IMG/VR virus record: IMGVR_UViG_3300009183_000153
Coordinates: 1-42,377 of that record
Direction: 5' to 3' (one strand)
DNA: 42,377 nt
From: a virus
Position numbers and translations under genes: made by a program. Of the stretch, positions 1 to 42,377 are shown piece by piece. How positions within the stretch are numbered: the stretch's first letter is position 1; each line of letters opens with the position of its first letter. The notes beneath the pieces were generated by a model, which saw only the letters and a program-made list of their open reading frames with translations, was not told the origin of the DNA and ran no database searches.

Positions 1-1
1 C

Positions 2-1267
2 ACATTCAATGACGTCAATATCATTGGCACAGGTAACTTGAACCTACAACCAGACCCTGCTGATGCTGCCGCATATGTAAATATTTACTTGACCGGGGCC
101 GCGGATATACATGTGGCAGCCGGGGCCGCTGGCGCCAATTTGATTTTGGGCACAGATGAGGAAGCCAATATTGCCGTTTTACAAGGAGGCAATGTGGCCA
201 TACAGGCCGGCAATGTCAGTGGGACCAAAACCTGGACATTTGACACTGCTGGCAACTTGACTGCTCCTGGCAACATCAGTGCTACGGGCAACGTTACCGG
301 TGTTTATATCAAAGGCAACGGCAGTGAATTGACCAGTTTACCAGCTCCCACAGTTGCACAAGATATTGCCTCCACTGGTGATATGAGCATGATGACCTAT
401 GATGGCAACCTAAAATATGTAAACTATGCCACTGTTGAACCTGCTACCGGCACTATAAAATCTTCTGGAAATATCAGTGCCACTGGTAACGTTGTTGGTG
501 GTAACATTAGAACTGTTGGATTGATCAGTTCAACTGGCAACGTCACTAGTGGCAACATTCTAACTGCAGGCATTGTTAGTGCCACTGGCAATGTGTCTGG
601 CAACTTTTTTATTGGCAATGGTAGCCAATTAACTGGCATAGCCGCAAGTTATGGCAACGCCAATGTGGCCACCTTCCTGGCTGCATTTGGCAGCAATGCT
701 ATCAGCACCACAGGCAACGTCACTGCCAGCAACTTTGTAGGCAATATTAGTATCACCGGCAATGTTGTGGGCACACAACCAAATGTTACTTTAGTTGCCG
801 GTAGTTATTCAACTGTGTTTGACAACACAGGCAATCTAACACTACCAGGTAACACATTTGCCGTAAACTATGCCAACAATACACCAGTGAATCCAGTCAC
901 AAGATTTGAAAGCTCCTGGACTGTGCCTGTGGGCAACAGCACTCAAAGTTTCACTGTGGGTATCAACGAGACCTATCAAATGTGGGTTGATTGCAATATT
1001 CCCAATGGTATCTTGGTTTGGAACGCCACAGCTACCGTTACCAACACCAATGTGCCTGTAGTGGGTTATCAGTATGCCTGGGTCTACGACGGTGGCGGCA
1101 CACCCATTGACTTTACCAACATACCCAATCAGTTTGTAGGTACAGCAAACGCCATAGTTCGTAGTAATACCGCGCCAAGTGCAACTACCAATAGATTTGA
1201 CTTTGGCATCAACAACACCAGCGGCGGTAATGTCACTGTGCGTTACGGTTGGATAGCAATCAGTTAA
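2..1267 (+). CDS. Repetitive tail-fibre-type structural protein (5' end outside window)
   Basis: The frame is open to the left edge, so the start lies outside the window; a TTG at position 38 is not a convincing start. The visible part (about 420 aa) is built from degenerate Gly/Asn/Thr-rich repeats around the core (S/A)TGNVxGN, as in phage fibre shafts and other beta-rich adhesive proteins. Two GNGSxLT boxes (near residues 105 and 205) separate repeat blocks. The last 120 residues lose the repeat and look like a compact beta domain. The LamG-type gene follows 10 nt later on the same strand, which fits a virion-surface or receptor-binding module. The specific fibre identity is not established. 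Confidence 0.75.
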   Translation, partial: TFNDVNIIGTGNLNLQPDPADAAAYVNIYLTGAADIHVAAGAAGANLILGTDEEANIAVLQGGNVAIQAGNVSGTKTWTFDTAGNLTAPGNISATGNVTGVYIKGNGSELTSLPAPTVAQDIASTGDMSMMTYDGNLKYVNYATVEPATGTIKSSGNISATGNVVGGNIRTVGLISSTGNVTSGNILTAGIVSATGNVSGNFFIGNGSQLTGIAASYGNANVATFLAAFGSNAISTTGNVTASNFVGNISITGNVVGTQPNVTLVAGSYSTVFDNTGNLTLPGNTFAVNYANNTPVNPVTRFESSWTVPVGNSTQSFTVGINETYQMWVDCNIPNGILVWNATATVTNTNVPVVGYQYAWVYDGGGTPIDFTNIPNQFVGTANAIVRSNTAPSATTNRFDFGINNTSGGNVTVRYGWIAIS

Positions 1268-1277
1268 TGGATCAACA

Positions 1278-2003
1278 ATGATCATACAAGGCGTAAAACT
1301 CAGCAATACCGTTGTGTACGATGCATCGTTCAATTCAACGGGTGCGCTACTGTATTTAGATCCAGGAAACACTGCCAGTTATCCTGGTTCTGGAACCACA
1401 TGGACTGACCTGTCGGGCAACAACAACACAGCCACATTAGTGGGTAGTCCAACTTGGACCAATGCTGGCACAGCCAGTTACTTCAGTCTCAACGGCACCG
1501 GTTCACAGTATGCGTCCACTGTCTCTAACAAATACAATCAAACCTACACTGGCAAAACTGTCATGGCGGCCATAAGAATTAATGCCAGTGCTTGGACTCC
1601 TGGGCTTGATTCTTACCGTGGAATATTTGGCACAAACACTGGCCTTAGAAACTTCAACACTTATATACACCACGATGTTTCGAACAATTTACAAATACAT
1701 TACAGTGCAAACAGTTTTGGCGGACTCAGTAACAATGTGTCAATTCCCGCAAACACCTGGGTGATTGTTGCTGTGACACAGACCACCGGTGGTGTAGTGA
1801 CTTTCTATTTCAACGGACAAGCGGTAGGAACTGTGGCCGGGCAGACATTTGCCCAGTATCAGAGCAGTTCAACTGAAAATGTAGGTCGACTCGACAACTT
1901 CTGGTATGGCGATATTGGTGTCACTGCGGTATATGGACGAGCATTAAATGCTGACCAAATAAAACAGAACTACAATGCTCTAGCACTTGACTACGGATTA
2001 TAA
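1278..2003 (+). CDS. LamG/concanavalin A-like domain protein, probable virion-surface or fibre-tip protein
   Basis: A 241-aa protein. Residues about 23-240 show the laminin-G/pentraxin-like jelly-roll pattern: an early LYLDPGN..SYPGSGTTWTDLSGN block, a central SIPANTWVIVAVTQ strand, then FYFNGQAVGT and a terminal GDIGVTAVYGRALNADQIKQNYNA segment. This pattern is common in phage fibre tips and capsid-decorating proteins that bind sugars. There is no signal peptide. It lies 10 nt after the repetitive fibre gene, probably in one transcript, and is followed by a hairpin. Sugar binding is inferred from the fold only. Confidence 0.8.
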   Translation: MIIQGVKLSNTVVYDASFNSTGALLYLDPGNTASYPGSGTTWTDLSGNNNTATLVGSPTWTNAGTASYFSLNGTGSQYASTVSNKYNQTYTGKTVMAAIRINASAWTPGLDSYRGIFGTNTGLRNFNTYIHHDVSNNLQIHYSANSFGGLSNNVSIPANTWVIVAVTQTTGGVVTFYFNGQAVGTVAGQTFAQYQSSSTENVGRLDNFWYGDIGVTAVYGRALNADQIKQNYNALALDYGL

Positions 2004-2012
2004 GCCAAAAGA

Positions 2013-2040
2013 AAAGCCACTGTGAAGTGGCTTTCTATTA
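2013..2040. terminator. Hairpin terminator between convergent genes
   Basis: A perfect 9-bp stem (AAAGCCACT with AGTGGCTTT) closes a GTGA loop, a GNRA-type tetraloop. It sits between the + strand LamG gene (ends 2003) and the - strand gene that ends at 2058. The U-tract is only moderate in either direction, so it may work bidirectionally. Confidence 0.7.
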
Positions 2041-2057
2041 GATAGACTCAGAGTCTA

Positions 2058-2288
2058 TTAGGCTTTGTTGAAACTCCAATACAGCACTGCCACTGCAACC
2101 AAGCCAACTAGGCCTTGACTACCAAGTGATGCAACTATTTTGGTAATGTTAGTGATCACATCCAATCCTAAGAATGGTACTGCGGCGCCAAATAAAATTT
2201 GGAGAACCACTGTGACTGCAATTAGTTTGATACCAATTGAAGTGATGTTACTAACAAGATTTCCTGCTACTGCAAATGCTTTGTCCAT
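2058..2288 (-). CDS. Small two-helix membrane protein
   Basis: A 76-aa protein with two hydrophobic stretches (about residues 16-40 and 50-72) joined by a short polar turn, ending in WSFNKA. AAAGGAG lies upstream of the ATG. The size and topology are like holins or small phage membrane proteins, but no family is recognised. A TTAAATAAAT element upstream (2331-2340) resembles T4-type late promoters. Confidence 0.65.
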   Translation of the reverse strand: MDKAFAVAGNLVSNITSIGIKLIAVTVVLQILFGAAVPFLGLDVITNITKIVASLGSQGLVGLVAVAVLYWSFNKA

Positions 2289-2330
2289 TTAATAGACTCC
2301 TTTAAGTTAACAGGCCCGTAAGGCCCGTAC

Positions 2331-2340
2331 ATTTATTTAA
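2331..2340 (-). promoter_or_regulatory. Possible late-type promoter element (ATAAAT core)
   Basis: The minus strand reads TTAAATAAAT about 43 nt before the start of the two-helix membrane gene. It partly matches the T4 late consensus TATAAATA. Next to it (2312-2329) is a tandem repeat AGGCCCGTA x2. The stretch 2289-2403 holds no convincing gene. Confidence 0.25.
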
Positions 2341-2403
2341 GAGTGACGGCGTGAAACAGGGCTGTTGGGCCCAGTAATGGATCACTTTTGTCATTATACA
2401 GGG

Positions 2404-2610
2404 TTATTTCGGCATGCTGTTTATAAACACATTCATCATAGCAATGGCCTGTTTCATAGCATCCTCGACAGACGGCTGTTGAACGCATCCGGCTTTGACA
2501 CCCTGCACTTGCCATTCTTTGGCAGAGGTTTGGCAGGCCTGTTGTGTGGCGAATGTTCCAACCGGAGCAGGTGCGGTGTTGATTGCTGTGACTAATAACA
2601 ATGTCCACAT
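2404..2610 (-). CDS. Small exported protein, Cys-containing, unknown function
   Basis: A 68-aa protein with a short hydrophobic N-terminus (MWTLLLVTAINTAPAP) that may act as a signal or anchor. Two Cys residues follow, in the ACQTSAKEW and AGCVQQPS segments, and the C-terminus is Met-rich and helical. Its ATG overlaps the stop of the upstream SWIM-type gene as TAATG, so translation is probably coupled. No function is recognised. A competing 116-aa frame (2333-2683) lacks a good start. Confidence 0.6.
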   Translation of the reverse strand: MWTLLLVTAINTAPAPVGTFATQQACQTSAKEWQVQGVKAGCVQQPSVEDAMKQAIAMMNVFINSMPK

Positions 2611-2963
2611 TATGCTTTTTCCTTGATGTGTTTACAAGCGCCACGATATTTGTGACCAGGGCAGGAACACGTGATCTGACCATTCAGTTCTGTCACAGTG
2701 TATTCTGCACCTTTTGATCCGGCCACAGTCCAAGAGCGGCCTTCTGGTTCTGCCGCTTGACCCGGTGAATATCCCCAGGTATTTGGCACTTCCTGAAACT
2801 TGCGTCCACGAGTGTAAAAACTGATTGGGCTCCGAAACTGCTTGACCTGTACTGATCCATGCCGGACATAGGCAAACATCTTGTCGCGGCTGTTGTTTAA
2901 AAAGTACACATGATTGGGGCTGTCGGTGTTGCCCCAATCTGTAGTTTCCTGTACGACTTTCAT
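2610..2963 (-). CDS. SWIM-type zinc-finger small protein
   Basis: A 117-aa protein. The C-terminus holds CSCPGHKYRGACKHI, a CxCx(n)CxH pattern typical of SWIM zinc-binding domains (DNA- or protein-binding). The preceding 80 residues are rich in aromatic and basic residues and may form a beta domain. The ATG at 2963 was chosen because it overlaps the stop of the entericidin-like gene as ATGA; the longer open frame to 3038 has no better start. It is translationally coupled to both neighbours (ATGA upstream, TAATG downstream). Confidence 0.7.
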   Translation of the reverse strand: MKVVQETTDWGNTDSPNHVYFLNNSRDKMFAYVRHGSVQVKQFRSPISFYTRGRKFQEVPNTWGYSPGQAAEPEGRSWTVAGSKGAEYTVTELNGQITCSCPGHKYRGACKHIKEKA

Positions 2964-3091
2964 CGTGACCGAATCCACTCGCCTGCACGAGACAAGTCTT
3001 GACCTGCGCCACTCACAGCACCGCCCATTGTGCCGCAACCTGACACAGTGATCAGTATCACACTTAACAAAAGATATTGCAGTTTAGTCAT
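2960..3091 (-). CDS. Entericidin-like 43-aa lipoprotein
   Basis: A 43-codon ORF with a strong ribosome site (AAGGAG, 6 nt before ATG). It encodes a hydrophobic signal, a lipobox ending VSGC (Cys19), and a short Gly/Ala-rich mature part (GTMGGAVSGAGQDLSRAGEW) very like bacterial entericidin A/B peptides, small outer-membrane lipoproteins. By analogy the mature peptide would be lipidated and sit in the envelope. It could also serve a lysis role, as small phage lipoproteins of the Rz1 type do, but Rz1-like features (Pro-rich, nested in Rz) are absent. The stop overlaps the next ATG (ATGA). Confidence 0.7.
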   Translation of the reverse strand: MTKLQYLLLSVILITVSGCGTMGGAVSGAGQDLSRAGEWIRSR

Positions 3092-3101
3092 TGTGTTCTC
3101 C

Positions 3102-3263
3102 TTAGGAATTCACAGTTTGAAAAGGGCTAAGTTCTTCTTCTGGATCAGCAGTTTCGTAAACCCAGTTCACAGGGATTTCCAACAGTCTAGCCACTGTCAC
3201 AGGCAAGTAGCCTGCTTCCAGCATGTCAGAAATTTCCACAGTTAAATCGCTCATCTTGCTCAT
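3102..3263 (-). CDS. Small unknown protein with helix-turn-helix-like pattern
   Basis: A 53-aa protein starting MSKMSDLTVEISDML; an alternative ATG is at 3254. The segment DMLEAGYLPVTVARLLEIPVNWV has the spacing of a short helix-turn-helix and is followed by an acidic tail. The longer open frame to 3374 overlaps the upstream gene and is not used. It starts just after the stop of the 67-aa gene (3265). DNA binding is a guess. Confidence 0.55.
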   Translation of the reverse strand: MSKMSDLTVEISDMLEAGYLPVTVARLLEIPVNWVYETADPEEELSPFQTVNS

Positions 3264-3264
3264 A

Positions 3265-3468
3265 TCAGTTCCAATCTTTCTTATCGCCAGAGGCTTCGTT
3301 ATCTTTATAGCCGGCCATGTAGGCCTCAACTTCTTCAGGATGCCCTGCTTCAATTCTTGGGCCGGATTCGCCACCTACACCGCCACGATGTGGGTTGGGT
3401 CTGCGACCGTAGTAATTGTCTGCGGCACCTCGATCATACCAACTACCGTGTGTTTTATCGTATGACAT
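3265..3468 (-). CDS. Small Gly/Arg/Tyr-rich protein of unknown function
   Basis: A 67-aa polar protein (MSYDKTHGSWYDRGAADNYY...) that looks largely disordered. It has a DNYYGRRPNP stretch and an acidic EEVEAYMAGYKD segment. The ATG at 3468 is preceded by GGGAG at good spacing, so the longer frame to 3537 was trimmed. It lies directly downstream of the 121-aa gene, presumably in the same transcript from the promoter at 3878-3906. Confidence 0.65.
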   Translation of the reverse strand: MSYDKTHGSWYDRGAADNYYGRRPNPHRGGVGGESGPRIEAGHPEEVEAYMAGYKDNEASGDKKDWN

Positions 3469-3481
3469 ATCCGTCTCCCAG

Positions 3482-3847
3482 TTACGCAAAATATCTGTAA
3501 GGCAAGCCCAGAGTCCATGCAAGGTAGTCTTCATCACCGTTGGTGTCTTCGGCTTCGTGAATCCAACGCATGGCCATTTCTATGTCTTTGGCACCCAGTG
3601 TCAGCATCTCTGCTACACGGCGTTCGAATGCTTCTACTGCCGCGGCCTGGGCAATTTGCTCTGCCTCATGGTTGGCTGTCATGATCTGACCCAATTCTGT
3701 GAACTCGCGATCAAAGTCAGCCAGGGTCCAGGTGCTGGTGTCAACGTGACGTGGACGGAAGTTATGGGCATCCTTGTACATGTCCCAGTAGGTGGCCTGA
3801 GCCTGTTCCAACTCTGTCAACTCTTCCCAACTTTTAAACTGTTCCAT
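3482..3847 (-). CDS. Early-type phage protein of unknown function
   Basis: A 121-aa, mostly helical and acidic protein starting MEQFKSWEELTELEQ. The start is fixed by AAGGAG just upstream and by the promoter at 3878-3906, whose sequence would otherwise be read as an N-terminal extension. No domain is recognised. It heads a minus-strand transcript that probably runs to about 2.4 kb. Confidence 0.75.
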   Translation of the reverse strand: MEQFKSWEELTELEQAQATYWDMYKDAHNFRPRHVDTSTWTLADFDREFTELGQIMTANHEAEQIAQAAAVEAFERRVAEMLTLGAKDIEMAMRWIHEAEDTNGDEDYLAWTLGLPYRYFA

Positions 3848-3877
3848 TTCGAGCTCCTTATTTCTTACTATGTTCAT

Positions 3878-3906
3878 ATTATAGCAAATCAGCAATTTCG
3901 GGTCAA
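3878..3906 (-). promoter_or_regulatory. Sigma70-type promoter, TTGACC-17-TATAAT (repeat family)
   Basis: On the minus strand the -35 TTGACC (3906-3901), a 17-bp spacer and TATAAT (3883-3878) preceded by TGC (extended -10). The spacer shares CGAAATT with other family members. The -35 contains the TGA stop codon of the upstream gene. It drives the 121-aa gene. Confidence 0.9.
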
Positions 3907-4178
3907 CCAAATTCGTACATGTGTTGAGCCATAGTAGGATCCAACTTGATCAGATCCTTTGCGGCCGCTGTGAGTTCACGATAGCGACGGTTAACTTCTG
4001 CACGAGGCAGTTCGCCATCACATGAAAGATTTTCAGGGCTCAGTGCGCAATCAATCATGTCTGCCACACGCTTGCGGCCTGCGGCAGTGGTGACTTCGTA
4101 CAGGGGTTCTGTACGTTGGCCTCGGAACAGGGCCTGGTATTTGTTTTGACGATCAATGTATGCAGTAAGTGCTTTCAT
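3903..4178 (-). CDS. Early-type phage protein of unknown function
   Basis: A 91-aa, mostly helical protein (MKALTAYIDRQNKYQALF...). It has a basic central part and a C-terminal RRYRELTAAAKDLIKLDP helix. AAGGAATAG precedes the ATG. It has its own promoter at 4209-4237, and its TGA stop lies inside the -35 box of the next promoter. No family is recognised. Confidence 0.75.
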   Translation of the reverse strand: MKALTAYIDRQNKYQALFRGQRTEPLYEVTTAAGRKRVADMIDCALSPENLSCDGELPRAEVNRRYRELTAAAKDLIKLDPTMAQHMYEFG

Positions 4179-4208
4179 TTTCTATTCCTTTTTGTTAAAC
4201 TATGCTAT

Positions 4209-4237
4209 ATTATAGCAAATTGGCAATTTCGGGTCAA
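4209..4237 (-). promoter_or_regulatory. Sigma70-type promoter, TTGACC-17-TATAAT (repeat family)
   Basis: Minus strand: TTGACC (4237-4232), 17 bp, TGC-TATAAT (4214-4209). The downstream leader (about 4190-4208) is nearly identical to that at 41496-41515, so promoter and leader were probably copied together. It drives the 91-aa gene. Confidence 0.9.
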
Positions 4238-4242
4238 CCGTT

Positions 4243-4383
4243 TTAACGATTGGCCCACAGCAGGCATACCGTGTGCTGAACACCGTCAATGTTATACCAA
4301 GTCCATTTCATACACCGGGGTTTTTGAGCAGATGCCACTGTGACAACGCCCATTAAAATTGCAGAAATAATAAACCGTTTCAT
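4243..4383 (-). CDS. 46-aa secreted protein, PRCxxWTW family
   Basis: A 46-codon ORF with a clear signal peptide (MKRFIISAILMGVVTVASA, cleavage after ASA) and a tiny mature part, QKPRCMKWTWYNIDGVQHTV followed by CLLWANR. The mature part matches the gene at 26863-27015 in PRC-x2-WTW and VCLxW, including both Cys residues, which could form one disulfide in the periplasm. Function is unknown. It lies upstream of the promoter at 4209 and shortly downstream of the GIY-YIG gene, so it is probably transcribed with the latter. Confidence 0.7.
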   Translation of the reverse strand: MKRFIISAILMGVVTVASAQKPRCMKWTWYNIDGVQHTVCLLWANR

Positions 4384-4401
4384 ATGTTCTTTCTGTTGCT
4401 T

Positions 4402-4740
4402 TTACGCAACACCACGAGTATCAGTGTTAAGGTTAGGTTTCATAGTACGGATCATGTCACGTTCAACAGTGTGTGCTTCTGCTTTGCCACGAACCACAGC
4501 CACAACACGAACAGTGAATGCGTCAGTACCACGTTCACGCATGGTCTCATACAGCATCCATGATTTGTCTTCCGAGCGCATGCGGTACATGTGCTTGTTG
4601 CAACGAACCAACACGCTCTTCTTCACAGTGCTCATTGTCTTGGCAGTGACGCCAATGTAGAAGTCTGTGCCGCTTTCAATCATATAAATGATGTGAGTAC
4701 GGTCGGTGCGTTTTTTACGTGATTGCTTTTTAAGTTCCAT
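4402..4740 (-). CDS. Compact GIY-YIG domain protein
   Basis: A 112-aa protein that is essentially one GIY-YIG nuclease domain: IIY (18-19) and YIG (28-30), Arg46, Glu93 and Asn103 fit the catalytic positions of the family. There is no extra DNA-binding module (no NUMOD), so it may be a stand-alone phage endonuclease rather than a typical homing enzyme. The ATG at 4740 lies 6 nt after the TATAAT of its promoter with no room for a ribosome site, so the mRNA is predicted to be leaderless. Confidence 0.75.
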   Translation of the reverse strand: MELKKQSRKKRTDRTHIIYMIESGTDFYIGVTAKTMSTVKKSVLVRCNKHMYRMRSEDKSWMLYETMRERGTDAFTVRVVAVVRGKAEAHTVERDMIRTMKPNLNTDTRGVA

Positions 4741-4746
4741 ACAAGT

Positions 4747-4775
4747 ATTATAGCAAATCGAGAATTTCTGGTCAA
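4747..4775 (-). promoter_or_regulatory. Sigma70-type promoter with predicted leaderless start
   Basis: Minus strand: TTGACC (4775-4770), 17 bp, TGC-TATAAT (4752-4747). Six bases, ACTTGT, then the ATG at 4740. Transcription normally starts about 7 nt after the -10, which is the A of this ATG. Confidence 0.85.
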
Positions 4776-4801
4776 ACAGTTTTTTGTGGTAAAAAAACCA
4801 C

Positions 4802-4831
4802 AAAAAAAAGGTAATACTTGAGTATTACCTT
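4802..4831 (-). terminator. Rho-independent terminator
   Basis: Minus strand: a 10-bp perfect stem AAGGTAATAC / GTATTACCTT with a TCAA loop, followed by a run of T. It ends the transcript coming from the radical SAM 1 region. A second, weaker AT-rich inverted repeat lies at 4840-4864. Confidence 0.85.
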
Positions 4832-4877
4832 GGGGGATTATAGATAATATTATCGATTATCTATTATCATATACTTG

Positions 4878-5303
4878 TTATGTTAAAAGCCAACCTTGGC
4901 CAGTGTGTTTGTGTAACCAATGATAAAATGGCTGATCGATATTCAATTGCCATGTGCCATTGAATCCCAAGTAACTGGTGGGATTGTTATTGTTGTGATC
5001 ATTAATGTACTCTGCCAGATAATCAAACTTAGGAACAATATCAATATTATCAATAACAATATTATCAATTATTACCGCAGTTTTGTTATTGATATCATAT
5101 TCTTTATCATATAATTTTATAATAATATTGATATTATCCAATAATCCTACCCGATATTCCAACACAACAGGATTTAATAATACAGTATATTCAAACATTG
5201 TTTGATTGATTGACACACTGATATTCGGCATACCAACAGGACGCAAGTTAATTTTAACATTGATCGATTGATCAATATCCTGCAGATCTGAATAGGTTTT
5301 CAT
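4878..5303 (-). CDS. Unknown protein encoded beside radical SAM enzyme 1, AT-rich
   Basis: A 141-aa protein. The middle is Ile/Asn/Asp-rich beta-like sequence, and the C-terminus ends in a distinctive YLGFNGTWQL...FYHWLHKHTGQGWLLT segment. The N-terminus overlaps the radical SAM 1 C-terminus by 32 nt, which suggests coupled expression. Base composition is strikingly AT-rich (positions about 5000-5150), with many ATTATC/GATAAT words, unlike its neighbours; that suggests a different origin or local drift. No function is known; a substrate or partner of the radical SAM enzyme is only a guess. Confidence 0.65.
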   Translation of the reverse strand: MKTYSDLQDIDQSINVKINLRPVGMPNISVSINQTMFEYTVLLNPVVLEYRVGLLDNINIIIKLYDKEYDINNKTAVIIDNIVIDNIDIVPKFDYLAEYINDHNNNNPTSYLGFNGTWQLNIDQPFYHWLHKHTGQGWLLT

Positions 5304-6570
5304 ATTGAGGAATATAAGTTAAAATGCTATTGCCACGATTGCCTTCTAATCTTTTAAGATACGCAATCAGGTCCGGTAGTCTTGCGCTTTCATCTACAGC
5401 TGATTCGAGATAGGTCAAATAACTTGTGGCGTCTTGAATAATTTGTTCTCTAGCAATGTTTGGATCTCGTGTGTTGATAATCTGTGCATGGTCAGCAATT
5501 GGATGTTGATCAATCCAAGTTTTCAAAACGTGTACAGCTTGATCACGTTGATATTTTGGCAATACACCAATGCGCATTACTTCTGGACGATTGATAAAGT
5601 TACAACTTTCAACAGCAATCATATTCTGCCAAGCATAATCATACACAGTGTGTAATTCGTGTACAGTTAGACACGTAGGAGTAATGCGTAACTGCATTAA
5701 CCAATTTTGTTTCTGTCCTAGTTGTACCCAACGATCCAATGTCTGCTGTACCAATCCAATTTGGCTGGGGTATCTTACATAGTCATTAACAGGCGTTAGT
5801 GTTTCTATGCTCATTCCCAGATTGACTTGGTGAAACTGCATTAATAGTTCAACCACTGAGTCAGACCACACAGTGAGATTAGTGGTAAAGCCAATTGTTA
5901 TTTGTTTTGCTAGACCGGAGGTAATCAATGCTGCCAGTATCTTTTTAAATCCTGGAGTGATCACTGTTTCGCCGCCAAGGAAGTGTAAGTAGTGTAGATT
6001 AGGAGTTTGAGACAGGTCGTTGATAAACTTTTCCAACAACACAGGATCGTCACACCAGGCAGATGTCGGCGCTTGTTCAATCAAGCCTAGCTTTTTAAAT
6101 TCCGTGGCTAAACTGCTTGAACTCTCCGGATTACAAAACACACAAGCACCATTGCAGTAATTACCCAGGTCTATTTGCCAGTCTGTTACTGTGCGGTCGG
6201 TATGGCCGGCATTATTGTTGCTGTAATCAAATGCAGTCTTTAACGGAGAACTGGCCAGTCTTTTTTCAAAATACTCGTCTTGTATTCCAACCTTGAGCAA
6301 CTGTCGCTGACGCCCACTTGGCTTGCCATGCTGTTCCATAACCAAGCAGTCATTGCACATTGCCGGTGCGTTGCCTTCGAGTAATTCTGCTCGCAACGGA
6401 GCCATGTGCTGTTGAAAGTATGTTAACGGAGATACTGTTTGTATACTGCGATCAATGCTGACTCGAGTGCTGTTGGTGTGAGCCATCCATCTGCAGGGTT
6501 CGTAGGTGCCAGAGTTAGTGATCCTCATATGCAACCACGGACTAGCGCAGAATGTTTGCTCGAAACTCAT
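5272..6570 (-). CDS. Radical SAM enzyme 1 with N-terminal twitch-type Cys cluster
   Basis: A 432-aa protein. Cys139-x3-Cys143-x2-Cys146 (CNGACVFC) is the radical SAM [4Fe-4S] motif; HFLGGETVITPGF is the GGE-type SAM-binding strand. Cys8, Cys26, Cys72 and Cys75 in the N-terminal part match the auxiliary-cluster (twitch) arrangement placed before the barrel. The reaction and substrate are unknown; such enzymes usually modify peptides or small carbon substrates. The ATG overlaps the ClpP1 stop (TAATG), so it is translated with ClpP1. Paralogues in this window lie at 7853-9127 and 27552-28706. Confidence 0.85.
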   Translation of the reverse strand: MSFEQTFCASPWLHMRITNSGTYEPCRWMAHTNSTRVSIDRSIQTVSPLTYFQQHMAPLRAELLEGNAPAMCNDCLVMEQHGKPSGRQRQLLKVGIQDEYFEKRLASSPLKTAFDYSNNNAGHTDRTVTDWQIDLGNYCNGACVFCNPESSSSLATEFKKLGLIEQAPTSAWCDDPVLLEKFINDLSQTPNLHYLHFLGGETVITPGFKKILAALITSGLAKQITIGFTTNLTVWSDSVVELLMQFHQVNLGMSIETLTPVNDYVRYPSQIGLVQQTLDRWVQLGQKQNWLMQLRITPTCLTVHELHTVYDYAWQNMIAVESCNFINRPEVMRIGVLPKYQRDQAVHVLKTWIDQHPIADHAQIINTRDPNIAREQIIQDATSYLTYLESAVDESARLPDLIAYLKRLEGNRGNSILTYIPQYENLFRSAGY

Positions 6571-7193
6571 TAAACTCGTTTTTCAATAATTTTATCAGCA
6601 AGTCCAAAATCAACTGCTTGCTGTGCGCTTAAGAATGTATCAAACTTCATAGTTTCATACAGTTCTTCATAGGTCTTGCTGGCGGTGTTGTGCTTGACGT
6701 ACAGCTCGGTAAGACGTTTATTTATTCGTACACTTTCTTCAAACGCACGTTTTGAATCTTCGAACTGCAGATCCTGCACATGAACTGAACCACGTGTGCC
6801 CGGTGTGCCAGAACTCACACGGTGTATCATTGTACGTGCTTCGGGTAGCACCATACGTTTACCTGCGGCACCTGCTTGTGCCAACATGGATCCCATACTT
6901 GCAGCCTGGCCCAGCACAATGGTCTGTACATCGCATTTGATAAACTGCATGGTATCGTAAATGGCCAGGCCGGCTGTGACAGCACCGCCAGGTGAATTGA
7001 TGTACAATGAGATATCCTTGTCAGGATTTTCGCTTTCCAAGAACAGCATCTGTGCCACAATTAAACTGGCTGAATGTTCGCTGACTTCTGTGTCCAGCAT
7101 GATCACACGGTCACGTAGCAGTCGACTGTAGATGTCATATGAACGTTCGCCTTTGGCAGTTTGTTCTAGAACAATAGGTACTAAATTAGGCAT
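6570..7193 (-). CDS. clpP: ClpP-family serine protease 1
   Basis: A 207-aa protein, the size of bacterial ClpP. The catalytic triad is visible: Ser99 (GQAASMGS), His124 (TMIHR) and Asp185 (FDTFLSA), with NSPGG at 66-70. The segment between His and Asp, the handle region, is about 10 residues longer than in E. coli ClpP, and the usual MIHQP is MIHRV. It should form the barrel peptidase that works with an AAA+ unfoldase; the ClpX at 31739-32938 carries the matching IGF loop. AAGGAAA precedes the ATG. Radical SAM enzyme 1 follows by TAATG. Confidence 0.92.
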
Positions 7194-7231
7194 GGAATTT
7201 CCTTGTTATGCATGGGTGTGTAATATAAGTA

Positions 7232-7260
7232 AGTATAACACACAAAGTGATCATATGCAA
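7232..7260 (-). promoter_or_regulatory. Possible sigma70-type promoter for clpP1
   Basis: Minus strand: TTGCAT (7260-7255), 17 bp, TATACT (7237-7232), 38 nt before the ClpP1 ATG. The -10 is good and the -35 weak. The -35 overlaps the ATG of the divergent oxygenase gene. Confidence 0.4.
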
Positions 7261-7914
7261 GACATTAAATTTGAAATTTTTCCAGAAGACTATGCGTACT
7301 CTCGAGTTCAGACAACCTTTCCATGGAGCCGAGAAGAATTAATAGCTGACTTTGAGCAGGAAGACTGGAAACCATACGGAGCCGAAACTGCTGTTAAACA
7401 TGACGAATGGACCGGCAAACGGTTTAAAGTACATCGTCCTCGTAGCCCTAAGTTGCAACAAATTTCTCAATTCTTCAGGCAGGATTCTGTAAAAGATTAC
7501 GTTATTGAATGTCTGTATCGAGACAAGGCTATACTGCAAGTCAACTGGCAGATGTATCCTTGGCGCATGAGTACAAATACTGAACTGCATGCAGAATTTA
7601 CCAAAGACTTGCCGGGCTTTGAAAACGGTATTCACTGCGACATGCGACGATTGGTGGGCACCGGTATGATATACCTGGCCGAGGGTGACGATCCGGACTC
7701 AGCCAGTTGTTTTTATGATCATCCGGATCGACACAATCCGCGTCGTGTTGCCACTGGTTACGGCGCCGGATGGATACACAGCAACGACTGGAACACCTGG
7801 CACGACGGATGGAATCGCACTGACAAAACACGCTACAGTATCTTGTTGGGACTCACTTTGAAACTGGAGAATCAACCACAAGCAACTGATCAAGCGGTGC
7901 AAACCACGGCTTGA
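7255..7914 (+). CDS. 2OG-Fe(II) oxygenase-like protein
   Basis: A 219-aa protein. The C-terminal half shows a double-stranded beta-helix pattern: His127-x-Asp129 (GIHCDM), a distal His183 (NTWHDGW) and Arg193 (KTRYSILLGL). This fits the iron and 2-oxoglutarate ligands of prolyl-hydroxylase-like enzymes. The start at 7255 was chosen because the upstream part of the open frame lies over the clpP1 start; no clear ribosome site is seen. The 3' end overlaps the convergent radical SAM 2 gene by 62 nt. It may hydroxylate a protein or small molecule; the substrate is unknown. Confidence 0.7.
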   Translation: MQDIKFEIFPEDYAYSRVQTTFPWSREELIADFEQEDWKPYGAETAVKHDEWTGKRFKVHRPRSPKLQQISQFFRQDSVKDYVIECLYRDKAILQVNWQMYPWRMSTNTELHAEFTKDLPGFENGIHCDMRRLVGTGMIYLAEGDDPDSASCFYDHPDRHNPRRVATGYGAGWIHSNDWNTWHDGWNRTDKTRYSILLGLTLKLENQPQATDQAVQTTA

Positions 7915-9127
7915 TTAACTCTGCAAATTCAGGTAAGGCTGTTTCAAATGTTTGGTCACGACTGAGATCAAGTCCGCGAGTATAGCGATGAAATTCCCGG
8001 AAGTGATGCTGTTGTCCTTCCATTGGCGTATTCAAAAAGTTCAACACAATTTCACAATGGTCTTTCCAGTAGCGTTGGTGCCACGGCCCAATATCATCTC
8101 CCGTCACATACTTTGACAATTTATCAGTGATTGCGGTTTTAACAGCATCAGGCAAACTTTTCACGCACAGTTGATATGGCAAGTGCAACATGTTGAAGTT
8201 GCAGCCTAGTCCTTTCTTTGCAAAGAAATCAAATATCTCATCCAGGTAATACACATTCAAACTGTTGACAGTGATACACACGCCAAATTGAAAGTTTTTG
8301 TTTGTGCGTTGTGCCTGTAGGAATCGTTCAAGATTGCTGGCCACCAGATCCCAGGTACTAGAATAGCGAATATATCCACACCTATCTTCAATGTCATCGA
8401 TGCTCAAATCAAAGTAAACTTGTTTAAATTGTTTTAATAAGTTTTCTAACTCATCATTCCAAACAGTGCCATTGGTGCTAAAATGCAAGTCTATGTTTTT
8501 TGCTGTGCCTTGATCCACTGCGGTCTGTAACACATCAAAGTTCTTTTTGATCAGCATGGGCTCTGCACCGTAATAGTCAATGTACACTGTGTTGGGCACC
8601 CACTTGCTCATGGTGTTCCAAAGGTCTTGATTGTTGTCACTATAACTGGCAGGAATTCTGCGCCAGCGTTTGAGATACTCGGAATATGAAACGCCTTCTG
8701 CAGGCTGTGCTGCCAATTCCCAATCTTCTCGATACCATTGACTGGACACTTCTGGGTTACAGGTTCTGCATTTCATGTTGCAGGTGTTGCCCATTTTTAA
8801 ATCTAGTATTTGCGGCTGATCATCACGGTCAGTCACAGGATGATTCATACCGTTGTGCCACTGTCTGCGTGACTTTTTGCCGGCGTGTTCATCGTCCCAG
8901 CAGGCCTGGCAACTAGCATGCTCTTGATTGTTTTCCAAAGATTCTTGTATTTCTCTGCGTGTAGGGCTGGTCCACGCCTGTTCTAACGTGTGGGTGTCTA
9001 GATATATCTGTTCACCCTGTGCATCTTCTAGGTATTTTCTACTGTGGCAGCACAGATACGTTCGGCCAGAATTGTGCAAGCCCAGTCCTTTGTCGGCCAA
9101 AATACAGTATAAATTACTTTGTTTCAT
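7853..9127 (-). CDS. Radical SAM enzyme 2 with N-terminal twitch-type Cys cluster
   Basis: A 424-aa protein. The core motif is Cys116-x3-Cys120-x2-Cys123 (TCNMKCRTC), followed by DYYGAEPMLIKKN as the GGE-like strand (here GAE). The N-terminus carries Cys8, a Cys26-Cys27 pair and Cys73-x2-Cys76 (CQACWDDE), the same layout as radical SAM 3 and a variant of radical SAM 1. The substrate is unknown. It is convergent with the oxygenase gene, overlapping it by 62 nt, so antisense effects between the two are possible. No clear ribosome site precedes the ATG. Confidence 0.85.
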   Translation of the reverse strand: MKQSNLYCILADKGLGLHNSGRTYLCCHSRKYLEDAQGEQIYLDTHTLEQAWTSPTRREIQESLENNQEHASCQACWDDEHAGKKSRRQWHNGMNHPVTDRDDQPQILDLKMGNTCNMKCRTCNPEVSSQWYREDWELAAQPAEGVSYSEYLKRWRRIPASYSDNNQDLWNTMSKWVPNTVYIDYYGAEPMLIKKNFDVLQTAVDQGTAKNIDLHFSTNGTVWNDELENLLKQFKQVYFDLSIDDIEDRCGYIRYSSTWDLVASNLERFLQAQRTNKNFQFGVCITVNSLNVYYLDEIFDFFAKKGLGCNFNMLHLPYQLCVKSLPDAVKTAITDKLSKYVTGDDIGPWHQRYWKDHCEIVLNFLNTPMEGQQHHFREFHRYTRGLDLSRDQTFETALPEFAELIKPWFAPLDQLLVVDSPVSK

Positions 9128-9171
9128 ATATTGATTTATGATAAGTAAACAACAACGGAAAAGAATACACC

Positions 9172-10617
9172 ATGCGCGACCTACTTAATTTAATTGACCT
9201 TCACGAAGTGGCATTATCAGCCGGTGAGATTAACAAGTATGAAGATCGGTTTAATGCCTTCATTGGACATATTGCAAATGGCAAGCCATTTTATCTTGAC
9301 AAAGATGTTAACGGGTTCCCCAAGGGAACCGAAGTTATACTAGACCCTTCAGAGGCTGAACGCTTTTTAGCACTAGCAAGAGAAAACAAATTTAAAGGTG
9401 GATTAACCGGCACTGATGCCAAAGGAAACATCTGGCCATTGAGTAGCTTTAGTAAAACTGCTGACTTCGGTGGAGCCACTGCTAAACCCGATGATGATGC
9501 TAGCAAGCTCAGCAAAGATGCTGCTGGCTTAAAGCCCAATCAGATTGGCATTACTGACCAACCGATCAAAGCAGGTCAACTTGGTCGGGTCATCATCAAC
9601 AACCCAATTCTAAATAGTACACCGCACGGCCAGGCAGTCGTTGCCTGTGCCAAGGCAATCATAGCCGGGCAAACTCCAGTGATCCCTAAAGAAATTTTAG
9701 CATCAGGGCCTGTAACTGCTGCCATTGTTGACTATGCTGGAGAATATCTAGGCGTGCTGGCCCTGATCTACGGTCGAACTAATTTTCCCAATCAAGCAGA
9801 TTTTACCAAGTGGCTGGGCGGAAGTCTTGACAGTTTAATTTTAAATTTTCCAAGTAAAGAAAATAATCCACTGGCCGACAGTATTGCTGAGATTACTAAC
9901 CCTACCACCAATCATCAAATCAACATTTCTAGTAAAGGCACTGGCGGTGGCGCATCACCAGCAGTGAGTGGCTTACGTATTCCGGATCATCTTAGAAAGA
10001 AAAAATCATACCGTACTGCAATTGACCTAATTGATTTGACGCAAAATGCAAATTTACCTAAACCTACTGCAATCAGTCAGGCATTCCAAGCAATGAATCT
10101 GTTAAACGAACGGATTCCAGAGTCTATTCCTGCGGTGTTTAAACCTTTCTTGCCATGGCCGTCATCAATCGTTGATGAAATAAATGCAAGTAGACTTGCA
10201 CCAAGAAGCCAACGAGTTGATCTTCCCAAGTACAAAAAAATAACCAGCATGGTCGATAGTACCGGCACCGACGGCGGCAAATTAACTTATGTTACTAAAC
10301 AGGCTGTGAAGAATATTGTTAATAGCGGTGCTGTTCCAGAATTTCAGGCTGCTGTTTTAGAAATTTTAGATTATAATTTTATTCAGCAGTACACAAGTTT
10401 AGTGAGAAAATCGGGTTCTCTTGTGTTTAACACACAGTGGCCAGCCAAACTAGATGGCAAGATTACTATGGAAAATAAAAGCAGTGCTGTAGACCCAGGA
10501 GGCGGAGGGTTTAATTTTAAATTAAGTCCCACTGGTGCAGTTGAAGAAACGGTAGAACCTGCAAAACCTGTGCAGATTGGTAACGATAAAACGCTGGGAC
10601 GCAAGCGTCAGCGTTAA
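9172..10617 (+). CDS. Unknown 481-aa phage protein
   Basis: Starts MRDLLNLIDLHEVALSAGEI; GGAAAAGAA precedes the ATG. Visible parts are a helical N-terminus, a Gly/Asp-rich linker near residue 105, a central region with NHQINISSKGTGGGASPAVS (about residues 249-268), and a Gly/Pro-rich C-terminal tail ending LGRKRQR. The D...xISSK pattern could fit a PD-(D/E)xK nuclease-type core, but this is weak. It stands alone on the + strand, and its stop shares the palindrome GTTAAC with the stop of ClpP2. No function is assigned. Confidence 0.75.
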   Translation: MRDLLNLIDLHEVALSAGEINKYEDRFNAFIGHIANGKPFYLDKDVNGFPKGTEVILDPSEAERFLALARENKFKGGLTGTDAKGNIWPLSSFSKTADFGGATAKPDDDASKLSKDAAGLKPNQIGITDQPIKAGQLGRVIINNPILNSTPHGQAVVACAKAIIAGQTPVIPKEILASGPVTAAIVDYAGEYLGVLALIYGRTNFPNQADFTKWLGGSLDSLILNFPSKENNPLADSIAEITNPTTNHQINISSKGTGGGASPAVSGLRIPDHLRKKKSYRTAIDLIDLTQNANLPKPTAISQAFQAMNLLNERIPESIPAVFKPFLPWPSSIVDEINASRLAPRSQRVDLPKYKKITSMVDSTGTDGGKLTYVTKQAVKNIVNSGAVPEFQAAVLEILDYNFIQQYTSLVRKSGSLVFNTQWPAKLDGKITMENKSSAVDPGGGGFNFKLSPTGAVEETVEPAKPVQIGNDKTLGRKRQR

Positions 10618-11189
10618 CGATTTAGTATAGAGATGTTGTCGCAGATGCCAAGCTTCAAGGCTTCTTCTGCACTGAGATACACATCGTGTGCTGGCAACAA
10701 TGTTCGTTTGATTTCTTCTTCTGATAATCCTGTACACTGCACATAGTGTGCAACCATGCGCTTTTGTGTGAGATCAAACTCTTTCATTGTGGCCATTAAC
10801 TCGTGATGCTTGCCATCATTACCCCAGGCATACTGATGACTCATGATACTAGTGTTGGGGGTGAGTGTTCTACGACCCGGGGATCCTGCTAAAAAGATCA
10901 ACAGGCCAGCACTGGCAATCTGACCCAGGCCCACAGTCTTAATGAATATGTTGGAACTGCGCATCACATCAATCAGGGCAAAGGCAGCACTCATGTCTCC
11001 GCCCTCTGAACAGATCATCAACAACAGTTCTTTGCGTTTTCTCTTTACAACAAAGTTCTCGTGCAGAATCCATTCGATTGCAGGCTTTATACTTTCATGG
11101 TCTACTTCGCCCATGAAAACGTACATGCCATTATCTGCTAGTGCTTGTGTGTGGTCTTTAACGGTGTCAAAATCTTGCTGTGTGGCCAT
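10614..11189 (-). CDS. ClpP-family serine protease 2 (divergent)
   Basis: A 191-aa ClpP-like protein with an apparently intact triad: Ser93 (GQIASAG), His118 (SIMSHQ) and Asp169 (HDVYLSAEEA). The NSPGG loop is replaced by CSEGGD, and the body diverges strongly from ClpP1. It could form mixed rings with ClpP1, act as a separate peptidase such as a maturation protease, or be regulatory. A perfect inverted repeat overlaps its predicted -10 (11214-11235). It lies apart from ClpX. Confidence 0.85.
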   Translation of the reverse strand: MATQQDFDTVKDHTQALADNGMYVFMGEVDHESIKPAIEWILHENFVVKRKRKELLLMICSEGGDMSAAFALIDVMRSSNIFIKTVGLGQIASAGLLIFLAGSPGRRTLTPNTSIMSHQYAWGNDGKHHELMATMKEFDLTQKRMVAHYVQCTGLSEEEIKRTLLPAHDVYLSAEEALKLGICDNISILNR

Positions 11190-11213
11190 GTTTAAATCAG
11201 TTAATTTGTGTGT

Positions 11214-11235
11214 GTTCAGTATTATACTACTGAAC
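11214..11235 (-). promoter_or_regulatory. Inverted repeat over the -10 of clpP2 (possible operator)
   Basis: GTTCAGTA and TACTGAAC are perfect 8-bp arms around a 6-nt centre. The minus strand reads TATAAT at 11226-11221 inside it. A TTGTGC lies 18 bp upstream as a possible -35; a TTGACA is also present but only 9 bp away. It could be a repressor site. A further hairpin (GGCGC...GCGCC, about 11259-11275) lies in the same gap. Confidence 0.45.
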
Positions 11236-11280
11236 TGTCAAGATGCACAACTACTTATGGCGCAATGTTGGCGCCAAAAA

Positions 11281-12351
11281 TTAACAATTTGGACCGCGAA
11301 CCATGGCTATTTTAATCTGGTCTAAATTGGCTGTGGGCAACCGGCTGAGATCAATAAAAGTGTTGAATCTTTTGACTGCTTTGCCATTAATTGCCACTCG
11401 GTCATGATCCTGATTTACATAGTACCAAGCAGAATGATCGCGGTAGTCCAATTCTTTAGCATAAAAACACTGTTTAAATTGCTCTTTTCCTGCAGTGTCC
11501 ACAATGGCAATACGGATAGTGGGCTGGCTTTGGATCATCTCTTTACGCACCATTTGATCGGCAACTTTATCGTTGAACCAAGTTTGGGTAGTTGATCCGA
11601 ATCCTGGGCGTATCACATCAATCTGAGATGCAACATTTCTGCATCCAAATAGGCCGCCACAGTCCGAGCGTTGGTTTATTGCGGAGAGTGCTTCTGCAAT
11701 GCTTTCAAGGTACTCTTTACTCCATGATAACCAAAACGCAACTTCTAATTGTCCAGTACGGTTAGCATCAAACATGACCTGTGTTTTATCCATTTCAATC
11801 ACAAACGCTCGTTTGGGATAGTCAGCTAGTACAGATTTAAGCAACCTATCACCGGACGTCCTTTCATGCTGTAGCGTTTGTATTTGTGTACTGATGCGTC
11901 CACCTTCCACTGTGCCTGCTGTGGCAGATTTATTTAACAAACGGTTGGCAATTTTGCTAGGCCGGACCCAAACCTTCATATTAACAAGAACTCGGTTACC
12001 TACTCTTTGCTGTTCAACCACTTCAAATCGATCTACGTAGCCCGATGCATAGGTGATGATTTCATCCCGTGTCTGCCGGTCATTGCGCACTTCTGTTTCA
12101 GAAGACACAACTGTTCCAACTGCATGTTCTACTGCCAATCTAAAACCTTGTTGTTTGGCTTGCTCAAAAGTGTTGCCTTCACTGATAACTTCCACATACA
12201 AGACCTTTTCAGAGTTGGCAGCTTCGTAGATCCAACGAGCCACAGTTATTCCATTTCCAATAGGACTGCGAATAACATCGGCAATAGTAACGCTGTGTGC
12301 GGCAGTCACGACCACAACAGCACTGACTGCAACCAGTAAACGCCTTAACAT
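11281..12351 (-). CDS. Exported FlgT-like protein
   Basis: A 356-aa protein with an N-terminal signal (MLRRLLVAVSAVVVVTAAHS). Residues about 50-130 follow the FlgT N-domain pattern: EVISEGNTFEQAKQQGFRLA, AVGTVVSSETEVRND, ASGYVDRFEVVEQQRVG. FlgT is a periplasmic protein of polar flagellar motors. The rest, including CGGLFGC, is not recognised. It begins 1 nt after the LPP20-like lipoprotein gene, mirroring the close association of FlgP/LPP20-type lipoproteins with FlgT in some bacteria. A role in the infected cell envelope is an inference. Confidence 0.65.
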   Translation of the reverse strand: MLRRLLVAVSAVVVVTAAHSVTIADVIRSPIGNGITVARWIYEAANSEKVLYVEVISEGNTFEQAKQQGFRLAVEHAVGTVVSSETEVRNDRQTRDEIITYASGYVDRFEVVEQQRVGNRVLVNMKVWVRPSKIANRLLNKSATAGTVEGGRISTQIQTLQHERTSGDRLLKSVLADYPKRAFVIEMDKTQVMFDANRTGQLEVAFWLSWSKEYLESIAEALSAINQRSDCGGLFGCRNVASQIDVIRPGFGSTTQTWFNDKVADQMVRKEMIQSQPTIRIAIVDTAGKEQFKQCFYAKELDYRDHSAWYYVNQDHDRVAINGKAVKRFNTFIDLSRLPTANLDQIKIAMVRGPNC

Positions 12352-12352
12352 G

Positions 12353-13045
12353 TTACTGCATCATCAGGCCACGTACCACTGGGCGCACTGCGTTGGATTT
12401 TTTGTCCCAACGATACACCACCTTAACGTTTTTACCACTGTTGATCACTTCACCCTTGACCAGATACAAGCCCGACAGGATGCCAGCATTCTGTGTGGTG
12501 ATGACATTGTTGACTCTGCTGGCAATTCTTAACGCATCATTACGAACAGCAGTGTTATCTTCTTTGGAAGAGGTACCACTATTCTTTTGCGGATTTAGGT
12601 CGGCCGCAACGTCTGTGTCATCTGTAGATTTAACAACATTGGTGGTAAAGTTGTTTTTCTTGTTGTCGTTGGCCTGTTCCAGGTTGCTACTGATCATGCG
12701 CACAGATGTACGACTTGTGATGTTCTCTTTATTGATAAAGTCATTGAGACTTTTCTTAGCTTCAAGTTCAGCCACACGGAACGATTCACGCAGTGCGTTT
12801 TGGCTGTTGCCCCAGACAGGTGCGTAGCCAATGACCTCAATGCTCTCAACAGCACCAGACCACAGACTATACTTGATCGTGACACCTTGGCGAGTAAAGT
12901 CGCTAGTGGCAGTTTGTTCGCTAATAGGAGCAGTGGCATTGGACCCGGGTGCAATGCTACTATTTTGGCTCAGCGGATTGGAACTGCATCCAGCCAATGT
13001 TACCAGCACTGCTACGGCTGTGGCAGATAAAATACGACTTTTCAT
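12353..13045 (-). CDS. LPP20/FlgP-like lipoprotein
   Basis: A 230-aa protein with signal and lipobox VTLAGC (Cys20). After a Ser/Asn-rich linker comes VIGYAPVWGNSQNALRESFR followed by AELEAKKSLNDFI, the helix-rich pattern of LPP20/FlgP-type outer-membrane lipoproteins, then an Asn/Asp-rich stretch and a C-terminal beta part. AAAGG precedes the ATG. The promoter at 13123-13151 gives a leader of about 70 nt. It is co-transcribed with the FlgT-like gene. The lipoprotein status is sound; the family is moderate. Confidence 0.65.
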   Translation of the reverse strand: MKSRILSATAVAVLVTLAGCSSNPLSQNSSIAPGSNATAPISEQTATSDFTRQGVTIKYSLWSGAVESIEVIGYAPVWGNSQNALRESFRVAELEAKKSLNDFINKENITSRTSVRMISSNLEQANDNKKNNFTTNVVKSTDDTDVAADLNPQKNSGTSSKEDNTAVRNDALRIASRVNNVITTQNAGILSGLYLVKGEVINSGKNVKVVYRWDKKSNAVRPVVRGLMMQ

Positions 13046-13104
13046 TTCGATACCTTTTGTGTCTTTTTCCGGTTAACCGATATGGTTTGTTTACACCCAA
13101 GAAA

Positions 13105-13141
13105 AATCCAGTTCATGTGTGTATTATACACGAACTGGATT
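13105..13141 (-). terminator. Long inverted repeat with T-run, enclosing a promoter -10
   Basis: AATCCAGTTC and GAACTGGATT (10 bp) flank an inner GTGTA/TACAC stem. On the minus strand the arm is followed by TTTTTC, so it can end the phasin-like transcript. The same DNA contains the TATAAT of the next operon in its loop, so it could also be an operator. Confidence 0.6.
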
Positions 13142-13151
13142 AATTGGTCAA
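13123..13151 (-). promoter_or_regulatory. Sigma70-type promoter for the lipoprotein operon
   Basis: Minus strand: TTGACC (13151-13146), 17 bp, TATAAT (13128-13123). Unlike the repeat family it lacks the TGn extension, and it sits inside a long inverted repeat. Confidence 0.8.
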
Positions 13152-13173
13152 TGCCTTTTGGGCCAAACGGTTA

Positions 13174-13452
13174 TTATTTGGCTTTGGATTGAGTAGTTTG
13201 GTAAGCCTTCATGATACCTTCACCAAACTTGGTGTAGTCAAACTTGGTGGCTTCTTGTGCAGTTTTAACCATTTCACTGGACAATACAGCAAATGTGTCA
13301 GAACCAACTTTGGCAGCTTTTTTGGTATAAGAAGCTTGCTCATCAATGAAAGTGTTCATTGCGTCTGCTACCTTTTCGTTTTGAACAAATGTCTTGACAA
13401 ATTGTTTTTTACCGGTTTGAACGGCGTCGATTGTTGCGTCTAATGTAAACAT
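13174..13452 (-). CDS. Phasin-like small protein
   Basis: A 92-aa helical, Lys/Ala-rich protein without Cys or Trp. The pattern TIDAVQTGKKQFVKTFVQNE and the C-terminal TKFGEGIMKAYQTTQSKAK resemble phasins, amphipathic proteins that coat polyhydroxyalkanoate granules. TAGGAGA lies upstream of the ATG. A CATAAATAAT element (13521-13530) could be a late promoter; TTGCGT-17-TACAAT on the same stretch is an alternative. Phasin similarity is judged by eye, and any short amphipathic coil could look alike. Confidence 0.55.
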   Translation of the reverse strand: MFTLDATIDAVQTGKKQFVKTFVQNEKVADAMNTFIDEQASYTKKAAKVGSDTFAVLSSEMVKTAQEATKFDYTKFGEGIMKAYQTTQSKAK

Positions 13453-13520
13453 AATTTTCTCCTATTAAGCGAGTTTACCATAAGGCCCGACCTATTCAGC
13501 ACCCTATGTTCTATTGTAAC

Positions 13521-13541
13521 ATTATTTATGTTGCAACGCAA
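13521..13541 (-). promoter_or_regulatory. Possible late promoter and inverted repeat upstream of the phasin-like gene
   Basis: Minus-strand CATAAATAAT (13530-13521) beside the inverted repeat ATGTTGC-AAC-GCAACAT (about 13528-13544). Nearby, ATTAGTGA-ATGG-TCACTAAT (13559-13578) is another perfect hairpin in this divergent intergenic region. The latter is followed by TTTTG on the + strand. Confidence 0.35.
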
Positions 13542-13597
13542 CATCTTTTGGTATTTTTATTAGTGAATGGTCACTAATTTTGTTAGCCGTTTACGAG

Positions 13598-13607
13598 TAA
13601 TAAATAA
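13598..13607 (+). promoter_or_regulatory. Possible late-type promoter (TAATAAATAA)
   Basis: It lies 18 nt before the ATG at 13625, with a TAGGAG ribosome site between. It matches the ATAAATA core seen before several other genes here. Confidence 0.4.
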
Positions 13608-13624
13608 CTGTATAGGAGAACATT

Positions 13625-13837
13625 ATGTTAACAAAAATCAAAGAATTCTTGTTTGGTAAACCAACTCAACTCGAAGTAGAAGTCCAGGCGTCTGCACCCT
13701 ACAAGGTTGAGACACCAGCACCGGTGGCAAAAGCAGACCCTACCCCAGTTGCTAAACCAATTGCCAAACCCAAGACAGCGCCCAAGCCTAAAGCACCAGC
13801 AAAACCACGGGCACCCAAAAAACCAGTTGTAAAGTAA
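13625..13837 (+). CDS. Small basic Pro/Lys/Ala-rich protein
   Basis: A 70-aa protein. After a short amphipathic N-terminus (MLTKIKEFLFGK) it consists of Ala-Pro-Lys repeats (APVAKADPTPVAKP, KPKAPAKPRAPKKP), like histone H1-type tails or periplasmic spacer segments. It is probably disordered and could bind nucleic acid. It is a single-gene unit with a late-type promoter and its own terminator. Confidence 0.7.
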   Translation: MLTKIKEFLFGKPTQLEVEVQASAPYKVETPAPVAKADPTPVAKPIAKPKTAPKPKAPAKPRAPKKPVVK

Positions 13838-13860
13838 AAAGTCTCGAAAGAGACTTTTTT
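13836..13860 (+). terminator. Rho-independent terminator
   Basis: AAAAAGTCTC, a GAAA tetraloop, GAGACTTTTT and a T-run directly after the basic protein gene. The A-rich left arm makes it usable for the convergent minus-strand GT2 gene as well; that gene's stop lies within it. Confidence 0.9.
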
Positions 13861-14575
13861 AATTCCAGTACTTGGATGAATCTAACTTGTCCCAGTACGC
13901 TCGATTATTGCGATTGACAAAGTTCTTGACAAGGTATTTGGCCATGCCCATGTACCCCATCTTCTTGAATCTACGACTATCCTGACCAAAGTGGTGTCGA
14001 ACAATTTTAAACTTTTTAGGACTGTACTTGCGACTTAAGAAGAAATCTTCTGACGTTGCAAACTGTTCAGGGAACCCACCAAATTCTTCAAAACGATCTC
14101 TGCGTGTCAACATAAATGCTCCTACAGCAAAAGGAGAGAAGAATTTCAATGCGTGATTTATGGTGTTAAAGATAACAAAACCAATCTTGGTTCTTGGGTC
14201 TCGATCATAACATTTTATTTTTAAACCTATTAGGTCCAAGTTTTTTGATTCTATTGTGTCAACAGCATCCTGAATCACTGTATTTTTAAAAAAACGCACA
14301 TCAGCATCAATGAACAAGATGTACGGAGTAGTGACCAACCGTGCGCCACAGTTTTTGGCCACGCTAACAGGCCCACCCTCAATGATTTCTACATTTAACA
14401 AACCCTTGTTGTCTAGTATAACCTGTCTAGTACTGTCAGTTGAGCAGTCAGCAATGATGATTCTAGTTGTGCCAATGTTTTGTTCTCTTAGAGAGTTTAA
14501 CAAATGATGAATGTACGTTTCCTCATTCTTGCAAGGTACCACTATGGTAATTTTATCACTTATTGTCGTTTGCAT
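13859..14575 (-). CDS. Family 2 glycosyltransferase
   Basis: A 238-aa GT-A fold enzyme: ITIVVPCKNEETYI at the N-terminus, IIADCSTDST, the metal-binding FIDADVRF (DxD type) near residue 92, and the acceptor-side FGGFPEQFATSEDFFLS. The C-terminus is basic, without clear membrane spans. It would transfer a sugar from a nucleotide-sugar. The neighbouring LpxH-like gene upstream suggests envelope or lipid-glycan work. AAGGTGG precedes the ATG. The acceptor is unknown. Confidence 0.85.
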   Translation of the reverse strand: MQTTISDKITIVVPCKNEETYIHHLLNSLREQNIGTTRIIIADCSTDSTRQVILDNKGLLNVEIIEGGPVSVAKNCGARLVTTPYILFIDADVRFFKNTVIQDAVDTIESKNLDLIGLKIKCYDRDPRTKIGFVIFNTINHALKFFSPFAVGAFMLTRRDRFEEFGGFPEQFATSEDFFLSRKYSPKKFKIVRHHFGQDSRRFKKMGYMGMAKYLVKNFVNRNNRAYWDKLDSSKYWN

Positions 14576-14614
14576 TCTGCTACCACCTTAAAATTTTCAA
14601 ATTTCAGTTTGTAC

Positions 14615-15478
14615 TTAATTGTACTTAACACCTGCAGGCAAGTGTGTTGGTCCTGGAATGTCAATTCCACTCGCCCCGGCACGTCTTTTGAGTCGTTTAA
14701 GTGAACTGCCAGTATTATCAGTATCCACATCGTCCTTCTCCTTGGTCCAGGTTATGATTTCCCACTTACCGTCCCAGTGCTCTACCAGTGCGGTACATGA
14801 CTCGACCCAGTCACCGTCATTCATATAAGTTACGCCATTGATTTCTTTTATCTCTGCGTGATGTATGTGCCCACAGATGACACCATCAAATCCACGCTTC
14901 TTGCAGTAGTTAGCCAAGTTCTCTTCAAACTTGAACACAAAGTCTACAGCTTTTTTAACCTTGTATTTAAGATAACGGCTAAGGCTCCAGTAGCCGAAAC
15001 CCATACGACGACGTATCCAATTAAACTTATTGTTGAGTTCAAGAACAAAGTCATATGCTTTGTCTCCCAGGAATGCTATCCACGGTGCCAGACGGGTAAT
15101 GCCGTCAAACAGGTCTCCGTGAACAACTAGATAGTGTCGACCATCTGCACCTATGTGCTCTATTTGATTGTGTATCTCAACAAGACCAAAACTAAAACCA
15201 TATGGTATCATAGGTCTTAAGAATTCATCATGGTTGCCTGCAATGAATACAACTCTAGTGCCACGCTTGGCATGACCTAATACACGACGAACTACATTAG
15301 TGTGGCTTTGTTTCCAACGCCACTTGTTTTGTTGAATCTTCCAGGCGTCGATAATATCGCCTACTAGGTACAGTGTGTCGCAAGAGTTGTGTTTGAGGAA
15401 GTTATTGAGACGATCGGCTTGACAATCTTTGGTTCCAAGGTGGACATCACTAACAAAGATTGAGCGATATGTCTTCAT
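14615..15478 (-). CDS. LpxH-like metallophosphoesterase
   Basis: A 287-aa calcineurin-type phosphoesterase with all metal motifs: Asp11-x-His13 (SDVHLG), GDIID (Asp41), GNHDE (81-85), VVHGD and CGHIHHAE. The layout and length resemble UDP-2,3-diacylglucosamine pyrophosphatase family proteins of lipid A synthesis, but the broader family includes many other hydrolases. The C-terminal 40 residues are a basic, Pro/Gly-rich extension. It precedes the GT2 gene in the same direction. No ribosome site is evident. Confidence 0.8.
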   Translation of the reverse strand: MKTYRSIFVSDVHLGTKDCQADRLNNFLKHNSCDTLYLVGDIIDAWKIQQNKWRWKQSHTNVVRRVLGHAKRGTRVVFIAGNHDEFLRPMIPYGFSFGLVEIHNQIEHIGADGRHYLVVHGDLFDGITRLAPWIAFLGDKAYDFVLELNNKFNWIRRRMGFGYWSLSRYLKYKVKKAVDFVFKFEENLANYCKKRGFDGVICGHIHHAEIKEINGVTYMNDGDWVESCTALVEHWDGKWEIITWTKEKDDVDTDNTGSSLKRLKRRAGASGIDIPGPTHLPAGVKYN

Positions 15479-15511
15479 CTGTTATTTAAGACAAAGACTG
15501 TTACAATTTTG

Positions 15512-16153
15512 TTACAACAGTAATTCGTTAACAAATCTTAACAATAATTGATGATGTTGGCCGTTGTGGAATTGATCACGCATCCAACTGTAGGAAGAAT
15601 ACCAATGAGGTGTGCTTTCGGGGTGGCACCCGATTAATCCTGTACGGCCTTGCACAATAGCCATGGGGTCGTTATTTCCTGTATAACGAGCCACAGTTTT
15701 GAACTTTGACTCATCACCTACTAGAGCACACCCATCATACCAAAACATCTTCATTGGCGTATTGTTCCAAGTTATATCAATATTCTTAGCATGGGGGCGT
15801 CTTGTATCTGTCCCTGGCCTGCACATGTATTGTTCTGCATCAACATCTTTAATTATATCAAAGTAATTGCTACCGGCCCAATATGCGCCCATGCAGATTC
15901 CTAAATATGCTCCGCCATTGTTTACAAAGTCACGTATACGTGACCCGTTGTCTTTTAACAAATATTTAAAACTACTAGCATCACCAATGCCCCCGGGTAT
16001 TGCTACACAATCTACATCGTCAAAGAAATCCCGCTCAACTTCGTGGCGGGTAAAAATTTTAAAACTGTAATGTGGGCTTAATGCTTGTATAATTCCGTTG
16101 CCGCTTTGCACAGAGCATTTGGGTTGATGTACAAATAGTGCAATAGTTTTCAT
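15512..16153 (-). CDS. BPL_N/class I glutamine amidotransferase-like protein
   Basis: A 213-aa protein. AIPGGIGDASSF and YLGICMGAYWAG (nucleophile Cys87) followed by GCHPES fit the flavodoxin-like fold of the biotin-protein-ligase N-terminal/GATase-1 group. The partner of the His is not clear, so activity is uncertain. A GTG three bases upstream (16156) is an alternative start. AATAAATA lies 6 nt before the ATG with no ribosome site between. Confidence 0.7.
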   Translation of the reverse strand: MKTIALFVHQPKCSVQSGNGIIQALSPHYSFKIFTRHEVERDFFDDVDCVAIPGGIGDASSFKYLLKDNGSRIRDFVNNGGAYLGICMGAYWAGSNYFDIIKDVDAEQYMCRPGTDTRRPHAKNIDITWNNTPMKMFWYDGCALVGDESKFKTVARYTGNNDPMAIVQGRTGLIGCHPESTPHWYSSYSWMRDQFHNGQHHQLLLRFVNELLL

Positions 16154-16158
16154 CACAT

Positions 16159-16168
16159 CTATTTATTG
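16159..16168 (-). promoter_or_regulatory. Possible late-type promoter, leaderless spacing
   Basis: Minus strand CAATAAATAG; the ATAAATA core ends 6 nt before the ATG at 16153, so a late transcript would start at or near the start codon. Confidence 0.4.
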
Positions 16169-16174
16169 AGCATA

Positions 16175-16462
16175 TTATGTAAGCATGCGAATTAATCCCA
16201 CACTATCGATTGTGGTTAACAATAGATAGTTAGCCAGCATGCCAAAAGATTTCCTAGTCCAACTAGCCCAAGCATACAGAGCACAGCCAAAGATCCACAC
16301 AGGGTAAAGAGCAAGAAGCGGAGGCGTGGGTACGGTAAGTGCCATAGTAATTGAACAGCCAATACTAATAGCCCAAGCAAGCAACTCAATAACAAAGCGA
16401 GTTCGGTGGGACTTAAAATCATCTCGTATCCAGTCAAATGTGTTAAGCAATATATCGTTCAT
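16175..16462 (-). CDS. Small three-helix membrane protein
   Basis: A 95-aa protein. A polar N-terminus (MNDILLNTFDWIRDDFKSHR) is followed by three hydrophobic helices (about residues 23-45, 50-70 and 75-95). The start at 16462 overlaps the uvsE-like gene by 20 nt; the longer frame to 16525 lies wholly within that gene. It is probably co-expressed with the UV endonuclease. Function is unknown. Confidence 0.65.
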   Translation of the reverse strand: MNDILLNTFDWIRDDFKSHRTRFVIELLAWAISIGCSITMALTVPTPPLLALYPVWIFGCALYAWASWTRKSFGMLANYLLLTTIDSVGLIRMLT

Positions 16463-17459
16463 AAACCTGTTCACTGGCCAAATTTTTGCCTTTGGCTTCG
16501 CATTGGATATCAAACTTTTCAGCAAAGGTCAATGCCCAGTCAGTCACAGCTGAATTCCAATAGAAGTCACTGTGTGCTCGTAGTTTTTGTTTTTTATAGC
16601 CCTGTGCCAACAATGCGGCCATGTCCGGCAATACATCTGCGTCATGCCCCACCAGAAAGTCTTCTCGGCTGACTGAATAATGCAGTGCCGGCCTTACTCC
16701 GCGCCAGGAATCAATCACACGCGAAACTCTATCGTCGGAGGGTTGAATGTAGTCTCCTGTACGGATCCAGTGATGGTGTATATCAAGCACAAGGGCACAG
16801 TCGTTGGCAAGTTCAAGGCTTGAATCAATTCCCCAGGCGTTTTCGTCGTTTTCGATGGTGATACAGTTTCTTGCTTCGGGACTAAGACGCTGGAGGGCAG
16901 AGCGAATACCTGCGGGGCCTTGTTTACCCGAGATGTGTACGTTGATTTTAAAATCCTGAAAAGTCTTGCCGTATCCCATCCACCTGACCATATCTGCATG
17001 ATATTCAAACTCCTGTATACTTCTATTTACGATGCCGGGATTCTCACTGGCCAAAACACAGAACTGCCCAGGGTGAAAACTCAATCTAACTCCCAGTCTA
17101 CGAGCAGTTTCACCAATGGGTGCAAAGATTTGGGCACAGTGATCCTGGATCTCTGTACGTTGCCACCAGTCAATCCACGAAGGTTCGGTATAGCCCTGTA
17201 GCATTTCGCTACCTAACCGTACCATTCTACGACCTTCTGGCAATGTGGCCACACGTTCGATCATCTTCACAGCGGCAGCGGTGTTGTGATTCATAATGTC
17301 CCACTGACGCTGGTCTGCTTCGCTGGCATGTTCGCGAAGCCACCTCATGGTAGTTGATCTGCCGTTTAGGTCACGGTCCCGTGCATTGACTTTCATGCCA
17401 CCACATTCTGTGGGGTCATTTAGCCACTTGCAACAAAAGCCAATTCTAGGTGTAGTCAT
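16443..17459 (-). CDS. uvsE: UV damage endonuclease UvsE/UvdE-like
   Basis: A 338-aa TIM-barrel protein with family signatures: IGFCCKWL at the start, LSFHPGQFCVLAS, INVHISGKQGP, CITIENDENAW, LVLDIHHHWI and ALHYSVSRE. These supply the His/Glu/Asp metal ligands. UvdE enzymes nick DNA 5' to UV photoproducts, so the phage can start repair of its own genome. The ATG is 6 nt after the -10 (TACAAT), predicting a leaderless mRNA. Confidence 0.9.
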   Translation of the reverse strand: MTTPRIGFCCKWLNDPTECGGMKVNARDRDLNGRSTTMRWLREHASEADQRQWDIMNHNTAAAVKMIERVATLPEGRRMVRLGSEMLQGYTEPSWIDWWQRTEIQDHCAQIFAPIGETARRLGVRLSFHPGQFCVLASENPGIVNRSIQEFEYHADMVRWMGYGKTFQDFKINVHISGKQGPAGIRSALQRLSPEARNCITIENDENAWGIDSSLELANDCALVLDIHHHWIRTGDYIQPSDDRVSRVIDSWRGVRPALHYSVSREDFLVGHDADVLPDMAALLAQGYKKQKLRAHSDFYWNSAVTDWALTFAEKFDIQCEAKGKNLASEQVYERYIA

Positions 17460-17465
17460 GCTGTA

Positions 17466-17494
17466 ATTGTACAGTATGTTTAATTAAAAGTCAA
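17466..17494 (-). promoter_or_regulatory. Sigma70-type promoter of uvsE, leaderless spacing
   Basis: Minus strand: TTGACT (17494-17489), 17 bp, TACAAT (17471-17466), then TACAGC and the ATG at 17459. Confidence 0.75.
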
Positions 17495-17503
17495 ATGCTT
17501 TTT

Positions 17504-17513
17504 GATAAATAAT
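17504..17513 (+). promoter_or_regulatory. Possible late-type promoter (GATAAATAAT)
   Basis: It lies about 18 nt before the first gene of the tandem pair, with a CGGAGA ribosome site between. Confidence 0.4.
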
Positions 17514-17530
17514 TCATCGGAGAATACCAT

Positions 17531-17797
17531 ATGATTAAAACCATCCTTACAATTACCCACACTGCACCATTTCCACAGCCACAAATGGATAATATTATGA
17601 ACCAATGCGCTACCTGGCAAACCGAAGGAAAATACACCGGAGAACTTGACATCACACACAATACTGTTACAGGAGTTAGACGTGTTGAACGCTGGGCCTG
17701 GGTCGATAACGCTACTGCAGAAGCCTATAAAAATTTAGTACTGGCTAGTTGGATCGATCTATACCCAGATATCAACGTTGACATTGTGGTTGAGTAA
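17531..17797 (+). CDS. Small protein, copy A of a tandem duplicate
   Basis: An 88-aa protein (MIKTILTITHTAPF...) with predicted alternating beta strands and helices. The segment GRWAWVDNATAEAYKNLVL in its general form (here ERWAWVDNATAEAYKNLVL) is shared exactly with copy B from WAWVDN onward. CGGAGA precedes the ATG. No family is recognised; the compact alpha-beta pattern resembles a small dimeric barrel, but that is only an impression. Confidence 0.75.
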   Translation: MIKTILTITHTAPFPQPQMDNIMNQCATWQTEGKYTGELDITHNTVTGVRRVERWAWVDNATAEAYKNLVLASWIDLYPDINVDIVVE

Positions 17798-17823
17798 CAT
17801 TACTTAAAATTGTAGAATATCAT

Positions 17824-18093
17824 ATGATTAAAACCATCCTTACACTTACCCAAACTACACCGTTTCACTTACAGCCACAGCATGATAATATTATGAATCA
17901 ATGCGCTGCCTGGCAAGCTGAAGGAAAATACACCGGAGAACTTGAGTTTACAAACAATCCTAGCACAGGGGTTAGGTGTGTCAACCGCTGGGCCTGGGTC
18001 GATAACGCTACTGCAGAAGCCTATAAAAATTTAGTACTATCTTGTTGGATCGATCTATACCCAGATGTCAACGTTGACATTGTGGTTGAGTAA
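17824..18093 (+). CDS. Small protein, copy B of a tandem duplicate
   Basis: An 89-aa protein about four-fifths identical to copy A over its whole length, with the same start MIKTILT and end NVDIVVE; differences cluster in the N-terminal 50 residues. The copied unit includes the 3' flank GAGTAACATTACTTAAA. Its ribosome site is weaker than that of copy A. No function is known. Confidence 0.75.
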   Translation: MIKTILTLTQTTPFHLQPQHDNIMNQCAAWQAEGKYTGELEFTNNPSTGVRCVNRWAWVDNATAEAYKNLVLSCWIDLYPDVNVDIVVE

Positions 18094-18129
18094 CATTACT
18101 TAAACTGAGATATTACATTTTCTAAGGTG

Positions 18130-18687
18130 TCAAGTCTTTAGTAGTTCGATCACGTTGTCCAACGTGTCTTTGGTAAGATTTTCGAATTCAGCCAATTCGG
18201 GCCAGACTTCTCCTGCATGGTCAACCAAAACCCATTGCACTGCGGGATTGCTCGAAATGGCATCTTTGACAAAACGCTGATAATTTGTTGCTCGATGCGC
18301 TGTTAACCGATCTGCACTCTTGGGTCGTTCGGTCCAGTCAAATCCCACAAGCAACACAACATCACTTTGACCGGCCACTAACTGAATACTGATCAATTCG
18401 TCTTTGTTGTCTATTTCAAAAGTAAACTGCCCTTCGTACAGTTGTACGCCTCGGGGTCGGTCAAGCTCGGCATAGATTGATGAAGGCACATACATGTTGC
18501 ACATTTCATTCATTTTGCGTTTTAGCAACTCACGTGCTTTGCCTGCATCATCACACACAACATTGTCAGTGCTACAACCGCGCCAGGTGCGCCAGCCACC
18601 CCAGATGGCTGCAATGTCTTTGAGCACAGTGACATCAACGTCTGGTGGTAACACAGTGGAGTCTGACACAACCCAATTGATTCTCAT
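18130..18687 (-). CDS. Unknown 185-aa phage protein at the end of the sugar/amidino operon
   Basis: Starts MRINWVVSDSTVLPPDVDV. The second half has LISIQLVAGQSDVVLLVGFDW and QWVLVDHAGEVWPEL, which look like beta strands of an alpha-beta fold. The ATG overlaps the stop of the fibre-like gene (ATGA). It is the last gene of the minus operon starting at 22624. No family is recognised. Confidence 0.7.
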   Translation of the reverse strand: MRINWVVSDSTVLPPDVDVTVLKDIAAIWGGWRTWRGCSTDNVVCDDAGKARELLKRKMNEMCNMYVPSSIYAELDRPRGVQLYEGQFTFEIDNKDELISIQLVAGQSDVVLLVGFDWTERPKSADRLTAHRATNYQRFVKDAISSNPAVQWVLVDHAGEVWPELAEFENLTKDTLDNVIELLKT

Positions 18688-19961
18688 TCAACAGCCTTTA
18701 GTGTTTTCCATTTGTAGTTGCCTAGACACACCCAGGCAAAGGCACCATTGGGCATGGGATCAGCATTGAATACGATGTCGCCCTTGGTTCCGGAATAGTT
18801 AGGAACAGTTGTTCCGTGTCCTATCATGTACTGTGCCACACGTAATTTTTTGACAGCAGTTATGCCATCTGTTCCAATGGTCAGTTGAGGTAGTTTATTA
18901 ACGCCAATGTTCAGTGCTTGGTCGCGACTGGTACCAATATATGCTTCTTGATTCTTGTACTTGCCTGCGGATATACTGATTTCTTCGTCCCATACATTCA
19001 GTGCAGAGTCCGGATGTTCTGTATTGACACCCAGCCGCTTTTTAACTACAACAACAGTTTCGTTTAGACTGGTTTCACCTTCCACTGTCAGATCTCGAAG
19101 CCGACCTACTTTTTGTAAATTACTTTGTGTGATAGTTCGTGCCAACTGGTTGCCGGACACCAACAACTGGTCATCAACAGTGACATTGTCAAATTTAATG
19201 CCATTCCGTTTAATTTCTTCTGCAACCTGCTCAACCAAACGATCTTTCCAGTCTTGATTCAGTTGTGCTAGCGTCTTGGCACTTATGTCGGCAGCCAACA
19301 CATTCCAACTTTGATTATCTGTGTTGATAGATCCGGTAACTGCCAGGTCTTTAACTGTGACTGACTCTACAAACTTGGCAGCACGGGCAGTTAACACATT
19401 TTCAATCACTGTTGTTTCATCTAAGATTGTCAGTTGGCAAGATGTGGCCTGGTCATCAATGCCTGTGCTGGAAAAATTGTTTAACAATTCAATTTTTAAT
19501 CGAGCCATATTTTCATCCACACGCTGATGAATAACAGTGTTGATGTCAATTGACCCAATGGTTGCCACTGTGCGGTGCACTACCATTTGATTAAGCGTTT
19601 TTTCAATCTTTTCTAACCATACCACGTCCGTGAACAATTCTGTAACTGCGGTTCGTGTGATGCGATCTACTTCTTGGTCAACAGTGGTCTTAATGAGATT
19701 GTTGTTGACAAACTGTGCAACGCCAGGAACTGTGCCAGCAGCAAATAATTCGGCAACCGTGGTTTTAACAGCTTCAAGGATTTCAGGCATGGTTGTTGAG
19801 TTGGCAAATTTTGAAAGTATACGATCTTGTGTGTACTTTAATATCTTATCTTCAAGAGGTTTGGACCACTCAGTTGATGTAAGCACTCCGTACACATGAT
19901 CATTGACTGTGTCAGCAATTTGCTGTTCTATCATGCGTGTTATTACATCAGTATCAATCAT
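18684..19961 (-). CDS. Fibre-like or coiled structural protein
   Basis: A 425-aa protein. The N-terminal half is helical (coiled-coil-like) and the middle has short beta repeats (VTVKDLAVTGSI, FDNVTVDDQLLVSG, GRLRDLTVEGETSL) typical of phage fibre shafts. LGVNTEHPDSALNVWDEEIS resembles the segment before a fibre-head domain, and the C-terminus is GDIVFNADPMPNGAFAWVCL. The start at 19961 was chosen for GGAGAAAAC just upstream; an upstream TTG is in frame. It overlaps the amidinotransferase stop by 8 nt. It is probably a virion protein, perhaps decorated by products of this operon. Confidence 0.75.
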   Translation of the reverse strand: MIDTDVITRMIEQQIADTVNDHVYGVLTSTEWSKPLEDKILKYTQDRILSKFANSTTMPEILEAVKTTVAELFAAGTVPGVAQFVNNNLIKTTVDQEVDRITRTAVTELFTDVVWLEKIEKTLNQMVVHRTVATIGSIDINTVIHQRVDENMARLKIELLNNFSSTGIDDQATSCQLTILDETTVIENVLTARAAKFVESVTVKDLAVTGSINTDNQSWNVLAADISAKTLAQLNQDWKDRLVEQVAEEIKRNGIKFDNVTVDDQLLVSGNQLARTITQSNLQKVGRLRDLTVEGETSLNETVVVVKKRLGVNTEHPDSALNVWDEEISISAGKYKNQEAYIGTSRDQALNIGVNKLPQLTIGTDGITAVKKLRVAQYMIGHGTTVPNYSGTKGDIVFNADPMPNGAFAWVCLGNYKWKTLKAVE

Positions 19962-20871
19962 GTTTTCTCCGTGTGTCAAGTGTCACGCAATGAAACCCAC
20001 CACCTAATGTACGGCTGTGGCTTAGCGTATGAGGTATAGCATCAATGCCTTTTGACTTTAATACAGTAATTAGTGCTGTTTGTGCGGCATCTACAATAAC
20101 TGTTCGGGGATCCAGCACCAACATATTCATGGCAATCCATTTGGATGCATACGGATATTGATAAAAGCCCTGTGGCACTACATCGTCGATGTAGATTTTT
20201 TCCCAGGAATCAAACGCTGCCGGACAATTTGATTCAGTTACACGACTGGCATTCAACAATACCAATCCTTCCCGCACAGGCACAATGGTACTGTCAATGT
20301 GTACTCCGGAATAAAAGTTACACAGCTCAATGTCAATCGCAGGGAATTGATTGCACAGCCAATCATATGCGGCCAAATTACCACTGTGACTTTGTAGGTA
20401 TAACCAGGTGCCACCTAGTCTGCATACATTGGCAGCATCTAAAATCATGCCTTGATCCCGGGGCATTGTTAACACTGTGTTAGCTTGTTGAATAATTTGT
20501 TGTAGGCCTTCGGTTTCTTGATTCCGGCAAGGATACATCATGTTTACATCAACCACAGTGTCGCCTGCTACTAACAATCTATCACGTGGACAATAGTTGT
20601 ACATTCCACCTAACTCAACAAAGTCCATCGGTTTGGGTCTGTACACTACTGCGCCGTAGTCAGCTAATATCTCTGACAGGCGATCAAGTTCCGCGTTGGC
20701 TTCTTCAACAATCCAGTTGGGTACAGGACCAGTTGGCACAGGTGTTTCGGTCCAGGATGTTTTAGACGATTCTATAGCAAATACCGGATCATTGCTGGGC
20801 CAATTGGCGTTGGTTGCACTGCCAACTACTATGGCTTCCAGTGGATCCCATTCGTTACGGCTGTCTATCAT
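19954..20871 (-). CDS. Amidinotransferase (glycine/inosamine amidinotransferase-like)
   Basis: A 305-aa protein. Asp145 (LDAANVCR), His191 (SGVHIDSTIVP) and Cys295 (GGGFHCVTLD) match the catalytic triad of L-arginine amidinotransferases. The His-to-Cys spacing of 104 equals that recalled for human AGAT. The enzyme would move an amidino group from arginine to an amine acceptor. The acceptor is unknown; amino sugars or amino-acid side products are possible. It is the third gene of the operon, joined by ATGA to the hydroxylase-like gene. Confidence 0.85.
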   Translation of the reverse strand: MIDSRNEWDPLEAIVVGSATNANWPSNDPVFAIESSKTSWTETPVPTGPVPNWIVEEANAELDRLSEILADYGAVVYRPKPMDFVELGGMYNYCPRDRLLVAGDTVVDVNMMYPCRNQETEGLQQIIQQANTVLTMPRDQGMILDAANVCRLGGTWLYLQSHSGNLAAYDWLCNQFPAIDIELCNFYSGVHIDSTIVPVREGLVLLNASRVTESNCPAAFDSWEKIYIDDVVPQGFYQYPYASKWIAMNMLVLDPRTVIVDAAQTALITVLKSKGIDAIPHTLSHSRTLGGGFHCVTLDTRRKHD

Positions 20872-21383
20872 AGGTGCCCTGTAATTTGCAATGTGTACCG
20901 ATCTTCAAGTCCAATGTTGGCTGCCATGTGCGGTGCATCATACACCCATTCTGATGTTTGTCCTGCTTTCCAATTGACATAAGGAACACCATCTACTTCA
21001 AGGTAGTGTCCGGGTTTCCAATCTTCTAACAACACCAATGCTCGACGTATTGATCGTTCTCGACCTTGCAAATTAAACAGTTCGATATAACGCTTGTACA
21101 GATCTCTATGCACCGGCATAACTGTGCCGGTGGGCATGCGATAAAACGCTAGGCCAATGTCTTGCCAGCCTTGTGCCCGGTACATATCTATAAACTTTGG
21201 TGCCCAGTCCGGAAGTCTGTGTCGCATGTCACATAGTTCGCCACAAATTTTACTTTGATATCCTTGACTTTGCCATAGTTCTAAACTTGCAGGATCGTTA
21301 AAAGGCTCTTGAATGTAATCCAAGTTTTTAAACTCTTCATCCCAGAATTTATATAATTGGTATTTCCGTGGATTGTATATCAT
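20868..21383 (-). CDS. Aspartyl/asparaginyl beta-hydroxylase-like protein
   Basis: A 171-aa protein. His92-x-Asp94 (MPVHRDL), a distal His152 (DAPHMAANIG) and Arg162 (DRYTLQITG) fit the Fe(II)/2-oxoglutarate site of Asp/Asn hydroxylase-type enzymes. The preceding RRALVLLEDWKPGHYLEVDG forms the expected strands. It overlaps both neighbours by 4 nt (ATGA), so the three enzymes are made together. The substrate is unknown. Confidence 0.75.
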   Translation of the reverse strand: MIYNPRKYQLYKFWDEEFKNLDYIQEPFNDPASLELWQSQGYQSKICGELCDMRHRLPDWAPKFIDMYRAQGWQDIGLAFYRMPTGTVMPVHRDLYKRYIELFNLQGRERSIRRALVLLEDWKPGHYLEVDGVPYVNWKAGQTSEWVYDAPHMAANIGLEDRYTLQITGHL

Positions 21384-22624
21384 TTTTTGTTTCGTGTGTT
21401 TCCGTAGTGTATTACTTCAAGGTTGGCTGTTGGTGACAGCATTGAGCGCCAAGGATCAACAACAACACTGCCTTTAGGTATGTCGCAATAGAATCCATCC
21501 TTGACTGTGTTTCCGGTGTAGCCGTATGTCACCTGGCGGTTGTGTGCCAGCAACAGCACACAAGGACCAATCAACTCTGACACTACTTCTGTTGGATCAT
21601 CTGCTAGAGGATCAACATATCTAACATTAAATCCAAATTCTTTTACAAAATGTCCAATCAGAGTTGAGTACGATCCAATACAGTACGCAACATCTGGCTT
21701 GTAGGCTTTGCCATGAATTACAATGCTCATGCCGCGTTCTTTTGCGGTGTCTACTAAAAACTTAGCAAGATTTTTTGCTTGTATTTCGCGAGCATACATG
21801 ATAGTATCAAACATGTCATAGCCAAGATCATATTCTTCGGCTAACCAACGCAGGGCAATGTTGTCTCTGGGATGACATGCACCTGCATCCCCCATACCTG
21901 CTGTCATGTATTTGGGACCCATAATACGCATGGTTGAACGAGCCAATGCATTGGTTACCACATCCACATTGATGTTGCCAATTTTTAGTGCAAAGTCTTG
22001 AATCATGTTTGCAAGACCGATCTTGGCCGAAATGAATGTGTTGTAGAAGATCTTGATTGCTTCGCATTCATCCCAGGTGCCAATTTCGTAGCGTGGGTTG
22101 TTTTGCATAACTTGATTGTAAATTTCTACCAACTCTCCAGCCAGTGCATTTGGATTGCCATCTTCTGTACCAATCATAATCATTTCTGGGTTGACCATGT
22201 CCCATTTAACTGATCCCATGGCAATCAAATATGGGTTATATAAAAATTGATGTTTTGCATCTAACAATGGTACAAAGTATTTGCGAGTGGTACCGGGCAA
22301 CACTGTGGAAATCAGCACAACTTTCTTAGGTGATGTAGCATACTGGTTGATGTTTGTAATGGCTTCTTTGACTGCGTCATGTCCAAAATCTTTGGGAGTC
22401 AAATGACTTGACGGAGTGCTTCCGTCATACCCCTCAGCATGAGGAGTAGGAACAGCAATAAAAATCCACTCACTTTTGTTTATGGTTTCTTCAATACTGC
22501 AAACTCGTACCAGGTCACTGGTTCTTGGGCTTGTGTCGTAGCCCCGGACTGTGAACTTTTCAGCCAGTACTTCTGCACATTCCAGACCTAATTTTCCAAT
22601 GCCAATGAAGCCTATATTTTTCAT
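21380..22624 (-). CDS. UDP-glucose/GDP-mannose dehydrogenase family protein
   Basis: A 414-aa protein. The Rossmann motif GIGKLG (8-13), Lys191/Asn195 (KIFYN) and catalytic Cys250 (GACHPRDN) of the nucleotide-sugar 6-dehydrogenase family are present. GKAYKPD marks the C-terminal NAD-linked domain. It should oxidise a nucleotide-sugar twice to a uronate. It heads a translationally coupled operon with the hydroxylase-like protein, amidinotransferase and fibre-like protein. Confidence 0.88.
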   Translation of the reverse strand: MKNIGFIGIGKLGLECAEVLAEKFTVRGYDTSPRTSDLVRVCSIEETINKSEWIFIAVPTPHAEGYDGSTPSSHLTPKDFGHDAVKEAITNINQYATSPKKVVLISTVLPGTTRKYFVPLLDAKHQFLYNPYLIAMGSVKWDMVNPEMIMIGTEDGNPNALAGELVEIYNQVMQNNPRYEIGTWDECEAIKIFYNTFISAKIGLANMIQDFALKIGNINVDVVTNALARSTMRIMGPKYMTAGMGDAGACHPRDNIALRWLAEEYDLGYDMFDTIMYAREIQAKNLAKFLVDTAKERGMSIVIHGKAYKPDVAYCIGSYSTLIGHFVKEFGFNVRYVDPLADDPTEVVSELIGPCVLLLAHNRQVTYGYTGNTVKDGFYCDIPKGSVVVDPWRSMLSPTANLEVIHYGNTRNKK

Positions 22625-22659
22625 ATTATGAGTATTCTTTCGGATAGATTGTATTACTG

Positions 22660-22710
22660 TGTTCTATTTGTAGAACAATTTTATTGATTGTGTATTAATT
22701 TATCGGTTTA
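22660..22710 (-). promoter_or_regulatory. Intergenic control region upstream of the dehydrogenase operon
   Basis: It contains a perfect inverted repeat TGTTCTA-TTTG-TAGAACA (22660-22677) and, on the minus strand, CGATAAATTAATAC (22692-22705), a possible late-type element. The gap 22625-22810 holds no gene. Confidence 0.35.
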
Positions 22711-22770
22711 CAGTACCATGCCCAAAAAAAGTAAACGGATCTATGCCCACTGAATTTTATTGCTCTAACG

Positions 22771-22780
22771 CAATAAATAT
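22771..22780 (+). promoter_or_regulatory. Possible late-type promoter (CAATAAATAT)
   Basis: The ATAAATA core lies about 30 nt before the ATG of the Asn-rich secreted protein; AAAGGTGA is the ribosome site. Confidence 0.4.
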
Positions 22781-22810
22781 CAAGATAATAATAACTATAA
22801 AGGTGATAGC

Positions 22811-23932
22811 ATGAAACAGAGACTATTCAGGGGCGTAGCCTGGCTTGTTTTAGTAGTATCAGCAACGGCAACAGCACAAACAACCACTACGTCTGGCACA
22901 ACCGGTGGAACGACCACAGGCACAAGCACACTGATCAATCAAGGTACCTACGACTCTAAGAGCCTGGTTGACACTAATAGTACCAGCAATAGTACCAGCA
23001 CCGTTACTTCCAACAGCAATACTACTAGTAATAGCAACAGCACTAGCACAGCCGCGGTCAACAGTACCAGTAACAATACCAATGCTAACACCAGTGTCAA
23101 TACCAATAACAATATTAACTCTGGCACAAGTACCATTAACAACAACAACGTTAATTCAGGTTCAATGACCTACAACAATAACAATGTCAACTCAGGCACA
23201 ATGACTTATAACAACAACAATGTCAACGCCAGTACTGCTACCAATGTAAACACCAACAATAATATTAATAGTGGCACAATGACCTACAACAACAACAATG
23301 TCAGCACAGCCACCAACAATAACAACAACGTTAACACCAGCACAGCCACCAACAACAACGTTAATACTGGTGATATGACCAATCGTAATATCAACACGTC
23401 GACCAGCACCAGCAACAATGTTAACAATAACGTTAATCAAAGTACAGCAGTTAATCAAAACATGCAGACTGGTGATATGACCAATCGTAATATTAACACC
23501 AGTGAGATTACACAACGAATCATTCAACCTCCGCCAACTGCGGTTGCTCCTGCTATGCTGAGTGGTGGCAATGCTGACTTATGTTCAACTGGCAGTTCGG
23601 GATCTGTGCAGACACAAGTGTTTGGCGTAAGTTCAGGTGGAACAGTACGTGACATGAATTGCGAACGCTTGAAGTTAAGTAAAACTCTATATGACATGGG
23701 CATGAAGGTAGCGGCAGTTGCTACCATGTGTCAAGACCGTCGTGTGTTTGATGCCATGTTGGCAGCTGGCACACCTTGCCCATACGAAGGCAAGATTGGT
23801 GAACAAGCAAAAGCAAGTTGGGAAGCAAATCCAGACCGGATTCCAAAGATTGACGAGGCAAAACTAGATGACACTTATAAGAAAGTTGGCATTGGCGCTA
23901 TCCTTGGCGTTCTTGTCCACAAGTTATTCTAA
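22811..23932 (+). CDS. Secreted Asn/Thr/Ser-rich repeat protein
   Basis: A 373-aa protein with a signal peptide (MKQRLFRGVAWLVLVVSATATA). Residues about 25-235 are low complexity, with a 12-residue unit NNNNVNSGTMTY repeated near 105-160 and a second unit TGDMTNRNINTS (twice). The C-terminal ~130 residues form a Cys-containing domain (ADLCSTG, DMNCERLKLS, TMCQDRRVF, GTPCPYEG) shared in style with small envelope proteins. The 3' end overlaps the next gene by 65 nt. Possibly a surface or fibrous protein; function is unknown. Confidence 0.75.
   Translation: MKQRLFRGVAWLVLVVSATATAQTTTTSGTTGGTTTGTSTLINQGTYDSKSLVDTNSTSNSTSTVTSNSNTTSNSNSTSTAAVNSTSNNTNANTSVNTNNNINSGTSTINNNNVNSGSMTYNNNNVNSGTMTYNNNNVNASTATNVNTNNNINSGTMTYNNNNVSTATNNNNNVNTSTATNNNVNTGDMTNRNINTSTSTSNNVNNNVNQSTAVNQNMQTGDMTNRNINTSEITQRIIQPPPTAVAPAMLSGGNADLCSTGSSGSVQTQVFGVSSGGTVRDMNCERLKLSKTLYDMGMKVAAVATMCQDRRVFDAMLAAGTPCPYEGKIGEQAKASWEANPDRIPKIDEAKLDDTYKKVGIGAILGVLVHKLF
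23120..23380 (+). repeat. 36-bp protein-coding repeats (Asn-rich)
   Basis: Imperfect copies of a 36-nt unit containing AACAACAACAATGTCAA, encoding NNNNVNSGTMTY. The repeats alternate with (A/S)TATNNNNNVNT-type blocks and probably vary in number. Confidence 0.75.
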
Positions 23933-26099
23933 CGCACAGGATTACGTCAGCGGTAATTTAATTACCAATCCAGGATTTACCAATGGCTCCACTGGATGGA
24001 CTACAACTGGAAACGGCACCGCTGGAATGTTTGGCGCTGGCGGCAGTGACGGGTATCAATTTAGTTGGCAAGCTGGCACAGTATCACAATCAATTGCAGT
24101 CAATCAAGCCTTGACTGGCACCGGTATTATTGTTAGTGGACTACAATATGGATGGCGATATGCCAACTGGTGTAAGAACAAAATAGGCGGGGAACAATCT
24201 TGCTTTGATTCAAATGGCATAGTTGACCAATTAAGTGCCAATGTTAGTTTAACTAACTCTGCTGGTACTAATGTATATTCTCAGAATTTTAATTATAACA
24301 CATGGGTATATGCATGGCAACAAGAAAATCAAAATGTTAACTTTGCAACACCGTACTCACTTACCGGACTTAACAAATTAAACATTTCATTCTCAGGTGT
24401 TGACTCAGGGGGCTGGGCTGGTTTGTATGGACCAGTGGTTACCGATGTGTATGCTAAATTAAAGTACTCAATTGATCCTTGTGCTAACAATCCTGCTTAT
24501 AGTTCAACTTGTGCTGGCTTTGGTAACATTATTAACACTAATAATTTATTAGATTCAACCAAGGGAGGTTCAAGTCTAAATCAAGCATTTGCAATTAATA
24601 CCGCACTGGAAAGTGCTGGCGTTGGTGCAAGGATACACGGATTTAATTACGGGTTTAACTGGAGAGTTGGACAAAGTTGGTACGGATGTACTGCTACCAA
24701 CCAAGACGGATCGTGTTCGTGGTATATGAACGTACCTGCGTATGCTAATGCATCTTTTTCGTTGACTAACAGTAGTAACCAATCTATACATTCAAAGAGT
24801 TATAGTTTCACAGGTGACGGTACCAGTGGATCAGTAAGTGAAAAGTACTTGTTGCCATCAAGCATGAATCAATCATTGTTAGGCACAGGTAGAATTGTAG
24901 GGTCAGCATCTGGCACCGGTTCGTCTATAGAAGGTGCCTGGGCAACAATGATTTACACAGCTGACCCTTGTCTAGCTAATCCTTTATACAGCCCTGATTG
25001 TAAAGGATACGCATTAGCTATAGCCAAACAATTGGCGCCAGCAAGCACACCAACTACAGATGGTACACAGATCACAACAATGGATCCAACTACGGGAATG
25101 TCAGTGAATGATCCCGCACAGCCAGCGCCTCCTCCTGGTAGCCCTCCCCCACCACCAGGCAGTCCACCTCCTCCAGGTTCAGAACCTCCTCCTGGTAGCC
25201 CTCCCCCGCCTCAAGGTGCACCACCTCCGGCTTCTAGCAATACAAATAGCACACCAGCAAATCAACCTCCTCCACAGGGTGGTAGTAGTCAACCTCGAGC
25301 AGGTGAAGTTAAAACAGCCAGCGATAGCAACAGCAAGTCAGCGCCAAGTCTAGGCAGTGTTATGAGCATGATTAGTAGCAATCAAGCTAGAATAGGCAAC
25401 GAAGCAAAGTCTGTTGTACAGGCCGCAGAAACAGCCGCTGCCAAAGATGCGCAACAAGCACAACAACAAGCAGAGAATGTGGCCGGCGCACTTACTGCTC
25501 AAAGCATTGCTGGTAGCATGACACAGGCCAGCACAGGCACAGGATTAGTGGTATCTAGCAGTCAATCACAAATGTCCATGGTAAATGTAGCCAGCGTAGC
25601 ATCGACCACTGTGGTCACAATTGGTGGTCTACGCCCAGTAACATCAAGTGTATTTGCTGATCCCAATATGTCTTTGTCATCAAGCATGATGCCGGGTCAG
25701 TTTGATATGTACAGTTTGCAATCAGCGCCAGGGCGCAACAACACACAACCGGAACTAGAAACACCACAGATTGAAGGTATCAAAATTGGCGGCCGTTCTG
25801 TACTAAATGATGCCATGGAACAACGTTCTGTGTTACCAAGTGCTGGCACACAAGAACAGCGCACAGACTCAGTAAACAAAAATGTGCAGTCAAATGAACT
25901 GGCCGGCGGAGTTGATTTGACCAGAATGGCCACACAGCCGGCAGGTTATCAATCATATTCAACAGCCATGCCGGATGTGGCATTTTATGCACCAAGAGAA
26001 ATATACCGGAATCAAGTCAATGTTGACAATGCAAGATTGTTACGCGGACTGGGTAGCGATAGACTTCACCAACAGTTGATAGACTTGCAGTACAAATAA
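23868..26099 (+). CDS. Large secreted protein with two related beta domains and Pro-rich linker
   Basis: A 743-aa protein. The signal peptide (MTLIRKLALALSLAFLSTSYSNA) is encoded entirely inside the 3' end of the upstream gene. Residues about 28-210 and 215-380 form two similar Trp/Gly/Asn-rich beta domains, each with a closing SxDPCxxNPxYSxxC motif. A PPPGSPPPPPGSPPP-type linker (about 415-465) follows, then an Ala/Gln-rich helix (about 500-550) and a Ser/Met-rich C-terminus. It is probably cell-surface or virion-associated. No function is recognised. Confidence 0.75.
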   Translation: MTLIRKLALALSLAFLSTSYSNAQDYVSGNLITNPGFTNGSTGWTTTGNGTAGMFGAGGSDGYQFSWQAGTVSQSIAVNQALTGTGIIVSGLQYGWRYANWCKNKIGGEQSCFDSNGIVDQLSANVSLTNSAGTNVYSQNFNYNTWVYAWQQENQNVNFATPYSLTGLNKLNISFSGVDSGGWAGLYGPVVTDVYAKLKYSIDPCANNPAYSSTCAGFGNIINTNNLLDSTKGGSSLNQAFAINTALESAGVGARIHGFNYGFNWRVGQSWYGCTATNQDGSCSWYMNVPAYANASFSLTNSSNQSIHSKSYSFTGDGTSGSVSEKYLLPSSMNQSLLGTGRIVGSASGTGSSIEGAWATMIYTADPCLANPLYSPDCKGYALAIAKQLAPASTPTTDGTQITTMDPTTGMSVNDPAQPAPPPGSPPPPPGSPPPPGSEPPPGSPPPPQGAPPPASSNTNSTPANQPPPQGGSSQPRAGEVKTASDSNSKSAPSLGSVMSMISSNQARIGNEAKSVVQAAETAAAKDAQQAQQQAENVAGALTAQSIAGSMTQASTGTGLVVSSSQSQMSMVNVASVASTTVVTIGGLRPVTSSVFADPNMSLSSSMMPGQFDMYSLQSAPGRNNTQPELETPQIEGIKIGGRSVLNDAMEQRSVLPSAGTQEQRTDSVNKNVQSNELAGGVDLTRMATQPAGYQSYSTAMPDVAFYAPREIYRNQVNVDNARLLRGLGSDRLHQQLIDLQYK

Positions 26100-26109
26100 G
26101 GAGAACAAC

Positions 26110-26271
26110 ATGGAATACATTGTTTATGTAATTATAGGGATTGGTCTAGGATTATCAACATCCAGCATCATAACAAAAAATAGTACACGAGTGCAGAATG
26201 CCCGAGACAATCTAGAAGCCAAAAAAGAATGGATAAGAATGGTATCCACAAGAATAAAAATAGGAGCTTAA
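26110..26271 (+). CDS. 53-aa single-span membrane protein
   Basis: A 53-codon ORF with AAGGAG 7 nt before the ATG. One N-terminal membrane helix (MEYIVYVIIGIGLGLSTSS) is followed by a basic tail. It lies between the large secreted protein (10 nt upstream) and the coiled-coil gene (2 nt downstream), in the same transcript. Function is unknown; it is too small for secure assignment. Confidence 0.6.
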   Translation: MEYIVYVIIGIGLGLSTSSIITKNSTRVQNARDNLEAKKEWIRMVSTRIKIGA

Positions 26272-26273
26272 AA

Positions 26274-26861
26274 ATGACTGAAGAAATTAAAAGCGTTGAT
26301 GCCAAGGTTGACGAACTTGAGGCGGCTGCAAAGAAGTATGCCTCAAAAGATACTGTGATCTCAATTGGTGGTTATGAGTTCACACCTGCCAAACTCATGG
26401 TAGCCGCCACTATTGTCAGCAGTATATTAGGCGGACTGTATGGCACGTTTGAAGTGTACAAGGACTACGTAGGCATGAAGAAAAAGATTGCTGAATATGC
26501 CGCACCAGACCTAAGTGGCTTTGACAAACGCCTAGCAGTCATAGAAGAAAACTCAGCCAAGACCTCGGACTACACTCGTGATATCAAAACAGACTTGAAG
26601 AATGATCTACGTCGTAACGAATCAGTAACTGAGCAGGTAGAACGCAGTGTTAAAACAGCACAGCGTGAAACTGAAGCAGAAATGCGTGACATGCGCAAGG
26701 CAGTGCGTGAGGACTTAGAAAAGGCACGTAACGAAGCCAGTGTTATTCGTAGAGAAATGGCCGATGCACGTAGAGAAATTGAACGTGAAGTTGTACAGTT
26801 AAAGAAAGAAGTTGATAGCAAAATACAAAAGGCCATTGATAATCCATTGGCCAACAAGTGA
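26274..26861 (+). CDS. Membrane-anchored coiled-coil protein
   Basis: A 195-aa protein. A polar N-terminus is followed by one membrane helix (about residues 40-62, KLMVAATIVSSILGGLYG) and then a long heptad-rich helix to the end (ERSVKTAQRETEAEMRDMRK ...). Start 26274 follows TAGGAGC; the longer frame to 26229 overlaps the 53-aa gene. A decayed copy of its 3' end lies at 27501-27546. Function is unknown; the architecture resembles spanin-type or virion-tethering proteins, but without clear homology. Confidence 0.75.
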   Translation: MTEEIKSVDAKVDELEAAAKKYASKDTVISIGGYEFTPAKLMVAATIVSSILGGLYGTFEVYKDYVGMKKKIAEYAAPDLSGFDKRLAVIEENSAKTSDYTRDIKTDLKNDLRRNESVTEQVERSVKTAQRETEAEMRDMRKAVREDLEKARNEASVIRREMADARREIEREVVQLKKEVDSKIQKAIDNPLANK

Positions 26862-26862
26862 T

Positions 26863-27015
26863 ATGATCGGCGCGACCATGTTATCCTTGTACATTTTAGC
26901 CCAAGAGCCTAGATGTGTAAGATGGACCTGGTCAGGAGATGTTTATAACCGAGTAGTTGTATGTTTAGAATGGTCCAAGCCTCCTCCTAAAGACAAGGAG
27001 CCCAAGAAAAAATAA
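26863..27015 (+). CDS. 50-aa secreted protein, PRCxxWTW family
   Basis: A short signal-like N-terminus (MIGATMLSLYILAQ) precedes EPRCVRWTW...RVVVCLEW and a Pro/Lys tail (PPPKDKEPKKK). The core matches the gene at 4243-4383 in PRC-x2-WTW and VCLxW. It starts 2 nt after the coiled-coil gene and ends as TAATG with the next. Both neighbours are membrane proteins, so an envelope site is likely. Function is unknown. Confidence 0.65.
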   Translation: MIGATMLSLYILAQEPRCVRWTWSGDVYNRVVVCLEWSKPPPKDKEPKKK

Positions 27016-27497
27016 TGGATCCTATCACCCTTGGTCTGGCATTTACAGCCGCTCAACAATCAGTTGGTTATATTAAAAAAGCCATTGCCCTGGGTAAAGA
27101 TATTAACAGTCTTTACGGACAGTTTGCCAAGTTCTTTGAAAATAGTGATACCATCCATGAAGCAAACATAAAAGCACAAACCAGCAAAAATATTCTCACT
27201 GACGGACAGATCAGGGCAATGTCAATTCAAATTGCCATGCAGAGTAAGGCTCTACGTGATGCTGAAAAAGAATTGAAAGAAATGTTAATATGGTCAGGCA
27301 ACAAAGACGTCTGGGATGAGATGATGGCTGAGCGTGTGCGTATGTACAAAGAACGTGCCAAACTACAAGCAGACATTAAAAATGCTAAAATTCAAGCACA
27401 GGCCGACATGATAGACAGAGTACTTATAGGCATAAGTTTCATGGCAATATCTGTCCCTGTTGTGCTTTTCAGTTTTGCTATGATAGTTCGATCTTAA
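27015..27497 (+). CDS. Unknown phage protein with C-terminal membrane helix
   Basis: A 160-aa, mostly helical protein (MDPITLGLAFTAAQQSVGYI...) with a C-terminal membrane helix (VLIGISFMAISVPVVLFSFA). It is translationally coupled (TAATG) to the 50-aa secreted protein and is the last intact gene of the 22.8-27.5 kb transcript. No motif is recognised; tail-anchored topology could suit a lysis, superinfection or virion role, but none is established. Confidence 0.7.
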   Translation: MDPITLGLAFTAAQQSVGYIKKAIALGKDINSLYGQFAKFFENSDTIHEANIKAQTSKNILTDGQIRAMSIQIAMQSKALRDAEKELKEMLIWSGNKDVWDEMMAERVRMYKERAKLQADIKNAKIQAQADMIDRVLIGISFMAISVPVVLFSFAMIVRS

Positions 27498-27500
27498 AGA

Positions 27501-27560
27501 AAAGAAGTTGATATCAACATACAAAAGACCATTACCAATACATTTGTAAAACTAATTAGT
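27501..27560 (+). pseudogene. Decayed copy of the coiled-coil gene's 3' end
   Basis: 27501-27546 aligns with 26805-26850 at 38 of 46 bases without gaps; the reading frame gives KEVDINIQKTI against KEVDSKIQKAI. It lies after the stop of the 160-aa gene with no start. It is probably a duplication remnant. It includes the palindrome GTTGATATCAAC (27507-27518). Confidence 0.7.
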
Positions 27561-28706
27561 AGGGTCAAATGTTAAATTATAGTTGTTGCCTCTGACACCG
27601 TCAATCATGTTGGTATATCGGCGAAATTTAGCATTTAATTCAGAATCATATTGGTAGTCTTTGATTACATTAAGCGCATATGATTTAACATCAGGGTCAA
27701 CCGTCAAAGACTGCTCAATTTGATCCTTAAACCGGGCCATGTCCGCAGGTGGTACAGAATTTATTCTCATGTAATCCTCGCCGCCATGAAGAGAAAAGTG
27801 TATATTAAAATTTTGATCGTGACACCAATCTATTAACGCAGGAAGAGAATAAATGCTGGTATGTTGGAATGTATGGTTAACGATCAAATGAGTTTGTCCT
27901 GGTATTAGATTTCTTACTCGGTCTATGTTCTTTTCAATCACAGTAAAATCGCTTCCGTACCGTATGTAATCGTTGTGTTGGTCCGTGCCTTCGAGACTGA
28001 TTGCAAAATTCACTGATTTGAATTGTTTTATCAGTTCTAACACAGTGTTATCAATCATGGTCATGTTTGTTACAAATAACAAATCTACGTTTTTTGGTTC
28101 GGTAACTTGATTCAGCATGTTGGCCAGTCCCGGAACCATAAACGGCTCGCCACCGGAGAAATGTAAAAATCTGACTGTTGGTAAAATTCTACCACAGAAC
28201 TCAGTAAAGTCGTTGCTTTCCCACCACTTGTGCTCTCCAGTTGGAGGATCCCAATAAATATTAGCAGAGTTGTAACTTGGTTTGTTTTTTATATATTCTG
28301 TCCAGATACTTGAACTTGAGTAAGGACTACACATTATACATCGAAGATTACAAAAATTTCCCAATTTAAATTCCACATGCCATGGTGAGGTATGCCGATT
28401 AAAAAATGCTCGATTTTTTTTGGTATTCTTTTTATCAGCATCTTGATGACGGGTATTAGACATTGTTCGCAAACTGCGGTATCCAATATTTTCATCATGC
28501 CAGCACTGGTGACACCTAGGATCTTCTATGCCTGCATCAAGATCGTTGGATAGCTTGTCCATTTCTATTCGCCACTGTGAGTATTCATGGAATGTATAAA
28601 ATTTGTGCTCATCTTGAGGTAATTCGTGAAACTGACAACATGGCCTCAAAGTACCATTTGTTTCTACACTTATACCATGTCTGGCAAGTACACATGATTT
28701 TGTCAT
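27552..28706 (-). CDS. Radical SAM enzyme 3 with N-terminal twitch-type Cys cluster
   Basis: A 384-aa protein. Core motif Cys119-x3-Cys123-x2-Cys126 (CNLRCIMC), GGEPFM strand. N-terminal Cys5, the Cys23-Cys24 pair and Cys65-x2-Cys68 (CHQCWHDE) give the same pre-barrel cluster layout as radical SAM 2. It follows an unknown 120-aa gene by 3 nt and is probably co-translated with it. The substrate is unknown. The sequence is as close to SPASM/twitch peptide-modifying enzymes as can be judged by eye. Confidence 0.85.
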   Translation of the reverse strand: MTKSCVLARHGISVETNGTLRPCCQFHELPQDEHKFYTFHEYSQWRIEMDKLSNDLDAGIEDPRCHQCWHDENIGYRSLRTMSNTRHQDADKKNTKKNRAFFNRHTSPWHVEFKLGNFCNLRCIMCSPYSSSSIWTEYIKNKPSYNSANIYWDPPTGEHKWWESNDFTEFCGRILPTVRFLHFSGGEPFMVPGLANMLNQVTEPKNVDLLFVTNMTMIDNTVLELIKQFKSVNFAISLEGTDQHNDYIRYGSDFTVIEKNIDRVRNLIPGQTHLIVNHTFQHTSIYSLPALIDWCHDQNFNIHFSLHGGEDYMRINSVPPADMARFKDQIEQSLTVDPDVKSYALNVIKDYQYDSELNAKFRRYTNMIDGVRGNNYNLTFDPTN

Positions 28707-28709
28707 GGA

Positions 28710-29072
28710 TCAATCAGGATGCTTTTCAATAACTCCATCCCACTCGGGGCCAGGATCTGTTTCCATATATGTGTTAATACGATTACGAATGTCTTCGTAG
28801 AAACTATCCAGTTCTTTGTTCCAGCTACCAATCAAATGATCCAGTGCTTGATGGCAGTAGTTCCAATCACGGGCACGGTAATTGGTCAACAGATTGGCAT
28901 GAAGATCCATCTTGCTTTGGGTCTGAGGCAATTCCATAATTGGAATTGTGTCAACCACACAGTATGCAGTTACTTGTTTATTCTCGGGCACAATTCGGAT
29001 AGTATCTAATTCTAGCACTGTGTACTTTTCACGGTAGGTTTCAATTTGAGCAGGGTCAATAATAATGTTCAC
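28710..29072 (-). CDS. Unknown protein upstream of radical SAM enzyme 3
   Basis: A 120-aa protein with a GTG start at 29072, chosen because AAGGAAA lies just upstream; an ATG upstream in frame would overlap the divergent gene. The segment LLTNYRARDWNYCHQALDHL followed by IGSWNKELDSFYEDI is helical and distinctive. It sits 3 nt before radical SAM 3 in one transcript, so it may be a partner. No family is recognised. Confidence 0.65.
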   Translation of the reverse strand: MNIIIDPAQIETYREKYTVLELDTIRIVPENKQVTAYCVVDTIPIMELPQTQSKMDLHANLLTNYRARDWNYCHQALDHLIGSWNKELDSFYEDIRNRINTYMETDPGPEWDGVIEKHPD

Positions 29073-29095
29073 GATCGGTTTCCTTTTAAATATGT

Positions 29096-29713
29096 ATGAT
29101 GAATAAACTTTCTCTGTACAAAAAAACACACCTACTAACTGGATTACAATATCTTGGGTACACCTCTCAGGACCCTTATACATACAAAGGTTCGGGAAAA
29201 TACTGGAGCAGGCATCTCAAAAAACACGGCGATAATGTCCATACCGAAATATTATTTGAAAGTAATAATAAAGAAGAAATTAAAAATCAAGGAATATATT
29301 ACAGTCAATTATGGAATATCGTCAATGATCCAACATGGGCTAATCTTAAAGAAGAATCCGGATCGGGTGGTGCTATGGGAGAAGAATCAAGGAAAATAGT
29401 AAGCTCTAAAATGAAGGGTCGGTCAAAATCGGATGAATGGAAAATTAATCATTCTAAAATAATGACTGGTAAATTACACAGTGACGAGGCTAAGATAAAT
29501 CATAGCAAAGCAATGTCAGGATCAAAGAACGGTATGTGGGGGCGAACACATTCAGAAGAGACTAAAAAATTTCTAAGTGAAAACACTAGAAAACATCTCA
29601 AAGGCAAGACATACGAAGAAATTTACGGACCAGAGAAGGCAGCCAAATTAAAAAAACTACGGTCAGCAACATTTAAAAAAACAAGGAGAACAAAGCGTGA
29701 CGTTAACATTTGA
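29096..29713 (+). CDS. GIY-YIG homing endonuclease with NUMOD3-type repeats
   Basis: A 205-aa protein. The N-terminal THLLTGLQYLGYTSQDPYTY and GSGKYWSRHLKKHGD segment is a GIY-YIG-type nuclease variant. Then follow three NUMOD3-like DNA-binding repeats (GRSKSDEWKINHSKIM, GKLHSDEAKINHSKAM, GRTHSEETKKFLSEN). Such free-standing enzymes spread between phages. The 3' end overlaps the GTG start of the phosphoesterase by 17 nt. It lies 23 nt from the divergent 120-aa gene, so it may have inserted here. Confidence 0.8.
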   Translation: MMNKLSLYKKTHLLTGLQYLGYTSQDPYTYKGSGKYWSRHLKKHGDNVHTEILFESNNKEEIKNQGIYYSQLWNIVNDPTWANLKEESGSGGAMGEESRKIVSSKMKGRSKSDEWKINHSKIMTGKLHSDEAKINHSKAMSGSKNGMWGRTHSEETKKFLSENTRKHLKGKTYEEIYGPEKAAKLKKLRSATFKKTRRTKRDVNI

Positions 29714-30488
29714 TCTCATAAGTGACCTGCACCTAGGTCCCACAGACACATTTGATTGGACCGGAATAGCCACCAGCCCATTCTGTGTCGTAGCCGGCGA
29801 TATTTCCATGGATGTTGAAATAGTGCGAGACACATTAGAACATCTTGGTCAATGCTATCAAGCAGTGTTTTATATCGACGGCAACAACGAACATAGATAC
29901 AGTTTAGACTCACTTAGTGATAGTTATAACATACTACAAGAAGCTGTTGCTGGAATAGAAAATGTAGTATTTCTACAAGACAACTGTGTGATTGTTAACA
30001 ATGTTGCATTTGTTGGCACCAACGGCTGGTGGACATATGATCTAGATTCCAGCATTGATGATGAACAGTGTAGATTATGGTATTGCGATGTCATGGATGT
30101 CAGCATGCCTGTTACCAGTGCTATACACAGCATGGCATACAACGATGTTGCTTACTTGAGAAACAGTATTAAAAAACTTCAAACACATCCTGATGTTACA
30201 TCAATTGTTCTTGTCACACACACTGTGCCAAACATAGATTTAATAAATTATGACATGGAGATTACGTCAACTTATAAGTTTAATGTAATGGGAAATTCTC
30301 TTATGCAGATGGCACTGGATGGCGATACAGAAAACAAAGTTAAAACTTGGTGCTTTGGACACTATCATAATGCCATTGACCAGCATCAGCACGGCATTAG
30401 ATACGTGAACAACTGCCGGGGCAGAGTTGAAGATTCATCTACCTGGACTCCGACTTATCACCCCAAGCGCATTGTGGTTGATTGTTAA
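29697..30488 (+). CDS. Calcineurin-like metallophosphoesterase
   Basis: A 263-aa protein with metal motifs SDLHLG (Asp10, His12), VAGDIS, DGNNEHR, VLVTHTVP and CFGHYHNA. GTG start with AAGGAG 9 nt upstream, inside the homing endonuclease 3' end. It is unrelated in detail to the LpxH-like enzyme at 14.6 kb. The phosphodiester or phosphomonoester substrate is unknown. The stop shares GTTAAC with the convergent ClpS stop. Confidence 0.82.
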   Translation: MTLTFDLISDLHLGPTDTFDWTGIATSPFCVVAGDISMDVEIVRDTLEHLGQCYQAVFYIDGNNEHRYSLDSLSDSYNILQEAVAGIENVVFLQDNCVIVNNVAFVGTNGWWTYDLDSSIDDEQCRLWYCDVMDVSMPVTSAIHSMAYNDVAYLRNSIKKLQTHPDVTSIVLVTHTVPNIDLINYDMEITSTYKFNVMGNSLMQMALDGDTENKVKTWCFGHYHNAIDQHQHGIRYVNNCRGRVEDSSTWTPTYHPKRIVVDC

Positions 30489-30790
30489 CGTGAGGTTTCG
30501 GGTTCTAATTTAATTTGCAAAGGATAATCGTTACTACGTGCATCCAGTGTAACTTCAATGCCTTTTTGTTCGGCAATTTCATAAGGCAAGATTGCAACAA
30601 TTGCAGATCCGGCATTGTGAATATCTTCTGTAATTGTCACAGCAGTTTCTGCGGTGTACTCAAAATGTCGTATCAAACTTTCAACTACAAAATCCACAGA
30701 TGTTTTGTTATCGTTCAAGTAGATAATTTTGAATAATGGCGGCTCACGAAATTCTACTTTTGATTTTGGTATTGTATTTGTATCTGCCAT
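30485..30790 (-). CDS. clpS: ClpS-like N-degron adaptor
   Basis: A 101-aa protein. Asn26-Asp27 (YLNDN), His58 (IHNAG) and the C-terminal PLQIKLEP match the N-degron pocket and fold of ClpS (E. coli Asn34/Asp35/His66). ClpS normally delivers N-end-rule substrates to ClpA; no ClpA is encoded here, so it either redirects the host ClpAP or works with a different unfoldase. ATG 30790 is preceded by AAAGGAT. A strong hairpin precedes it. Confidence 0.88.
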   Translation of the reverse strand: MADTNTIPKSKVEFREPPLFKIIYLNDNKTSVDFVVESLIRHFEYTAETAVTITEDIHNAGSAIVAILPYEIAEQKGIEVTLDARSNDYPLQIKLEPETSR

Positions 30791-30808
30791 TTTATATCCT
30801 TTTGTAGT

Positions 30809-30831
30809 GTGGGGGCATGACATGCCCCCAC
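30809..30831 (-). other. Strong intergenic hairpin between hsp20 and clpS
   Basis: GTGGGGGCATG and CATGCCCCCAC are perfect 11-bp arms around one base, folding as an 8-bp G/C stem. The minus strand has no U-run after it, so it is more likely a processing or stability element, or a partial attenuator, than a terminator. Confidence 0.6.
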
Positions 30832-30849
30832 TGTATTTACACTATTATA

Positions 30850-31305
30850 TTAGACTGTGTAGGTGATTGCAATGGTCTTTGGCCGAGCTTCTTCTGGAAC
30901 TTCACGTTTTAGATGAATGCTTAAAATGCCAAGTTCAAGATGTGCATTGGTAATTTCCACATGGTCCGCCAGTTGGAATTCTCTACGGAAACTACGCTCA
31001 CTGATTCCTTTGTGCAAATAGTTCACAGACTCTTCGTCCATTAACTCGCCTATATTTTGTTTGCCTTCGATAACTAGAATTTTTTTGTCCTTGGTCACTG
31101 CCAAGTTGTCTAGACTAAATCCGGCCACAGCTATACTGATCTTATACTCGTCATCGCTGACTTGTACAATGTTATAGGGCGGGTAATTGGTGTTGCCTTG
31201 TTGAGCACTCACACGCATAAGATCATCAAACATGTTATCAAAACCGATACCAAATTTGTGCAGTGCGGGAATGTCGAAAGAGCGAAGGGTGAGAGTTTTT
31301 GTCAT
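30850..31305 (-). CDS. Small heat shock protein (Hsp20/IbpA-like)
   Basis: A 151-aa alpha-crystallin-domain protein: PPYNIVQVSDDEYKISIAVA, GFSLDNLAVT, a middle RSFRREFQLADHVEI, and the closing GILSIHLKREVPE, with a short tail PKTIAITYTV (I-x-I type). It holds unfolded proteins during infection or heat. AAGGAG lies 7 nt before the ATG, inside a predicted ROSE-like hairpin. It lies between groES and clpS, all on the minus strand. Confidence 0.9.
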   Translation of the reverse strand: MTKTLTLRSFDIPALHKFGIGFDNMFDDLMRVSAQQGNTNYPPYNIVQVSDDEYKISIAVAGFSLDNLAVTKDKKILVIEGKQNIGELMDEESVNYLHKGISERSFRREFQLADHVEITNAHLELGILSIHLKREVPEEARPKTIAITYTV

Positions 31306-31334
31306 TTGTTTTCTCCTTTATTAAGCAAGATGAC
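31301..31334 (-). promoter_or_regulatory. ROSE-like RNA thermometer hairpin in the hsp20 leader
   Basis: In the minus-strand mRNA, CUUGCUU pairs with the Shine-Dalgarno AAGGAG through an AAUA loop, leaving one bulged G, the UYGCU hallmark of ROSE elements. The flanking GUCAU (31334-31330) pairs with AUGAC (31305-31301), the start codon region. A second hairpin (GTAG...CTAC, about 31341-31362) lies upstream. Melting on warming would free both sites. Confidence 0.7.
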
Positions 31335-31366
31335 TTATAATGTAGCCCCACTATGGGCACTACAAT

Positions 31367-31376
31367 ATTATTTATC
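31367..31376 (-). promoter_or_regulatory. Possible late-type promoter of hsp20 (GATAAATAAT)
   Basis: Minus strand, about 62 nt before the hsp20 ATG, upstream of the two leader hairpins. Confidence 0.35.
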
Positions 31377-31383
31377 ACAGATT

Positions 31384-31680
31384 TTATACAGTTTGTTTTA
31401 TAATTGCCATGATGTCGGTTTCGTACACAAAGTTAAATTCTTTGTTGTCAACTTTGACTTTTTGCACAGCAGTTTTGCTGAACAACACACGATCGCCGAC
31501 CTTAACCACCATCGGCACTAGTTCGCCATCTTCGGCAATACGACCTGTGCCCACAGCAAGTACATCGCCCTGGCTGGGTTTTTCTGCGGCTGCATCTGGG
31601 ATAATTAGACCACTGGCAGTTGTAGTTTCTGCTTCAATCAACTGCACAACGATGCGGTCACGAATAGGGATTAATTTCAT
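31384..31680 (-). CDS. groES: GroES-like co-chaperonin
   Basis: A 98-aa protein, the length of bacterial GroES (T4 gp31 is longer). MKLIPIRDRIVVQLI, the mobile loop EAETTTASGLIIPD whose hydrophobic tip binds GroEL, VGDRVLFSKTA, and the C-terminal ETDIMAII are all present. It should cap the host GroEL, for example for folding of the capsid protein. AAGGAAA precedes the ATG. It has its own strong promoter at 31702-31730. Confidence 0.93.
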   Translation of the reverse strand: MKLIPIRDRIVVQLIEAETTTASGLIIPDAAAEKPSQGDVLAVGTGRIAEDGELVPMVVKVGDRVLFSKTAVQKVKVDNKEFNFVYETDIMAIIKQTV

Positions 31681-31701
31681 AGTGTTTCCTTATAATAATG
31701 A

Positions 31702-31730
31702 ATTATAACACATGCTGAGTGCTGTGTCAA
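31702..31730 (-). promoter_or_regulatory. Consensus sigma70 promoter for groES
   Basis: Minus strand: TTGACA (31730-31725), 17 bp, TATAAT (31707-31702), with TGT before the -10. Full consensus hexamers. Confidence 0.9.
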
Positions 31731-31738
31731 CTGATCTG

Positions 31739-32938
31739 TTACGAATTTTGTTGTTCTAATCGGATAGGAGTAGTAACTTGTGTTTTATCAATGGCAATTT
31801 TTAAAATATTGCGAGACTGATAATCTTTTAAGTTGTACATATGGGGCAAGAGTACACGTTCGAGTTCTGTGTGTAATCCACGAGCACCAGTTTTTGTGGT
31901 GATTGTGCGTTCTGCAATTAGGTCTATACTGTCGGCATCAAAGTCCAGGGCCACACCATCCTGGTTAAACAACCATCTGTACTGACTGACCAAGTTGTTT
32001 TTTACTTCTGTCAAAATAGTAATAAGTTGAGATTTAGTTAGTTCTTCCAACTGTATAATAGATGGGAACCGTCCCACAAACTCTGGAATCATTCCATAAC
32101 GTACTAAATCGTCGGGTGTGATTGCTTCGGATACATTTTCTTTGACAGTGCTGGCGCCAAACCCAATCGACGTGCCTTGTGTACGTGCTTTGATCACTTT
32201 GTCTAGTCCAACAAATGCACCACCTACAATAAACAGTATGTTGGCAGTGTCAATGTCAATTGTTTCACTGCTGGATGTTTTGCGCACTCCTTGATTTGGC
32301 ACTTTACATCGTGTGCCTTCGATCAGTTTAAGCAGTGCTTGTTGAACACCTTCGCCACTCACATCACGTGATACAGTACTACTTTCACCTTTGCGAGCAA
32401 TCTTATCTACTTCGTCTAGGAACACAATTCCACGTTGTGTGCGTTCAACATCGTTGCCGCTGGCATGGAATAGTCTAGCAATTAAACTGTCAACATCGTC
32501 ACCTACATATCCTGCTTCTGTCAGTGTTGTGGCGTCTGCAATAACAAACGGCACATCCAAGTACCGGGCCACTGTGCGAGCCATAAGTGTTTTACCTGTG
32601 CCGGTTGGCCCAGTCATTAAGATGTTGGCTTTTTGTATTTCGTTTTGGGGATCTGGATTACCAATTCGTTTGTAGTGATTGGTAATTGCTACACTTAACA
32701 CAATCTTGGCACCGGACTGTCCAATCACATATTGATCCAGGTACTGGTGTATCTCACGTGGGTCTAGTACAGACTGTACAGTAGATTTTACAGCATGTTC
32801 TTTTGACAGCAACAGCCCGTGACAGAATTCCACACACTCGTTGCATATACCAACATTGTGTCCTACAATCAGTTTGCCCACTTGGTCTTTGTGCTTGTTA
32901 CAAAAATTACAATGTGTAGGTGTTGTTTTAGAGATCAT
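31739..32938 (-). CDS. clpX: ClpX-like AAA+ unfoldase
   Basis: A 399-aa protein. Zinc finger Cys10/Cys13/Cys32/Cys35, Walker A GPTGTGKT (110-117), pore loop GYVGDD (143-148), Walker B IVFLDE (171-176), SGEGVQQALLK and the sensor region PEFVGRFP. The IGF loop (258-260), needed to dock on ClpP, is present. With ClpP1 it could form a complete phage ClpXP. The start lies 2 nt after the stop of the 511-aa membrane gene, so it is likely co-transcribed with the upstream genes. Confidence 0.95.
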   Translation of the reverse strand: MISKTTPTHCNFCNKHKDQVGKLIVGHNVGICNECVEFCHGLLLSKEHAVKSTVQSVLDPREIHQYLDQYVIGQSGAKIVLSVAITNHYKRIGNPDPQNEIQKANILMTGPTGTGKTLMARTVARYLDVPFVIADATTLTEAGYVGDDVDSLIARLFHASGNDVERTQRGIVFLDEVDKIARKGESSTVSRDVSGEGVQQALLKLIEGTRCKVPNQGVRKTSSSETIDIDTANILFIVGGAFVGLDKVIKARTQGTSIGFGASTVKENVSEAITPDDLVRYGMIPEFVGRFPSIIQLEELTKSQLITILTEVKNNLVSQYRWLFNQDGVALDFDADSIDLIAERTITTKTGARGLHTELERVLLPHMYNLKDYQSRNILKIAIDKTQVTTPIRLEQQNS

Positions 32939-32939
32939 G

Positions 32940-34475
32940 TTATTGTCCAGTCAAGCGGCGTTTGATTTGTTCTTGTTCTGCTTCACTCAACAGGTCCGGA
33001 TCATATTCACCTGAATCAATTTTCACAATCAAGTGATCAATGTAGGCTTCATTGTAAGCATAGCGATTGTTTAATTGCTTGTCTACCTCTATCCAATTAT
33101 TTCCATTGTACTTGTACAGTACACTTGGCAACCGATCAACACGCAAGAAAGTGTCACCTTTCATTGGAGCCGACGGAAATACTGTTCCAAATCCAGTGGA
33201 GTTTTCTTTTGCAGGTGCGTTGTCAGGTGTTAGTTCCAGATATGCAGGATCCATCCAAGGTAGGTTATCAATTGCACCGAGTTCGTATAAACGTCGTTGT
33301 GCCTTTAAGGTGCGGGTCGGGTGGTCTTCTTTCCACCGACGTGCGGCTGCTTTGGTTTCAGCATCCATTTCGTCCAGGTGATCATCTTCTGTATCGGGTG
33401 TTTCAATATTGTCGGCAACGACATCCTTTTTGATTGTTTCTGTTTCATCAATCCTGTCAGTAGGAACTTCTGCCACGGGTAAATCTTCGTCTGCGTCATG
33501 TTGCTCTCCGTTTGTGTTACAATCTTTGTTGGGACAAAATAGTCCAATGCCAGGTGCATCTACCAGAGTAGTATCACATCGGGCACAGTTAATAGTGGTG
33601 TCTTCTGGAAACAAGGTGCTGACAACAACTGGGTTTCCTGCAGGCAAATCTTCTACTAGATCTCGTAGCTGTTCTACTTGTTCATCAGTCAATGGACCGT
33701 CGTCTGCTTTGTATTTTTTTTCTCTGTGCCACCTTAGACTCTCACTGGCAGCCAACAGCATCATGATGGCCAATGGGTCAAACACTGTGACCAATATTAT
33801 AATCACCCAGCGTACTGCTTTTTCTAATAGATTAGAGTCAGGATTGTCACCATAGATAAGTGCGGCTATGTATTTGATCGGCCCAACTTCGGCTTCTACT
33901 TTGCGTACTTCGACCGCAATCGGCGCACGTTGTTCATTGAGAACTGTGATTTTCTTTTGAGCTTCTGCAATGTCTGTAAGGAGGCGAGCACGTTCTTTCT
34001 GCTGGGCTCTGCGTATGGCAACTGCTTTGTCCGCCCCTTTTTCATCTGCACTGCGACCCATAACTTGGTCCACAGCCTCATCCATCTGTTTGAGTGCTCG
34101 GCGATTAGCATCTATGTTTTCCCGTTCAATTTTGATCTTTTCGTCATACAAAGCAATTTTGGCTTGTACGTCGCCGGACACCATGCTTTGATCAGAATGT
34201 GCTTTGGAAAGAAATCCAAAGATACCCATGGAAGTGATAACCATCAGCATAAACACCGCTGGTACCAGATAAGCCTTCATTAACCAACGGCATTGGCGCC
34301 AGTGTTCATGTAGCCACAGCGTGACCACTACTTTGGCCAGTTCTAGGATGCCACCCATGATTATGATTGGCACCACAGCGGCGGCAAATATGGCCGCAAG
34401 GCCTGCAATTGAATACCAGGCCGCAATGACCGACAGGCTCAGTGCCACTGCCAACGTAATTAAACTTAGAAACAT
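32940..34475 (-). CDS. Large membrane and coiled-coil protein with zinc ribbon
   Basis: About 511 aa from the ATG at 34475. Hydrophobic helices lie at about residues 3-22, 25-45, 67-87 and 220-242, with a charged coiled coil between the third and fourth. A CxxC...CPNKDC zinc ribbon (CARCDTTLV and FCPNKDC) follows, then an acidic linker and a C-terminal domain with TFLRVDRLPSVLYKYNGNNW. The alternative start at 34541 overlaps the upstream gene. A minus-strand GATAAATA motif ends 7 nt before this ATG with no ribosome site. It probably acts at the inner membrane; function is unknown. Confidence 0.7.
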   Translation of the reverse strand: MFLSLITLAVALSLSVIAAWYSIAGLAAIFAAAVVPIIIMGGILELAKVVVTLWLHEHWRQCRWLMKAYLVPAVFMLMVITSMGIFGFLSKAHSDQSMVSGDVQAKIALYDEKIKIERENIDANRRALKQMDEAVDQVMGRSADEKGADKAVAIRRAQQKERARLLTDIAEAQKKITVLNEQRAPIAVEVRKVEAEVGPIKYIAALIYGDNPDSNLLEKAVRWVIIILVTVFDPLAIMMLLAASESLRWHREKKYKADDGPLTDEQVEQLRDLVEDLPAGNPVVVSTLFPEDTTINCARCDTTLVDAPGIGLFCPNKDCNTNGEQHDADEDLPVAEVPTDRIDETETIKKDVVADNIETPDTEDDHLDEMDAETKAAARRWKEDHPTRTLKAQRRLYELGAIDNLPWMDPAYLELTPDNAPAKENSTGFGTVFPSAPMKGDTFLRVDRLPSVLYKYNGNNWIEVDKQLNNRYAYNEAYIDHLIVKIDSGEYDPDLLSEAEQEQIKRRLTGQ

Positions 34476-34480
34476 AGTGT

Positions 34481-34490
34481 AATATTTATC
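34481..34490 (-). promoter_or_regulatory. Possible late-type promoter, leaderless spacing
   Basis: Minus strand GATAAATATT, then ACACT and the ATG at 34475; a late transcript would start close to the start codon. Confidence 0.4.
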
Positions 34491-34494
34491 TGTT

Positions 34495-34893
34495 TTAGTC
34501 CCATGTTCGATGCACTTCGGCGATCCATTCTCTGCCGTCATATTCGTCTATTTGCCAGTCTACTGAGGCAGGTACCTCTACAATTTTTAACTCGGCAAAA
34601 TTACCATTGGCTCGGTCACCCAGCTCACGCACCACTGACACCAGCACTGGATCATCACGCGGAATATCACTGCTGTACCAGATCTTTCCATTGACCAGAA
34701 TTAGCGGCCCGTATCGTTCAGTATCAAAACGGCTTTCTCGATCTTGTGTTGTGTAGTCAGTCAATGATTGTTTAAGATATAAAAACTCAGCTTCTTGACT
34801 TAGCCCATATCCACCATGGCATGTGTTAATGACCACATACCGAACGCCTTTAAGATAGCGTATGAGTTTTTCTTGTTCGGTTTCTTGTATCAT
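34495..34893 (-). CDS. Unknown phage protein (VINTCHGGYGLS family)
   Basis: A 132-aa protein. The N-terminal YVVINTCHGGYGLSQEAEFL is a segment I associate with a small family of uncharacterised phage and virus proteins; DRESRFDTERYGPLILV and the acidic C-terminal VDWQIDEYDGREWIAEVHRT follow. It is coupled to the GNAT-like gene by ATGA. Function is unknown. Confidence 0.7.
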   Translation of the reverse strand: MIQETEQEKLIRYLKGVRYVVINTCHGGYGLSQEAEFLYLKQSLTDYTTQDRESRFDTERYGPLILVNGKIWYSSDIPRDDPVLVSVVRELGDRANGNFAELKIVEVPASVDWQIDEYDGREWIAEVHRTWD

Positions 34894-35354
34894 TCATTGA
34901 ATAGATATTCGTAATTGACCGATGTTGTGTTGACTTGTAATACAACTGCACCGTTACGCAAATGAAATTTACGAGCCATTTCAGTTTGCGGACTTAATGT
35001 TATAAATCGTTTTACTGGCATTGTATCTTTGATCAGTTTGGCTGCACCCAAAACAAGTTCTCGGCCAGCACCAGGTCGGTAACTCCATACTGTGTAGAAC
35101 ACCACGACTTCACCAATAGGTTCATCGGGAGTGGTAGGAGTAGAAAACTTTTCTAACTCGCCTTCGTCTGTGGGAACTTGATTGCAGAATGCCGCACAGA
35201 TTACGGCCAGTACTTCATTTGTAGTATCATCTTCTAACACATACACTTCACGATTGGGATCCACACGCCAAAAGACAGGTAAGTGAGGACGAACAGGATC
35301 GTCCTTGATAAAATTTAAATAATAATCAGACCGTACACTTTTTATTACGGCCAT
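34890..35354 (-). CDS. GNAT acetyltransferase-like protein
   Basis: A 154-aa protein. EVLAVICAAF and VVFYTVWSYRPGAGRELVLG (the RPGAGR stretch is like the acetyl-CoA loop), KRFITLSPQTEMARKFHLRN and GAVVLQVNTTSVNYEYLF follow the order of GNAT strands and helices. Catalytic residues cannot be pinned by eye and the substrate is unknown. It starts 1 nt after the previous stop. Confidence 0.6.
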   Translation of the reverse strand: MAVIKSVRSDYYLNFIKDDPVRPHLPVFWRVDPNREVYVLEDDTTNEVLAVICAAFCNQVPTDEGELEKFSTPTTPDEPIGEVVVFYTVWSYRPGAGRELVLGAAKLIKDTMPVKRFITLSPQTEMARKFHLRNGAVVLQVNTTSVNYEYLFNE

Positions 35355-35355
35355 A

Positions 35356-35907
35356 TTATCCTAAATCTTGTGCATAGTCATCTGCAAACTTGTCCGACTT
35401 GTGTTGCTCAATTGCGGCTCTTAATGCTTGTTCAACAAATTCATTAAATGTCATGTCCTGGTCATGTGCTAGCTTCATGTATGTCAACAGCTCTTCATCC
35501 GAAAAATCCACTTGCATTTGTACACGAGTGTCGTAGATCTCACCTGCCACAATGGCCTCCATCTTTTCCAGGAAATCTTCTTCGATCTCCAAGTCAATGT
35601 AGTCAACATCGTCCCATGCTTGATTACCCAACTCACCACGACGGGTAGCCTCGGCTGTGTTCTTGTCTCGGTACTTGGGATTGATCAAGCGATATGCACG
35701 TTCGTGTGTGTAGTCACACACTGTCACTTCGTATACCTTTTGACTTTTGGTACTAAACACAATATTGGCACTCCAGCCGCCGGTACCGTGAACACCGTTC
35801 CACGCACTCAGTTGATGTGAATTAGAACCGTAACAAGCCCATCCGTAATCGCCGCCTTCGGAGATACGATAATTAATAGCTTCCATAAACTGTTGCATTG
35901 TGATCAT
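35356..35907 (-). CDS. Unknown protein with C-terminal ribbon-helix-helix-like segment
   Basis: A 183-aa protein. The N-terminal half has NYRISEGGDYGWACYGSN and VYEVTVCDYTHERAYRL; residues about 132-167 read QMQVDFSDEELLTYMKLAHD followed by QDMTFNEFVEQALR, close to a ribbon-helix-helix DNA-binding or antitoxin-type fold. It overlaps the 60-aa gene by ATGA. It may bind DNA. Confidence 0.65.
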   Translation of the reverse strand: MITMQQFMEAINYRISEGGDYGWACYGSNSHQLSAWNGVHGTGGWSANIVFSTKSQKVYEVTVCDYTHERAYRLINPKYRDKNTAEATRRGELGNQAWDDVDYIDLEIEEDFLEKMEAIVAGEIYDTRVQMQVDFSDEELLTYMKLAHDQDMTFNEFVEQALRAAIEQHKSDKFADDYAQDLG

Positions 35908-36086
35908 TTGAATCCCCGATAAGCGTCAAATATAAGGGCGCCGCCAATTGTAAACCCCACTATAGCAAGTGCATAGTTGCTATTAATCAATGCACTTAGC
36001 CCAGACAGTAGATTCAACCCGCCGATTGTAAGGCTAATTGATTTACTGTTACGATTACACCATTCTAAAAATTTACCCATCATCAT
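35904..36086 (-). CDS. Small two-helix membrane protein
   Basis: A 60-aa protein (MMMGKFLEWCNRNSKSIS...) with two hydrophobic segments (about residues 17-35 and 38-56). Three consecutive ATG codons begin it; AAGGAG ends 2 nt before the first, so the second or third is the better-spaced start. It overlaps both neighbours. Function is unknown. Confidence 0.6.
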   Translation of the reverse strand: MMMGKFLEWCNRNSKSISLTIGGLNLLSGLSALINSNYALAIVGFTIGGALIFDAYRGFK

Positions 36087-36493
36087 TCTCCTTGTGCTAT
36101 TACTGTACCATCTTCATCAGACAGTTCCAACGGACCTCGTAAGATGTATTCTGTATCATCATTGCGCCACCCCAATTCTTCCATGCCGTCAAAGTAATCT
36201 TCATCCCAGGCTGCTTCAATCTCTGCTTGCTCTTCTTCCGTCATGTCTTCTGGAAAAGTCCAATCAGCCCAACAGCCATCATCAAGACTGGTCAGTTCCC
36301 AGTCGTAGTCGCTTTCGCTTAGATTATATCCATCAGCATTGACCAAGTCAATCTCTGGTCGATCATCGCTTTCACAATAGAATTCGCCCCACCGATAACC
36401 TTCTTCGCGAATGATTGTTTTGCCGGCTTTGAACCAGAACTGTCGTTCAACAGCAGACTTTTTGTGCAGGGTTTTTAATATCCAAGTTGCCAT
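36083..36493 (-). CDS. Acidic phage protein of unknown function
   Basis: A 136-aa protein. A basic N-terminus (MATWILKTLHKKSAVERQFW) is followed by a strongly acidic body (DMTEEEQAEIEAAWDEDYFD). Such acidic small proteins are common among early phage genes and can mimic DNA, but nothing specific supports that here. It lies 2 nt after the 70-aa gene. Confidence 0.7.
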   Translation of the reverse strand: MATWILKTLHKKSAVERQFWFKAGKTIIREEGYRWGEFYCESDDRPEIDLVNADGYNLSESDYDWELTSLDDGCWADWTFPEDMTEEEQAEIEAAWDEDYFDGMEELGWRNDDTEYILRGPLELSDEDGTVIAQGE

Positions 36494-36495
36494 GA

Positions 36496-36708
36496 TTAGT
36501 CATCCCGGTCCATTTCTGTAGTTTCTTTGATCAGGGCCTGCAATTGATCCAATGCAGGAACCATGAGCTTGACTGTTTTGTAGTCGTTTTCACTGTCGCG
36601 GCCACTTACTTCAATCATGTATGCATTGTCGTACATGTACACTGAGAATGATTCGCCGACCTTGACCAATTTGTCACTGATTTTGTTTACTGTTTTAGTT
36701 TTCGCCAT
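36496..36708 (-). CDS. Small phage protein of unknown function
   Basis: A 70-aa protein (MAKTKTVNKISDKLVKVGES...) with a beta-like centre (FSVYMYDNAYMIEVSGRDSE) and a helical C-terminus. AAGGAAA precedes the ATG. It is the first gene after the promoter at 36731-36759 and leads the transcript that continues leftwards to about 34.5 kb. Confidence 0.7.
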   Translation of the reverse strand: MAKTKTVNKISDKLVKVGESFSVYMYDNAYMIEVSGRDSENDYKTVKLMVPALDQLQALIKETTEMDRDD

Positions 36709-36730
36709 GATGTTTTCCTTAATAACATGT

Positions 36731-36759
36731 AGTATATAACAATCTGTTTAATATGTCAA
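36731..36759 (-). promoter_or_regulatory. Sigma70-type promoter
   Basis: Minus strand: TTGACA (36759-36754), 17 bp, TATACT (36736-36731). It drives the 36.7-34.5 kb gene run. Confidence 0.75.
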
Positions 36760-36775
36760 TACTTTTGGTGTACCT

Positions 36776-38149
36776 TCACAATTTCTCTCCTGGTTCAAAT
36801 CCACGGAATCGCACAAAGCGAGGAAATCTCAAACTGTATGATCCGTCTTGGTTTTGAGTAACTGCGTCCGCTTCAACCTCAACCACCCGAGCAAGAAGCT
36901 CATCGCGAGCGGCCCAATACTCATCGCGATTGCTATCAGACAAACCGCTACCAACATTAACACGAATATTTCTGTCATTATCAACTCCTTCACATATTAT
37001 AGCACCCAACCGGCCCTGATTGCGACCAGTTCCTTCTTCAAAACCTACAATATTGAGATCAACTGTGATTGTGGGTTTCCATTTCATCCAAAAGTCACTG
37101 CGTCGGCACTCATATGGCGCATCCATGCTTTTGATCATGATACCTTCGTAGCCTTCTTCCACACTGGCTTCGGCAAACCTGCGCATGACATCATGTCCTT
37201 CGGCTGTGTCCAAGTCCACATCCATGCCGGGCATGATCTGCACACAGCCAGATTCTGGCAGGTGTGTTTGTGTACGTTTCAACAGATCGATACGGTTGTG
37301 TTGCTGTAGATTACAGAAACCATCGCGGAACTCACTCAGTGGCAAGATATCAAATACATGATAAATCATGTCTGTGGTTTTGGCATCTCGTTTGCGTTGT
37401 GCTTGTTTCATCAAGTCCTGGAAATTCTTGCCCACAATCTCACCATCCAACACAAACTGTCCGCCAAAGGCAGAATCACGTTGGAATGCTTTGCGATGTT
37501 CTTCAATAAAGTCTGCAATCTGTGGGAAGTTCTCAAACTCTTTGCCATTACGGCTGTACAATGTACACGCAGATCCATTCACAACTGCCAACACACGCAC
37601 ACCATCCAGCTTGACTTCCAGACGTTTGATGCCTCGAAGTTTCTTAGGATGGTCTGTACTGTCCTGTGCCAGTTGGCAACTGAACACCGGGATCTTCCAT
37701 TCAGTTCGGCCCAGAACTTTGTTCAGTGTCTTCTCTGATATCCCACAACGCAGGTCTTTAATAATGACACGACGACATACGTTGTTCCATTCTTCACTGT
37801 CAAACTGTTGGCTACATTCATCAATGGCCTCACGTGCTCGATTACCTGTGACGCTACGGGTACGTAGACTTTCCAACAACGCCCAAAACTTAGGCCATGG
37901 ATTTGATTGACCAGTTAAGCCCTCAGTCTCGGGCACTTGTCGGATGCCAAACACATAAAAAGGGTTGTAGGCCTGATAACAATTGAACAAGAAGGCCTGT
38001 GCATCAGAACTGCCCAACTGGGCGGCTACCAATGCCTTTTCAATAGTTTTTTCTTTGTGTATTCGACTGTCCGAGCTTTCCAGGTCATGAATCCAACCTG
38101 TTACCATTGTGCCCGCAAACCTTGGGTCTGAGAAGTTTGTTTCATTCAT
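36776..38149 (-). CDS. ATP-dependent DNA ligase
   Basis: A 457-aa nucleotidyltransferase ligase: motif I KLDGVR (180-185, nucleophile Lys180), motif III LDGEIVG (234-240), motif IV EGYEGIMIK (332-340), motif V WMKWKP (354-359), and a C-terminal OB-fold domain (RLGAIICEGV, VNVGSGLSD, RFPRFVRFR). The size and organisation are like T4 gp30. It would seal nicks in phage replication and repair. An ATAAATA sequence lies just before the ATG, but it overlaps the upstream stop and may be incidental. Confidence 0.93.
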   Translation of the reverse strand: MNETNFSDPRFAGTMVTGWIHDLESSDSRIHKEKTIEKALVAAQLGSSDAQAFLFNCYQAYNPFYVFGIRQVPETEGLTGQSNPWPKFWALLESLRTRSVTGNRAREAIDECSQQFDSEEWNNVCRRVIIKDLRCGISEKTLNKVLGRTEWKIPVFSCQLAQDSTDHPKKLRGIKRLEVKLDGVRVLAVVNGSACTLYSRNGKEFENFPQIADFIEEHRKAFQRDSAFGGQFVLDGEIVGKNFQDLMKQAQRKRDAKTTDMIYHVFDILPLSEFRDGFCNLQQHNRIDLLKRTQTHLPESGCVQIMPGMDVDLDTAEGHDVMRRFAEASVEEGYEGIMIKSMDAPYECRRSDFWMKWKPTITVDLNIVGFEEGTGRNQGRLGAIICEGVDNDRNIRVNVGSGLSDSNRDEYWAARDELLARVVEVEADAVTQNQDGSYSLRFPRFVRFRGFEPGEKL

Positions 38150-38153
38150 ATAT

Positions 38154-38618
38154 TTATTTTCGTTCTGAGTCAGATTGTGTTAGTTTACATACCAATAGGA
38201 ATTGCTCATATGCCACTCGAACACTTTCGTGCTTCATCAATTTGTCAGCTTCTGCCTGCATGGCCTTGACCCCTGCTTCGGCACAGTCACGTATGCATAG
38301 CCCAGACAATGTGGCAAGTTCGCTGCCAAATTCTTTGGCCAATTTCTCCCAGGCTTTCTTTTGTCCCAGAGTGATAGGAGTTTGTTGTGGACGTAGTTCG
38401 CTAACTTTGCGAATCACCTCGCAGATAGCTTCTTCAGCAACACGGCCAGCGGCAATCATAGGAGCATAAGCAGGATCAATATTGAAACGACGACTCTGTC
38501 CGCCCGGATAGCACATTACAAGATGTGTGCCTCGAGAGAAACTGTCCAAGTACTCGCTGTCGTACTCACTCACAGGCACATACCTGCGGCCTTTTTTTTC
38601 GTAATAGATTTTCTTCAT
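38154..38618 (-). CDS. Conserved-type phage protein of unknown function
   Basis: A 154-aa protein starting MKKIYYEKKGRRYVPVSEYD. The first 55 residues look like a compact basic domain with GTHLVMCYPGGQSRRFNIDP, and the rest is helical. It is coupled to the upstream gene by ATGA. It is the kind of protein found beside ligase in phage replication regions, but no activity is known. Confidence 0.72.
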   Translation of the reverse strand: MKKIYYEKKGRRYVPVSEYDSEYLDSFSRGTHLVMCYPGGQSRRFNIDPAYAPMIAAGRVAEEAICEVIRKVSELRPQQTPITLGQKKAWEKLAKEFGSELATLSGLCIRDCAEAGVKAMQAEADKLMKHESVRVAYEQFLLVCKLTQSDSERK

Positions 38619-39040
38619 TGATATTCTCGGTCTAGCTTGACATTGGTCAAACCGGCTAGAGTTTGAAACTGATCCCAGGCATCTTTCACAGCGGGTCGAG
38701 ATTCCAGCTCACTGTCAGGCAATACTGTTTCCAACCAGATTTCGGGTCGACGTCTTGGGCGAGCTCCAAACTGTCGAGGCTGATGCATTCTGCCATCTTC
38801 GTACAGCATACAGCTCACACTACGGAACTTGTCCTCGTCGTCCTTGCTGTTAAAGTCATAGTGACCCCATTCAGGATTGCTTAATCTACCCAAGGTGTAT
38901 CCATCCCAGATCCCTGCCCACTGTTCGTCATCACATGGATTAAAATCTGTACGAGTGATTAATACCAGCACATCTTCAATGGCCACACGACCTTCGACAA
39001 TGTCTAGAACGCAACGGCTATAACTAAGTCCAATTTTCAT
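38615..39040 (-). CDS. Conserved-type phage protein of unknown function
   Basis: A 141-aa protein starting MKIGLSYSRCVLDIVEGRVA. That N-terminal block, and the following IEDVLVLITRTDFNP, look like a conserved phage family. C-terminal PRQFGARPRRRPEIWLETVL follows. It is followed by ATGA coupling. Function is unknown. Confidence 0.72.
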   Translation of the reverse strand: MKIGLSYSRCVLDIVEGRVAIEDVLVLITRTDFNPCDDEQWAGIWDGYTLGRLSNPEWGHYDFNSKDDEDKFRSVSCMLYEDGRMHQPRQFGARPRRRPEIWLETVLPDSELESRPAVKDAWDQFQTLAGLTNVKLDREYQ

Positions 39041-39046
39041 ATGATG

Positions 39047-39469
39047 TTACCAACTACTATTGTAAAATACTTTCAATCCACAAAACAATTCTGCACGAGC
39101 GTCGCGGACAAACTTGAGATCTTGTTCTCGATAGTGTTCATCTGCTTCATTGCCAAAAAAGAAACCTGACGTACTGGGCAGTGTGCCAGCAATGACATCC
39201 AGTTCAAGTGCTTCAAGATCCGCCCATGTAAGTTCTAACTCAATGCCGTTGAAGTTGCTGCCATCACAGTTGCCGCCATTGCGACTTTTCCAAAGTTGTT
39301 CCATCCAGCCATGCAGATTAGGATGCTTGCGCCAGTAAGCAATCTCACGAGGCTGTTCTACTGTCTTGTTAACAAAATCTTTGGTATCATCATCAAATTC
39401 GGCACTCTCATAAAACTCACGTTGTTGGCCTTCCTTTGCGGCCACGTATGCATACATGTCAAGTCCCAT
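39047..39469 (-). CDS. Conserved-type phage protein (MGLDMYAYV start)
   Basis: A 140-aa protein. The start MGLDMYAYVAAKEGQQ is typical of a widespread phage/bacterial family of unknown role. YWRKHPNLHGWMEQLW and GNCDGSNFNGIELELTWADL are the conserved-looking segments. AGGAGA precedes the ATG at 39469, so the longer frame to 39511 was trimmed. Function is unknown. Confidence 0.75.
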   Translation of the reverse strand: MGLDMYAYVAAKEGQQREFYESAEFDDDTKDFVNKTVEQPREIAYWRKHPNLHGWMEQLWKSRNGGNCDGSNFNGIELELTWADLEALELDVIAGTLPSTSGFFFGNEADEHYREQDLKFVRDARAELFCGLKVFYNSSW

Positions 39470-39511
39470 TGTCTTTCTCCTGATTTGTTGACGGAAACTA
39501 GGTGCGGGCAC

Positions 39512-39691
39512 TTACCTGTTCCGAACACGATTGATCACTTTATTGGCGGCTTGAAAGCCATTGTGCTGTTCTGTTTCTAAGAATATTTCTGTTACTTCAT
39601 TTTGTAACTCGGCAAACGCGGCACGGAACTGGGCCAGTTCTTGTTCGGTCAGTTGCATCTGCATTTTGTAACTGAAGATCTTGTTGTTCAT
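39512..39691 (-). CDS. 59-aa helical protein
   Basis: A 59-codon ORF with ATGA overlap to the 90-aa gene and GGAGA just upstream of the ATG. It encodes a continuous amphipathic helix (QMQLTEQELAQFRAAFAELQ ...) ending FQAANKVINRVRNR. It fills the gap between two clear genes on the same strand. No family is recognised. Confidence 0.65.
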   Translation of the reverse strand: MNNKIFSYKMQMQLTEQELAQFRAAFAELQNEVTEIFLETEQHNGFQAANKVINRVRNR

Positions 39692-39960
39692 GCTGTCTCC
39701 AACATGTTGGCTGGCACATTGAACACACCGCCTGGCGTACTAACCAGCACAAATTTAATTTTAACTTTACGAACGTTGCCAACGTATGTCAATCCATTGC
39801 GATTGCTGGTAAACTTTACCTTGTCGCCGATTGAGAAACTGCGTTTCTTTTGTTGGGTCAGTTGCGCTCGGGCAAACTTCACTGCATCAATCACACTGGA
39901 CAACTGATCATTGGTCAAATTACCAAACATAATTGCAGAGTTAATTTCTTTGATATCCAT
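39688..39960 (-). CDS. Conserved-type phage protein with SH3/KOW-like C-terminus
   Basis: A 90-aa protein. An N-terminal helix pair (MDIKEINSAIMFGNLTNDQL, SSVIDAVKFARAQL) precedes a small beta barrel (SFSIGDKVKFTSNRNGLTYV, KVKIKFVLVSTP). The beta part resembles KOW/SH3-like nucleic-acid or ribosome-binding modules. It has its own promoter at 39992-40020 and is followed by the 59-aa gene (ATGA). Confidence 0.72.
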   Translation of the reverse strand: MDIKEINSAIMFGNLTNDQLSSVIDAVKFARAQLTQQKKRSFSIGDKVKFTSNRNGLTYVGNVRKVKIKFVLVSTPGGVFNVPANMLETA

Positions 39961-39991
39961 CTCAGGCTCCTGTTTCGTTTACTATGTGTGT

Positions 39992-40020
39992 ATTATAGCA
40001 GTTTGGGAATTACAGGTCAA
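39992..40020 (-). promoter_or_regulatory. Sigma70-type promoter (repeat family)
   Basis: Minus strand: TTGACC (40020-40015), 17 bp with AATTCCC, TGC-TATAAT (39997-39992). It overlaps the 3' end of the preceding gene, whose TAA lies in the spacer. Confidence 0.9.
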
Positions 40021-40486
40021 CTGAGTCCCAGGTCTTGCTGACTTCCATTTCGTCCACTAAGGCCTTCAATAACAACACCAACTTTTGGTAATACCGGGCG
40101 TCATTTTCATGTGTATTGCCCACGTACCATACACCATCTTTCATAATGTAATACCACTCTGCACCGCAATTTTTGGCACGTTCAAAGAACGCTTCAAAGG
40201 TATGATCTGTTGCAAAATCTGTGCCGTCTTCATCACGGTCACGACCGTAAAACACAGTTACATTTTCCATAGGAGAACCAAAAGTATGAAACTCGCCATC
40301 TGGAAAGTCAATGTTGCGAGCCAAAGAAGAAATGTCGCCCAGTGACACCAGGTGGTTGGCTTTGGCACTGTCATAATAGTGCTCTTGCAATATTACACCA
40401 TTGTGGTCCAGATAGCCGTCCCAGTGACAGTAGACTGATTTACAAACGTCGCCGTGCATGACACCAATTCTTGAACGTGTACCCAT
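40010..40486 (-). CDS. Conserved-type phage protein of unknown function
   Basis: A 158-aa protein starting MGTRSRIGVMHGDVCKSVYC. YCHWDGYLDHNGVILQEHYY and a late GAEWYYIMKDGVWYVGNTHE look like a conserved phage family. The start follows the previous stop by 1 nt with GAGGT nearby. It is probably transcribed with the 66-aa gene from the promoter at 40718. Function is unknown. Confidence 0.75.
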   Translation of the reverse strand: MGTRSRIGVMHGDVCKSVYCHWDGYLDHNGVILQEHYYDSAKANHLVSLGDISSLARNIDFPDGEFHTFGSPMENVTVFYGRDRDEDGTDFATDHTFEAFFERAKNCGAEWYYIMKDGVWYVGNTHENDARYYQKLVLLLKALVDEMEVSKTWDSVDL

Positions 40487-40487
40487 T

Positions 40488-40688
40488 TTACGCTACCTCT
40501 TTCTGTTGTTGCAACCAAAAATATTCATTAATTAAATCTGAAGGGAAATCTTCATGGTACCAAAAATAGTACCGGGCGGACTTGAGTCCTTGTGCTTTTT
40601 TTACAACCTCAAACCCTAGTGCAAGAACATCATTCTCTGCTGTGATATTGGGATTAATTGCAAATACATCTTCGGCAAAACTTGACAT
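40488..40688 (-). CDS. Small unknown protein
   Basis: A 66-aa protein (MSSFAEDVFAINPNITAENDVLA in outline) with an aromatic SARYYFWYHEDFPSDLINEY segment. AAGGAAAA precedes the ATG. It is the first gene after the promoter at 40718-40746. No family is recognised. Confidence 0.65.
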   Translation of the reverse strand: MSSFAEDVFAINPNITAENDVLALGFEVVKKAQGLKSARYYFWYHEDFPSDLINEYFWLQQQKEVA

Positions 40689-40717
40689 CTTTTTTCCTTT
40701 TTTCTTACTATGTGTAT

Positions 40718-40746
40718 ATTATAGCAGTTTGGGAATTATCGGTCAA
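40718..40746 (-). promoter_or_regulatory. Sigma70-type promoter (repeat family)
   Basis: Minus strand: TTGACC (40746-40741), 17 bp with AATTCCC, TGC-TATAAT (40723-40718). The -35 lies directly after the stop of the upstream gene. Confidence 0.9.
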
Positions 40747-41100
40747 TCAATCTAATCTGCTTCCGGCGTAGACCTGTGTCAGGCCCAGTTTGGTCTTCAG
40801 TACTTCGGCATAGGCTTCTGCACCTGCTTCCAAAATGCTGATGCTCTGTGTTGGGAAGCCACTGGGGTTCCACAGGCTCAATGCACCTGTGTAGTCCTTA
40901 CGGAAGCCTGCGGCCTGCAACCACTTGCCCAATTTTGAGTTTGAGCGAACGCCAAACACATTGACCCAAGCAAATCCACAAGCATCACGATCGCCATGTT
41001 TGGCGTGGAATGCCTTGGCCGCTGTACGTGCCTGAATGCCTGCTTCATTGGTTGCATCTTGTACCAACTGCTCTGTGATCTGTGTTGCTATTGCTGTCAT
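40747..41100 (-). CDS. Small early-type phage protein
   Basis: A 117-aa protein starting MTAIATQITEQLVQDATNEA. The middle has GDRDACGFAWVNVFGVRSNS, KLGKWLQAAGFRKDYTGALS. The ATG at 41100 follows AAAGGATT; the longer frame runs through the promoter and is not used. It is a single-gene module between two promoters of the repeat family. No function is known. Confidence 0.72.
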   Translation of the reverse strand: MTAIATQITEQLVQDATNEAGIQARTAAKAFHAKHGDRDACGFAWVNVFGVRSNSKLGKWLQAAGFRKDYTGALSLWNPSGFPTQSISILEAGAEAYAEVLKTKLGLTQVYAGSRLD

Positions 41101-41130
41101 TTCGGAATCCTTTTTAGTTTCTATACAAGT

Positions 41131-41159
41131 ATTATAACAGTTTGGGAATTTCGGGTCAA
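41131..41159 (-). promoter_or_regulatory. Sigma70-type promoter (repeat family)
   Basis: Minus strand: TTGACC (41159-41154), 17 bp, TGT-TATAAT (41136-41131). The upstream gene's TGA stop is inside the -35. Confidence 0.9.
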
Positions 41160-41485
41160 CCGTTTTGTTTGTCCATGATGTAGGTAAACAAGACAAATTT
41201 AGCACGATTGAGCAGTTGACGCTGAGCTTCAATAGTGCGGGAATTGGGCTTTTCGTAAGCCATCATCTCTTGTGCATCACTCATCAAGCTGGCCACAATC
41301 ATTGCAGGACCCGAAGTTTTGAATGTGATCGAAGATTCGATGTTTTCACACATGTCAGCTTCGGTGATGCCATACATGCCAATTTCACGTTGACGTTGCA
41401 TGTCTCGTCCAACCGCGACGCGGATTGATTTTTCTTGTTCGTTTTGAGTAATCATTTCACCAACTGTTTCGTATCTTAAAGTCAT
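41156..41485 (-). CDS. Small early-type phage protein
   Basis: A 109-aa, mostly helical protein. MTLRYETVGEMITQNEQEKS is followed by VAVGRDMQRQREIG and a long C-terminal helix (SRTIEAQRQLLNRAKFVLFT). AAGGAGC precedes the ATG. It has its own promoter at 41516, and its TGA stop is shared with the next -35. Function is unknown. Confidence 0.7.
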   Translation of the reverse strand: MTLRYETVGEMITQNEQEKSIRVAVGRDMQRQREIGMYGITEADMCENIESSITFKTSGPAMIVASLMSDAQEMMAYEKPNSRTIEAQRQLLNRAKFVLFTYIMDKQNG

Positions 41486-41515
41486 TTTTGGCTCCTTTTT
41501 GTTAAACTATGCTAT

Positions 41516-41544
41516 ATTATAGCAAAAGGGCAATATTCGGTCAA
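41516..41544 (-). promoter_or_regulatory. Sigma70-type promoter (repeat family)
   Basis: Minus strand: TTGACC (41544-41539), 17 bp, TGC-TATAAT (41521-41516). The leader from the -10 to the ribosome site (about 41496-41515) is nearly identical to that of the promoter at 4209. The upstream gene's TGA stop is inside the -35. Confidence 0.9.
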
Positions 41545-41774
41545 CCAATGGCTTTTATCAGCCCAATCAGCCCAATTGCAACACTTACAAGATTTACAAA
41601 CATCTGTGGTTTATTTGCAACACGCACAGTCCAGATCAGGAACAAAATAGTCCCAATAAAAAATGTAAGGATATTGTAAGGATGGGCTGTTGGACCCACT
41701 GCATTTAGGCTATGGCCTGCTACTATAAAAATAGCCCCGGCCCACTGCAAAATTTCATTTGTATCTAATTTCAT
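41541..41774 (-). CDS. Small three-helix membrane protein (leaderless)
   Basis: A 77-aa protein with three hydrophobic helices (about residues 9-24, 34-52 and 58-76). The ATG is 6 nt after the TATAAT of its promoter, with no ribosome site, so a leaderless mRNA is predicted. The stop is shared with the next promoter's -35. Function is unknown; small early membrane proteins may act in exclusion or host control. Confidence 0.65.
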   Translation of the reverse strand: MKLDTNEILQWAGAIFIVAGHSLNAVGPTAHPYNILTFFIGTILFLIWTVRVANKPQMFVNLVSVAIGLIGLIKAIG

Positions 41775-41780
41775 ACTATG

Positions 41781-41809
41781 ATTATAGCAGTTCGGGAATT
41801 ATTGGTCAA
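41781..41809 (-). promoter_or_regulatory. Sigma70-type promoter (repeat family) with leaderless spacing
   Basis: Minus strand: TTGACC (41809-41804), 17 bp with AATTCCC, TGC-TATAAT (41786-41781), then CATAGT and the ATG at 41774. Confidence 0.88.
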
Positions 41810-41815
41810 CCGAAA

Positions 41816-42217
41816 TCACAACTCAATTGCTCTGCGAAACACAATTTCTTGCCGGGCAAAGGCATCTAATTCCCAGGGCTGTTGTAAATATGCCACATTT
41901 CTGCCATAGTATTTGCCCCGCCATTTTTTGCCTTTTGGCATGATTTTTAGTATGCCTCTAGCCATCTGTCGTACATGCACCAGCTCATGGGCCAGGGTAA
42001 CGCCCAGGGCATACAGATCTCTAGTGGGTTTTAACACCACCAAGTAAGTGTCAATTCCTGTCAAGGGAATTGTGGTGCCCAATTCATCTAGATCAGGGTC
42101 CACTTTGATCATCAGCAATTTTTGATTTTTAGCAAGTCCAAGCTGGGCCAACATGCTGGGAACCAGTGCTTCAATGTAGCGTTTGGTTTTGGGTCCGGCT
42201 TCAACGTGCAATTCCAT
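41816..42217 (-). CDS. SprT-like/HExxH zinc metalloprotease-like protein
   Basis: A 133-aa protein. HELVH (77-81) is the zinc site, followed by QMARG, and a downstream PWELDAFARQE (Glu116) is the likely third ligand; KGKKWRGKYYG is a basic segment. The pattern fits SprT-type and related small phage peptidases. The ATG at 42217 follows AAGGCAC; the longer frame runs through the promoter. Substrate is unknown. Confidence 0.8.
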   Translation of the reverse strand: MELHVEAGPKTKRYIEALVPSMLAQLGLAKNQKLLMIKVDPDLDELGTTIPLTGIDTYLVVLKPTRDLYALGVTLAHELVHVRQMARGILKIMPKGKKWRGKYYGRNVAYLQQPWELDAFARQEIVFRRAIEL

Positions 42218-42245
42218 ATGTGCCTTTTTTTTACTATATGCCCAA

Positions 42246-42274
42246 ATTATAACAAAATACCAATTCTGTGTCAA
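42246..42274 (-). promoter_or_regulatory. Sigma70-type promoter (repeat family)
   Basis: Minus strand: TTGACA (42274-42269), 17 bp with AATT, TGT-TATAAT (42251-42246). It drives the metalloprotease-like gene. Confidence 0.88.
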
Positions 42275-42350
42275 CCGATGTGCAGGCTGTGGCGTTATAT
42301 ATGTGTAGCCAGGAAAGTCCAGGTCTACAGTTTCTAATCAAGGAGATACC

Positions 42351-42377
42351 ATGAAACAACTTATCGCTTTAATCGCC
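42351..42377 (+). CDS. Start of a + strand gene, cut by window end
   Basis: AAGGAG lies 6 nt before an ATG encoding MKQLIALIA, which looks like the beginning of a signal peptide. Only 9 codons are visible, so neither product nor frame length can be judged. The gap 42275-42350 between this and the divergent promoter holds no gene. Confidence 0.5.

Follow-up and report, generated by a model that had tools for sequence, protein, structure and literature searches.

The viral DNA analyzed here (the whole stretch of 42,377 nucleotides, hereafter the window) encodes ClpX, ClpS, GroES, Hsp20, and two ClpP proteins, and we consider it somewhat better than even (roughly 60%) that these belong to a phage-encoded, bacterial-type ClpAPS/ClpXP system, helped by an IbpA-like Hsp20, DnaJ, and GroES, that would clear or remodel proteins during infection. 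All six proteins had been named in a first-pass annotation and are confirmed by matches above Pfam curated cut-offs; their genes lie on the minus strand (Table 1), are intact, and are under purifying selection, and dN/dS, which could be estimated for 25 of 30 comparisons, ranged from 0.020 to 0.201. The window is a fragment of a huge-phage genome at least about 347 kb long: over the 34,378 of 42,377 bases compared, it matches one end of a 346,856-bp contig (G001) with two mismatches. Absences from the window therefore carry little meaning. Bacterial contamination was rejected, given comparable blocks in viral contigs and in phage genomes that encode a prohead protease of the T4 type (found in 15 of 23 records). 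Among the best 80 bacterial ClpX relatives the top match was 51% to a Parcubacteria MAG contig, neither ClpS nor Hsp20 occurred in the 12 loci examined, and no host assignment was obtained.

Table 1. Features of the window discussed in the text.
Feature	Position	Strand	Details
ClpX	31739..32938	-	399 aa; AAA+ unfoldase, C4 zinc finger, IGF loop; Pfam zf-C4_ClpX 2.9e-13, AAA_2 1.4e-31
GroES / Cpn10	31384..31680	-	98 aa; Pfam 1.7e-30; mobile loop
Hsp20, IbpA-like small heat-shock protein	30850..31305	-	151 aa; Pfam 1.9e-15; C-terminal IAI motif
ClpS adaptor	30485..30790	-	101 aa (longer ORF to 30823); Pfam 3.7e-20
ClpP1	6570..7193	-	207 aa; Pfam 1.5e-63; triad S99/H124/D185
ClpP2	10614..11189	-	191 aa; Pfam 2.5e-29; triad S93/H118/D169
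533-aa protein	32940..34541	-	directly upstream of clpX; hydrophobic segments by eye
Conserved clpS leader	30791..30872	-	promoter-like site, GTAAATACA, hairpin, Shine-Dalgarno-like site
TTGCAA-N17-TATAAT promoter-like site	30872-30844	-	in clpS leader
10-bp perfect hairpin	30831-30809	-	in clpS leader, between hsp20 and clpS
TTGACA-N17-TATAAT with TG	31702..31730	-	12/12 sigma-70 consensus, just upstream of groES; consensus match only

The zinc finger, Walker motifs, and IGF loop previously claimed for ClpX are borne out by its residues (C10/C13/C32/C35, Walker A K116, Walker B D175/E176, and an IGF loop at 258). A GYVG pore loop (pore Y144) and an arginine finger are also present, and the protein scores above the NCBIfam ClpX equivalog cut-off. 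Of the 116 distinct rows in the alignment of ClpX from these loci, all keep the Walker A lysine, the Walker B D/E, and the IGF-loop GF, and 115-116 keep the zinc-finger cysteines. The RKH loop, which we take to recognize the ssrA tag, reads RKT in the window ClpX, and histidine occupies the H position in 77 of the 116 rows.

The catalytic triad of ClpP1 is intact, as had been stated, and so is that of ClpP2, whose active site had not been described. All 73 aligned phage ClpPs have intact triads, in a set that includes duplicates of one phage (e.g., the window and L094), and decay of the ClpPs was rejected on this basis. Judged by their residues, the ClpPs of these phages are of two classes. 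In the ClpP1 class the SHD triad, Y62, and F or Y at position 82 are each found in 50/50 sequences. At the positions that we take to form the docking pocket for IGF loops (E. coli mature numbering), the window ClpP1 keeps Y62 and F82 of E. coli but not Y60. ClpP1s lack a tyrosine at position 60, and their pocket therefore differs in part from the E. coli one. In the window ClpP2 the same presumed pocket is altered (Y62M, F82S, F112T, L114T, and L189S), in a HMMER alignment to solved ClpP that is ungapped at the docking positions. The ClpP2 class has the SHD triad in 23/23 sequences, and methionine at 62 with serine or alanine at 82 likewise in 23/23; the triad is invariant in a 19-row ClpP2 alignment (A2). 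Because the hydrophobic pocket is absent at the positions assumed, ClpP2 is filed here as ClpP-like rather than as a canonical ClpXP/ClpAP subunit. An AlphaFold model of ClpP2 (mean pLDDT 63.2, pTM 0.56) was too poor to use. The earlier proposal that a complete phage ClpXP is possible gains support, since relatives keep the genes together and the 73 triads, some from duplicates, are intact.

For ClpS, the ATG at 30790 is the more likely start rather than 30823, because relatives align from about there; a Shine-Dalgarno-like AAAGGA, read from the sequence, precedes it. The window ClpS keeps N26, D27, and H58, equivalent to E. coli N34, D35, and H66, which we take to be the N-degron pocket, as well as E71 and K76 (E. 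coli E79 and K84), presumably ClpA contacts. In an alignment of 20 phage sequences with E. coli ClpS, the N34, D35, and E79 positions are invariant and H66 and K84 are conserved in at least 90%; where E. coli has D36, M40, and M62, the phage proteins carry other residues. The best PDB match of the window ClpS is E. coli ClpS (E 3.6e-12), and NCBIfam ClpS models match it below their cut-offs (best 67.9 vs 149 bits). The window protein also has the PP junction, the first proline of which is invariant in the same alignment; in ClpS a proline junction follows the N-terminal extension (PMC9663308, in excerpt).

The first-pass annotation had read the window as carrying ClpS without ClpA, with ClpS redirecting host N-degron degradation. 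Neither part of this reading is supported. The near-identical 347-kb contig encodes its own ClpA outside the window (765 aa, with a Clp_N domain, two AAA domains, and an IGL/IGF loop; best NCBIfam match TIGR02639 ClpA, below cut-off at 781.9 vs 993.15 bits), so the apparent lack of ClpA is an artefact of the window being a fragment, and ClpS without ClpA was rejected. Among those searched, 17 of 19 ClpS-positive viral contigs of at least 200 kb have ClpA, and of the 16 phage-database records positive for ClpS at least 15 have a ClpA-like match. No ClpA match was found in G027 (251,693 bp) or G022 (220,546 bp), both ClpS-positive contigs that may be incomplete; in shorter ClpS contigs ClpA was found in 1/13, as expected of fragments and hence uninformative. 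Pattern matching located an IGF loop in 12 of the 13 ClpAs, a set with some near-duplicates, and gave no clear call for the thirteenth. Directly upstream of ClpA, 13/13 loci have an ORF with the J-domain HPD motif, and both of the two tested are DnaJ by Pfam; the G001 ClpA is likewise preceded by DnaJ. A family search for the Aat transferase found it in none of 50 contigs, so any N-degrons would have to be supplied by the host or generated through cleavage.

Hsp20 has an alpha-crystallin domain and a C-terminal I-x-I, and its best NCBIfam match, IbpA, scores 125 bits and so falls short of the equivalog cut-off (212), for which reason we call it IbpA-like only. GroES has a Cpn10 domain and a putative GroEL-binding mobile loop, ASGLIIPD. 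The window GroES leaves no room for an adjacent GroEL, and GroEL follows GroES in six relatives.

Gene order is conserved across viral contigs. Hsp20 is directly upstream of ClpS in 89/93 ClpS clusters, and ClpX is near ClpS in 69/80. The clusters, drawn at 85% ClpS identity, do not represent independent events, and loci picked up via ClpX enter both tallies and inflate the proportion with ClpX. In two ClpS-anchored sets, each scan covering the best 80 loci only, Hsp20 is adjacent in 77/79 and 68/70 and ClpX is upstream in 67/68 and 45/56, the latter being the more distant set. Family searches covered 50 of 79 ClpX-anchored and 20 of 80 ClpS-anchored loci, chosen by length. This search of phage genomes for co-occurrence, which had been suggested earlier, found relatives keeping the genes together, the opposite of genes kept singly with decayed active sites. 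The claim that a combination of six such genes is unusual finds no support: ClpS relatives are encoded by at least 585 and at least 597 viral-contig stretches in the two scans, and comparable sets occur in Pseudomonas phage PA5oct (MK797984) and in Agrobacterium phage Atu_ph07 (PMC6102473, in excerpt).

In the reading that we favor, ClpX and ClpA (the latter encoded elsewhere in the genome) would be unfoldases docking on ClpP1 via their IGF loops. ClpS would mainly serve the phage's own ClpA, bringing it N-degron or aggregated proteins. Substrates would be held or folded by Hsp20, by the DnaJ whose gene adjoins that of ClpA, and by GroES together with host GroEL. ClpP2, a triad-intact paralogue probably lacking the usual ATPase docking, may pair with ClpP1. 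The likely purpose would be to rid the infected cell of aggregated proteins, host proteins, or phage proteins that have misassembled. If functional, such a system would mean that some viruses bring along an entire bacterial pathway for regulated proteolysis, beyond borrowing or inhibiting that of the host, and would account for the retention of the small heat-shock protein, DnaJ, ClpS, and ClpA in these phages. The PA5oct group provides cultured representatives, making virus-run proteolysis testable. ClpP2 would offer a naturally occurring ClpP paralogue that has seemingly lost ATPase docking and kept the catalytic triad.

In E. coli, ClpAPS and ClpXP work through unfoldases with IGF-type loops. 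The phage set shares these loops, the ClpS pocket residues, the PP junction, and the ClpP triad; it differs in that its ClpS is 31% identical to E. coli ClpS, clpS lies beside hsp20 rather than clpA, a second ClpP with an altered pocket is present, and no Aat was found. Similar sets exist among phages, and much was already known: the jumbo phage Atu_ph07 was reported to combine ClpX, ClpA, ClpS, and ClpP-like proteins with DnaJ, the ClpA and DnaJ genes being numbered adjacently (gp292, gp293). However, its ClpS (gp708) and ClpX (gp2) are far apart by number, ClpB is also present, and the genes are listed, in the portion of the article available, without mention of an hsp20-clpS unit (PMC6102473); tblastn did not find the Atu_ph07 ClpS at E<=1e-3. 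PA5oct has the order ClpX - bS21 - two ORFs - Hsp20 - ClpS, with a ligase and ClpP further on and DnaJ-ClpA elsewhere, but it has bS21 beside ClpX where the window has GroES, and one ClpP and no GroES within the 25 kb examined. Its relatives, including Paride, have ClpX, ClpS, and ClpA matches, and "clp" has no occurrence in the accessible text of the Paride paper. Among 900 genomes of bS21-encoding huge phages, Hsp20 (n=127) and two Clp protease pVOGs (n=50 and 47) were reported within 10 genes of bS21, whereas ClpS, the gene order, ClpA, and a leader hairpin go unmentioned in the available part of that report (PMC9723584). No earlier description of the hsp20-clpS unit or of the altered ClpP2 was found in the literature consulted on such phages.

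Gene order of this kind could also persist by shared descent of a block whose genes act singly, with no joint system. Two neighbors not known to act in proteostasis, a 533-aa protein upstream of clpX (65/73 clusters) and a metallophosphoesterase-like protein (61/73; label assigned by eye), neither with a Pfam match above cut-off, are nearly as conserved as ClpX, so the order is partly block conservation, and GroES and GroEL come and go among relatives. Nonetheless, Hsp20-ClpS adjacency outlasts ClpX in the counts given above, extends to PA5oct, whose ClpS is 27% identical to that of the window, and is accompanied by a conserved leader element, and we regard block descent without joint function as unlikely. 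Hijacking by ClpS, through binding of host ClpA and diversion of the host's N-degron degradation, seems improbable to us: its presumed ClpA-contact residues could make it recognizable to host ClpA too, and phage ClpS has been suggested to bring targets to host ClpAP (PMC7824862, in excerpt), but phage ClpA accompanies ClpS in nearly all of the large contigs and phage-database records.

Both ClpPs have phrog_94, the PHROGs head-maturation family, as their best phage-family match, and the PA5oct ClpP gene is annotated "ESI-MS/MS," which would suit ClpP2 (or ClpP1) as a prohead or head-maturation protease with ClpX as an assembly chaperone. We think this very unlikely, as a separate T4-type prohead protease (Peptidase_S77) is found in G001, PA5oct, and Phosso, among others, and both window ClpPs fall under the cut-off of the head-maturation model NF045542 (83.9 and 60.1 vs 120 bits). 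Service of ClpS to phage ClpX instead of ClpA is hardly credible: ClpS is a close neighbor of ClpX and ClpA is encoded far off, but ClpX has a zinc-finger N-domain, not a Clp_N domain.

A more elaborate and less probable form of the favored reading can be put forward tentatively. In it, a dedicated phage protease would clear aggregates and N-degron proteins; hsp20-clpS would be a fixed unit, clpS would have its own promoter and a stabilizing 5′ hairpin and would feed the phage DnaJ-ClpA, and asymmetric ClpP1-ClpP2 barrels would dock ClpA or ClpX on the ClpP1 face only, making a regulated viral proteasome-like system. The hairpin of the clpS leader covaries among relatives. Perfect hairpins of at least 8 bp number 12 in the window, nine of them intergenic, vs 2-5 in simple whole-window shuffles; given those in other intergenic stretches, hairpins in leaders may be a common feature of this phage. 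An Rfam search of the window gave no matches at gathering scores. Neither promoter-like sites (10 vs a shuffle mean of 8.8, sd 3.6) nor terminator-like sites (4 vs a mean of 4.0) are enriched in 30300-34600. The pattern TATAAT...TAARTACA had no exact match in 6/22 records and matched at the hsp20-clpS gap, by coordinates, in 12/22. The pattern is not confined to that gap, with three matches in G001.

All six proteostasis genes of the window were found, with Pfam family matches above curated cut-offs and intact key residues (see the table below), confirming the first-pass annotation with respect to the gene set, the zinc finger, Walker motifs and IGF loop of ClpX, and the catalytic triad of ClpP1. 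ClpX additionally passed the NCBIfam ClpX equivalog (509.6 bits vs. a cut-off of 359). For ClpS, a start at 30790, behind AAAGGA, is better placed than one at 30823. The dN/dS ratios of the six genes ranged from 0.020 to 0.201 (NG86; at most five relatives each), with 25 of 30 comparisons estimable, one relative lacking GroES, four comparisons giving no dS, and several dS values near saturation. The six-gene set is real, functional-looking and widespread.

Proteostasis genes and other features of the window
Feature	Position	Strand	Details
ClpX	31739-32938	-	C10/C13/C32/C35, K116, D175/E176, Y144 and IGF at 258 intact
GroES	31384-31680	-	mobile loop present
Hsp20	30850-31305	-	IAI at 145 present
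clpS leader	30791-30872	-	TTGCAA-N17-TATAAT, GTAAATACA, 10-bp perfect hairpin, Shine-Dalgarno-like site
ClpS	30485-30790	-	N26/D27/H58 and E71/K76 intact (101-aa numbering)
ClpP2	10614-11189	-	triad S93/H118/D169 intact
ClpP1	6570-7193	-	triad S99/H124/D185 intact
Radical SAM proteins	5272-6570, 7853-9127, 27552-28706	-	three in 42 kb, two flanking ClpP1
UvdE-type UV endonuclease gene	16443-17459	-	
Small genes, tandem duplication	17531-17797, 17824-18093	+	DNA ~88% identical
Three consecutive perfect hairpins	4780-4864		9-11 bp, in or beside one intergenic stretch

The window, one entire viral record of 42,377 bp, is a fragment of a larger genome. Compared with the end of the viral contig G001 (IMGVR_UViG_3300027759_000045; 346,856 bp) over all but the middle stretch 19847-27845, it showed 2 mismatches over 34,378 of 42,377 bases. 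One G001 protein, 765 aa long, combines Clp_N, AAA and D2-small domains with the motifs GDPGVGKT, GPTGTGKT, KYRG and GYVG and an IGFG loop; its top NCBIfam match is ClpA (781.9 bits, under the cut-off of 993.15). Because this near-identical contig encodes ClpA, the earlier inference from "ClpS without ClpA" that ClpS redirects host N-degron degradation falls.

ClpS and ClpA go together. Among 50 contigs taken from the 79 loci of a ClpX-anchored family search, ClpS was present in 45, Hsp20 in 44, ClpP in 29, Cpn10 in 15, Clp_N in 13 and GroEL in seven. Of 19 ClpS-positive contigs 200 kb or longer, 17 had Clp_N (10/12 ClpX-anchored and 7/7 ClpS-anchored), a count containing near-duplicates (G023 and G026 share ClpS, ClpP and ClpA coordinates); the two ClpS-negative ClpX-anchored contigs above 200 kb gave no Clp_N match. 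In the ClpS-anchored search, which covered 20 of 80 contigs, the shorter (<200 kb) ClpS-positive contigs had Clp_N in 1/13. At least 15 of 16 phage-database records with ClpS had a ClpA-like match among the 40 of 147 matches listed: 11 of the PA5oct group (two being PA5oct itself), Phosso, Vibrio phage 2.275.O, and two "Acinetobacter phage MD-2021a" records, which may be bacterial contigs and in both of which clpS directly adjoins clpA. The sixteenth is a 4.9-kb piece. Immediately upstream of ClpA, all 13 ClpA loci fetched (including L092:1884-5018) have an ORF with the HPD motif of J-domains, identified as DnaJ in 2/2 tested, and PA5oct carries the same dnaJ-clpA pair.

The combination had been described as unusual, a view at odds with the at least 585 and at least 597 ClpS-encoding stretches that two scans of viral contigs returned, and with their gene order. 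Clustering at 85% identity placed the ClpS proteins of 220/233 loci in 93 clusters, and Hsp20 lies immediately upstream of ClpS in 89 of these; the exceptions are L071 (without Hsp20), L083 and L147 (Hsp20 683 and 724 bases away) and L349. ClpX is upstream of ClpS in 69/80 clusters with at least 6.5 kb of sequence (45/56 in the more distant ClpS-anchored set), and a ClpP follows within 4.5 kb downstream in 24/81. Of 52 bS21 genes encountered across 73 clusters (Pfam match in 3/3 tested), 50 sit in the stretch from ClpX to Hsp20. Serving as a control, two neighbors of no known proteostasis function are kept as well, in 65/73 and 61/73 clusters, so shared descent of the block explains part of the order. 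The hsp20-clpS pair is its longest-lasting part.

This pair encloses a conserved leader element. A perfect stem of at least 7 bp follows the Hsp20 stop codon in 60/69 representative loci (L004 omitted, being the same phage as L003) vs. 1.7 expected from single-base shuffles, with 50 distinct stem arms; controls gave 6/66 after ClpX and 7/69 after ClpS. A wider set gave 70/88 clusters vs. 1.9 expected (control 11/88). In 32 sequences picked for the common motif, double changes occur at each of the five consensus base pairs. A TTGnnn-N16-18-TAnnnT site is found in the hsp20-clpS gap of 55/69 loci, a raw count without a chance control, and promoter-like sites across the whole region were not above chance (10 vs. 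8.8 expected). Rfam gave no match within the window. The leader is most likely a promoter plus a 5′ stabilizing hairpin for clpS; alternatively, the hairpin may be a terminator for opposite-strand transcripts.

An alignment of 73 phage ClpPs (same-phage duplicates included) with the E. coli enzyme shows Ser-His-Asp intact in every one, and a check of relatives for decayed active sites found none. Two classes differ at positions 62, 82, 112, 114 and 189 of the docking pocket. The ClpP1 class (n = 50) keeps Y62 and has F or Y at 82, without Y60, while the ClpP2 class (n = 23) has M62, S/A at 82, T/I/V at 112, T114 and S/G at 189, in stretches ungapped both in a 19-row alignment and in a HMMER alignment to a solved ClpP. 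These residues suggest that ClpP1 would dock ClpX and ClpA and that ClpP2 would not dock in the usual way. ClpP2 might instead be a head (prohead) protease, PHROGs head-maturation proteases being its top phage-family match, but G001, PA5oct and Phosso (15/23 records) have a separate T4-type (S77) prohead protease, which speaks against this. An AlphaFold model of ClpP2 was of too poor quality for use.

GroES is clade-specific. It lies between ClpX and Hsp20 in 10 of 50 contigs and has GroEL between it and Hsp20 in six of those (loci L088, L089, L090 and L091 from G015, G003, G004 and G006, and contigs G005 and G010); it stands there without GroEL in the window, where merely 78 bp separate GroES and Hsp20, and in G001, G002, G007 and G008. 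GroEL had no match anywhere in G001.

Across 20 phage ClpSs and E. coli ClpS, no substitution occurs at the positions equivalent to E. coli N34, D35 and E79, conservation reaches at least 90% at H66 and K84, and the first junction proline is invariant; in E. coli, N34, D35 and H66 belong to the N-degron pocket, and E79 and K84 contact ClpA. The window ClpS deviates from E. coli at D36, M40 and M62. A proline-junction rule for ClpS is given in PMC9663308. None of the 50 contigs yielded an Aat transferase; N-degrons would therefore have to be supplied by the host or arise through cleavage.

From the observed gene content, motifs, selection and order, ClpA-ClpS-ClpP1 and ClpX-ClpP1 machines may be proposed, which Hsp20 and DnaJ would feed, with GroES partnering host GroEL. 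An IbpA-like protein next to ClpS and DnaJ next to ClpA fit aggregate clearance; E. coli ClpS alters ClpAP specificity and helps handle aggregates (as cited in PMC6102473).

Earlier reports describe similar inventories: seven Clp proteins in Atu_ph07, including ClpX, ClpA, ClpS and ClpP-like proteins (PMC6102473); GroES, ClpX, Hsp20, DnaJ and six Clp ORFs in AP-J-162 (PMC11242549); ClpP, ClpS, ClpA, ClpX, Hsp20 and Hsp10 in jumbo phages (PMC7824862); Hsp20 and Clp proteases counted near bS21 (PMC9723584); and ClpA among genes in at least 80% of Moraphage genomes (PMC12619734). The terms looked for do not occur in PMC7162821. Among the papers listed by literature searches, with preprints and most subscription papers outside their scope, none was recognizable as an account of the hsp20-clpS unit, leader hairpin or pocket-altered ClpP2. 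Pseudomonas phage Paride, reported in PMC10761892 to replicate in deep-dormant P. aeruginosa, has matches to ClpX, ClpS and ClpA (OR805295).
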